A stretch of DNA of 34,531 nt from a virus: positions 1 through 34,531 of IMG/VR virus record IMGVR_UViG_3300009163_000101; one strand, written 5' to 3'. The notes under the pieces were generated by a model. It was not told the origin of the DNA, ran no database searches, and worked only from the letters and a program-made list of their open reading frames with translations. Positions within the stretch are counted from its first letter, which is position 1, and each line of letters begins with the position of its first letter. The translations under genes and the position numbers were made by a program. Shown in pieces: positions 1 through 34,531 of this stretch.

Positions 1-882
1 TATTGCCATTGCAATAGATTTTCCTGTTGATGCTTTTGTATTCAATTGTGTCTGAATTGCGCTGGAAACTCCGTCAAGATAACCAATCTCTGTATCAGAT
101 ACGTTTGCAACGACTGCTTGTTTGTTATTCAATTGTGTCTGAATAGCCGAAGAAACGCCATCAAGATAACCAATTTCTGTATCCGACACGTTTGCAACAA
201 CTGCTTGTTTGTTGTTGAGTTGCGTTTGAATTGCGCTCGTTACTCCGTCAAGATAACCAATTTCTGTATCTGACACATTCGCTACCACTGCTTGATAAAC
301 CGTTGGTGTAGCCCACGCAAGACCTGTTGCGGTACTAGAGTTTGCCGTGAGAACAGTTCCGTTTGAACCAACAGCCAATCTTGAAATAGTGTTATCTGCA
401 GTGCCAACAACAACATCACCTTTTGCATCATATGTATTCAAAACAGCATTTAATGGAGCAACACCAACTTCAATCCAATTTGTTCCATAATAAATATATG
501 TACCACCAGTATCTGAATCAAACCAAATTTGTCCAGCAATTGGACTTGTCGGAGCAGAAGATTGAACTTGAGCAACCATTGCGCTTGCACCCAACTCAAT
601 CCATTGTGAATCATAGTAAGTAAAGGATTGTGCAGTATCTGAATCAAACCACATATTTCCTTCTGCAGGAGATGCTGGAGGTGAAGAACTTACAGTTACC
701 GAAGTGATTCCTGCACCGGCACCAACTTCAATCCATTGAGAATCGTAATAAACAAATGTTTTACCAGTATCTTCATCAAACCATAGTTGCCCAATTGAGG
801 CAGAACCAGGAGGGTTTGCTGAGACAGTAGCCCCGCTTACAACTGCTACATCAACTAATGTTTGGCCGGTAAGATTAGGCAT
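1..882 (-). CDS. Tail fibre / receptor-binding type protein (3' end outside window)
   Basis: The frame is open from ATG 882 to base 1 with no stop, so at least 294 residues are present and the C-terminus lies outside the window. The N-terminal half holds three copies of a unit with WFD-x-DT...YY...WIE(V/L)G (about residues 28-62, 80-115, 115-150), a motif common in phage tail and neck-fibre proteins. From about residue 195 there are three tandem 29-residue repeats containing TEIGYLDGV and AIQTQLN (87-bp DNA period), a classic phage tail-fibre repeat. The start overlaps the stop of the upstream gene by 8 bases. Role as a fibre is inferred from repeats; the receptor is unknown. Confidence 0.85.
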   Translation of the reverse strand, partial: MPNLTGQTLVDVAVVSGATVSANPPGSASIGQLWFDEDTGKTFVYYDSQWIEVGAGAGITSVTVSSSPPASPAEGNMWFDSDTAQSFTYYDSQWIELGASAMVAQVQSSAPTSPIAGQIWFDSDTGGTYIYYGTNWIEVGVAPLNAVLNTYDAKGDVVVGTADNTISRLAVGSNGTVLTANSSTATGLAWATPTVYQAVVANVSDTEIGYLDGVTSAIQTQLNNKQAVVANVSDTEIGYLDGVSSAIQTQLNNKQAVVANVSDTEIGYLDGVSSAIQTQLNTKASTGKSIAMAI

Positions 883-1210
883 ACTCAACACCGCTAATTA
901 TGAATGTTACGGCATTGGCTGTTACTTGATCAACATGCAATTTGCTATTTGCGGGGATGACTACTGATGTGTTATAGAAAACAACATTGTTTGACAATAC
1001 ACTAACATTGCTTATAATTTTATTATTAGCTGCCGGAGTAGCGGCACCTACGAGAATGTGGATACTACATACAGCATTAGAGCTAGTTGTATTGCAAAGA
1101 TTAATATTCTTAATAATTGAATAATTGCCAACAGTATTTGCTGTAGTATACGCATTAGTCCCAGTAGAGCTGGTCCCTATGTAAAAACTTTTTGGTGTTA
1201 AATTAGCCAT
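875..1210 (-). CDS. Small virion protein, beta-rich
   Basis: 111 aa, Ser/Thr/Asn-rich and low in charge, ending in ISGVEYA. The pattern (NIxLCNTTSSxAxCSIHI...VIPANSKL...ISGVE) resembles small phage head or tail proteins found beside tail fibres. ATG 1210 follows the stop of the upstream gene directly (TAAATG), with a GGGGGG Shine-Dalgarno stretch inside the end of that gene, so translation is probably coupled. Exact virion location is unknown. Confidence 0.6.
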   Translation of the reverse strand: MANLTPKSFYIGTSSTGTNAYTTANTVGNYSIIKNINLCNTTSSNAVCSIHILVGAATPAANNKIISNVSVLSNNVVFYNTSVVIPANSKLHVDQVTANAVTFIISGVEYA

Positions 1211-1552
1211 TTAACCCCCCATCCACATTAAAACTTCGTTATCATAAGTAGTTGTGTTCATATCCTGGAGTGTGAGCGCGTCTAGAACATGATCAACTGA
1301 AGCCCCTGAATTATGAGCTTGAGCAGTAGTGCCATCGTAGCCTCTTTGTGCAACTGTAAATGTGTTTGAAGACCTTGATGAAATAAGAACTTTTTCTTCG
1401 GAGTTATTTGAGCGATCAAGAACAATCACGAAAGGGTTACTACCCGATGGGTAAGTTGAGCCATCTACCACGCCGAAAGAAACTGCTGAATTAGACAGCG
1501 ATGCAGATAATGTAGTTTGTAATACAGCTCCGTTAAATTCTCTTCGCAACAT
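1211..1552 (-). CDS. Phage tail/baseplate-associated virion protein
   Basis: 113 aa. The segment FVIVLDRSNNSEEKVLISS followed by FTVAQRGYDGT and a VDHVLDAL tail matches the pattern of small phage structural proteins usually encoded next to tail fibres. ATG 1552 has an AAGGAG site 7 bases upstream. It sits in the virion block between two other small structural genes with almost no spacing. Function is by family pattern and position only. Confidence 0.6.
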   Translation of the reverse strand: MLRREFNGAVLQTTLSASLSNSAVSFGVVDGSTYPSGSNPFVIVLDRSNNSEEKVLISSRSSNTFTVAQRGYDGTTAQAHNSGASVDHVLDALTLQDMNTTTYDNEVLMWMGG

Positions 1553-1561
1553 GGTTTCTCC

Positions 1562-1945
1562 TTAATCAATGCTGATATCAAGATCGCCAGCAGCAATTCT
1601 TAAAGTGTCTCCAGCATCTGTAGTTTTATTCGTTGTTAGTGTTCCGTACATCAACATTGTTCCAGCAGTAACTGCGGTGTGCACTGCTATAGCGACAGTT
1701 GTTGCTGCAGGCATTCCTGTAAAATCAATATCTGTTGTATTTGATGTTGCGCCAGCAGAAGCTGCAGAAAAAGTAACAGCTTTGCGGATATAAGAACCAC
1801 CAGTAACTTCGGTACCGCTGGTACTATCAGTTGGGGCTACTGTGTAAAGGCCTACAAAAATGGTGCTATCAAAAGCATAGTTTGTAACTCCCAGGAAATG
1901 ATCAAGTATTAAATTTTCAGCAGCATTTGTTAAATTATTAGCCAT
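1562..1945 (-). CDS. Phage virion protein of the small tail-fibre-associated family
   Basis: 127 aa. Features include FVGLYTVAPTDSTSGTEVTGG near residue 30, a central hydrophobic strand region, MYGTLTTNKTTDAGDTLRIAAGDLDISID at the end. This order (GLYT-APTD ... YGTLT ... GDTLRIAAG.L.I) is typical of a widespread family of small phage structural proteins often labelled tail fibre protein. ATG 1945 is preceded by GGGGT. Ends 10 bases before the next gene. Confidence 0.65.
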   Translation of the reverse strand: MANNLTNAAENLILDHFLGVTNYAFDSTIFVGLYTVAPTDSTSGTEVTGGSYIRKAVTFSAASAGATSNTTDIDFTGMPAATTVAIAVHTAVTAGTMLMYGTLTTNKTTDAGDTLRIAAGDLDISID

Positions 1946-1951
1946 CTATTT

Positions 1952-2254
1952 TTACCCCGCTATAGTATTATAATACAATTCCTTTTCTTCGTCAGTAGCC
2001 AATCTAAAATTTTCTAATCTTAATAACAAATTGGCTTCCAAGTAAGGTAGTTCATGCATTTTGTGTTCATTATCAAATTTTAAACCATTTGTCGTAATAT
2101 AGCCAGAACCCGATTGTAAATAAATAACAATATTTCCAAGTGGATCACTTTGAGATACATCAATACTTTCTTTCTCTTTAACAACCTTCTTGACAGGTGT
2201 TTTTTTTGGCGCAGATACATCTGCTGATTTAATTGTGTTTTCGTTATTTGTCAT
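1952..2254 (-). CDS. Hypothetical virion-block protein
   Basis: 100 aa from ATG 2254, chosen because AGGA lies 8 bases upstream; in-frame starts at 2263 and 2290 are possible. The N-terminal third is Lys/Ser-rich and probably disordered (KKTPVKKVVKEKE), followed by a small alpha/beta part (YLQSGSGYITTNGLKF, then an acidic helical stretch with LLLRLENFRLATDEEKELYY). Lies just after the capsid gene and its terminator. I do not recognise the family; a head-tail joining or capsid accessory role is only positional inference. Confidence 0.55.
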   Translation of the reverse strand: MTNNENTIKSADVSAPKKTPVKKVVKEKESIDVSQSDPLGNIVIYLQSGSGYITTNGLKFDNEHKMHELPYLEANLLLRLENFRLATDEEKELYYNTIAG

Positions 2255-2299
2255 ACTTAACATCCTATCATGTATTTGCGTTAAAATCAATTACAATCT

Positions 2300-2330
2300 A
2301 AAAGCGGAGCGCCTAAACGCCCCGCTTTTA
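2300..2330 (-). terminator. Intrinsic terminator after the major capsid gene
   Basis: An 11-bp stem (2301-2311 with 2318-2328, one G-U pair in RNA) closes a 6-base loop; the minus-strand transcript ends CTTTTAG. It lies between the capsid stop at 2349 and the next gene, so it probably lowers read-through into the tail genes relative to capsid. Confidence 0.7.
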
Positions 2331-2348
2331 AACTAAGTTAATTATTAA

Positions 2349-3389
2349 TTAGAGTGTGCGAAGTTTTACGTTCTTTGCAATTACGTATGAATCAAGATTC
2401 TCTACGTTAGCTGCAATTCGCATAAACTGTGTGTACTCAATTGCATCAGTCTTTGGCTTGAATTGACGATAGAGCGTAATATCTCGGTGGATACCAACAA
2501 CTTTGTTATTAGGGAATGTCAATTCAACATAACCATGACTGCCTGATGTTGGTGAGTAATCACCAGCAACTGTTTCTGGCATCAAAGGGACTTCAACCAA
2601 AGGAATGCCGTATGGCGACAATCCTGTTGCTCCAAGTCCACCATTTGACCGAATTGCACCATTAAAGAATGCTTGCTCACCAAAAGTTGAAGCTGGGGCT
2701 GGCGCTCCTGCTGTTGCTCCTGTTGCCGAGTTTGGATTCTGAAGGCTGAAAGCTACGTCTTGTACGACTGCAGAACCAGTAAAGAATCTTAGTTCGTTAC
2801 GGCGTTGCAAGTACTTGTTTGGCATGTTGCGAAGAACTCTGTCAAATGTTGCACGAGAAACATTGTTTCCACCTTCATCAACAGTTGTTCCGCCAGCCAA
2901 AGCTTTCTTGGTGAAACCATCAAGTGCCTTAAGAAGGCCGTTGTTTGACGAAGTGTTTCCGTTGATTAGCAAATCATCCAAATCGTTAGCTGTTTGACGA
3001 GCCATAATTTGAGCGAGGTGATCTTCAAGCGAAGCTCCTTCAATGTTGTCTTCCAACGACTCAGTTGACATTGACCAATCAAGACGAAGCTTAACGCTTG
3101 TAAGAGTAACTTTTGTAAATGTTACTGCTGCGTTTGTGCCATCATCTGTAATTTCAGTTGCCTTTGCCATAATACGAGTACCAACAGACACCTTGTCAAT
3201 GTCCATTGATGGAGTACGCATGCGTACAACTCTTGAGTTTTGCATAAGGACAGATTGATCAACTACGAAATCAATAAACCTGTTTGATTGCGCTGGCGCA
3301 AGCAAACCATGTGAAGAAGTAATGCTGGTGCCTGCGCCCCCAGATGTTACTTCGTTAGCTTTTGCTAAAATTTCTTCTTGTGTTGCCAT
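2349..3389 (-). CDS. Major capsid protein (HK97-fold type)
   Basis: 346 aa from ATG 3389. An upstream in-frame ATG (3434) exists but 3389 carries a near-perfect AAGGAGG site 8 bases upstream, overlapping the end of the protease gene. The sequence has the layout of HK97-like capsid proteins: a helical N-arm (ATQEEILAKANEVTSGG), a long beta/E-loop part (VVRMRTPSMDIDKVSVGTR...), a SMSTESLEDN-EGASLEDHLAQIMARQTANDLDD helix, LINGN, then GIPLVEVPLMPE and a C-terminal FKPKTDAIEYTQFMRIAANVENLDSYV. Position directly after protease/scaffold and portal supports the call. Followed by a strong terminator. Confidence 0.88.
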   Translation of the reverse strand: MATQEEILAKANEVTSGGAGTSITSSHGLLAPAQSNRFIDFVVDQSVLMQNSRVVRMRTPSMDIDKVSVGTRIMAKATEITDDGTNAAVTFTKVTLTSVKLRLDWSMSTESLEDNIEGASLEDHLAQIMARQTANDLDDLLINGNTSSNNGLLKALDGFTKKALAGGTTVDEGGNNVSRATFDRVLRNMPNKYLQRRNELRFFTGSAVVQDVAFSLQNPNSATGATAGAPAPASTFGEQAFFNGAIRSNGGLGATGLSPYGIPLVEVPLMPETVAGDYSPTSGSHGYVELTFPNNKVVGIHRDITLYRQFKPKTDAIEYTQFMRIAANVENLDSYVIAKNVKLRTL

Positions 3390-3408
3390 AGTAAATTTCC
3401 TCCTTACC

Positions 3409-5451
3409 TTATGACTTATAACCCAAAGACTCAATAAGTCCTTGGTCTAAATAAACGTTTTTCCAAAATGACTCAGGCTTAGCTTGCGATTTTGCAATCT
3501 TATCGCTATCCTCATCACTTTCAAGATCTACACTTTTCTTCATAGCTCCGGCATGAGCAATTTGCTCAACCTTTGCTGTTTGCTCTTCAAGAGCAACTTC
3601 AGTTGCAGCTAGCTTTGCAGCCAACTCTTCTTTCTGAATCTCAACACTTTTGGCAACTTCCTCAATCTTAGCCGAAACGCTTGCATCTACTTCCTCTTTG
3701 AAAGATTTTGCAAAATCAGTTAGCTTTTGATCAATTACTGTACCAAGTGCTTCTTTAAGAACTTCAATATCCATTTCTGGTTCCTCCACTTGCTCAACAC
3801 TAACTTCCTCTTCAATTAAAGTTTCAGTTTCGTGATCGGACTTTTCTAGCCCTAGGTTTTCTTCGGAATTATCCACAACCCAATTAATAAATTTCTTGAT
3901 TAAAGATAGCTTATTATCTGTCAATGTTTTTTCCATATTTATAACCTTATCATAGTTTACATCATTATGCAATCCCTTATCCACATTACTTTCCCAATTA
4001 CATGGTTTTTCTACTTTCACAACACCTCCAGCATTTTCTATATTAGTTTCATCACCATCCTCAACAAGCAATGGGATTTCAACACCAGATACTTTTAATG
4101 ATGAAGTTAATTGCCAGTCCCATGTTTGATGCATATCAATTCTTTCTGCAATAAAGTTAGCAACACCTTGTTCGTTTTCTGCGTTTGCAACATTAAATGC
4201 ATTTTTAAGCATTATAATCAAACCATAATTTTTCATATATAAATCAATAGCTAATGCTCTGGAGTCAGAAGTTGCTGAGTCATCTTCAATGCTAGCCATA
4301 CCATTTGCTTCATCTAGCGATGGGGGGAATGCTCCCAGTTTTCTAATAAGTTCAGCCATTGGGTCAATTGATCCATAAACATCTTCATAAATGTTTGCAA
4401 ACAATTCGTGGTATTCTATAAAGTCTACACCCTCAACATTCCAATGCGCTCTATGTGCCGATGCATAAAATACAACAACATTTGCCATCAAATTTTGAAG
4501 TGTTGAAACAAGATTTGTTGCTTTAATAATTAACTCTTGATCTTGCATTAGTTCTGAAATGGCATCCAGCAAATTTTTGTCAAAATTATTTTCTGAAACA
4601 TTTTTTTTAGTATTTGCATATCTCTCCAATAACCTTCTTCCTTTCGCTGCCAATGCAGCAGCATCTTCCGCATTTTGCGGAACGGGTTCACCCCAAGCTC
4701 TTGCTGATAAAGCAAGCCTTGTTGGTCTACCTTTGGAATCTTTCATAGGGCCAGAAGGGTTTGTAAAAAACCTTGTTAAAAACGACCCCTTACGGCGCAT
4801 TTTTTCAGGAGTGTTCGCTGGCCCTTTAACACCTGGCTTTAAGTTAGCACCTTCTGTTTGTTTAAAATGAGCCCTACCAGCAGCAGTAAGTCCACCTCTA
4901 GGATCTTTGAGCCGAGGCTTATCTGCTTTCTCAAAATCTGGGTCAAGGATATAATCAAGATTACCTTCAATGTTTCTCTTTACGAGATCAATTGTGGCAA
5001 GAGCGTTAGCTGGGTTGTCAACCAGACTGAGTTCGCCAAGTTCATATTCTTTAATAATATTAATCGGTCTTCCGTTATGCATTTTCCCTGCAAGGAGTTC
5101 CTTTTTCATAATCCTTCCACCAATAGAAAAAGCACGAAGAGTGCCATCAAGGACTTTCTGCCATGTTGCCTCAGCCCCTTTTGAAATATAAGCTTCTACT
5201 TCAATAGCATTATACTCTTTACCTTCAGAATCACGCATCTTAATTGGTTTATAACTAATTGCTTTGCCAACAGCAATAGGGGCATGCATCTCCCTGATGT
5301 TGCCTTGCCAGTTTTTAAAAGCAATTTCCGAAGCCGCAAACTCAACAACATCGTTTGATTTATCAACATTGTCTGCTGTAGCAATGCCCGAAATAAGGCG
5401 TTGCTCCTTCTTAATCATATCAATTGGAAAAGAAAAATTAAAATCGTTCAT
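3409..5451 (-). CDS. Prohead protease - DUF6321 - Dps/ferritin-like - scaffold fusion
   Basis: 680 aa. Residues 1-160 are a HK97/XkdF-type prohead protease: His56 (REMHAP), Ser109 (LRAFSIGG) and ELSLVDNPAN around 138-149, which carries the usual acidic residue. Residues 182-279 form a DUF6321-type module (GGLTAAGRAHFKQTEGANL ... GSFLTRFFTNPSGPM ... AWGEPVP). Residues 293-455 are a Dps-like ferritin domain: HWNVEG, EYH and SIDPMAE supply His336, His348, Asp363 and Glu367, matching the intersubunit ferroxidase ligands of Dps. Residues 555-645 are acidic coiled coil, like a scaffold (delta) domain. ATG 5451 is preceded by TAAAAT 7 bases upstream, so the mRNA may be leaderless. The protease would be expected to process the scaffold part and perhaps free the Dps part; this is inference. 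Confidence 0.88.
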   Translation of the reverse strand: MNDFNFSFPIDMIKKEQRLISGIATADNVDKSNDVVEFAASEIAFKNWQGNIREMHAPIAVGKAISYKPIKMRDSEGKEYNAIEVEAYISKGAEATWQKVLDGTLRAFSIGGRIMKKELLAGKMHNGRPINIIKEYELGELSLVDNPANALATIDLVKRNIEGNLDYILDPDFEKADKPRLKDPRGGLTAAGRAHFKQTEGANLKPGVKGPANTPEKMRRKGSFLTRFFTNPSGPMKDSKGRPTRLALSARAWGEPVPQNAEDAAALAAKGRRLLERYANTKKNVSENNFDKNLLDAISELMQDQELIIKATNLVSTLQNLMANVVVFYASAHRAHWNVEGVDFIEYHELFANIYEDVYGSIDPMAELIRKLGAFPPSLDEANGMASIEDDSATSDSRALAIDLYMKNYGLIIMLKNAFNVANAENEQGVANFIAERIDMHQTWDWQLTSSLKVSGVEIPLLVEDGDETNIENAGGVVKVEKPCNWESNVDKGLHNDVNYDKVINMEKTLTDNKLSLIKKFINWVVDNSEENLGLEKSDHETETLIEEEVSVEQVEEPEMDIEVLKEALGTVIDQKLTDFAKSFKEEVDASVSAKIEEVAKSVEIQKEELAAKLAATEVALEEQTAKVEQIAHAGAMKKSVDLESDEDSDKIAKSQAKPESFWKNVYLDQGLIESLGYKS

Positions 5452-5495
5452 ATGTAGTATTTTACAGTATATTGCATTATTTCAATACAAGCAAA

Positions 5496-5771
5496 TTATG
5501 CAAGCGCATAAACTGCCAAAGTGACACCTGCGGTTTCAATTTGAAAACTTGCGTAATCACCTTCAACTTCCACATAACCACCACCGCTATCTTTTGCGGG
5601 GATAATGACTTTATGTGGTCCACCATTTAATTTTACAGTTGCATTAGTTGTAGCATGAGTGTTGTAAAAATAAATACCAGATGTACGTGTATTTAAAGAA
5701 ACAACTCCCGATGTTCCGCTAGTGCTTGTAGCGGCTGTATTTGAAAAAACAATTCCTGATTCGTAACTCAT
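5496..5771 (-). CDS. Small head/decoration-like protein
   Basis: 91 aa, rich in Thr, Gly and Val, predicted all-beta (GVVSLNTRTSGIYFYNTHAT, then KVIIPAKDSGGGYVEVEGDY). ATG 5771 has a strong AGGAGG site 6 bases upstream and overlaps the end of the portal gene by 4 bases. The position between portal and protease and the beta-rich composition fit a small capsid-associated protein. No specific family recognised. Confidence 0.55.
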   Translation of the reverse strand: MSYESGIVFSNTAATSTSGTSGVVSLNTRTSGIYFYNTHATTNATVKLNGGPHKVIIPAKDSGGGYVEVEGDYASFQIETAGVTLAVYALA

Positions 5772-7378
5772 TGAGAACCTCCTGTGGTATCTTGTACTTG
5801 ACCTCTCTCCGCCTGATCGCCAGAAGCTCGTGGGTCCGAAGAACCTTGCGGTGTATCGGAACGAGCGTTTCGGGGCTGGGCTGAGATATTATTGGAATTT
5901 CCAACCGGAGCACCAGGCCCAGGCTGATCTTTCTTAATCTTTGTTGGGAACGGCAAAACTACATCTCCGTCAGACCTTTCCGGCAGACCGAGGGTAGAGC
6001 GAACTTCGTTTGGTGACAAAATTTCCGTTCTTAAATATCTATCATTAATTTTAGATTGAATATCTTCATCAATCAAATCAATTCTCTTAAACCTGAACTC
6101 AAGCAAGTCAGTAAATTCAGCAATAATTCTATTTAATCTTTTTTCTATAATAGCTTGATCTGGCCCAATAACTTGAGTTTTAAAAGTCTTATCCGCATCA
6201 CGAGATACAGCAAGGTTGGCATTATCATAAACACCAACTTTTGGTGCGGGGACTCTGTTGGCTACTAAGATTTCATCCCTGTTGCCTTTGCGATATTTGT
6301 CAAAAGAAGAGTCCTGTACTCCCGCTTCTAGTTTTTCAAATCTAATATCACTATCTGACCCGATAGAAGAAGGAATTGGAATAACTAAGGTTCCGTGATT
6401 GCGACCTTTAACTTCTTTTCTAAAATAATTAATTAACTCCTGTTTTGATTTATTGCTAAGCTTTGCACCTTTAAGAATAATTGCATAACGAGGAATTGCT
6501 TTGTTTTCAAAATAATCAATGTTGTACTCTTTAGCAAACTTGTCCCCAACAATTGCGGAAGCGGCTGACACTGCGGATGGAATACCGTAGTATGTATTTT
6601 TTGGTGAATAAGTTTTAAAGTGAATTATCTCGTTTGGAATTGGGTCATTATTGATTGGGTCAGGAGTTTCCTTATCCCCATAGTTTCTAAAATAAACCGC
6701 TGTTATTTTGTTGCTGTTTGCAATCTGAACATAACCATCTCTTTTTCTTCTAACCCGAACAAGAGTTCCTGGGATGTGCCCAATGTAACCAATCCCGCCA
6801 GAATTGTTACGGCCAATTTCCATATAACCGTTCCCGATAGTTAGAACATCTTGCCAAATCTTGATCATTGTTTCAAGGAAAGTCTCTTCAATATTTATAT
6901 TTTCAAAGATTTCTTCCAACTTTTCTTTTTCATCTTGAAAAGTTTTTCTAAGCCTGTACATTTTTTCGTTATCATCAGATGCTTTTTCAATTTTTCTTTT
7001 AGCTTTCATATTTTCTACAAACTCAAAACCTAAACCAACAGTGTTCATAACCCTTGCAGCAATAGAAGCATTGTGAATAGCGCTAGAGTCATAGAGCCCG
7101 GCTAATATATCCAAATCATATGGCGGAGTTACAACATCGTAAAGGGTATAACCGTTTAGAATTAATGGGTCAATCCATTTAGACTTTGTGCCATCTTCGC
7201 CTTCAAATTTTTTTGAAAGTTTATTAATTTTTCTTTTCATTCTTAATGAAAGGTTGTCAAAACTAACTTTAGTAAAAGGGTCGTCTATAACTATCTCAGA
7301 ATCCTGGGGGTAATAAGACAGGTCATCAATTTCATTAGTAGTTATTTCGTCTTCAACAAAATACGTTTTCTTTTCCAT
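5768..7378 (-). CDS. Phage portal protein
   Basis: 536 aa, within the usual portal range. Typical portal features are a conserved N-terminal helical part (DPLILNGYTLYDVVTPPYDLDILAGLYD), IWQDVLTIGNGYMEIGRN, IPGTLVRVRR, IIHFKTYSPKNTYYGIPSAVSA, and a long C-terminal helix region (FKTQVIGPDQAIIEKRLNRII...FRFKRID). The layout resembles PBSX/XkdE-type portals. The last 50 residues are Pro/Gly/Ser/Asn-rich and likely disordered. ATG 7378 follows GAGG. It forms the 12-mer DNA gate at the capsid vertex in related phages. Confidence 0.9.
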   Translation of the reverse strand: MEKKTYFVEDEITTNEIDDLSYYPQDSEIVIDDPFTKVSFDNLSLRMKRKINKLSKKFEGEDGTKSKWIDPLILNGYTLYDVVTPPYDLDILAGLYDSSAIHNASIAARVMNTVGLGFEFVENMKAKRKIEKASDDNEKMYRLRKTFQDEKEKLEEIFENINIEETFLETMIKIWQDVLTIGNGYMEIGRNNSGGIGYIGHIPGTLVRVRRKRDGYVQIANSNKITAVYFRNYGDKETPDPINNDPIPNEIIHFKTYSPKNTYYGIPSAVSAASAIVGDKFAKEYNIDYFENKAIPRYAIILKGAKLSNKSKQELINYFRKEVKGRNHGTLVIPIPSSIGSDSDIRFEKLEAGVQDSSFDKYRKGNRDEILVANRVPAPKVGVYDNANLAVSRDADKTFKTQVIGPDQAIIEKRLNRIIAEFTDLLEFRFKRIDLIDEDIQSKINDRYLRTEILSPNEVRSTLGLPERSDGDVVLPFPTKIKKDQPGPGAPVGNSNNISAQPRNARSDTPQGSSDPRASGDQAERGQVQDTTGGSQ

Positions 7379-7379
7379 A

Positions 7380-7709
7380 TTACCTCTTTTTTAAGTTATC
7401 AAAATCGTCTTCAAATGGATCTGGAATTAAACCATCATTCATTCTTGCTATTTGATCTTCCCTTTCAGATTGACTAACTTTCCTTGCGCCATGAATCCAA
7501 GCAACATAACCTTCATCGCTGCCAGACCAATATTTACCAGCCGCAGCAACTCTAGTCTCAATGCTCAAGTCATCAACAAAACCTTCGGCAGATAAAGCAT
7601 TGCCATCAGCATCCATTAAAGCTTTACCGTTTGGTAAAACCCAAATGCAAACACCCCAAGTTCGTGGTGGTACCCATATTTTTTTGTTTTTGATAATGTC
7701 AAGTTCCAT
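7380..7709 (-). CDS. Conserved-looking hypothetical, head-gene neighbour
   Basis: 109 aa, no membrane segment. It contains WVPPRTWGVCIWVLPNGKAL, a middle AAAGKYWSGSDEGYVAWIHGARKVS and an acidic C-terminus. It starts a transcription unit: TATAAT (7719-7724 on the complement) ends 9 bases before ATG 7709 and no Shine-Dalgarno site is present, so the mRNA would have almost no leader. It ends 2 bases before the portal start. Function unknown; co-transcription suggests a role in assembly or packaging. Confidence 0.65.
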   Translation of the reverse strand: MELDIIKNKKIWVPPRTWGVCIWVLPNGKALMDADGNALSAEGFVDDLSIETRVAAAGKYWSGSDEGYVAWIHGARKVSQSEREDQIARMNDGLIPDPFEDDFDNLKKR

Positions 7710-7718
7710 TTAAATACA

Positions 7719-7724
7719 ATTATA
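7719..7724 (-). promoter_or_regulatory. -10 box for the head-gene operon (near-leaderless)
   Basis: TATAAT on the minus strand, 9 bases before ATG 7709, with no ribosome binding site in between. One of a set of such boxes in this window. No convincing -35 box is visible. Confidence 0.6.
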
Positions 7725-7779
7725 CACGATTTTTGTTAAATGGTGTACGCTTTTATCTCAAAATGAATATTTTTGGTTA

Positions 7780-9708
7780 CTAACGAATCGGGCAAGCCCC
7801 AGTTGAGCAGTCATCAAGTTCCAACATTGCACCGGATGGCATCTGTTGTATCTCAACAGAAAAATCTAGTTTTGACAATATCTTGGCATACTCATCTTTA
7901 GTTATTTCCTCATACGGGGGTAATAGGAAATTGTGGTCCACATGTAGCAAGAACGATACAGACTTAATTCCGTTATTGTAATTCTTACTTAACCATTGCT
8001 TTATGTCAGACAATTCTTCTTTCTTGTAATAAACAGTTACCGAAACAGCATTGTCTGCCCAGACTGTTTGCATTTTCTTAACCCACTCAAGTTGATCAAT
8101 TGCTGTCATATTTTTTGCTAGAATAGAATTCTCGGGCGATTCACAAGGGAATTCAACAACGTACTTTGTATGGTCTTCTCTACCGTCAATACCAACATCC
8201 CACACAACCTTGTAACCTCGTTTTCTGCACAAAGCAACCAGAGGGTCAACTGAGCTAAAACGAACTCTACGAATATAGTACTGCGCAAAAGCTGGGTGAA
8301 TGCCTGGCGTAACACCAGCAAGAAGCGACAGAGTTCCTGATGGCTGAACTGTTGTTAATCTAATTGAATTATTCCAACCTTTTTCTTTACTATATTTTTT
8401 ATCATATTCTTTAATATAAGAATAAACTTCAGAAAGCCAATTAATTTTTTCTTCAGAACACTGTAGTATTCCAGTAATTGATTGACCAAGCCTAGCGTTC
8501 TTGTGAACAATTGTATTTGTTTTTTCGTAAGGGTAAGAAAGTCTAGTTACTTGTTTTTGAATCATATAAAGAAGTTTTGAAATTTCTTTAAACTGTTCTA
8601 TTGATTCAACATTTGGTAAAAATATTGTTGCCAAATTGCAAGACTCTCCATCTGCAAGAGCAATCTCTGCGCATGGGTTAAAGCCATCTATTGATGGGTC
8701 TGGAGATTTCTCCCCTAATCTTCCATAAGATCTAGCTAGCTTTCTGTTGATTAGACCATATGGCTCTCCCGAACCATCATAGCCTTTCCACAACTCTGGC
8801 ATAATTTCATCGTAGGAATCAGCATAAATTGAATTATTGCTATTTGCTCTCCAGCCAGGAACATCGCCGGACGACCAATTTTTTGCTCTTAAAAACAAAA
8901 TATCATCAGGATCACCAATTGCAATTTGTGCAGAACGGCGAGAAGAACCTGAGACAACAACCCTGCCGATAATATTGCAGATATCTAATACATCAATAGA
9001 ACGAAGTTTCTTTCCTGTTCTTTCGTTGAATATAGAACAAATATCATTAATCCCGTCAACCAAAGCCCCAGGGCCAGAAGCTGTTCCCCCAAACGTTTTC
9101 ACTGGTGCTCCAAACTCACGAACTAAAATAGTTGAGTATGTGAAAGATTTGCCCGTAACAAAATAAGACTCCAAGACTTTATGGAGCAATTCCCTCCAGC
9201 CTTGCCTTGAGTCTGGAATAATAAAATCAGCATCCGATGTTCTTTCTGATTTAACATAATCAACTTGTTTTATTTTTGGTAAATCGTGAATTTTTGATCT
9301 TTCTACTGAATAACCAACTCCACCACCAAGCATTAAGTAATCAAACAACAATTCAAAATCTTCAATTTTTTCAATGTTTGTAAAAAAACAATTGTTCAAA
9401 GATGTACCAGAAAACTGCTGGACAAGAGGAGTTCCTAGTTGCCACAAAGATCTGCCAGCAACAATGCACCTCAAATTAAACATATGGTCAAATAAAGCCT
9501 CAGCCTCTTCTTGTGTGAACTCAACTCCTATTTCAATAGAACCATTGATAACCCGAGCTAAAGTTTCAACCCACGTTTCGTTACGATCTTCGCCTACAAT
9601 TTTGCGACTATATGTGCGCATGTAAACAACTTCGCCAAGGCCTCCAAAACCCCAAGGGGCTTGTTTTTTTTGGTATGACGATAAAAATTCATTTGATAAA
9701 ATAGACAA
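7780..9708 (-). CDS. nrdJ: Adenosylcobalamin-dependent (class II) ribonucleoside-triphosphate reductase
   Basis: 642 aa of the monomeric RTPR type. It reduces ribonucleotides to deoxyribonucleotides for phage DNA synthesis using coenzyme B12. Visible catalytic residues: NNCFF (Cys107), NPCAE (Asn344, Cys346 thiyl, Glu348) and Cys357 at the same 11-residue spacing as Cys408/Cys419 of the Lactobacillus enzyme, plus the C-terminal CSTGAC pair (Cys634, Cys639) that is re-reduced by thioredoxin. The start is TTG 9708, set by GGAGG five bases upstream; the longer reading from 9720 would include the Shine-Dalgarno site in the coding sequence. TATACT lies upstream in the gap to the glycosyltransferase. 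Being class II it needs no oxygen and no second subunit, but depends on host or environmental B12. Confidence 0.93.
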   Translation of the reverse strand: MSILSNEFLSSYQKKQAPWGFGGLGEVVYMRTYSRKIVGEDRNETWVETLARVINGSIEIGVEFTQEEAEALFDHMFNLRCIVAGRSLWQLGTPLVQQFSGTSLNNCFFTNIEKIEDFELLFDYLMLGGGVGYSVERSKIHDLPKIKQVDYVKSERTSDADFIIPDSRQGWRELLHKVLESYFVTGKSFTYSTILVREFGAPVKTFGGTASGPGALVDGINDICSIFNERTGKKLRSIDVLDICNIIGRVVVSGSSRRSAQIAIGDPDDILFLRAKNWSSGDVPGWRANSNNSIYADSYDEIMPELWKGYDGSGEPYGLINRKLARSYGRLGEKSPDPSIDGFNPCAEIALADGESCNLATIFLPNVESIEQFKEISKLLYMIQKQVTRLSYPYEKTNTIVHKNARLGQSITGILQCSEEKINWLSEVYSYIKEYDKKYSKEKGWNNSIRLTTVQPSGTLSLLAGVTPGIHPAFAQYYIRRVRFSSVDPLVALCRKRGYKVVWDVGIDGREDHTKYVVEFPCESPENSILAKNMTAIDQLEWVKKMQTVWADNAVSVTVYYKKEELSDIKQWLSKNYNNGIKSVSFLLHVDHNFLLPPYEEITKDEYAKILSKLDFSVEIQQMPSGAMLELDDCSTGACPIR

Positions 9709-9774
9709 TAGATCCTCCAATAAATGTGAATAATAAGTTTAGCAGTATAGCGATATATTAAGACTTAATGTTAC

Positions 9775-10794
9775 TTAGGACTTAATGATAGAATTTTCAA
9801 AAAATTCAATACGCGCAATTACTTTATCAGCAACGGCGCTCCAAGATTGTTCTTTGTGAATTATTTTTGCCGATTTAATCGTATATTTTTTGAAATCATC
9901 ATAATGGTCAACAACATTTTCCATTAGATTAATAAGCACATCTAAATCTGGGTAGGCCCATTGCCCCGTGTCTTCCCCATAAAAATTACTGTTCCATGAT
10001 GCATCGCCGTAAGAAGCTTCCAAAGGTACTGAATAGTGAGCAAAATCTTTGCAGCCTGTTTCGTTTGTCACGATTGTAGGCATACCTGTTGCGATAGTTT
10101 CAAACGGAATCATTCCAAAACCTTCTCCCATTGTTGGGTAAACCATGCAATGACATTTATGATATAAAGCAACTAAGTCTTCAGTAGACAAGTCGTAACC
10201 TATTCCAATAATCTGAGGATGTTGTGTAGCTGGCACAAGTTTCCCATTCATATAAACTTCAGCGTAACAAAAATTGTTATACTTCAAAACTAATTTAAAA
10301 TCGTTATTACCTTCGTACAATTCCAAAAAGGCATCTACAGCCATTTGTGCATTCTTCCTTTTGCTATCTCCGCCAACATGAAGGAAATTAAAAGTTTCAG
10401 TAATTTCTCTATCAATTATCTTGAAGCTGGGATTTATGCCGTGAGGAATAACGTGAATGTTTGTATGCACATTGTTGGCTAAATAAACTTCTTTAACAAA
10501 ATTAGAAGTAGCCCAAATTTCATCTTGAGTTTGCATATTGAATAACCAACCATTTGGTATCTTTGTAGATTCCCATGGCGTGTAGCCGACTTTGTAATAG
10601 TTGCTGGATTGATAATAATAAGGCTGGCAAAAATTAATGTGGTAAGGAATATCATTTTTATTGTAAAAAACTGCAATTTCTTTTTCCCGAAGAGCAGCTA
10701 TTAATTGAAGAGCAGCAATACTGTAACCTTGAGAATACCAATTAAGACCGCTTATGTCTGTAGCACTGGGAGTAAACCAACTAATTTTTTTCAT
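9775..10794 (-). CDS. GT4-type glycosyltransferase
   Basis: 339 aa, GT-B fold family 4. The N-terminal half has SWFTPSATDISGLNWYSQGY and a weak acceptor domain; the C-terminal domain has INPSF, FNFLHVGGDSKRKNAQMAVDAF and the diagnostic E-x7-E region EGFGMIPFETIATGMPTIVTNETG, which binds the nucleotide-sugar donor. In phages such enzymes modify phage DNA, virion proteins or host surface glycans; the substrate cannot be read here. No good Shine-Dalgarno site precedes ATG 10794, which lies 6 bases after the stop of the upstream gene, so coupling is likely. Confidence 0.85.
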   Translation of the reverse strand: MKKISWFTPSATDISGLNWYSQGYSIAALQLIAALREKEIAVFYNKNDIPYHINFCQPYYYQSSNYYKVGYTPWESTKIPNGWLFNMQTQDEIWATSNFVKEVYLANNVHTNIHVIPHGINPSFKIIDREITETFNFLHVGGDSKRKNAQMAVDAFLELYEGNNDFKLVLKYNNFCYAEVYMNGKLVPATQHPQIIGIGYDLSTEDLVALYHKCHCMVYPTMGEGFGMIPFETIATGMPTIVTNETGCKDFAHYSVPLEASYGDASWNSNFYGEDTGQWAYPDLDVLINLMENVVDHYDDFKKYTIKSAKIIHKEQSWSAVADKVIARIEFFENSIIKS

Positions 10795-10800
10795 TTGTAG

Positions 10801-11058
10801 TTAATCTTTCTTTTGTTTTTTTTGTTTCTTATTCTGTACAGGGGTTGTTGGCTCATTCATGTCTAAACATTTTACACCATTTGCAATTAATATATTTGCT
10901 TGGTCTTCAGAAATTTCTGAAGTAACTGGAATATTACTAAACATGCATTTTGTTGCGGCTAAATAAAAATCACTAACTTTAGTGATTGTAATCCAAGACG
11001 GATCAACAATTGCCGCTCCGCTATAATCATCAGATTCTATAATCGCTATGACTTTCAT
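10801..11058 (-). CDS. Hypothetical protein with Lys/Gln-rich tail, leaderless
   Basis: 85 aa. An alpha/beta N-terminal part (MKVIAIIESDDYSGAAIVDPSW) is followed by a helix and a C-terminal run NKKQKKQKKD. TATACT (complement of 11065-11070) ends exactly 6 bases before ATG 11058, with no ribosome binding site, so this is a good leaderless candidate and the promoter-proximal gene of the leftward unit. Function not recognised. Confidence 0.65.
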   Translation of the reverse strand: MKVIAIIESDDYSGAAIVDPSWITITKVSDFYLAATKCMFSNIPVTSEISEDQANILIANGVKCLDMNEPTTPVQNKKQKKQKKD

Positions 11059-11064
11059 AAAATA

Positions 11065-11070
11065 AGTATA
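11065..11070 (-). promoter_or_regulatory. -10 box TATACT, leftward leaderless promoter
   Basis: TATACT on the minus strand with 6 bases to ATG 11058. It faces away from the TTAGCATAC repeats at 11101. Confidence 0.6.
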
Positions 11071-11100
11071 TCACCGATTTTACTTGTTAACGGATAATAC

Positions 11101-11182
11101 TTAGCATACTTAGCATACTTAGTATTTGATGATTAATTGGTTTTTTGGCGTGCTGTCGCACGCCAGTATACTAGTATGCTAG
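11101..11182. promoter_or_regulatory. Divergent control region: TTAGCATAC repeats and hairpin
   Basis: TTAGCATAC occurs twice in tandem (11101-11109, 11110-11118) followed by a partial third copy. A perfect 7-bp hairpin GGCGTGC/GCACGCC (11147-11164, loop TGTC) follows, and then AGTATACTAGTATGCTAG (11165-11182), which contains the same motif in inverted orientation. The block lies between divergent leftward and rightward genes. It looks like operator sites for a phage regulator; an iteron role is possible. Confidence 0.6.
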
Positions 11183-11245
11183 AGCAAATTTCAAGTCTTA
11201 ATTAAAATTTTTTAAAATTTGATTTTCATCCTGGGGTGTGCAAGA

Positions 11246-11422
11246 ATGTACAACATGAGAAACTTATTAATTTTTACCGGATATCACTTGTTTATGGCTT
11301 TACTGCTTAAATACAGTATTCAAAGTGGTTTTGATCACAACATAGGAATTGCTTCTAGTCTAGGGATATCGTTATATTTTAACTTTATTGTTTTGTTGTT
11401 AAAAAATGCTAACAAACAATAA
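11246..11422 (+). CDS. Small membrane protein
   Basis: 58 aa from ATG 11246 (an in-frame ATG at 11255 and a TTG at 11219 are alternatives; GGGG lies about 10 bases upstream of 11246). Two hydrophobic segments are visible, about residues 6-20 and 33-50 (LISLYFNFIVLLL type), with a basic C-terminus, as in a two-TM hairpin. First rightward gene; its last 17 bases overlap the next gene. Function unknown; holin-like or host-membrane roles are possible. Confidence 0.5.
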   Translation: MYNMRNLLIFTGYHLFMALLLKYSIQSGFDHNIGIASSLGISLYFNFIVLLLKNANKQ

Positions 11423-11801
11423 CTACAGCTTTTTAAAAAATAAAAAAGTTCTTTTACTAAGTGATACTGGAAACCCTTACAAGTACTTAACAAATTTCAT
11501 TCCAGAATTGAGCGAATCAAAAATATTTATATATGTCTCACCAGCATCAACATCTAAGTTTATTAGATTGTTTGTCAAACAAAGTCTTAACAAAAAAGTA
11601 AAAATTATTGAAGATAAAAATTTTTCTATGTTTTATAATAATGAAATTAAAGATTATCACGTATGTATTTTTTTTGGTAAAAATAAAACTAAAGAGACTA
11701 ATATGCTTAAGAGGCTTACAAGAGATATGCTATTATTGTATAATAATATTATAGTTATTACGGAAAGTGGGGTGGATTACGATGAGGATTATAGCGTTTG
11801 A
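11406..11801 (+). CDS. Hypothetical, alpha/beta fold
   Basis: 131 aa, Lys/Asn-rich. Alternating strands and helices are apparent (KKVLLLSDTGNPYKYLTNF, SKIFIYVSPAS, VKIIEDKN, YHVCIFFGKN, NIIVITESG), suggesting a Rossmann-like or restriction-fold-like core, but no catalytic motif is recognised. The start overlaps the preceding membrane gene and its end overlaps the next gene, so it is translationally coupled in a small operon. Confidence 0.6.
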   Translation: MLTNNNYSFLKNKKVLLLSDTGNPYKYLTNFIPELSESKIFIYVSPASTSKFIRLFVKQSLNKKVKIIEDKNFSMFYNNEIKDYHVCIFFGKNKTKETNMLKRLTRDMLLLYNNIIVITESGVDYDEDYSV

Positions 11802-12072
11802 TGGAGATAGCGAGCTGGAAGATATTGCTAGTATGGCAATTGTAATAAAGGCTGTCCCGTTTGAGAATGCCTTTGTTCCGGCTTTTTTTATTCAAAGCCC
11901 CGATGACGATCATGATATGAGCCTGGATGAATTAAGTGCACTAATGGATGGCATTGAAATTGCGCAAAAATCAATTGACAGTATTATTGCTTTTATTTTA
12001 AAACAAAGCTATAAAGAAAGTGACAATAAATATAAAAATTATGAAATAGGTCCTGAAGAAGATGATTTATAA
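11782..12072 (+). CDS. Hypothetical acidic protein
   Basis: 96 aa from ATG 11782, supported by GGGGTGG 6-12 bases upstream; a GTG at 11767 is an alternative. Acidic (DDDHDMSLDEL..., GPEEDDL at the end) with a beta-rich first half (RIIAFDGDSELEDIASMAIVIKAVPF) and a helical second half. Overlaps both neighbours by a few bases. Family not recognised. Confidence 0.6.
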   Translation: MRIIAFDGDSELEDIASMAIVIKAVPFENAFVPAFFIQSPDDDHDMSLDELSALMDGIEIAQKSIDSIIAFILKQSYKESDNKYKNYEIGPEEDDL

Positions 12073-12385
12073 CTATTATGATTTGATTAATCAAGGCCAT
12101 ATTCTTGGTGGTTTGATTGAGGATTTCTATTACCCCGAAAAAATTTGCCCGTATTGCTTCAAACCTCTTGTTCCAGTTCAAGCAATTCATTGGGTTGGAG
12201 ATAAATTTCAATACAAAGCTTTATATTTTTGTTCTAGTGGCGAGTGCCCTGTTTATGATGAAGGTGCAAAAAAAGCTTACGCAAGAATATACTATTCTTC
12301 AGAGCAAGCTTATGTTGAATTTTGTGATGTTCAGATGCCTGTACAAAGGTGGGAACAGGCTGATGTTGTTAGCATATATCGTTAA
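12062..12385 (+). CDS. Zinc-ribbon-like hypothetical
   Basis: 107 aa. Cys29-x2-Cys32 and Cys57-x4-Cys62 form a probable zinc site (ICPYCFKPL ... YFCSSGECPVY). The remainder is a small alpha/beta domain. It overlaps the preceding gene by 11 bases and ends just before the ftsZ promoter. A nucleic-acid or protein-binding role is likely from the zinc ribbon but not demonstrated. Confidence 0.6.
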   Translation: MIYNYYDLINQGHILGGLIEDFYYPEKICPYCFKPLVPVQAIHWVGDKFQYKALYFCSSGECPVYDEGAKKAYARIYYSSEQAYVEFCDVQMPVQRWEQADVVSIYR

Positions 12386-12406
12386 TATGTGATATTCTAT
12401 TTTACT
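12371..12406 (+). promoter_or_regulatory. ftsZ promoter, near-leaderless
   Basis: AGCATA (12371-12376) and TATTCT (12393-12398) are 16 bases apart; TATTCT ends 8 bases before ATG 12407 and there is no ribosome binding site. The AGCATA core and the GATATT-CTATT context resemble the promoters of the cassette array at 19.3-22.4 kb. Confidence 0.55.
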
Positions 12407-13411
12407 ATGCAAAAACAAAATACAGCCGTTATTAAAGTTATCGGCGTTGGTGGCGGCGGAGTAAATGCATTAAACAGAATGATAGAGTCTGGCTTGACTG
12501 GGGTTGAATTTATTGCAATCAATACCGATGCTCAGCAATTGCTTTCAAGCAATGCTAATATCAAAATTGATATTGGCCGTGAATTAACTCGTGGATTAGG
12601 GGCTGGCGCAGATCCAGACATTGGTTACGAAGCAGCTCAGCAAAGCAGAGATGAAATTAAAGAAGCTATTGCTGGCGCTGACATGGTATTCATTACAGCT
12701 GGCGAAGGCGGAGGAACGGGCACTGGTGCTGCTCCAGTTGTTGCTGAAATATGCAAAGATGAAGGAGCATTAACGGTTGCAATTGTTACCCAGCCATTTT
12801 CTTTTGAAGGGTACCGAAGAATAAAGCAAGCAAAAGAAGGCATTATTGCCCTTAGGGAAAAAGTTGACACAATTGTTATTATCCCCAATGATAAGCTTTC
12901 ATCTGTTCTTGAAGAAAATATTTCTATAATTGATGCTTTCAAAAAAGCAGACACGATGCTCCTTGATGGTGTTTCTGGGATTACTGATTTAATTACCAAC
13001 ACAGGAATTATTAATACAGACTTTGCAGACATAAGATCGGTTTTACTAAAAGCAGGAACTGCTCTAATTTCAACAGGAATATCTTCTGGTGAAAATCGTG
13101 CAGTCAACGCCGCCAATCTGGCAATAAATTCACCATTGCTGGATGTATCAATCAAAGGCGCAAAAAGTATTGTAGTGAATATTACTGGACCAGCAAATAC
13201 TAGTTTATCTGAAGTCACAGCCGCAATGAACGTTGTTCATGGGATTGCTCACCAAGAATCAAACATAATTCATGGCTTGATTATAAATGAAAACGGTGTA
13301 GATGAAATAAAAATTACTATTATTGCTGCTGGGTTTGACGATGTACAACAAGATCAAAAATCTAACAACAACAATAATCAAAATGATTTTAGAGATTTGT
13401 TTAAGAAATAA
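12407..13411 (+). CDS. ftsZ: Phage-encoded FtsZ, tubulin-like cell-division GTPase
   Basis: 334 aa from ATG 12407; the longer GTG reading at 12389 would run through the -10 box. This is a full FtsZ core: VIKVIGVGGGGVNALNRM, INTDAQ, GRELTRGLGAGADP, the tubulin signature GEGGGTGTGAAP (GGGTGTG at 101-107), IIPNDKL, and a T7 loop NTDFAD (Asn203, Asp205, Asp208) with the residues needed for GTP hydrolysis, then ITGPANTSLSEV and IKITIIAAGFDD. It is far closer to bacterial FtsZ than to phage PhuZ tubulins. The core ends near residue 312 and only a 22-residue Asn/Gln-rich tail follows, ending DFRDLFKK, instead of a long linker plus conserved C-terminal peptide. It may co-polymerise with or poison the host Z ring; this is inference. 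Confidence 0.95.
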   Translation: MQKQNTAVIKVIGVGGGGVNALNRMIESGLTGVEFIAINTDAQQLLSSNANIKIDIGRELTRGLGAGADPDIGYEAAQQSRDEIKEAIAGADMVFITAGEGGGTGTGAAPVVAEICKDEGALTVAIVTQPFSFEGYRRIKQAKEGIIALREKVDTIVIIPNDKLSSVLEENISIIDAFKKADTMLLDGVSGITDLITNTGIINTDFADIRSVLLKAGTALISTGISSGENRAVNAANLAINSPLLDVSIKGAKSIVVNITGPANTSLSEVTAAMNVVHGIAHQESNIIHGLIINENGVDEIKITIIAAGFDDVQQDQKSNNNNNQNDFRDLFKK

Positions 13412-13443
13412 TTTAATTTATTGATCGTAAATCAAATATATAG

Positions 13444-13449
13444 TACAAT
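13444..13449 (+). promoter_or_regulatory. -10 box TACAAT, near-leaderless
   Basis: TACAAT ends 8 bases before ATG 13458, in the 46-base gap after ftsZ, with no Shine-Dalgarno site. The local context AGTACAATTA...ATTATG recurs at 22846-22863. Confidence 0.5.
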
Positions 13450-13457
13450 TATAGATT

Positions 13458-14498
13458 ATGCCGATTCAATCATGCTCAAGCGAAGGCAAACCAGGTTATC
13501 AGTGGGGAGAGCAAGGTTCTTGTTACACTTACACAGTTGGTGATGAATCATCAATTAAAGAGGCCAAAAAGAAAGCCCAAGTGCAAGGGATTGCCGCTCG
13601 CCTAAATGGTTATGAAGAAAAAGCCAACGAAGTCACTACTTCGTCCATGGGTTCTGGTTTAAAAAACCCTCAACAAGGTTACGGCCCAAAGAAGAAGAAG
13701 AAACCAGAAGATATTTTTAAAGATATTGAAAAAAGCTTGACTCAATGGTTTGAAGAAAAATGGGTAGATATCTCTAGACCTAAAAAAGGCGGGGGTTTTG
13801 AACCATGTGGTCGCGCTGATGCTAAAAGTGGGAAATACCCAAAATGCGTTCCAGCTGCTCAAGCCGCAAGAATGAGCTCAGCACAAATTAGTTCAGCAGT
13901 TAATAGAAAAAGAAGAGCTGAGTCATCTCAATCAAGAGATGATAAAAAACCAATCAATGTCCCCACTAAAGTAGAAAAAGCAAGTGTTAATGTTCCAACC
14001 AACCCAGGACTGTATGCTCGTGTGAAAGCGGAGGCTAAGGCTAAATTTGATGTATATCCTTCAGCGTATGCGAACGCTTGGCTTGTGCGTGAATACAAGA
14101 AAAGAGGGGGAGGCTACAGAACAGTTTCTAAATCAATTGAAGATTTAGAAAAAGTTGCTGAAGACTTGGCAGAAGAGGAAGCAATGCTTGCTGATGCATT
14201 AATTGCAATTGCCAGAATGCACGGAAAGTTTAACGAAGACGAAACTGGTATTTGGGCTGGATACGATAGCCCAGAAGAAAATGATGTTAAAGAAATTGGA
14301 GTAAAGTGCGCTAATTGTGTTCTTTACGAAGGCAATGGTGTTTGTAAAATTATTGCTCAAAAAGTGGAAGATGAAGGCAAGTGTCGTTTTGCGGTCATTC
14401 CTGATGGAGTGGTCCAGGTTGATTCCGAAATGGACGATGACGGAAACCAGTCAGTATTGAATTATTTAAAAAATAAGGTACTAGAATTTTTAATGTGA
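13458..14498 (+). CDS. Modular cysteine-rich phage protein (DUF5872-like module)
   Basis: 346 aa with at least three modules. Residues 1-50: SCSSEGKPGYQWGEQGSCYTY followed by a Lys/Ala helix, a short module seen in many phage proteins. Residues 95-150: WVDISRPKKGGGFEPCGR ... GKYPKCVPAAQAARMS and an Arg/Lys helix, DUF5872-like. Residues 175-215: PGLYARVKAEAKAKFDVYPSAYANAWLVREYKKRGGGYR. C-terminal 270-320: CANCVLYEGNGVCKIIAQKV ... GKCRFAVIPDG, a four-cysteine metal-binding candidate. Such modules travel together with DUF6321, which is present in the protease fusion of this phage. Role unknown, possibly virion-associated. Confidence 0.7.
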   Translation: MPIQSCSSEGKPGYQWGEQGSCYTYTVGDESSIKEAKKKAQVQGIAARLNGYEEKANEVTTSSMGSGLKNPQQGYGPKKKKKPEDIFKDIEKSLTQWFEEKWVDISRPKKGGGFEPCGRADAKSGKYPKCVPAAQAARMSSAQISSAVNRKRRAESSQSRDDKKPINVPTKVEKASVNVPTNPGLYARVKAEAKAKFDVYPSAYANAWLVREYKKRGGGYRTVSKSIEDLEKVAEDLAEEEAMLADALIAIARMHGKFNEDETGIWAGYDSPEENDVKEIGVKCANCVLYEGNGVCKIIAQKVEDEGKCRFAVIPDGVVQVDSEMDDDGNQSVLNYLKNKVLEFLM

Positions 14499-14516
14499 TA
14501 TGCTTAATAGCATATC
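14497..14516 (+). terminator. Perfect 8-bp hairpin after the modular protein gene
   Basis: GATATGCT and AGCATATC flank a TAAT loop, starting at the upstream stop codon and ending 19 bases before the next start. No U-tract follows, so it may be an operator or mRNA-processing/stability element rather than a terminator. Confidence 0.4.
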
Positions 14517-14535
14517 TTTGATATAAGGAGAATTT

Positions 14536-14949
14536 ATGAATTTTATTAATATCCCGGTTGATAATGCTAAAGAAATGATTCGGCAGCATTCATTCCTGAG
14601 AGATAAGAGCGACCAGATGTCAAAAGCCGCTTTTACCCAAATGAAAGAGTCCCTTGAGGCTGTTACTTACCATCAAAGCCAAATTGATATTTTGAGCAAA
14701 GCTGTCAAGGATGTAACTTTTATGTTAACTCAAACAAAAACAAGTCTTGGCGGAGGCACTCTTGCGCCAGCTCCATCAGCACCAACTGAGTCATCTTTGA
14801 ACCCAGCACCAGAAACTAGTTTTGGGCCGGGCGATCCGAAGAGAGTTAAAAAAGACAGCTTGATTGAAATGCTTAAAGCATATGAAAGCGAGAATGGTGA
14901 ATTTGATATCAACCCAGAGGTTATTGCTAGTTTTTTAATGGCTGAGTAA
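14536..14949 (+). CDS. Hypothetical, helical with Pro/Ala/Ser-rich linker
   Basis: 137 aa. Residues 1-75 are helical (AKEMIRQHSFLRDKSDQMSK, KAAFTQMKESLEAVTYHQSQ) and could form a coiled coil. Residues 80-110 are a Pro/Ser/Thr/Gly-rich linker, and the C-terminus (DSLIEMLKAYESENGEFDINPEVIASFLM) is a short helical domain. AGGAG lies 7 bases before ATG 14536. Its stop overlaps the next start (TAATGG). Function not recognised. Confidence 0.6.
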   Translation: MNFINIPVDNAKEMIRQHSFLRDKSDQMSKAAFTQMKESLEAVTYHQSQIDILSKAVKDVTFMLTQTKTSLGGGTLAPAPSAPTESSLNPAPETSFGPGDPKRVKKDSLIEMLKAYESENGEFDINPEVIASFLMAE

Positions 14950-15194
14950 TGGAGTCATCCATTATTGTAGCTATTATAGGTTTGGTTGGTGCGGTTATGG
15001 TTGCATTAATCCAAAAAAGCAGGAAAGAGAATAAGGAAGATCACAATACGGTAGCGCAACTTTTAGAAATAGTACATCACGATGTATCCAAAGTAGAAGA
15101 TAAGCTAGATAGTGTAAAAGTAAAATTAGATAATCATATTTCTGATCACAAAACAGACAAAATTCAAAAAATTAAACAACAAGTTAAAAAATAA
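14949..15194 (+). CDS. One-TM coiled-coil protein (holin-like candidate)
   Basis: 81 aa. Residues 3-22 (SSIIVAIIGLVGAVMVALIQ) are a single membrane segment with the N-terminus presumably outside, followed by a charged region and a coiled coil (LLEIVHHDVSKVEDKLDSVKVKLDNHISDHK) and a basic end. The layout resembles small TM/coil proteins common in actinophages (DUF2746-like) and some type-III holins. The start codon overlaps the preceding stop. Lysis function is a guess from topology. Confidence 0.55.
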   Translation: MESSIIVAIIGLVGAVMVALIQKSRKENKEDHNTVAQLLEIVHHDVSKVEDKLDSVKVKLDNHISDHKTDKIQKIKQQVKK

Positions 15195-15208
15195 TATTCT
15201 TTTAAAAT

Positions 15209-15270
15209 TAGCCGACCTTGGCTTGTTTATTTCGCAAGATTAGACAGGAACGGGGTCGGCTATATTTTTT
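15209..15270 (+). terminator. Long-loop terminator or small structured RNA
   Basis: A perfect 9-bp stem (TAGCCGACC 15209-15217 with GGTCGGCTA 15254-15262) closes a 36-base loop that contains its own 4-bp stem (CTTG 15222-15225, CAAG 15234-15237). TATTTTTTTT follows at once, as in an intrinsic terminator. The large loop is unusual. Confidence 0.65.
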
Positions 15271-15304
15271 TTATAAAATAAACATATTTGGCGTTTTGCT
15301 GTGG

Positions 15305-15333
15305 TATAGTTATTTTAACAACAGAAAGAAGGA
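15305..15333 (+). promoter_or_regulatory. Promoter -10 and ribosome binding site of the wHTH gene
   Basis: TATAGT at 15305-15310 lies just after the upstream terminator, and AGAAAGAAGGA ends a few bases before ATG 15338. Unlike its neighbours this gene has a normal leader. Confidence 0.45.
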
Positions 15334-15337
15334 TGCA

Positions 15338-15814
15338 ATGGAGAATGATCAGGATACTAAAAATTCAGAAAGTGGTGATTTTATAATTGACTCTGTTAAG
15401 TTAGATATGATTTATAATAAATTAATGGCAACTATAAAAACTCCACTTGATTTTAATGCCGAAAGAACAGCTACTTCTGTTATTCACGGATACTACAAAG
15501 GATGGGGTCTTGCCAAGACTGCCAAGTATTACAGTTTAGAAGAAAAGCTAGCAACAGATTACTGGAAGCATTTTAATTTTAAAATAAAGGAAGGAGGGAA
15601 AATTATGAGCAGAACAAAAACCAAACAAAACAATATTGTAAATTATTTGCAAAAAAATGTAGGGCAAATTGTTACTCCGGCAAAAGTTTCAACTGATGTC
15701 AGTATTTCAATTCCTACTTTTTACAATTTTTACAACGCTAACAGACAATTTTTTAATAAAGTTAAGCGTGGGCAATTTCAAATTGTTAACCCAAACCAAG
15801 AAGTAAGTATTTAA
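15338..15814 (+). CDS. Putative winged-helix DNA-binding protein
   Basis: 158 aa from ATG 15338, chosen because of the strong AAGAAGGA site; a longer reading from 15218 would run through the terminator. The N-terminal 85 residues are mixed and acidic; the C-terminal part (NIVNYLQKNVGQIVTPAKVSTDVSISIPTFYNFYNANRQFFNKVKRGQFQIVNP) has a helix-turn-helix plus wing pattern. A second in-frame ATG at 15605, preceded by a very strong GGAAGGAGGG site, could give a 69-aa product consisting only of this domain. It is followed closely by the speD leader. A regulator role is inferred. Confidence 0.6.
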   Translation: MENDQDTKNSESGDFIIDSVKLDMIYNKLMATIKTPLDFNAERTATSVIHGYYKGWGLAKTAKYYSLEEKLATDYWKHFNFKIKEGGKIMSRTKTKQNNIVNYLQKNVGQIVTPAKVSTDVSISIPTFYNFYNANRQFFNKVKRGQFQIVNPNQEVSI

Positions 15815-15826
15815 TTTATAAAAAGA

Positions 15827-15909
15827 CAGACAGTTGTTTTCTAAGGAGGATTCATGTTTACTAAAACAATAATAAATAAAAACAATACATCTTGGGAAAC
15901 AACTGTCTG
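15827..15909 (+). promoter_or_regulatory. Inverted repeat enclosing the leader-ORF ribosome binding site
   Basis: CAGACAGTTGTTT (15827-15839) and its exact reverse complement AAACAACTGTCTG (15897-15909) form a 13-bp stem, extendable inward by a U-G and a C-G pair. The enclosed loop carries AAGGAGGA and ATG 15854 of the leader ORF; the right arm lies within the leader ORF and 27 bases before the speD start. This is the layout of a translational control element. Confidence 0.65.
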
Positions 15910-15940
15910 CATCTTGAATGCCATTAGAGGTGTTCAATGA
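15854..15940 (+). CDS. 28-codon leader ORF overlapping speD start
   Basis: 28 aa (MFTKTIINKNNTSWETTVCI then LNAIRGVQ). It has the strongest Shine-Dalgarno site in the area (AAGGAGGA, 4 bases before ATG) while speD itself has none nearby. The stop overlaps the speD start as ATGA, so speD translation should depend on ribosomes finishing this ORF. The right arm of the inverted repeat encodes residues around ETTVC. Either a leader peptide or a very small protein. Confidence 0.6.
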   Translation: MFTKTIINKNNTSWETTVCILNAIRGVQ

Positions 15941-16326
15941 AAACTCCAATGCATAAGCATTTGTTGCTAAGAGGAATGATTCTTGACGCCCCAACTTCAG
16001 AACAAGTTGTGATTGACTGGCTAAGGGAGTTTGTTGATAAAATTGGGATGAAAGTCGTTCAGGGGCCATTTGCCTCAATGATCACAGAAGAGGGCAATCG
16101 CGGCCTTACTGCATCAGTAATGATTGAAACATCACATATTGCTTTTCATATTTGGGATGAAACAAACCCAGGTTTAATTCAATTTGATTTGTATACTTGC
16201 TCAGAGTTAAATTCACCGTATGTCTTTAAAGAGCTTGAAAAGTTTTTTAATTTTACAGAGTATCAATATATGATACTTGATAGGCAAACTGGGTTCAAAG
16301 TAATTGAAGGCTGCTTCTCAAGCTAA
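15937..16326 (+). CDS. speD: S-adenosylmethionine decarboxylase proenzyme (SpeD type)
   Basis: 129 aa, the usual size of the prokaryotic class 1B enzyme that makes decarboxylated SAM for spermidine synthesis. The proenzyme cleaves itself before Ser66 (ETSHIAFHIWDE), which becomes the pyruvoyl group; His71 and Cys88 (LYTCSE) match the processing and catalytic residues at nearly the same spacing as His68 and Cys83 of the Thermotoga enzyme. HLLLRG at 8-13 is also typical. Start is coupled to the leader ORF and the stop overlaps the next gene by one base. In a phage it would redirect SAM and polyamines to the infected cell, perhaps for DNA packaging. Confidence 0.9.
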   Translation: MKTPMHKHLLLRGMILDAPTSEQVVIDWLREFVDKIGMKVVQGPFASMITEEGNRGLTASVMIETSHIAFHIWDETNPGLIQFDLYTCSELNSPYVFKELEKFFNFTEYQYMILDRQTGFKVIEGCFSS

Positions 16327-16829
16327 TGGTTACGTCTAGGAGTGAAAAAAAACATATTGAGCCATGGATGTCTCGTTATGTTTATTCTTTAAAAAAAATG
16401 CTCCATCTTTCAGACTGGACAATTATCCTGAGCGAGGAGCCTTGCTCTCCTGATTGCCTTGCTGAGACTGACGTGGTTGGTGGTCAACATTTGGCCAGAA
16501 TGTTTTTAAATAAGTCTTACACAAAAGATACGCCTCAGAATATCCGAGGAACCGTTATCCATGAGCTTTTACATTGTCATCTATCACCAATATCAGAATT
16601 GTCAGTAGAAATACTAAAACCTTTATCCGATGATCTTGGTGGTAGTCGGGTTATTAAATCTGCTATTAACGGTATTGAGTATGAGACAGAAAGAAGTATT
16701 GATGCAATATCTGAAGCAATAGCAATATATTTTCCATTACCAAACATGCCTAAAGTAAGGAAGAAGCGAGTTTATAATAAGAAACCAGTACCGGTTAAAA
16801 AAAGGAGACCAAATGTCAAGACAAGATAA
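16326..16829 (+). CDS. HExxH zinc peptidase-like protein
   Basis: 167 aa. VIHELLHCHLSP contains His79-Glu80-x2-His83, a zinc-metallopeptidase motif, with further acidic residues in ERSIDAISEAIA as possible third ligand. The first part WMSRYVYSLKKMLHLSDWTI resembles small phage metallopeptidase-like proteins. The last 30 residues are strongly basic (RKKRVYNKKPVPVKKRRP) and could bind nucleic acid. The start overlaps the speD stop. Substrate unknown; could be a peptidase or a toxin-like protein. Confidence 0.65.
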   Translation: MVTSRSEKKHIEPWMSRYVYSLKKMLHLSDWTIILSEEPCSPDCLAETDVVGGQHLARMFLNKSYTKDTPQNIRGTVIHELLHCHLSPISELSVEILKPLSDDLGGSRVIKSAINGIEYETERSIDAISEAIAIYFPLPNMPKVRKKRVYNKKPVPVKKRRPNVKTR

Positions 16830-16893
16830 AATAACTCATGCAATTTATTTTACTCTGCATATAATCACTATTAGCATTTTGTTGCTAAAATAG
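16813..16893 (+). CDS. 26-aa hydrophobic small ORF
   Basis: ATG 16813 is preceded by a strong AAAGGAG site. The product has a short polar N-terminus and one membrane-like segment (HAIYFTLHIITISILLLK). It overlaps the end of the peptidase gene by 17 bases and its stop lies inside the next promoter's -10 box. Small but with better translation signals than several neighbours. Confidence 0.45.
   Translation: MSRQDKITHAIYFTLHIITISILLLK
16886..16891 (+). promoter_or_regulatory. -10 box TAAAAT, leaderless
   Basis: TAAAAT ends 6 bases before ATG 16898 and no ribosome binding site is present. TTAGCA at 16871 and TGCTAA at 16884 flank it as a small inverted repeat. Confidence 0.5.
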
Positions 16894-16897
16894 ATCT

Positions 16898-17302
16898 ATG
16901 TTAGAGCCAATATCTGCAGAGCTACAGGCTGAGGTAGAAAAACTTAAATTGCGAATCCCCGAAGCCTTTTCTAAAACAATTGATGTTGACGAAGGCTGGT
17001 ATCAGATTGTTGTTGATTGCAGCAAAGAAATTGACACCATCTATCCACATTATAAAATTTTACAAATTAAACAAAAATTTGGTGGTCTTAGATTTTATTT
17101 AGATATTCATGGAGATTCTACAAATGAGCAGCGTAATCAGATATATGAAGTAATTCGTAAATACGAGAAGCTCGCTGAAAAGACATGCGAAGCAACTGGG
17201 CTACCAGGCGTTCCTATGAAATCACCTTATGGCTGGGTTAAAACTTTAAATCCAGAATATGCTGCTTCAACAGGACATTATTCTAAGTACGTAATCGCAT
17301 AG
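16898..17302 (+). CDS. Conserved phage hypothetical (KFGGLRFY family)
   Basis: 134 aa. The central GWYQIVVDCSKEID ... ILQIKQKFGGLRFYLD ... TCEATGLPG ... GWVKTLNPEYAA pattern matches a widespread phage/bacterial hypothetical family. Most relatives, as I recall them, have two cysteine pairs in the last third; here only one cysteine (TCEATG) remains, so the metal site seems lost. Ends 2 bases before the oxygenase gene. Function unknown. Confidence 0.65.
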   Translation: MLEPISAELQAEVEKLKLRIPEAFSKTIDVDEGWYQIVVDCSKEIDTIYPHYKILQIKQKFGGLRFYLDIHGDSTNEQRNQIYEVIRKYEKLAEKTCEATGLPGVPMKSPYGWVKTLNPEYAASTGHYSKYVIA

Positions 17303-17304
17303 CA

Positions 17305-17871
17305 ATGATAGAAGTAATTGAAGATATAATTTCAATTCGTGAACAAATTGAATTATACACATATGTTCGGGACAGCAAATTTGCCTACAGGTTTTACAAT
17401 ACCCACATCTTTACTGAAGACGAAGATCCAAGATTTACTCATGCCCCGCAGCAATTGTCACATCAGCTATATAACTGCGAAGAGGAAAAGTCTTCAACGC
17501 ATATTCAAATTCTTAGGCCAATCTTTGATGTGTTGAAAAATAAATTTGGGAGTATTGATTTATTACGGGCTAAAGTCAATTTGACATTCCCATATCCCCC
17601 AATGGTTAATTATGAACCTCAAATACCACATTTAGATATGCAATACGATAACGGGGAGCCTGTAGATCATAAAGTGCTTTTGTATTACATAAACGACTCA
17701 GATGGGCCAACTTACTTCTTTAATGAACTTTATGAAGTTGTAAACAGTATCCAGCCAAAACAGGGAGTGGGTGTAATCTTTGATGGCGATCAAATACACG
17801 CAGCTTCAAACCCTGTATTTAATCCTTTTAGATTTGCACTAAATATCAACTTTCAAGTATCAGTTCAATGA
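17305..17871 (+). CDS. 2-oxoglutarate/Fe(II)-dependent oxygenase
   Basis: 188 aa. The double-stranded beta-helix signature is visible: His109-x-Asp111 (IPHLDMQ) and His165 (QIHAASNP) as iron ligands, and Arg176 (NPFRFALN) as the 2-oxoglutarate anchor. The order RAKVNLTFPYP ... PHLDM ... VLLYYINDSDGPTYFFNE ... GVGVIFDGDQIHA is as in phage and cyanophage prolyl-hydroxylase-like oxygenases. Substrate unknown: protein, nucleotide or small molecule are all possible. Tightly coupled to the preceding gene (2-base gap). Confidence 0.88.
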   Translation: MIEVIEDIISIREQIELYTYVRDSKFAYRFYNTHIFTEDEDPRFTHAPQQLSHQLYNCEEEKSSTHIQILRPIFDVLKNKFGSIDLLRAKVNLTFPYPPMVNYEPQIPHLDMQYDNGEPVDHKVLLYYINDSDGPTYFFNELYEVVNSIQPKQGVGVIFDGDQIHAASNPVFNPFRFALNINFQVSVQ

Positions 17872-17877
17872 TATAAT
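17872..17877 (+). promoter_or_regulatory. -10 box TATAAT, leaderless
   Basis: A consensus TATAAT ends 6 bases before ATG 17884 (spacer GTTAAC) and overlaps the end of the oxygenase reading frame. No ribosome binding site. Confidence 0.6.
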
Positions 17878-17883
17878 GTTAAC

Positions 17884-18651
17884 ATGCCAGAATTAAATGC
17901 GTCAGTCCCCCCTGTTGAATGTTTTGTCCGTGGAAATTTTTTAAGGAATCAAGTTGATAGTCATGAGCTAAAATTCCCTTGTGTAATCTTTGGTGTTGCA
18001 TCCATACCTGGCAGAGCCCCAGTATTTCATTTTTTGATGGAAGATGGCGGGGTTTGGTGGAGAGCTCCTATTAATGCTTTCTGTAGTTCAAAAGATTCCC
18101 CCGAGGTTGATTTACATGATCTGGTAATGTGGAACAGTTTTTCTTCACACATAACAGTTACCGTGTTTGAGCGTATGCGCGGAATGACGATGAAGTACAT
18201 TGACCGTCATAAAAAAGAAACAAGCGGGAAGTATGTTTTTACTCTTGATTGGCACTCCCCGGATATAAATGTAATTGATGCAGGGTATTCGGTAAACCCA
18301 GGTCAACACAAATGCGGCCATGTAATTGAAAGAACAGATGGAAATTATGCTATTCAGCCAAACAATAGGGTTCGGTTGTGGGATCCCGCATATACAACCA
18401 AGAAGGGCGAGAACCTTATCAATAGATTAATTAATACAAAAATTTGGGGTGTTGAAGATGGGGATAAATGGATAACCTCAGACGATGACCGATACGATTA
18501 TGATGTGGTGGCGCAAAATCAAGAAATTACTAACAGTGGCTTGACTGGTTTGACTGACTTGGGTGGCTTGGCTGATTTGCAAAAACCCAAAGATTATGAC
18601 AAAGGCATTGAAGACCTTAAACGAGCTTACGAGAAGTATTCCCAAGATTAA
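17884..18651 (+). CDS. Hypothetical, possibly conserved in phages
   Basis: 255 aa, probably soluble. Features: PCVIFGVASIPGRAPVFHFLMEDGGVWWRAPINAFC near 30-70, FERMRGMTMKYIDRHKK near 100, a DWHSPD motif, then CGHVIERTDGNYAIQPNNRVRLWDPAYTT, and an acidic C-terminus ending in a helix after a short GLTGLTDLGGLADLQ low-complexity stretch. The leaderless promoter gives it its own transcription start. Family not named with confidence. Confidence 0.65.
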   Translation: MPELNASVPPVECFVRGNFLRNQVDSHELKFPCVIFGVASIPGRAPVFHFLMEDGGVWWRAPINAFCSSKDSPEVDLHDLVMWNSFSSHITVTVFERMRGMTMKYIDRHKKETSGKYVFTLDWHSPDINVIDAGYSVNPGQHKCGHVIERTDGNYAIQPNNRVRLWDPAYTTKKGENLINRLINTKIWGVEDGDKWITSDDDRYDYDVVAQNQEITNSGLTGLTDLGGLADLQKPKDYDKGIEDLKRAYEKYSQD

Positions 18652-18655
18652 ATGA

Positions 18656-18661
18656 TATAAT
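18656..18661 (+). promoter_or_regulatory. -10 box TATAAT, leaderless
   Basis: TATAAT ends 6 bases before ATG 18668 (spacer GGACAT). It mirrors the arrangement at 17872. Confidence 0.6.
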
Positions 18662-18667
18662 GGACAT

Positions 18668-18850
18668 ATGCCTAACTATCAATATGTTTGTAAAAAATGT
18701 GATTATTGGTACAACGAAATTCGTTCAATAAACCAAGACCACGAATCAACCCCGTGCCCAACTTGCGGGGATGAATTAAAGCAAGCCTACAGTCCCCCCA
18801 TGATCAGTCTCAAAGGACCAGGCTTTTACAAAAACACTCGCAACAAATAG
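18668..18850 (+). CDS. FmdB-type zinc ribbon protein
   Basis: 60 aa. PNYQYVCKKCDYWY and CPTCGDEL give Cys8, Cys11, Cys30, Cys33; the ending PPMISLKGPGFYKN (GxGFY) is diagnostic of the FmdB-like putative regulatory zinc ribbon family. Proteins of this family are common in phages; a regulatory or nucleic-acid-binding role is assumed but not proven. Last gene of the auxiliary block. Confidence 0.85.
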   Translation: MPNYQYVCKKCDYWYNEIRSINQDHESTPCPTCGDELKQAYSPPMISLKGPGFYKNTRNK

Positions 18851-19081
18851 TACAAAGCCCGCTACACGCTCATACAAGCCCCAGGATGATTTTAAAACCC
18901 CAAAACCTTGTATCGGGTGCATACCCATTTTAAAACGCACCACGCCACCTTATAATAAGCCTATAGGGACTTCTACGACTGGGAGATAACCCTTAACCCC
19001 GAAAAAATAGAAAAATATTTTTTTACCCAAGTCCATAGATAATTATTAACAATAAAAAGTAATAACATCTATACTTAGATC
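18851..19081. other. Gene-free stretch before the small RNA
   Basis: No convincing ORF or tRNA. It contains GGTGC/GCACC arms around 18920-18950 and an AT-rich promoter-like part. With the next two features it makes up the gene-free interval 18851-19414. Confidence 0.5.
19046..19075 (+). promoter_or_regulatory. Promoter of the putative small RNA
   Basis: TTAACA (19046-19051) and TATACT (19070-19075) are separated by 18 bases, a good housekeeping-sigma match, with no start codon shortly downstream. Confidence 0.5.
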
Positions 19082-19160
19082 CGGCAGCGAATTTCGCTAT
19101 CTTAGGACCGTTATAGGTAGAGATTGCATCTGAATAGACTTCAGATGCAATTTCTATTTA
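19082..19160 (+). ncRNA. Putative small RNA, about 75 nt
   Basis: Expected start near 19082. The transcript would contain the AGCGA/TCGCT hairpin (19086-19098 area) and end in a perfect 12-bp hairpin (ATTGCATCTGAA 19123-19134, TTCAGATGCAAT 19140-19151, loop TAGAC) followed by a U-rich tail. No ORF of useful length fits. It does not resemble an RNA family I know. Confidence 0.45.
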
Positions 19161-19269
19161 TACCCCCAAATTTCCAAACCAAATAAAACCAAAAATTTAG
19201 TACGCATCCAATTATAGCTATACGCCATATTTTCACCACACACAAAACGTCTGTCTCTCATGGTCAATG

Positions 19270-19371
19270 CTGGTGTGCAAATATGCTTCAGCCATATTAA
19301 ACTCCAGTGTATAGGGCAACGCTTAAATTCAAGAATTGAGCATACTTTCTAATCGTAATGCTATTCTATTT
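19270..19371 (+). promoter_or_regulatory. Cassette 1 dyad and promoter
   Basis: Imperfect dyad around AATATG-CTTCAGC-CATATT (19280-19298) flanked by CTGG/CCAG, then AATTGAGCATACTT at 19334 and TATTCT at 19362-19367. It is the most diverged copy of the repeated unit. Confidence 0.6.
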
Positions 19372-19414
19372 ATATCAAGCGAAACCGAAGTAACTTGATA
19401 GGAAGGGGCTGAGT

Positions 19415-19600
19415 GTGTCTGACACGCTTGCGAATTTCCCTATCTACCTCAAGCAGGTCGTAAGCACTAGTTGCTTAGTCTGTGGGAAGGACACTTCAGC
19501 AAACGGAGATTATAATCCGTTTGCTGTAGGGTTCGCCAGAGTAGATGGCGATTCAGCCAACGGATACGAGATGTTTCATCTCGTATGCGTTGAGGGCTAG
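19415..19600 (+). CDS. Cassette 1: small putative zinc protein with hairpin-rich gene
   Basis: 61 aa with GTG start; AGGAAGGGG is upstream. CLVCGK (around 20-25) and the final FHLVCVEG give a CxxC...HxxC zinc-binding candidate. The reading frame itself is full of perfect hairpins: 19461-19477 (6 bp), 19497-19526 (11 bp) and 19558-19592 (5+10 bp around TTT), which is unusual for protein-coding DNA, so a structured RNA function instead of, or in addition to, the protein must be considered. Confidence 0.5.
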   Translation: MSDTLANFPIYLKQVVSTSCLVCGKDTSANGDYNPFAVGFARVDGDSANGYEMFHLVCVEG

Positions 19601-19613
19601 AGAAGCCCAAAGA

Positions 19614-19648
19614 AAGCCCCGAGCCGAAAGGCTCGGGGCTTTTCTTTT
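19614..19648 (+). terminator. Cassette 1 terminator
   Basis: Perfect 10-bp GC-rich stem GCCCCGAGCC/GGCTCGGGGC with GAAA tetraloop, followed by TTTTCTTTT. Confidence 0.9.
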
Positions 19649-19654
19649 GCCTTT

Positions 19655-19755
19655 TGGGGGGAGGGCAAGGATGCTTAAGCATCTTGCATACACCCCCGTA
19701 CACGATACGATCATTTTCCGGAATTGAGCATACTTACAAAGCAAAATACTATAGT
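19655..19755 (+). promoter_or_regulatory. Cassette 2 dyad and promoter
   Basis: Dyad GGGGG...CAAGGATGC-TTAA-GCATCTTG...CACCCCC (19655-19697) with ATGCTTAAGCAT palindromic core, then AATTGAGCATACTTAC (19722) and TATAGT (19750-19755), TTGAGC to -10 spacing 20 bases. Confidence 0.7.
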
Positions 19756-19788
19756 AGTACTTGTAAGCCACAAAAGAAAGGAGCCAAT

Positions 19789-19890
19789 ATGGAAGTTGTT
19801 ATTTACGACTTGCCAGCAGTAATCGCAGTAATCGGATTAAGTTGCGTTGCCTTTATCCTTGCGAAAGTGCTGTTGCGCAGGAATAGTTAG
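19789..19890 (+). CDS. Cassette 2: 33-aa single-TM protein
   Basis: 33 aa: an acidic N-terminal MEVVIYDLP, one strong membrane helix (AVIAVIGLSCVAFILAKVLL) and a basic RRNS end. AGAAAGGAG lies 6 bases before ATG 19789, which fixes the start. It has its own promoter and terminator, so it is probably a real, strongly expressed membrane microprotein. Function unknown. Confidence 0.7.
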   Translation: MEVVIYDLPAVIAVIGLSCVAFILAKVLLRRNS

Positions 19891-19895
19891 AGTTG

Positions 19896-19937
19896 AAAAA
19901 ACCCTTCAAGCCTTCGGGTTTGAAGGGTTTTTTTTGT
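19896..19937 (+). terminator. Cassette 2 terminator
   Basis: Stem ACCCTTCAAGCC/GGTTTGAAGGGT with TTCG loop and a run of eight T. Confidence 0.9.
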
Positions 19938-19949
19938 CCCTGATTTCGT

Positions 19950-20047
19950 GGGAGGGCAGGGATGCTTCAGCATTCTTGCGCACACCCATACACGGCGTAT
20001 GACCATTCCAGAGAATTGAGCATACTTACAAGATGAGATGATATTGT
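19950..20047 (+). promoter_or_regulatory. Cassette 3 dyad and promoter
   Basis: Dyad GGGAGGGCAGGGATGC-TTCA-GCATTCTTGCGCACACCC class, then AATTGAGCATACTTAC (20014) and TATTGT (20042-20047) at the same fixed spacing. Confidence 0.7.
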
Positions 20048-20079
20048 ATTTCTTGTGAGGTAACAACAAAGGAGAGTTT

Positions 20080-20286
20080 ATGGAAGTAGATGAATGGATT
20101 CCCCCGTTACCTATGGGAATACAGTTAAAGAATAAGATAGATGAATTGGATAAAGTTCATTCGCAAATAGTGAAGGGTATTATCACAGTTCGTGAAGCGC
20201 TTAGTCAGCGAATACGAATAATGACTGAGTGCCAAGCGATACTTCAAAAGATGGTGCATTACGAACTAACAGGCGAAATAAAGTAA
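20080..20286 (+). CDS. Cassette 3: small helical protein
   Basis: 68 aa. After EVDEWIPPLPMG the rest is a continuous helix (IQLKNKIDELDKVHSQIVKG, then ALSQRIRIMTECQAILQKMV), probably a coiled coil. AAAGGAG is 7 bases before ATG. Own promoter and terminator. Family not recognised. Confidence 0.7.
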   Translation: MEVDEWIPPLPMGIQLKNKIDELDKVHSQIVKGIITVREALSQRIRIMTECQAILQKMVHYELTGEIK

Positions 20287-20310
20287 GACCACAACAACCA
20301 CACCTCACAG

Positions 20311-20344
20311 TCCCCCAAGCCTTCGGGCTTGGGGGATTTTTTTG
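20311..20344 (+). terminator. Cassette 3 terminator
   Basis: TCCCCCAAGCC/GGCTTGGGGGA with TTCG loop and seven T. The same stem sequence recurs in cassette 5 and, shortened, in cassette 4. Confidence 0.9.
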
Positions 20345-20356
20345 TGTCTGATTTCG

Positions 20357-20455
20357 TGGGTGGTCAAGGATGCTTCAGCATTCTTGTGCACACCCACACA
20401 CGGCATACGGGCATTTACGAGAATTGAGCATACTTACTCGGCGTGATGCTATTGT
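20357..20455 (+). promoter_or_regulatory. Cassette 4 dyad and promoter
   Basis: Dyad GTGGGTGGTCAAGGATGC-TTCA-GCATTCTTG...CACCCAC, then AATTGAGCATACTTAC (20422) and TATTGT (20450-20455). Confidence 0.7.
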
Positions 20456-20487
20456 ATTTCTTGTCGGGGTAGCCTGAGGAGGCAACT

Positions 20488-20703
20488 ATGACTAAGGTAA
20501 TAGACACAACAGCAATGAATAACGAGACTCTAGGCAAACTCGTTGGTTTGTTAAATCAAGAAATTGCGCTTCAATCTGAAAAGATTGATTATCTTGCTAA
20601 GCATATAGGCAAACTTAATCAAGTCATTGAGTGTCTCGTAGAGATGACCAATGAAATGGAAGTGACGCTCTATGCGCCAGCAGGGCTAGCACCTAAGAAA
20701 TAA
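20488..20703 (+). CDS. Cassette 4: small helical protein
   Basis: 71 aa. Mostly one long amphipathic helix (TLGKLVGLLNQEIALQSEKI, then DYLAKHIGKLNQVIECLVEM) followed by a short Pro/Ala tail. GAGGAGG lies 7 bases upstream of ATG. Likely an oligomerising adaptor-type microprotein; function unknown. Confidence 0.7.
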   Translation: MTKVIDTTAMNNETLGKLVGLLNQEIALQSEKIDYLAKHIGKLNQVIECLVEMTNEMEVTLYAPAGLAPKK

Positions 20704-20748
20704 TTCACCTAGCAACGGATTACCAAACCCCGATATCCGATTGCGAAA

Positions 20749-20782
20749 GAAACCCCAAGCCTTCGGGCTTGGGGTTTTTTTT
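20749..20782 (+). terminator. Cassette 4 terminator
   Basis: AACCCCAAGCC/GGCTTGGGGTT with TTCG loop and eight T. Confidence 0.9.
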
Positions 20783-20794
20783 GTGCCTGGTTTC

Positions 20795-20893
20795 GCGGGA
20801 GGACAAGGATGCTTAAGCATCTTGTGCACACCCGCACACGACATATGGCCATTCACAAGAATTGAGCATACTTACTTCACACAATGATATTGT
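20795..20893 (+). promoter_or_regulatory. Cassette 5 dyad and promoter
   Basis: Dyad GCGGGAGGACAAGGATGC-TTAA-GCATCTTG...CCCGC, then AATTGAGCATACTTAC (20860) and TATTGT (20888-20893). Confidence 0.7.
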
Positions 20894-20925
20894 ATTACTT
20901 GTAAGCCACAACCAAAGGAGAAATG

Positions 20926-21081
20926 ATGAAAGAAATGGATGAGAGTTGGGATGCCGAAACTTCTCGCAAGATAAAACAAAAGCGAGACTTGGCGAGCAAG
21001 ATGGAGTTGCAAAAAGCAATTGCAAAAAGGATGCATGATCTTAAAAGAAAAGAATTGTTCGGTGATGCAGCCGATGAGTGA
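20926..21081 (+). CDS. Cassette 5: 51-aa charged helical protein, paralogue of 24446-24592
   Basis: 51 aa from ATG 20926, with AAAGGAG 5 bases before it; ATG 20923 is too close to that site. Sequence MKEMDESWDAETSRKIKQKR then a basic helix ending HDLKRKELFGDAADE. About two thirds of positions match the minus-strand gene at 24446-24592 (MKExxESWDAETSRxIK ... MHDLKRKExFGD). Highly charged, no cysteines or TM. Function unknown. Confidence 0.75.
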   Translation: MKEMDESWDAETSRKIKQKRDLASKMELQKAIAKRMHDLKRKELFGDAADE

Positions 21082-21106
21082 TAAAGGTTAGAATAAAAAC
21101 CCCCAG

Positions 21107-21140
21107 TCCCCCAAGCCTTCGGGCTTGGGGGATTTCTTTT
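21107..21140 (+). terminator. Cassette 5 terminator
   Basis: TCCCCCAAGCC/GGCTTGGGGGA with TTCG loop and TTTCTTTT tail. Confidence 0.9.
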
Positions 21141-21149
21141 GTTATTTCA

Positions 21150-21247
21150 CGGGTGGGCAAGATGCTTAAGCGATCTTGCGCACACCCGCACACGATACAT
21201 CGGCATTCTCAGGAATTGAGCATACTTACAAGATGAAATGATATTGT
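21150..21247 (+). promoter_or_regulatory. Cassette 6 dyad and promoter
   Basis: Dyad GGGTGGGCAAGATGCTTAAGC...GATCTTGCGCACACCC, then AATTGAGCATACTTAC (21214) and TATTGT (21242-21247). The leader then forms TGTAGAGC/GCTCTACA, an extra hairpin just before the start codon. Confidence 0.7.
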
Positions 21248-21289
21248 ATTTCTTGTAGAGCAATAACGCTCTACAGAACGGGGATTATA

Positions 21290-21541
21290 ATGGTAGATAA
21301 AATTAAGGCTGATGAGCGAACTATTCAATCGCTCATAGAGATAATGTATCCCATACGGGATGCTGATGGAGATGGCAACATTGAGCGTTTCCACCATTTG
21401 CGTGAGTGTTTCATAGATGATGTCTATGATTACATTGACGGGATGACGAATCGCACTCAGTTGGCTGAGAGCCTATCAAAATGGCTGAGTGTTTATTACG
21501 GAACAATTTTGGTCGTTCTCAAAAATGTCCCGATTAAATAA
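21290..21541 (+). CDS. Cassette 6: small acidic protein
   Basis: 83 aa, helical and acidic: DADGDGNIERFHHLRECFID resembles an EF-hand-like loop (DxDGDGxIE) within a helix-loop-helix, followed by DVYDYIDGMTNRTQLAESLS and a hydrophobic C-terminal stretch (VYYGTILVVLKNVPIK). Only GGGG about 9 bases before the ATG serves as ribosome binding site. Calcium binding is speculative. The gene contains several short perfect hairpins. Confidence 0.65.
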   Translation: MVDKIKADERTIQSLIEIMYPIRDADGDGNIERFHHLRECFIDDVYDYIDGMTNRTQLAESLSKWLSVYYGTILVVLKNVPIK

Positions 21542-21552
21542 TAAAAGTTTCA

Positions 21553-21577
21553 ACCCCTACGCATCCAGCGTGGGGGT
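21553..21577 (+). terminator. Cassette 6 terminator-like hairpin without U-tract
   Basis: ACCCCTACGC/GCGTGGGGGT with ATCCA loop (one G-U pair). Unlike the other cassettes it is followed by AAAACTCC, so it may terminate poorly and let transcription continue into cassette 7. Confidence 0.5.
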
Positions 21578-21635
21578 AAAACTCCACCCCTTATGCTTCA
21601 GCTGGATGTTTGTTTTTAGTATATGCTCACATTCT

Positions 21636-21756
21636 CATACCCCGGCCAAAATACGGCTGGCGTGCGGGAAATGCTTCAGCGTTTTTTGTACGCCAGCGCA
21701 GGGTATGGCAATTCATTAGGTAAATTGAGCATACTTACTCGGCACAATGATATTGT
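21636..21756 (+). promoter_or_regulatory. Cassette 7 dyad and promoter
   Basis: Outer arms CATACCC/GGGTATG (21636, 21701) and inner CTGGCGT...AAATGC-TTCA-GCGTTT...ACGCCAG, then AATTGAGCATACTTAC (21723) and TATTGT (21751-21756). Confidence 0.7.
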
Positions 21757-21808
21757 TTTAGATATCAGCAAGGCGCTGATGATAGAAAAACACAATATGA
21801 GGTAATCA

Positions 21809-22108
21809 ATGAAAATCAATCTAAGTGACATCCAATCACTCATTGTTGGTCGGGGGCGTAAGCCTTACGAAAATGCTGAGTTATTGGCAGACATACAGGC
21901 AATCAATCCTGCCGACCCTAACGATGGCATCATATGGGATGATGCTCAGGGCGACCCCGAGGATGAGGAATACGCCAATCACAAGGCGAAGTTTCGCAGT
22001 CGGGCTGAGGCAGTCGCAGACAAGGCAGGGCTTGACATCAGCACTGTTTGGCTCAGCGATGGTCGGTTGGTAATCCGATTGAAAACGAAAAAAACTAAAA
22101 CTAAGTAA
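21809..22108 (+). CDS. Cassette 7: small actinophage-type protein, copy A
   Basis: 99 aa. MKINLSDIQSLIVGRGRKPY ... HKAKFRSRAEAVADKAGLDI, then STVWLSDGRLVIRLK and a Lys/Thr tail. The final VW-x-DGRLVI-LK pattern and the preceding helix with RSRAEAVA resemble a small family common in actinophages that may bind nucleic acid. About 80% identical to the next cassette's protein, so a tandem duplication. GAGG lies 8 bases before ATG. Confidence 0.75.
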   Translation: MKINLSDIQSLIVGRGRKPYENAELLADIQAINPADPNDGIIWDDAQGDPEDEEYANHKAKFRSRAEAVADKAGLDISTVWLSDGRLVIRLKTKKTKTK

Positions 22109-22138
22109 TTAGTTTTAAATAATCCCAAGAATACAATT

Positions 22139-22168
22139 AGCCCCACGCTTAACGGCGTGGGGCTTTTT
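22139..22168 (+). terminator. Cassette 7 terminator
   Basis: GCCCCACGC/GCGTGGGGC with 6-base loop and five T. Confidence 0.9.
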
Positions 22169-22209
22169 GCTGTCGTTCAATTTTTGCTAAAGCAAAATTG
22201 TACGACAGC
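22169..22209. repeat. Second dyad type, copy 1
   Basis: GCTGTCGT...CAATTTTTGC-TAAA-GCAAAATTG...ACGACAGC, directly after the cassette 7 terminator. A near-identical dyad follows cassette 8 at 22774-22813, so this is part of the duplicated unit. Confidence 0.65.
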
Positions 22210-22266
22210 CTGCATGGGTCCTTGATCCCTGTTTCTTTAGTACACATTCTCAACACACAAGCGGGA

Positions 22267-22366
22267 CTGGTGTACGCAAAATGCTTCAGCATTTTTTGTA
22301 CACCAGCACAGGCTTAGGCAATTCATTGGGTAAATTGAGCATACTTACTTAATAGAATGATATTGT
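22267..22366 (+). promoter_or_regulatory. Cassette 8 dyad and promoter
   Basis: CTGGTGTAC-GC-AAAATGC-TTCA-GCATTTT-TT-GTACACCAG (22267-22306), then AATTGAGCATACTTAC (22333) and TATTGT (22361-22366). Confidence 0.7.
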
Positions 22367-22417
22367 TTATCTCGTTGGCAAAGTGCCAATGAGACACAAC
22401 TAGAAAGAAGATAACTA

Positions 22418-22714
22418 ATGAAGATTAACCTAAGCGACATTGAGTCGTTGATAGTTGGGCGTGGGCGTAAGCCTTATGAGAATGCCGAACTATTGGCAGA
22501 TATCAAAGCCATTAACCCACTTGACCCGAATGACGGGATTATTTGGGAAGATGCTCAAGGGAATCCCGAAGATGAAGAATACCCAAACCACAAAGCGAAA
22601 TTTCGCTCTCGTGCGGAAGCGGTAGCAGATAGCGCAAACCTTGCCATTTCAACGGTTTGGCTTCAAGACGGTAGGCTCGTAATCAAGTTGAAGACGGGCA
22701 AGAAAAAGAAATAA
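22418..22714 (+). CDS. Cassette 8: small actinophage-type protein, copy B
   Basis: 98 aa, paralogue of the cassette 7 product with the same order of blocks (MKINLSDIESLIVGRGRKPY, DPNDGIIWEDAQGNPEDEEY, NHKAKFRSRAEAVADSANLA, TVWLQDGRLVIKLKTGKKKK). The DNA differs at many third positions although the proteins are conserved, which indicates selection on both copies. A perfect 14-bp palindrome AGCGAAATTTCGCT lies within the gene. Confidence 0.75.
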   Translation: MKINLSDIESLIVGRGRKPYENAELLADIKAINPLDPNDGIIWEDAQGNPEDEEYPNHKAKFRSRAEAVADSANLAISTVWLQDGRLVIKLKTGKKKK

Positions 22715-22741
22715 ATTAACTATTTATTAGTTAAGTAAATT

Positions 22742-22773
22742 AGCCCCAAGCCCGAAAGGGTTTGGGGCTTTTT
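22742..22773 (+). terminator. Cassette 8 terminator
   Basis: AGCCCCAAGCCC/GGGTTTGGGGCT with GAAA loop and five T. Confidence 0.9.
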
Positions 22774-22813
22774 GCTGTCGTTCATTTTTTGCTGAAGCAA
22801 AAATGTACGACAG
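22774..22813. repeat. Second dyad type, copy 2
   Basis: CTGTCGT...CATTTTTTGC-TGA-AGCAAAAATG...ACGACAG; counterpart of the dyad at 22169. Confidence 0.65.
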
Positions 22814-22860
22814 GCCTTGTGCTAAACATTACCTTACTTTTTTTAGTACAATTACTAATT

Positions 22861-22938
22861 ATGATTGAAGATTTAGGCGGGTGCTCCAAAAAGAAATGTA
22901 TTTGTTTTTGTACACCCGTCAAATTTTTTTATTATTAA
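22861..22938 (+). CDS. Possible 25-aa leaderless Cys-rich ORF
   Basis: TACAAT ends 8 bases before ATG 22861, in the same context (AGTACAATTA) as the 13458 gene. The product MIEDLGGCSKKKCICFCTPV ends KFFYY and has four cysteines. Its second half overlaps the terminator below. Could equally be chance. Confidence 0.25.
   Translation: MIEDLGGCSKKKCICFCTPVKFFYY
22876..22928 (+). terminator. Terminator closing the cassette array
   Basis: GGCGGGTG (22876-22883) pairs with CACCCGTC (22913-22920), with AAAAAGAAA/TTTGTTTTT inside, followed by AAATTTTTTT. The GGGTG/CACCC arms resemble the cassette dyads. Confidence 0.65.
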
Positions 22939-23625
22939 CGTTAACTTTAACACATATTATTAATCACATTATATAGTTTTAATTAAATTAATTAATTCTA
23001 TTTAAATATAAGCTGGGTATATAGCCTAGTATAGGGCTCTCTAATTATGATGAATTACATAGATGTAACTAATGATCTATTCTCCCGGTTAATTAACAAA
23101 ATAATCTGATCATCATTGGCCGCCTTATTATTTATAAAATCTGCTGGATAAAATATCGGGGTTTATAACGTATCTATAAGTTACCTAGATAGAGATAGAT
23201 AGAATCATCTATACCCGAAATATTATAGTTTTATAGTTAATTTTCATCAAAAATATGATGATTAAGGGTCCCATATAACCTCTCAAATTATGAATGAATT
23301 TTTTCATTACTTTTTTGATGAAATATTGTGTTTTTTAATTGATTAATTAAACTTTTACTAAAAAAAAACAAAAAAATAGCCAAAAAATAAGCATTTTTTA
23401 TGCCTATTTTCGAGCTATTTAGCGCGTTAAAGCGGTGATATACCGGTGATATATCAGTGATCATTAAAAAAAACAATTGTTTAATCTTATTCTTTTATTT
23501 TATTTTTAAGCACTCCACTATAATTATATATTCTATAAGAGATGTGGAGTGTTTAACTTACTAACTTGGCAATATTTTGGGTTATCCTTATGACTATATA
23601 TTTTGGGTTATTCTTGGGTGTATTC
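22939..23625. other. AT-rich convergent intergenic region with short repeats
   Basis: No supported gene in about 690 bases between converging transcription units. Visible elements: GGTGATATACC/GGTGATATATC tandem 11-mers (23433-23454); an inverted repeat CACTCCAC (23511-23518) / GTGGAGTG (23544-23551) around an AT-rich 25-base core; and a direct repeat ATATTTTGGGTTAT-C/T-CTT at 23572 and 23598 (17 of 18 match). Could hold a replication origin or bidirectional termination; neither is shown. Confidence 0.55.
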
Positions 23626-23835
23626 TTATCTTATTGCAAACCACCAAGCATCTTCTATTGTTTCTTCTTTTGTTTCTGTGTAGGGTGTGTTTACTTCTTT
23701 GATCATCTTTTCTACTTGTTTGCGGCTTAGTTCCTGGAATAAAGCTTCTAATAGTTTGTCTGTAGCGTTATAGCAGTATCTATCTCTATAAGCATCTATT
23801 AATCTTTGAACCGGTTTTTTTTCATATTCTTCCAT
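23626..23835 (-). CDS. Hypothetical small helical protein
   Basis: 69 aa, charged and helical (QRLIDAYRDRYCYNATDKLL, EALFQELSRKQVEKMIKEVN), ending IEDAWWFAIR. AAAGGATAAAACA before ATG 23835 is a good ribosome site that overlaps the upstream stop. Last gene of the leftward small-gene operon. Not recognised. Confidence 0.6.
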   Translation of the reverse strand: MEEYEKKPVQRLIDAYRDRYCYNATDKLLEALFQELSRKQVEKMIKEVNTPYTETKEETIEDAWWFAIR

Positions 23836-23839
23836 TGTT

Positions 23840-24115
23840 TTATCCTTTATCTATTGATTTGATAATATCTTTCAACTCTATTGCTTTAAGATATCTTTCA
23901 AGTAGCGCTGTATTATATAAATAATCTGAAGTAAGGCGATCTGCTTTCTTATTCAATATTTGAAGCATTAAGCTATTTTCATCATCTGATTGTATTAATG
24001 CCTCTATCTGACTCTCAGTTGATTCAATACTTAAATTTAAATTATAGATCGTATCTTTAATCTTCGCTATTTCCCCCATTAATTCCTCACTAGAATACAA
24101 TTCATTTATTAGCAT
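23840..24115 (-). CDS. Hypothetical coiled-coil protein
   Basis: 91 aa from ATG 24115 (GGAAGGA 5 bases upstream; ATG 24118 is an alternative). Almost entirely coiled coil (IAKIKDTIYNLNLSIESTES, QIEALIQSDDENSLMLQILN). Overlaps the end of the upstream gene by about 14 bases. Function unknown. Confidence 0.6.
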   Translation of the reverse strand: MLINELYSSEELMGEIAKIKDTIYNLNLSIESTESQIEALIQSDDENSLMLQILNKKADRLTSDYLYNTALLERYLKAIELKDIIKSIDKG

Positions 24116-24233
24116 CATTATCCTTCCTTATAACCCAATGTTCCTCTATGTCTTTCTTTAAAGTCCAACCTTTTTCTTTAGTCCAGTAATATATGAACTC
24201 AGGCTCTTCCTTTACCCATTTGTATTTATTCAT
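24102..24233 (-). CDS. 43-aa hypothetical protein
   Basis: 43 aa: MNKYKWVKEEPEFIYYWTKE then KGWTLKKDIEEHWVIRKDND-ANK. GAGG is 6 bases before ATG 24233. Start overlaps the upstream stop by 8 bases and its end overlaps the downstream start, as in the rest of the operon. Rich in Trp, Lys and Glu; compact alpha/beta fold likely. Function unknown. Confidence 0.55.
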   Translation of the reverse strand: MNKYKWVKEEPEFIYYWTKEKGWTLKKDIEEHWVIRKDNDANK

Positions 24234-24453
24234 AAATAACCTCTGTTATTTCAAATAGATTCTCTACCGAAACATTAGATTCCTCTAATTCTTCTACTAT
24301 ATGGCCTAGAATATCTTCTACCCAAGTTAATGCTGATATATACCCTTCAAAATAAGATACATAGGTAGCATCATCTTTATAAGTTATTTCCTTTTCCCCG
24401 TCTTTTATACGATCTGATACTTCGTGTAAAAGATTCTTTATATTATCATTCAT
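24226..24453 (-). CDS. Hypothetical acidic protein
   Basis: 75 aa from ATG 24453 (GTG 24456 possible). Helical, with YFEGYISALTWVEDILGHIVEE, a pattern seen in small phage helical proteins. Overlaps the preceding gene by a few bases, so probably coupled. Not recognised. Confidence 0.55.
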   Translation of the reverse strand: MNDNIKNLLHEVSDRIKDGEKEITYKDDATYVSYFEGYISALTWVEDILGHIVEELEESNVSVENLFEITEVIYE

Positions 24454-24592
24454 CACCGAACATTTCCTTTCTTTTTAAATCGTGCATCCTTATTTTAATT
24501 GCTTTCTGCAATTCTATCCTTTTCATTAAATCTTGCTTTTCCTTTATTCTACGAGATGTCTCCGCATCCCAACTTTCATTCATTTCTTTCAT
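24446..24592 (-). CDS. 48-aa charged helical protein, paralogue of the cassette 5 gene
   Basis: 48 aa: MKEMNESWDAETSRRIKEKQ, a basic helix, ending MHDLKRKEMFGDE. AAGGAG lies 8 bases before ATG 24592. It is clearly homologous along its whole length to the plus-strand gene at 20926-21081. Here it sits inside an overlapping operon without its own promoter or terminator, in contrast to the array copy. Function unknown. Confidence 0.75.
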   Translation of the reverse strand: MKEMNESWDAETSRRIKEKQDLMKRIELQKAIKIRMHDLKRKEMFGDE

Positions 24593-24655
24593 TGATCTTC
24601 TCCTTTTGTTAATTGTTTATCCTTATGATTATATATCTGATATATTAGGGATATA

Positions 24656-25315
24656 TCAGTCGTCAGATTCACCCAAATACTCAGGCATTCCCATATCATT
24701 ACACAAAGCAATTTTGTCATCAATTAACATTTGTAAAAGAGTAACAGCATATCTTGGACTGATTGAATTAAAATCAATGTTATAATAAGAATCATCCCAA
24801 TCATCATCACCACCATCAAAAGTATGATCTTCTTCTAATTCTAATTCCGGGAATCTAGAATCTTCCATATATAACAAATATTTCCAAACAGACCTATGAT
24901 CTCCATAATAAAGATTTTTACCTTCTTCTGCATTAAATCCTAAAAAATCGTTTGATGCTTCTTCAAAATAATCAGAAATATGCTTTGCCGATGTTACAGA
25001 ATTTAACCCTAAAAAAGGATTTTTCCAATCATTTGCAACAGCAGTAGAAAAACCAGCAATACAACCTACTGAATCACAATTAAACAAATCAGTAGTTAAT
25101 TCTTCTAAACTAAGTTGTTTTATTTCCCGACCCCAAGCACTATCATTTATTGGGTCAAAATCTGGATCTATAACTTTACCAACAAAAGTTGACATATTAA
25201 ATCTTTTCTTCCCATCAACTTTAATAGCATCAATTACTTTTTGTATATTTTTCTTATTATACTTATTTGTAGTTCTTTCTTCAGAAATGCTATCTGGGAT
25301 ACTATTTGCGTTCAT
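24656..25315 (-). CDS. Phage hypothetical of the CIAGF/LGL family, copy 1
   Basis: 219 aa. Conserved blocks: NIQKVIDAI, RFNMSTFVG, FNCDSVGCIAGFSTAVAND, NDFLGFNAEEGKNLYYGDHR, SVWKYLL, then a long acidic stretch, and SPRYAVTLLQMLIDDKI. The C-x3-GCIAG core followed by an LGL/LYY helix matches a common phage hypothetical family. Paralogous to 25916-26518. AGGA is 9 bases before ATG 25315. Function unknown. Confidence 0.7.
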   Translation of the reverse strand: MNANSIPDSISEERTTNKYNKKNIQKVIDAIKVDGKKRFNMSTFVGKVIDPDFDPINDSAWGREIKQLSLEELTTDLFNCDSVGCIAGFSTAVANDWKNPFLGLNSVTSAKHISDYFEEASNDFLGFNAEEGKNLYYGDHRSVWKYLLYMEDSRFPELELEEDHTFDGGDDDWDDSYYNIDFNSISPRYAVTLLQMLIDDKIALCNDMGMPEYLGESDD

Positions 25316-25505
25316 ATCTTTGTCCTTTTTTTATGTGTTTAATGATTAATTGAATTGTTTCATTATTAATTGATATTAGATTATCCATAGTCATTTTCCA
25401 AGGGAAATCAGCATTCATTACATCTTGTAATTCAAGAATTGAATCAACGATTTCTTCCATTATGTCACGCTCTAAGCGATAATCAATTTTTCTCACTTTA
25501 CCCAT
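25302..25505 (-). CDS. Hypothetical small protein
   Basis: 67 aa, helical and charged (RLERDIMEEIVDSILELQDV, then ISINNETIQLIIKHIKKGQR). AAGGA upstream of ATG 25505, which overlaps the previous stop (TAATG). Not recognised. Confidence 0.6.
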   Translation of the reverse strand: MGKVRKIDYRLERDIMEEIVDSILELQDVMNADFPWKMTMDNLISINNETIQLIIKHIKKGQRYERK

Positions 25506-25735
25506 TACAATTCCTTACTGTTTGCCACAATAAAAAACCTAACATCATCTTCAACCATTTTGCCAAACAAAGCACCTGGCCCATTACCTTCTTCATCTTG
25601 AGATGGATAAATAATATTCCCATCATCTAAAAGAATACCTAAACAAGGATAAGGACTATTCTCCCAACCTTCTGCTTCAATATCTTCTTTACTTAAAGTA
25701 ATAATATCTACTATTTTACGGCCTATAAGATTCAT
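25505..25735 (-). CDS. Hypothetical small protein
   Basis: 76 aa. N-terminal NLIGRKIVDIITLSKEDIEA, then CLGILLDDGNIIYPSQDEEG and DDVRFFIVANSKEL; small beta-rich domain resembling phage proteins that describe a ligand-binding beta barrel, but no family is assigned. AAAGGAG is 8 bases before ATG. Start overlaps the upstream stop (ATGA). Confidence 0.6.
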   Translation of the reverse strand: MNLIGRKIVDIITLSKEDIEAEGWENSPYPCLGILLDDGNIIYPSQDEEGNGPGALFGKMVEDDVRFFIVANSKEL

Positions 25736-25911
25736 TCATCTTCTCCTTTATCTTGTGAATTTTCTTCTTCCCAATCGCAATATGAACAAATACCATCTTC
25801 ATTATTCCAGCTATTACAAGTACATCTGTTATAAGGATTAGATGTTCTAATTTCATGCTTTAAATCTTCGTATTCATTATCTGTCATATCTTCAGGTGCT
25901 TTTCTTCTCAT
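25732..25911 (-). CDS. 59-aa zinc-binding candidate
   Basis: 59 aa. RCTCNSWNNEDGICSYCDWE carries C-x-C and C-x2-C, a likely zinc knuckle, flanked by acidic helices. AAAGGA lies 7 bases before ATG 25911, and the stop overlaps the next start as ATGA. Function unknown. Confidence 0.65.
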   Translation of the reverse strand: MRRKAPEDMTDNEYEDLKHEIRTSNPYNRCTCNSWNNEDGICSYCDWEEENSQDKGEDE

Positions 25912-25915
25912 TGTT

Positions 25916-26518
25916 TTATCCTTTAATAACTATTTTAAGTTCAGCTTGGCCGTATTCATTTGCTAATATTAACTCTCCAGAAATTATCATCTCTAAAGCT
26001 TTAATTGCCATTTCTGGTGTAATACTATTAAGATCAATATTTGCATCAGAATCATCATCATAATAACTTAAATCATCTTCATTCTCATAATTCCCACTCC
26101 ATTCAGAATTTGAAGTATCTATAGATAAATAACTAAAATCAGGATGATTATATTTTAACATTTTCCAAACAGAATCATGCTCTGCATAATATAAGTTTTT
26201 ACCTTCTGCTTTAGTAAGACCCAAGTATTCGTTAGACCTTTCTTCATAATGAATACCGTTTGAATTTACTAGTTCTTTATCTACTACCCAATTATAAGAT
26301 AAAGCAGAAGCAAAACCTGCAATACAACACGTTGTATTGCAATCAAATATGTCTTTACCAAGATCTTCATCTGTTATATTTAACGATGTTACTTGTTCTA
26401 AATAAACATCATCATGATTATGATCATTTAAAGATCCTATATAAGTTGACATATTAAAATGAGAATGCTCATTAAATGCAATAGCATCAATTACTTTTTG
26501 TATATTTTCTTTATTCAT
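25916..26518 (-). CDS. Phage hypothetical of the CIAGF/LGL family, copy 2
   Basis: 200 aa. Same order as copy 1 at 24656: NIQKVIDAIAFN, HFNMSTYIG, FDCNTTCCIAGFASALSY, NEYLGLTKAEGKNLYYAEHD, SVWKML, an acidic Asp/Glu/Ser-rich stretch and TPEMAIKALEMIISGEL. The two copies are diverged (perhaps a third identical) and separated by three small genes, so an old duplication. AAGGGG before ATG 26518. Function unknown. Confidence 0.7.
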   Translation of the reverse strand: MNKENIQKVIDAIAFNEHSHFNMSTYIGSLNDHNHDDVYLEQVTSLNITDEDLGKDIFDCNTTCCIAGFASALSYNWVVDKELVNSNGIHYEERSNEYLGLTKAEGKNLYYAEHDSVWKMLKYNHPDFSYLSIDTSNSEWSGNYENEDDLSYYDDDSDANIDLNSITPEMAIKALEMIISGELILANEYGQAELKIVIKG

Positions 26519-26891
26519 TGGTTTCCCCTTTGCCCCATATGGTGTTTATTTCTTTTTTAATTTCTCTTTTAACAATATTAATGCAGTTATTCTTTTGTAA
26601 ATAATCTAAAAGCGTATAACTTAATATTTTATTTTCATGTATACAGCAAAAAATTGATGGATTATATTTATTCAATATAGTTATACAACCTTTACCTGCA
26701 CAAATACCTGAATCTAATTTAGAGACATCAGCCCCGGCTAAAGATAAAGCATTATGTGCGTTTTGCTTTTGTCTTTGTTTTCTTCTTTCAAGATGGGATT
26801 TATGTAGTTCTGGATTACTTTTAAGTTTATTCCATTTAATTGTTGCTAATTCACTAGTTGAATAATAAGGATCAACTTGTCTTTGGCCCAT
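26511..26891 (-). CDS. Putative DNA-binding protein with actinobacterial zinc motif
   Basis: 126 aa. The middle GICAGKGCITILNKYNPSIF followed by CCIHENK gives C-x4-C...YNP...CC-x-H. This resembles the C-xxCG-x-LSxYNP-xx-C-xx-H element found near helix-turn-helix domains of many actinobacterial regulators and their phages. The N-terminus is basic and helical (ERRKQRQKQNAHNAL) and the C-terminus helical. No clear Shine-Dalgarno site before ATG 26891. Regulator role inferred. Confidence 0.6.
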   Translation of the reverse strand: MGQRQVDPYYSTSELATIKWNKLKSNPELHKSHLERRKQRQKQNAHNALSLAGADVSKLDSGICAGKGCITILNKYNPSIFCCIHENKILSYTLLDYLQKNNCINIVKREIKKEINTIWGKGETNE

Positions 26892-26903
26892 AAATTTGAT
26901 TAC

Positions 26904-27104
26904 TCACTCTCTTGCTAAAGATTCACTATATTCTTGATATGAAGCGTGTATATATTCCCAATATTTATTTAATTCATCTTCTCCAGCTTCAGAAAAATCT
27001 GGACCATTTGATATTTTATATTGAAAATCTAAAAGAATATCAGCATAAACATCATCACAATTAATTGCATCCTTAACCATTCCTCGCCAATATGCATTAC
27101 TCAT
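26904..27104 (-). CDS. Hypothetical small acidic protein
   Basis: 66 aa from ATG 27104, supported by AAGGAG 7 bases upstream; the longer reading from 27137 lacks a site. Helical with several aromatic residues (NAYWRGMVKDAINCDDVYAD, NKYWEYIHASYQEYSESLAR). Not recognised. Confidence 0.55.
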   Translation of the reverse strand: MSNAYWRGMVKDAINCDDVYADILLDFQYKISNGPDFSEAGEDELNKYWEYIHASYQEYSESLARE

Positions 27105-27432
27105 TGTTATCTCCTTCTGTTGTTTTATATACATCATCTAAGTGGACATCACCTATATCCCAATAAGAATCTACTGAAAGTTTATTATAATCAATTATCA
27201 CTTCACCATCTTTAACTTTCTGCCTGGCTTCTTCAGGGCTATTTGCTTTAACAATAAACGTATACCCTGTAGATATCCAAGCATTAACTTCATATGTGTC
27301 CATAATTAACCCATCTATATTTGCAATAGTTTCATTTACTGGCATTAGATTGGCTTCTAAATTATGAAATAAACATGGTTCAGATGATACTAAAGCTTTA
27401 ATGAGGTCTTCTACTTGAAGATTTTTATTCAT
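27097..27432 (-). CDS. Hypothetical protein
   Basis: 111 aa. Contains a VNAWISTGYTFIVKANSPEE-ARQKVKDG segment typical of small phage alpha/beta proteins in which an antiparallel sheet is followed by a SPEEA helix. GAGG before ATG 27432, which overlaps the upstream stop (TAATG). Function unknown. Confidence 0.6.
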   Translation of the reverse strand: MNKNLQVEDLIKALVSSEPCLFHNLEANLMPVNETIANIDGLIMDTYEVNAWISTGYTFIVKANSPEEARQKVKDGEVIIDYNKLSVDSYWDIGDVHLDDVYKTTEGDNNE

Positions 27433-27764
27433 TACGCAGCCTCCAATGCATTATTTGATTTTAAGAAATTTAATACTTTTGACCAATTATTATTCTTAAT
27501 TGATAGATCAACAAAATCTTTTTCTATTTTACTACTCAACCCTAAACTAGCCAATTCTTTTACATAAGTGACAAGGGCTATGCTATTTGATTGAAAATGT
27601 TTTATATCGTTAGTAACAGGATTTCTAACATATAAGAAGTTGCAATCAACACAAGGTATTAATAAACTATAATTACTATTAATAGCTGCTTGAATCAATA
27701 ACTGTTGCTCACTTTTTACATCTTTCTTTTCTGTAAATTTCTTAGGTGCTTTCTTAGTTGCCAT
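27432..27764 (-). CDS. Hypothetical protein with basic N-terminus
   Basis: 110 aa. First 17 residues are Lys-rich (ATKKAPKKFTEKKDVK); then LLIPCVDCNFLYVRNP with a C-x2-C pair, and a helical C-terminal half. AAAGG precedes ATG 27764. Not recognised. Confidence 0.6.
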   Translation of the reverse strand: MATKKAPKKFTEKKDVKSEQQLLIQAAINSNYSLLIPCVDCNFLYVRNPVTNDIKHFQSNSIALVTYVKELASLGLSSKIEKDFVDLSIKNNNWSKVLNFLKSNNALEAA

Positions 27765-27766
27765 AT

Positions 27767-28072
27767 TTATTTAACCTTTCTAAATAGTAAATCATGGACA
27801 TAATCTTCGGCCCAACGTCTAATTTCATGATTAGCGCTTTCGCCAACGCATTCTTTTGTTTTAGTTTTGCCGGTATTATTGTCTAGTATCTCTACTTTAC
27901 AATAAGCACCTTTAAACACTTGTTTTGTATTTTTAGATGAATATTCACCATCTGCTTCATAATAGGAAACTTCAAGATCAAAGTTATCCCAGCCATTAGT
28001 CCAGTTAAAAACAATAACATTGACTTCATACCAATCCGAAACTCTAGGTATTTCTAAAGATTTAGTTTTCAT
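27767..28072 (-). CDS. Hypothetical beta-rich protein
   Basis: 101 aa from ATG 28072 (AGGA 6 bases upstream; GTG 28075 possible). A beta-sheet part (YEVNVIVFNWTNGWDNFDLE, CKVEILDNN) is followed by a helix HEIRRWAEDYVHDLLFRKVK. The ending shows weak likeness to the 29868 gene product (RWANNVSNEIIFAKK), so the two may be distant paralogues. Start overlaps the upstream stop (TGATG). Confidence 0.6.
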   Translation of the reverse strand: MKTKSLEIPRVSDWYEVNVIVFNWTNGWDNFDLEVSYYEADGEYSSKNTKQVFKGAYCKVEILDNNTGKTKTKECVGESANHEIRRWAEDYVHDLLFRKVK

Positions 28073-28443
28073 CACACTTCCTGTTCTTCATTGTAAGCAT
28101 CACTCATTTCATTTAATTGATCTTCCCATTCTTCAACGGGATAACGATCATGAATAGTTTGTAGTTGATTTAATAATTTCAAATTCAATTTCCATTTAGG
28201 CATTGAATTGTTTAATGCCTCTAAAATTGCTGCATTACCAACATTTCTTTGTTCAAGTCCTCGATGATAATAAGTATCTGAAATTAAACAACCAACAGCA
28301 CACATTAAACCATCATCAAACTCACCTTTATAAAGACATTCAAGACCATCTTCATCTTGACATTTCCAATTTTGATTAAGTAAATGATTTTTTACATAAT
28401 TGAATACGTCTTTATCTGTTTCCAACAACTCTAATGTACTCAT
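28072..28443 (-). CDS. Phage hypothetical of the CAVGCLI family
   Basis: 123 aa. Core GLMCAVGCLISDTYYHRGLE followed by helices, a pattern known from phage and bacterial hypothetical proteins with a conserved C-x3-C. Related in style to the CIAGF proteins nearby but not clearly homologous. AAAGGAG before ATG 28443; ATGA overlap with the upstream gene. Confidence 0.65.
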   Translation of the reverse strand: MSTLELLETDKDVFNYVKNHLLNQNWKCQDEDGLECLYKGEFDDGLMCAVGCLISDTYYHRGLEQRNVGNAAILEALNNSMPKWKLNLKLLNQLQTIHDRYPVEEWEDQLNEMSDAYNEEQEV

Positions 28444-28676
28444 AAATACTCCTTTATGTATTCTTCTTTCCCATTAATATTGTAATAACTTTCTCTTTCT
28501 GCTTGTGCTGCATTTAAATCGTATTCTTTATTTTCCAGCAAAGACCATACTTCATCAATACATTCACCATCAGTCATTAATTCACCTGGATGAGTTAATG
28601 CATCTATAATTTTTTCTATAAGGTATTCGTAATCAATCATTTTCATTTCTCTATTGGTAATGTTCCTTATTCTCAT
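28440..28676 (-). CDS. Hypothetical small protein
   Basis: 78 aa from ATG 28676, where AGAAGGA is at good spacing; an internal ATG at 28640 would give 66 aa. Acidic and helical with DYEYLIEKIIDALTHPGELM and ECIDEVWSLLENKEYDLNAA. Start overlaps the upstream stop (ATGA). Function unknown. Confidence 0.6.
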   Translation of the reverse strand: MRIRNITNREMKMIDYEYLIEKIIDALTHPGELMTDGECIDEVWSLLENKEYDLNAAQAERESYYNINGKEEYIKEYL

Positions 28677-28822
28677 TTGATTCCTTCTAACGATAGTTTT
28701 TTTATATGCTTTAACAGCTTTAATAATTCGCGCCTATCAACATCTGTTTTTGCTGCGATATGGGCAGTAAATGCTATTTCATTTAAAATACTGTTAATTT
28801 GTAATTTCTCTTTTTTATTCAT
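28673..28822 (-). CDS. 49-aa basic helical protein
   Basis: 49 aa: NKKEKLQINSILNEIAFTAH, then AAKTDVDRRELLKLLKHIKK. GGA about 6 bases before ATG 28822; the stop overlaps the next start as ATGA. It fills an otherwise empty 150-base interval on the coding strand of the operon, which supports it as real. Function unknown. Confidence 0.55.
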   Translation of the reverse strand: MNKKEKLQINSILNEIAFTAHIAAKTDVDRRELLKLLKHIKKLSLEGIK

Positions 28823-28837
28823 TGCAATCCAATCTCA

Positions 28838-29182
28838 TTACTCTTCTCCTTCTAATTTGTCTTTCAATTCCATATACCAACCCATCATTTTGAAATTAAC
28901 TGTTTCAAAATCATCGCTGAATGGGAAAGAATCAACCATAGTTTTGTCTTGCATTTTGTCATTACATCTTGTCCAAATATCGCTTAAGTTTGAAGCAGAT
29001 TTTAGAAAATCACTTACAGCTTTTAAATAAACTTCCTTTTCTATCTCGTATATCTGATCTTCTATTTCATCAGCATCCCCATATCGTTGTTCTTGCTTAG
29101 CAAGATACATTTTCTTCTCCAGAGACAAAACCTTTTTCTCTGCAAATGACAAGATATTGTCATCTATTTCCATAAAATACAT
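28838..29182 (-). CDS. Hypothetical coiled-coil protein
   Basis: 114 aa. Residues 10-60 are strongly helical and charged (SFAEKKVLSLEKKMYLAKQE, GDADEIEDQIYEIEKEVYLK), then a mixed domain with a single Cys. AAAGGG precedes ATG 29182; ATG 29173 is an alternative. Not recognised. Confidence 0.6.
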   Translation of the reverse strand: MYFMEIDDNILSFAEKKVLSLEKKMYLAKQEQRYGDADEIEDQIYEIEKEVYLKAVSDFLKSASNLSDIWTRCNDKMQDKTMVDSFPFSDDFETVNFKMMGWYMELKDKLEGEE

Positions 29183-29222
29183 AGCAACCCTTTCTTAATA
29201 AGATTGTTTTAAACTTTGCACG

Positions 29223-29558
29223 TTACCTGTACTTCTCATTAGCAAAACTTGAACGTTTACCTTCTTTAATTAACTTATTAGTATTTATCTGCGCAACAAT
29301 AAAAGGAACTCTTTTGCCTAAATTAGTTATAACATAACCGATCTCGTTTTTTTCAACAAAACCATTTTTCTCCATTGTCATAAGCATTTTCCTAACATTG
29401 TCTTTTCTCTCAAATTTGTTACTGAAGAATTGAAAAATTTGATCAACAGATACAGTTTCCATTTTCATTCTTTGCTTCATACTCATATACTTTAAAATTG
29501 AAGTTTGCTTTCCTTCATATGGTATTTGGCATTTACTAATCTTTTCCATCTCATTCAT
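29223..29558 (-). CDS. Putative winged-helix protein
   Basis: 111 aa. TVSVDQIFQFFSNKFERKDN-VRKMLMTMEKNGFVEKNEIG-YVITNLGK follows the helix-helix-recognition helix-wing pattern of winged-helix DNA-binding domains. N-terminus QTSILKYMSMKQRMKM is an additional helix. AAAGGA precedes ATG 29558, which overlaps the upstream stop by 4 bases. Transcriptional regulator role inferred. Confidence 0.55.
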   Translation of the reverse strand: MNEMEKISKCQIPYEGKQTSILKYMSMKQRMKMETVSVDQIFQFFSNKFERKDNVRKMLMTMEKNGFVEKNEIGYVITNLGKRVPFIVAQINTNKLIKEGKRSSFANEKYR

Positions 29559-29860
29559 AAGTTTCCTTTATCATAATTGTCTGGTTTAAAATTAATTGCA
29601 TTAGTAGTGATATCCATATATGAAATAGCAATAGTGTTTATAAAATTAACTATCTGATATGCTGTCCATTGTTCAAACGGTTCCCAAATAACTAAATCAT
29701 CACTATTAGGATATGGTCCGTCATTATCTCCAGATAACATCATGTCCAATATTTCGCTACTTGTTTTGTTTCGTGGATACTTTGCAAAAGTTAATCTTAT
29801 TGCATTCATAGTATGTTCTTCTTTAATTACTTCCAAGTAAGTAGTTTTTCTATTAATCAC
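29555..29860 (-). CDS. Hypothetical protein
   Basis: 101 aa from GTG 29860, preceded by GGGGAG and lying just after the upstream stop; ATG 29809 (84 aa) is the main alternative. Segments: RKTTYLEVIKEEHTMNAIRL, KTSSEILDMMLSGDNDGPYP, EPFEQWTAYQIVNFINTIAI. No family recognised. Confidence 0.5.
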   Translation of the reverse strand: MINRKTTYLEVIKEEHTMNAIRLTFAKYPRNKTSSEILDMMLSGDNDGPYPNSDDLVIWEPFEQWTAYQIVNFINTIAISYMDITTNAINFKPDNYDKGNL

Positions 29861-29867
29861 GATATTT

Positions 29868-30125
29868 TCACTCCCCTTCTTTTTTTGCAAAAATAATTTC
29901 ATTACTAACATTATTGGCCCATCTTAAAGCAGCCGATTCACAATCTTCTTGTTTAAATTGTTTTTTCTTTGTTCTGCTGGTAATTTCATCAACAACAATT
30001 GCTTGACTTACCATTAATCTATTATGATTGTAAACTTTAACAGTTACGCTTTTCTTATCAAAAGAGTCAGACTTTTGATAGTCATAAACCAATTCCCAAT
30101 CAATATCGGATAATCTTGTTTCCAT
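29868..30125 (-). CDS. Hypothetical beta-rich protein
   Basis: 85 aa. DWELVYDYQKSD and VTVKVYNHNRLMVSQAIVVD are beta strands; the end ESAALRWANNVSNEIIFAKK is helical and resembles the end of the 27767 product. AAGG precedes ATG 30125. Possible distant paralogue pair; function unknown. Confidence 0.6.
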   Translation of the reverse strand: METRLSDIDWELVYDYQKSDSFDKKSVTVKVYNHNRLMVSQAIVVDEITSRTKKKQFKQEDCESAALRWANNVSNEIIFAKKEGE

Positions 30126-30126
30126 T

Positions 30127-30609
30127 TTATTTACCTTCCAATTCTTTTTGTTTTTGAGCTTCCCATTGTTGATATTCGTGCTTCTTAAGTATTATTTCTG
30201 CTTTCAATACACTTACACCTGGAGATGTTCCTTGTGTAAAGTATTTGCTTACTCTTTTAACCCATTCAGTAGTTGATACTGTGCTATGGTTTGTTGATAA
30301 TCCAATAGTTTCATCAACCATTTCCATAGTCAAATACATTGGCTCTAATGTATCTTCTTCAGTCCATCTTTCCATAAAAGAAGATTTATTGTATTTCTCA
30401 TATACTTTTGATCTAGCATAGTATTCAGCAGCATTTGCTTTAGTAATAGAACCAAAACCAGCAACTGCTCCCCAAAAGATGAATGTTTTTAATTGAGGTT
30501 TAACATCATAATATTGTTCACCAGAACCTTCTGGATTTACTGCTACATAAGCATCATCTAGATTGTCCTTATACTTTTCTATTTTTGAAATATTCCAATT
30601 GAGTGACAT
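30127..30609 (-). CDS. Hypothetical protein
   Basis: 160 aa from ATG 30609 with AAGGAG upstream; the reading from 30648 overlaps the previous gene without need. Contains YDVKPQLKTFIFWGAVAGFG, then SITKANAAEYYARSKVYEKY and a long C-terminal helix ending in WEAQKQKELEGK. No family recognised. Confidence 0.6.
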   Translation of the reverse strand: MSLNWNISKIEKYKDNLDDAYVAVNPEGSGEQYYDVKPQLKTFIFWGAVAGFGSITKANAAEYYARSKVYEKYNKSSFMERWTEEDTLEPMYLTMEMVDETIGLSTNHSTVSTTEWVKRVSKYFTQGTSPGVSVLKAEIILKKHEYQQWEAQKQKELEGK

Positions 30610-30610
30610 T

Positions 30611-30829
30611 TTACATTTCTCCTTTTGAATTTTTAGATAAATCAGCAATATGATTTACTGTTTTTAATACTGATACTTTGTCATACCATTCAGCTTTTGC
30701 ACTCATAAATGCTTTTGCGTGTCTAATAACTTCCGGCCTGTCTTCATTAAAGATTCTGACCTGAACAATGGCTTCGTTTTTTGACAAAACAATTGCGTAT
30801 TCATTATCTATTGCGGTTTCAGCTTCCAT
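30611..30829 (-). CDS. Hypothetical small protein
   Basis: 72 aa. Beta strands EYAIVLSKNEAIVQVRIFNE then a helical part (RHAKAFMSAKAEWYDKVSVL). AGGAG precedes ATG 30829. Not recognised. Confidence 0.6.
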   Translation of the reverse strand: MEAETAIDNEYAIVLSKNEAIVQVRIFNEDRPEVIRHAKAFMSAKAEWYDKVSVLKTVNHIADLSKNSKGEM

Positions 30830-30841
30830 TGTTCTCCTGTT

Positions 30842-31183
30842 TTATAGTGATATATTTTGGTATGCTTCAATGTAATCAATTATTTTGTTGATGTCTTCTT
30901 CACTTAATGATATATTTTCTCCTTCGTTATCTGTTTTAGAAAAAATTACATTACCGGCAATAACATCATTAGTCTTACCTAAACTCCATAAGAATCCTGT
31001 TGCTATATTATTTACAGGTAAGTTATCTAGTTTACCTTCTTCATTACAATACATTACTAAATGACTAGTAATACAAATACCTTCAATCCAACCACCAACG
31101 GCTTTCTGAAGATCATCTAATGTAATTTTTTCTTGTTCAATGATTTTCCAAGAATCATCTGTATGCATTACTATTGTTTTCAT
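30842..31183 (-). CDS. DUF3846-like protein
   Basis: 113 aa. LDDLQKAVGGWIEGICI, MYCNEEGKLDNLPVN-NIATGF and NDVIAGNVIFSK are in the order typical of the DUF3846 family, common in phages and plasmids and of unknown function. GAGAGG precedes ATG 31183. A TATAAT (complement of 31228-31233) upstream gives it its own promoter. Confidence 0.8.
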   Translation of the reverse strand: MKTIVMHTDDSWKIIEQEKITLDDLQKAVGGWIEGICITSHLVMYCNEEGKLDNLPVNNIATGFLWSLGKTNDVIAGNVIFSKTDNEGENISLSEEDINKIIDYIEAYQNISL

Positions 31184-31214
31184 ATTGCCTCTCTTTTTTA
31201 TTTTTATAGGTTAA

Positions 31215-31311
31215 AAGCATCAGGAACATTATATTTTTGTGCAATGTGCTAATATAATTTGTTTTACTTTATAAAGACATGAAAGGGGATAAATGTCTTA
31301 ACCTGATGCTT
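31215..31311 (-). other. Nested inverted repeats between tRNA and DUF3846 gene
   Basis: Outer arms AAGCATCAGG (31215-31224) and CCTGATGCTT (31302-31311) pair perfectly over 10 bp; inside, AAGACAT (31274-31280) and ATGTCTT (31293-31299) form a second 7-bp stem with 12-base loop. The element lies immediately downstream of the tRNA gene in the direction of transcription and includes a TATAAT promoter. It may be a processing structure, terminator or structured RNA. Confidence 0.5.
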
Positions 31312-31313
31312 AG

Positions 31314-31386
31314 CGTTTCCGATAGGACTTGAACCTATACTCTATTGATTAGAAGTCAATTGCTTTATCCATTAAGCTACGGAAAC
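31314..31386 (-). tRNA. tRNA-Arg (anticodon UCU)
   Basis: Full cloverleaf on the minus strand: 7-bp acceptor GTTTCCG/CGGAAAC, D-arm GCTT/AAGC, anticodon arm ATTGA-CTTCTAA-TCAAT giving UCU, variable AGAGT, T-arm ATAGG-TTCAAGT-CCTAT, discriminator G; CCA is not encoded. It reads AGA, a codon frequent in these AT-rich genes and usually rare in GC-richer hosts, so it probably supplements host tRNA supply. Confidence 0.93.
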
Positions 31387-31402
31387 TGATTTGTTGTATT
31401 AA

Positions 31403-31876
31403 TTATTTATAAATTACTTCGCCATCTTTATTAATTAATTCTTTACCGTCAAAATACCATTGGTAGAAAATACCATCTTCACCTTGCCAATTTATATAAC
31501 TACCTTTTTTAACAAAAGCAGCAATTGAATTAAAGAAGTCATATTCGCTACCGGTTTTATTATCATATGAAAGTGCAATTAAATCACCATAAGGCTCATC
31601 AAATATTAGATCAGTAAACCCAAGTTCTTCTAATATCTCAATAAATGATTTACATTTTTCTGGATAATTAGCATCCATCCAACTAAACCATTTAGCTGGA
31701 TGATAATCTAATCCTTCAGGTCTTGGTGCGTCCATACTAATTCCTTGACTATTCCACCCACCACCATATTTTAAATCATCTCTTTCATTCAGTTTGCACA
31801 TTGCTTTATAGCAATCATCAAACTTAGATTTACTAATAGTGAAGTTTGTTTCTTTTATCGTTACATAATATCCCAT
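31403..31876 (-). CDS. Conserved phage/bacterial hypothetical
   Basis: 157 aa. Opening MGYYVTIKETNFTISKSKFD, middle LDYHPAKWFSWMDANYPEKC, later LGFTDLIFDEPYGDLIALSY and a C-terminal YQWYFDGKELINKDGEVIY repeat-like strand. The pattern resembles a widely spread small hypothetical family seen in phages. AAAGGA before ATG 31876. Transcribed just ahead of the tRNA. Confidence 0.65.
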   Translation of the reverse strand: MGYYVTIKETNFTISKSKFDDCYKAMCKLNERDDLKYGGGWNSQGISMDAPRPEGLDYHPAKWFSWMDANYPEKCKSFIEILEELGFTDLIFDEPYGDLIALSYDNKTGSEYDFFNSIAAFVKKGSYINWQGEDGIFYQWYFDGKELINKDGEVIYK

Positions 31877-31896
31877 TGGATATCCTTTCTATTTGT

Positions 31897-32460
31897 TTAT
31901 TTGAAACCCCAATTACCAAGACCACCATTAGTGTTTTCTAATATGTATTTTGCAACTTTAAGATTGCAATCAACATTTAGTAAACCATCTAGGCTAGTCC
32001 CGCATATATCTTTGACTACCGATTTCCAGCAACTATTGACTTGAACTAAACCACGATCTATTGAACCATTTTTGTTTAAAGTCCAAGTTACATTACCTTT
32101 TTTATCAAATTTAGCGTTAATAGCTTTCTCATTACAACTGCTTTCTCTATAAGCAATATACGAAAACACCTTGACTGGTAATCCATATTCTTTGAATTTA
32201 GATTCCCATTCAGGACATCTTTTATCCAAATCACTTGGTATTTGATCTTTGATACTTTTAGATATGATTTCTTCTTCAACAATTTCAACTGATTTGTCTA
32301 TATTATCCAATTTGGGATAAATTTTTAAAGATTCATACTTTTCTTCAATTATAAATGGTTCACTTCCATCTGCTAAAGCAGTTGGATTGCTTATAATTGC
32401 TAATAAAATAACATAAACGGTTGTAAATAAATACCCGCTAGTCTTTTTGATTATACTCAT
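31897..32460 (-). CDS. Secreted lytic transglycosylase (SLT domain)
   Basis: 187 aa. A Sec signal peptide is evident: basic start, hydrophobic core (GYLFTTVYVILLAIISNPTA) and ALA-DG cleavage site near residue 31. Residues 80-187 resemble an SLT/goose-lysozyme-like domain: YIAYRESSC with catalytic Glu106, then GSIDRGLVQVNSCWK (G-L-x-Q-V-N) and a C-terminal NTNGGLGNWG. It would cleave peptidoglycan glycan strands outside the membrane. GGAGGG lies 5 bases before ATG. Being within an early-type small-gene operon, away from virion genes, it may remodel the wall or block superinfection; this is inference. Confidence 0.82.
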   Translation of the reverse strand: MSIIKKTSGYLFTTVYVILLAIISNPTALADGSEPFIIEEKYESLKIYPKLDNIDKSVEIVEEEIISKSIKDQIPSDLDKRCPEWESKFKEYGLPVKVFSYIAYRESSCNEKAINAKFDKKGNVTWTLNKNGSIDRGLVQVNSCWKSVVKDICGTSLDGLLNVDCNLKVAKYILENTNGGLGNWGFK

Positions 32461-32572
32461 GTTCCCTCCATTTAGGTAATGTTTTTATGTTTTTTTGAGA
32501 CATATATATATATCTATTTAGTGAAATACGAAAGCAAATCTACAATTTTTACTAACGATTTTTATTTTTGGC

Positions 32573-32920
32573 TTATAAATTTTCTCCATTTTTAGCAAGA
32601 AGATTAAAAAACTCTTCTGCTTTCTTAGGTGACAACATATCGTGTGTTATTAAATCTTCTCTTGCCATATTGTAAGATAAAGCATAATCTTTAAATGTTT
32701 TTTCCATTGTTTGATTACTGGCTTCAGCAATATGATTAAGCAATGAAGAAACGTGAACAATCATAGCAAACAATATACCTGGCATAAAAGCTTTATTTGA
32801 ATATTCCTTTTCGCTATAAGAATCAATCAACTTAAAGAATACCAGCATATCATTAGACAGGTATGCTGAAATCATTTCTATTGCATAGTCTGTAAATAGT
32901 TCTTCATTTATATCTATCAT
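32573..32920 (-). CDS. Hypothetical helical protein
   Basis: 115 aa from ATG 32920 with AAAGGA upstream; an upstream ATG (32986) lies inside the preceding gene. Mostly helical, with a moderately hydrophobic FMPGILFAMIVHVSSLLNHI segment that could be buried or membrane-associated. Not recognised. Confidence 0.6.
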   Translation of the reverse strand: MIDINEELFTDYAIEMISAYLSNDMLVFFKLIDSYSEKEYSNKAFMPGILFAMIVHVSSLLNHIAEASNQTMEKTFKDYALSYNMAREDLITHDMLSPKKAEEFFNLLAKNGENL

Positions 32921-32945
32921 AAAATTTCCTTTATTAATAATATCA

Positions 32946-33281
32946 TCATTCTGTTTCTTCTTCAAGAAGAATATTGTTAGCATCAATTATATCAGGTGGG
33001 GCTTCTCCTTTAGCAACCAAATCATTATGGTATCCTATATTTTTTGTAATCTCTCTTACTGAAACAGAATACGGATTAAAGAAATATTCTTTAAAAACCC
33101 CAGGTTCTTTACTTTCTATTGAGTATTCAAATATTCTTGCGTGCCAATTATCTGGTTTAAATCCCATTTGTCTTTCGCAAATTCTATTCGCTATACTAAC
33201 AGCTTCAGTTACAGTCCCAACATCATCTACTCTAATAGCATAACGATATTCAACAATATAATAATTATTAAATTTTGGCAT
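32946..33281 (-). CDS. Hypothetical protein
   Basis: 111 aa. YYIVEYRYAIRVDDVGTVTE followed by AVSIANRICERQMGF suggests a strand-helix start, as in small phage proteins; later PYSVSVREITKNIGYH and an acidic end. Start overlaps the upstream stop (TAATG). Not recognised. Confidence 0.6.
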   Translation of the reverse strand: MPKFNNYYIVEYRYAIRVDDVGTVTEAVSIANRICERQMGFKPDNWHARIFEYSIESKEPGVFKEYFFNPYSVSVREITKNIGYHNDLVAKGEAPPDIIDANNILLEEETE

Positions 33282-33397
33282 TACTTAATTCCTGAACCCA
33301 TTGCTAATAGTAAAAGCAATGGAACAATAATAAAAAATGGGAACATTATTATTACTGCTACACTAATTGCTAATCCGGTTATTACATAAAATGACAT
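33281..33397 (-). CDS. 38-aa membrane microprotein
   Basis: 38 aa that is almost all hydrophobic: VITGLAISVAVIIMFPFFII followed by VPLLLLLAMGSG, so two short membrane segments with a proline turn. AAAGGAG lies 7 bases before ATG 33397 and the stop overlaps the next start. Function unknown. Confidence 0.6.
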   Translation of the reverse strand: MSFYVITGLAISVAVIIMFPFFIIVPLLLLLAMGSGIK

Positions 33398-33412
33398 ATG
33401 ACTCCTTTGTAT

Positions 33413-34531
33413 TTATTTTGTTGAAATTAAACTTTCCATAACTGCTTCTTTACCAATGTTAACGTAAAATTCTTCACCATTTTCAGATACAGAAAGAACT
33501 CCATTTTTTTCCAAGATTTCATCTTTGATGTGTAACATATAAACAAGTTCACCAAATTTTGCAATGTGCGAACCTAAAGCTTTAGAATATTCTATGCTGT
33601 AACTCAATGTCTTTAACTTAATAATTTCTGCAGCTTTGAATTTAATTATCCCATCACAACAAATGCCTATTGGTTTGTTATAGAACCTACACATTAATTT
33701 ACTAATCCTATCATCTGCTAATGCTCTAAACTCTCTATATGAAGAATCAGTAACTTCACTAGATAGATGATCATATTCATGAATAATTGTTCCAACAATA
33801 CTTTCAATTGTAGAAGATTCTGCGTGTTTTTTCTCAATTAATATTTGAACAGTTTTATCATCAGCAAGATTTATCACTTGCCCGTAAATATAGTTTTGGG
33901 TTTTTGACGAGAAAACAACAATTGGATTTACTAAATCTTCTAATCCAGGTTCAAAATATTTTGCTATTTCAATAGCCTGAATTAGATTTGGATATTTTGA
34001 GATATCTTCATCAATGCTATATTCAATTTTTTCACCTAATTTATCAATAGCAGTCATTACTCCACTTTTAGACAAAAGATTATATAAACCCTGAGTTTGT
34101 ACGCTTACTGGATTATATCCATGTTCTTTAATTGTAAAGTTAATACCATCAATTATTTGAAGTGCTGGGTTAAGGATTACTGAATTCTCTGGATAGATAG
34201 AATAAAACGCTTCAGACCACGATTTATCAAAATCATATATACTCCACTTGCCATCACTTATGTCTTTAAATTCATAATAATTGCTGTTGCTCATAGCATT
34301 TTTAATAATTTGTTTCTGCAAATTTTTGTCTTTGATTTTACTGTACAATTCAGCAATATCATATTCATTCGTCCAAAGACTCTTGATGCTTCTTTCTTCA
34401 TTTAGCTGAGCATCATTCATTTCGTAATCAAACATGGAATTAATAGATTCATCTTTATGGACTAAGACTGTTTTACAGAATACTCTAAATCCTTCAGATT
34501 TCTTTTCTAATATAGAACCACCACGATACGA
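33413..34531 (-). CDS. HExxH-containing protein, 5' end outside window
   Basis: The frame stays open from the stop at 33413 to base 34531, so the ATG at 34435 is probably internal and at least 372 residues are present. TIIHEYDHLSSEVTDSSYREFRA contains His-Glu-x2-His, a zinc-peptidase-like motif, in a C-terminal domain; upstream are YRGGSILEKKSEGFRVFCKT and ENSVILNPALQIIDG. Some phage GHKL-ATPase/rIIA-like proteins end with a similar domain, so this could be the C-terminus of one; the ATPase part would lie outside. Function not established. Confidence 0.6.
   Translation of the reverse strand, partial: SYRGGSILEKKSEGFRVFCKTVLVHKDESINSMFDYEMNDAQLNEERSIKSLWTNEYDIAELYSKIKDKNLQKQIIKNAMSNSNYYEFKDISDGKWSIYDFDKSWSEAFYSIYPENSVILNPALQIIDGINFTIKEHGYNPVSVQTQGLYNLLSKSGVMTAIDKLGEKIEYSIDEDISKYPNLIQAIEIAKYFEPGLEDLVNPIVVFSSKTQNYIYGQVINLADDKTVQILIEKKHAESSTIESIVGTIIHEYDHLSSEVTDSSYREFRALADDRISKLMCRFYNKPIGICCDGIIKFKAAEIIKLKTLSYSIEYSKALGSHIAKFGELVYMLHIKDEILEKNGVLSVSENGEEFYVNIGKEAVMESLISTK

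Follow-up and report, generated by a model that had tools for sequence, protein, structure and literature searches.

Within a 34,531-nucleotide stretch of viral DNA (the window), we found eight repeated units on the + strand at 19265–22769, each with a dyad, the box AATTGAGCATACTT, a TAnnnT -10 element and one small ORF of 33–99 aa, just as an earlier sequence-only reading had described; an intrinsic terminator is present in seven of them. Judged by sequence comparison, the region is rather likely to be a row of eight autonomous, monocistronic cassettes that express small phage proteins under a phage-specific regulator, and the best reading is that host RNA polymerase would read the cassettes in parallel. 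The host of the virus is probably an actinobacterium. Immediately 5' of the array is a conserved unit that resembles a small RNA and is complementary to 23S rRNA. The features of the array are as follows:

19265–19310, +: dyad of unit 1 (cmsearch R1, 35.6 bits)
19334–19367, +: promoter-like element, unit 1 (TTGAGC at 19336, TATTCT at 19362–19367)
19415–19600, +: ORF of unit 1, 61 aa, GTG start, CxxC motif; no family match
19612–19643, +: terminator, unit 1
19653–19699, +: dyad of unit 2 (covariance model)
19722–19755, +: promoter-like element, unit 2 (-10 TATAGT)
19789–19890, +: ORF of unit 2, 33 aa hydrophobic microprotein; a similar 35-aa protein is in unit 1 of phage L038
19896–19933, +: terminator, unit 2
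19944–19991, +: dyad of unit 3 (covariance model)
20014–20047, +: promoter-like element, unit 3 (TATTGT)
20080–20286, +: ORF of unit 3, 68 aa
20309–20338, +: terminator, unit 3
20352–20399, +: dyad of unit 4 (covariance model, 47 bits)
20422–20455, +: promoter-like element, unit 4
20488–20703, +: ORF of unit 4, 71 aa; homologue in L038
20748–20781, +: terminator, unit 4
20791–20837, +: dyad of unit 5 (covariance model)
20860–20893, +: promoter-like element, unit 5
20923–21081, +: ORF of unit 5, 52 aa
21105–21134, +: terminator, unit 5
21145–21191, +: dyad of unit 6 (covariance model)
21214–21247, +: promoter-like element, unit 6
21290–21541, +: ORF of unit 6, 83 aa
21554–21576, +: hairpin lacking a T run, 3' of the unit 6 gene; this is the exception (from sequence; not called by the terminator scan)
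21652–21699, +: dyad of unit 7 (covariance model)
21723–21756, +: promoter-like element, unit 7
21809–22108, +: ORF of unit 7, 99 aa, KINL family, located at the 3' end of most arrays
22139–22164, +: terminator, unit 7
22167–22213, -: reversed dyad 3' of unit 7 (41.5 bits on -, 22.2 on +)
22236–22252, +: second box TTTAGTACACATTCTCA with no -10, 99 bp 5' of TTGAGC in unit 8; a near-identical word is in promoters of L046 and L095
22262–22309, +: dyad of unit 8 (covariance model)
22333–22366, +: promoter-like element, unit 8
22418–22714, +: ORF of unit 8, 98 aa, KINL family, paralogue of unit 7
22742–22769, +: terminator, unit 8
22772–22818, -: reversed dyad 3' of unit 8 (covariance model)
22873–22923, no strand assigned: terminal weak dyad without a gene; the arrays of L047 and L095 end in a similar element

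The 14-mer AATTGAGCATACTT occurs exactly at 19334, 19722, 20014, 20422, 20860, 21214, 21723 and 22333, all on the + strand; elsewhere in the window every site differs at three or more positions, and the six that differ at three are at chance level. A 16-mer extension (...TTAC) is exact in seven of the eight units, unit 1 reading ...TTTC. The conserved box overlaps the -35 and extends past it. The sequence-only reading had placed a TATTGT -10 at a constant distance in all eight units: the distance held, the -10 lying exactly 20 bp 3' of TTGAGC in every one, but the hexamer is TATTGT in only six, with TATTCT in unit 1 and TATAGT in unit 2. Because the spacer is 20, a standard sigma-70 scan (spacer 16–18) did not call the array promoters; in place of a sigma-70-type -35 at 16–18 bp, TTGA or TTTA is found at 20–21 bp. 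The -10 is of the sigma-70 type, with TAnnnT in every aligned unit, partly by construction, as the search pattern required TAnnnT. High-level expression had also been proposed; since the spacer is longer than suits a sigma-70-type promoter working unaided, activation or another regulator appears more likely than simple strength. We also weighed a second promoter 5' of the dyad (box TTTAATACACATTCTCA, about 98–102 bp upstream) but abandoned it, as that box is not followed by a -10.

A covariance model built from all phages, the window units included, scored all eight unit dyads at E values of 3e-12 to 3e-8, and the only other significant matches in the 34.5 kb are the two reversed dyads and the weak terminal one, all in the array region. 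The edge of the dyad stands 28–30 bp, almost always 29 bp, from the TTGA box in the ten phages where this is measurable, and the sequence between them is barely conserved despite its fixed length. The arms covary: 84% of cells are paired, with 127 double changes vs. 48.6 in shuffles (0/500 shuffles), and compensated variation is found within single phages too. On the + strand, G.T mismatches exceed A.C mismatches (114 vs. 43; as distinct positions 77 vs. 33, p = 3e-5), and this strand of the dyad folds more stably in 80 of 86 cases. Given the covariation and the G.T bias, a single-stranded hairpin seems to be under selection. Spacer composition, examined for a mutational C-to-T bias, differs between phages, and such a bias is not fully excluded as a source of the G.T excess. 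Rfam yielded no family for the leaders, dyads or array at gathering thresholds, and its sub-threshold matches resembled terminators or chance.

Among the viral contigs compared, 11 distinct phages carry such arrays, with 6–10 units each and a spacer that is uniform within each phage, all 20 bp or all 21 bp; a single additional match in L046, at 9898, belongs to none of the units. Two more array phages, L069 and L045, were found by the dyad model alone; in these out-of-sample cases TTTAGT stands at the same distance from the dyad with a -10 20 bp after it, and this -10, found without a -10 pattern, is by inspection at the same distance in nearly all. At least 12 related viruses share the array type, each with a private version of the switch. 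In the records searched, the pattern TTGARYACRYWTY-N13-15-TANNNT is confined to arrays, and the reversed control gave none.

Promoters of unrelated genes in one phage share an identity of 0.80, vs. 0.73 for those of homologous genes in different phages, and dyad identity is 0.72 vs. 0.66 likewise, the units of one phage being related by descent and therefore not independent observations. Between L050 and L051, cassette genes are 98–100% identical, with promoter identity of 0.73 and dyad identity of 0.60–0.80, and the divergence stops at about +1. These comparisons demonstrate that dyad, box, -10 and spacing are phage-specific, and that genes and leaders are common to several phages. Following cassette gain and loss in relatives, as the sequence-only reading had suggested, gave a result in agreement with it: gene content turns over between phages. 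Its notion of independent promoter-gene-terminator cassettes is strongly supported by comparative anatomy, as the -35/-10 geometry is fixed in 13 phages, leaders are alike from about +1, terminators are present and genes are exchanged without the promoter. In genome contigs, the matches listed for the box are all single and scattered, with no repeats of it, so that among these it shows up neither as a class of host promoter nor in integrated arrays. Isolated phages gave no array match at the DNA level except short terminator-like matches, and no KINL protein match.

Terminators are more numerous than in shuffles (15 vs. 4.1). A clear hairpin with a T run follows seven of the eight genes, unit 6 being the one exception that had been foreseen, and the genes are indeed mostly unrelated: units 7 and 8 are paralogues, and the other six are mutually unrelated. 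The cassette proteins had no credible match in Pfam, PHROGs or PDB sequences. For the KINL family a confident model was predicted (pLDDT 83); this fold had no match in the PDB at E 0.001 or better, and one uncharacterised viral protein is similar to it. We suggest a host-takeover role as the putative function of these genes.

In the mechanism we propose, host RNA polymerase would start about 7 nt after the TAnnnT -10 of each unit, producing a short mRNA that would in many cases carry a hairpin at its 5' end, followed by a Shine-Dalgarno sequence and one ORF, and would stop at the intrinsic terminator. The promoter comprises the over-long 20 bp spacer, the box at -35 and the hairpin-forming dyad, with its inner edge about 29 bp upstream of the -35. 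This class is confined to the array, and every phage has a version of its own (dyad core, box, -10, 20 vs. 21), which makes it most likely that a phage-specific trans-acting factor on the dyad and box switches the whole array as one regulon; we infer activation rather than repression. Genes would be gained, lost and exchanged as transcribed parts, the promoter part staying matched to the resident regulator. A WhiB-like protein contacting the vegetative sigma factor is one candidate regulator: WhiB is present in 9 records and is divergent in every phage pair compared (44–48%), without particular tracking of promoter type. Sigma-70 region 2 (Sigma70_r2) was found in none of 19 records of up to 148 kb; all may be fragments, so the absence of a sigma factor is not proven.

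Some observations run against the cassette reading: spacers of 20–21 bp are unusual, no promoter accompanies the reversed dyads that follow units 7 and 8, and the + strand bias is not expected of a plain double-stranded operator. The dyads could instead act as RNA: read-through transcripts would form hairpins there that serve as an insulating terminator, a processing site or a stabiliser, and the promoters would be of the ordinary host type. Arm covariation, also within single phages, the G.T excess and the more stable + strand would all fit, as would the position of dyads after terminators and of reversed dyads facing convergent - strand genes; an RNA insulator, however, needs no fixed 29 bp to the -35 box (10 phages), the dyad sits 3' of the preceding terminator and 5' of the start of its own unit, and its core sequences are phage-specific, so we hold this explanation to be credible but unlikely. 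The phage-specific consensus and fixed geometry would suit a dimeric phage repressor that binds the dyad as a double-stranded operator, in the manner of ESAS or stoperators, and keeps the array silent until induction, and half sites of cluster K ESAS likewise vary between subclusters (PMC3203893). Half-site recognition does not predict compensated arm variation within a phage or the G.T bias, however; no repressor was identified, and the possibly partial records hold no tyrosine integrase and thus no sign of lysogeny, which leaves the operator an unlikely choice.

We regard as speculative and rather improbable a more specific proposal, that the dyad is a single-stranded or extruded hairpin of the non-template DNA strand, needed by a phage factor to activate over-long-spacer promoters of host RNA polymerase, with array-wide divergence of hairpin, box, -10 and spacing between related phages keeping small-protein regulons private. 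Single-strand recombination sites of the integron attC kind, capturing cassettes, would account for one imperfect strand-polar hairpin per cassette, for cassette turnover between phages and for reversed dyads flanking the last units. They are very improbable here: the RYYYAAC...GTTRRRY pair occurs in 0/86 dyads and a PF00589 tyrosine recombinase in 0/15 records (possibly partial), exchanged stretches start at about +1 rather than at the dyad, and the fixed promoter coupling is left unexplained. Finally, repeat families D1, D2, D4 and D6, with 65–84% identity within the window, might suggest mere recent duplications without function, but the elements keep their spacing in 13 phages while spacer sequence has diverged, and terminators and Shine-Dalgarno sequences are kept; this conservation already contradicts such an origin, to which we give hardly any credence.

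On the cassette reading, one promoter class is shared by close to a hundred small phage genes. They form a family-wide, sequence-defined set, so that for phages whose actinobacterial hosts are hard to grow, candidate host-takeover proteins can be picked out with no guesswork. The concerted evolution of promoters inside each phage, together with the movement of genes between phages, offers a direct handle on how regulons are kept private. The array type points to dedicated, fast-diverging control of small proteins of a putative host-takeover type.

None of the known phage promoter types compared (ESAS, SPO1, N4) accounts for the paired, strand-polar dyad at a fixed promoter distance. Early promoters of phage N4 carry small strand-specific hairpins that overlap the promoter and are read by virion RNA polymerase. 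In the array, too, a strand-specific hairpin keeps a constant position with respect to the start, but it is of about 36 nt and upstream of a -35/-10 promoter; were hairpin activation true, it would be an actinophage counterpart of the N4 promoters, for the host enzyme. In integron attC arrays each gene cassette has a single imperfect, strand-polar hairpin, and within a genome these hairpins are homogeneous. The array shares this arrangement, but has neither attC core sites nor a found tyrosine recombinase, and each cassette has its own promoter.

In cluster K mycobacteriophages, ESAS are inverted repeats whose consensus differs between subclusters and whose arms do not covary (PMC3203893); they adjoin a 13-bp SAS at the start codon, with promoter spacing of 17–18 and repeats without base-pairing support (PMC3203893; PMC11373665). 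The likeness drawn by the sequence-only reading stands in concept, as repeated intergenic inverted repeats with promoter hexamers, varying by subcluster in cluster K, precede several mostly unrelated actinophage genes, but not in the defining features. The SAS GGGATAGGAGCCC, sought 3–9 bp before start codons with up to 2 mismatches, gave 0 matches. ESAS hold SigA-like -35/-10 hexamers spaced 17–18 within the inverted repeat, whereas array spacing is 20 in all window units and 20 or 21 in relatives, the arms covary, the dyad lies 29 bp upstream and nearly every unit has a terminator. In the part of the SPO1 account drawn on here, the host-takeover module comprises 26 genes, partly in operons, experimentally early and partly growth-inhibiting, and the description there includes no shared hairpin-box-promoter unit (PMC6873191). 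The likeness is that the SPO1 genes are mostly small, stand together and have promoters of their own and strong ribosome-binding sites (PMC6873191); the array, as far as its sequence tells, is also a small-gene cluster with promoters of its own.

Elements of the 34.5 kb window surrounding the array of eight cassettes
minus strand: capsid-portal-ribonucleotide reductase block
11098-11120: TACTTAGCATACTTAGCATACTT in tandem at the divergent start of the plus-strand operon, having GCATACTT in common with the array box
11219 to 18850, plus strand: operon to the left of the array
12401-13411, plus strand: complete phage-encoded FtsZ-like protein (336 aa), recognised by sequence motifs, with no PHROG match
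15937-16326, plus strand: S-adenosylmethionine decarboxylase-like gene (phrog_3125)
19046-19168, plus strand: conserved small-RNA-like unit just upstream of the array
19265-22769, plus strand: array of eight small-gene cassettes
23626-34435, minus strand: convergent genes to the right of the array

The host is probably an actinobacterium, since the major capsid protein is ~51% identical to its Streptomyces phage counterparts and WhiB genes occur in 9 of 19 related or neighbouring records; whiB is also carried by phages of Nanopelagicales (PMC10202952).

Each plus-strand unit has a dyad (a hairpin-forming inverted repeat) and the box AATTGAGCATACTT, with a TAnnnT hexamer placed exactly 20 bp past TTGAGC. 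A leader, a stretch resembling a Shine-Dalgarno sequence and a single short ORF follow (61, 33, 68, 71, 52, 83, 99 and 98 aa in units 1-8), and all but unit 6 close with a hairpin and T run (7/8). The eight units proposed by the sequence-only reading were confirmed, with small corrections to the box and to the sequence of the -10. Within the window, the box is confined to the array and, by covariance-model scoring, the dyads to the array region; that reading had not listed two reverse-oriented dyads, one after the terminator of unit 7 and one after that of unit 8, or a weak dyad at the array end.

The same motif version was found in one contig, G001. The 255-aa gene directly preceding the array, used as a query, brought in 80 more loci, in which unbiased k-mer counts revealed arrays with other repeated words, again downstream of that gene. 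After alignment these proved to share the architecture, with box versions TTGAATACACATTCTCA, TTGAGTACATATCTCA, TTGAGTGCGTTTC and others, and removal of duplicate records left 11 phages with 86 aligned units. TAnnnT lies at 20 or 21 bp. Its presence is partly by construction, as the pattern that gathered the units demanded an initial TTGA and allowed only a small range of spacers; the single value throughout any given phage, the inner letters particular to each phage and the distance of the dyad lie outside that construction. The dyad model alone detected two further arrays (L069 and L045), which on later inspection carried TTTAGT at the equivalent position, followed 20 bp on by a -10. Other repeated words, many intergenic, occur in related loci (L065 11638-16501; L054 358-5516; L093 11133-12264; L059, L036, L044, L079), among them TCGCTCGCTTGCTCGCCC, present 12 times upstream of TTGACA-like promoters, TAGGATTCGTGACC, TTGTGACCCGACTACG and the palindromic TGTAATATTACA.

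KINL, the family of window units 7 and 8, is the commonest among the cassette genes (18/86 units) and, where present, occupies the 3' end of the array; its structure model is confident, with no relative of known function. Another recurring family is marked by a CxxC start, the remaining genes are mostly singletons, and a curated-family search matched none of the cassette proteins. A 167-aa protein of a leftward gene block in another contig (G010 82094-82597, minus strand) has a KINL-like start (MTKINLNDISGL); its identity to the G018 version is just 42%, against 70-95% for most of the neighbours.

Across a set of 70 dyads, all distinct, 84% of cells are paired, and both-side changes occur in 127 cells versus 48.6 in shuffles (0/500 as high), although the copies are related by descent and hence not independent in the pairing and strand statistics; one dyad pair is UA 41, GC 27 and CG 2 times, with no break. 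Pairing exceeded within-phage shuffles in 10/10 phages (P 0.026 or lower), and therefore copies in one genome differ in sequence yet stay complementary. When pairing is scored in a strand-neutral way, G.T outnumbers A.C by 114 to 43 (77 to 33 when each position counts once per phage, p 3e-5), and the plus strand is the more stable in 80/86 dyads, which favours a dyad acting in a single-stranded plus form, RNA and DNA not being told apart. The right arm's outer edge stands 28-30 bp from the TTGA box, and almost invariably 29 bp, in the ten phages that allowed the measurement; phage L067 and a few units did not fit the edge pattern used. The intervening sequence shows little similarity (class means of identity 0.54-0.67), and such constancy of length without conserved sequence suggests that a DNA-bound complex sits in a fixed phase relative to RNA polymerase. 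L067 (9321-14680) carries a second palindrome, TTAGG-N4-CCTAA, between dyad and box.

Promoters of unrelated genes within one phage are more alike (identity 0.80) than those of homologous genes across phages (0.73), as are dyads (0.72 versus 0.66). The sharpest case is the pair of related loci L050 and L051, with a backbone 95.7% identical over 6.4 kb and three cassette genes 98-100% identical; promoter identity is 0.73, dyad identity 0.60-0.80 and spacing 21 versus 20, and in the first two cassette alignments identity begins at about the expected transcription start. Gene conversion would be expected to homogenise the 29-bp spacer as well, and no such homogenisation was seen, making selection by a phage-specific trans-acting factor the better reading. 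As regards a regulator, no sigma-70 region 2 domain was found in 19 records. A search of 15 records for a PF00589 integrase was also negative. WhiB-like genes had diverged between all pairs compared (44-48%), which is compatible with private specificity and falls short of proof. The proposal of a platform for independent high-level expression is partly supported and can be extended: the arrays appear to form a promoter class that runs through the family, differs from phage to phage and carries a paired, strand-polar dyad. Level and timing of its expression, its regulator and the functions of its proteins are presumed.

The RNA-like unit comprises TTAACA-N18-TATACT, the core CTTAGGACCGTTATAG and a strong hairpin (z -7.2), and recurs in L038, L103, L047, L050, L051, L095, L243 and L279, as well as in many further viral loci; Rfam at gathering score gave no family. 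Its core is conserved and its flanks diverged. Together with its flank, the core reads as the complement of a conserved stretch of 23S rRNA: a query close to the L103 version aligned at 96% over 28 nt with the antisense strand of the annotated 23S gene of E. coli (approximately gene positions 1908-1935). Core variants CTTGGGACC and GTTGTAG retain 23S pairing as G-U. A scan found at least 120 core-like stretches, some being chance matches in coding sequence. The unit could possibly be a phage RNA directed against ribosomes.

Canonical -35 spacing was not found at the array promoters, nor were integron attC features in the dyads. The SPO1 host-takeover module resembles the array, known by sequence only, in content, namely small genes with their own promoters (PMC6873191). 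The nearest known system in concept is the cluster K ESAS, inverted repeats linked to promoters with a consensus varying by subcluster (PMC3203893, PMC11373665); the arrays share promoter-linked inverted repeats with a group-specific consensus and differ in SAS, spacing and pairing.
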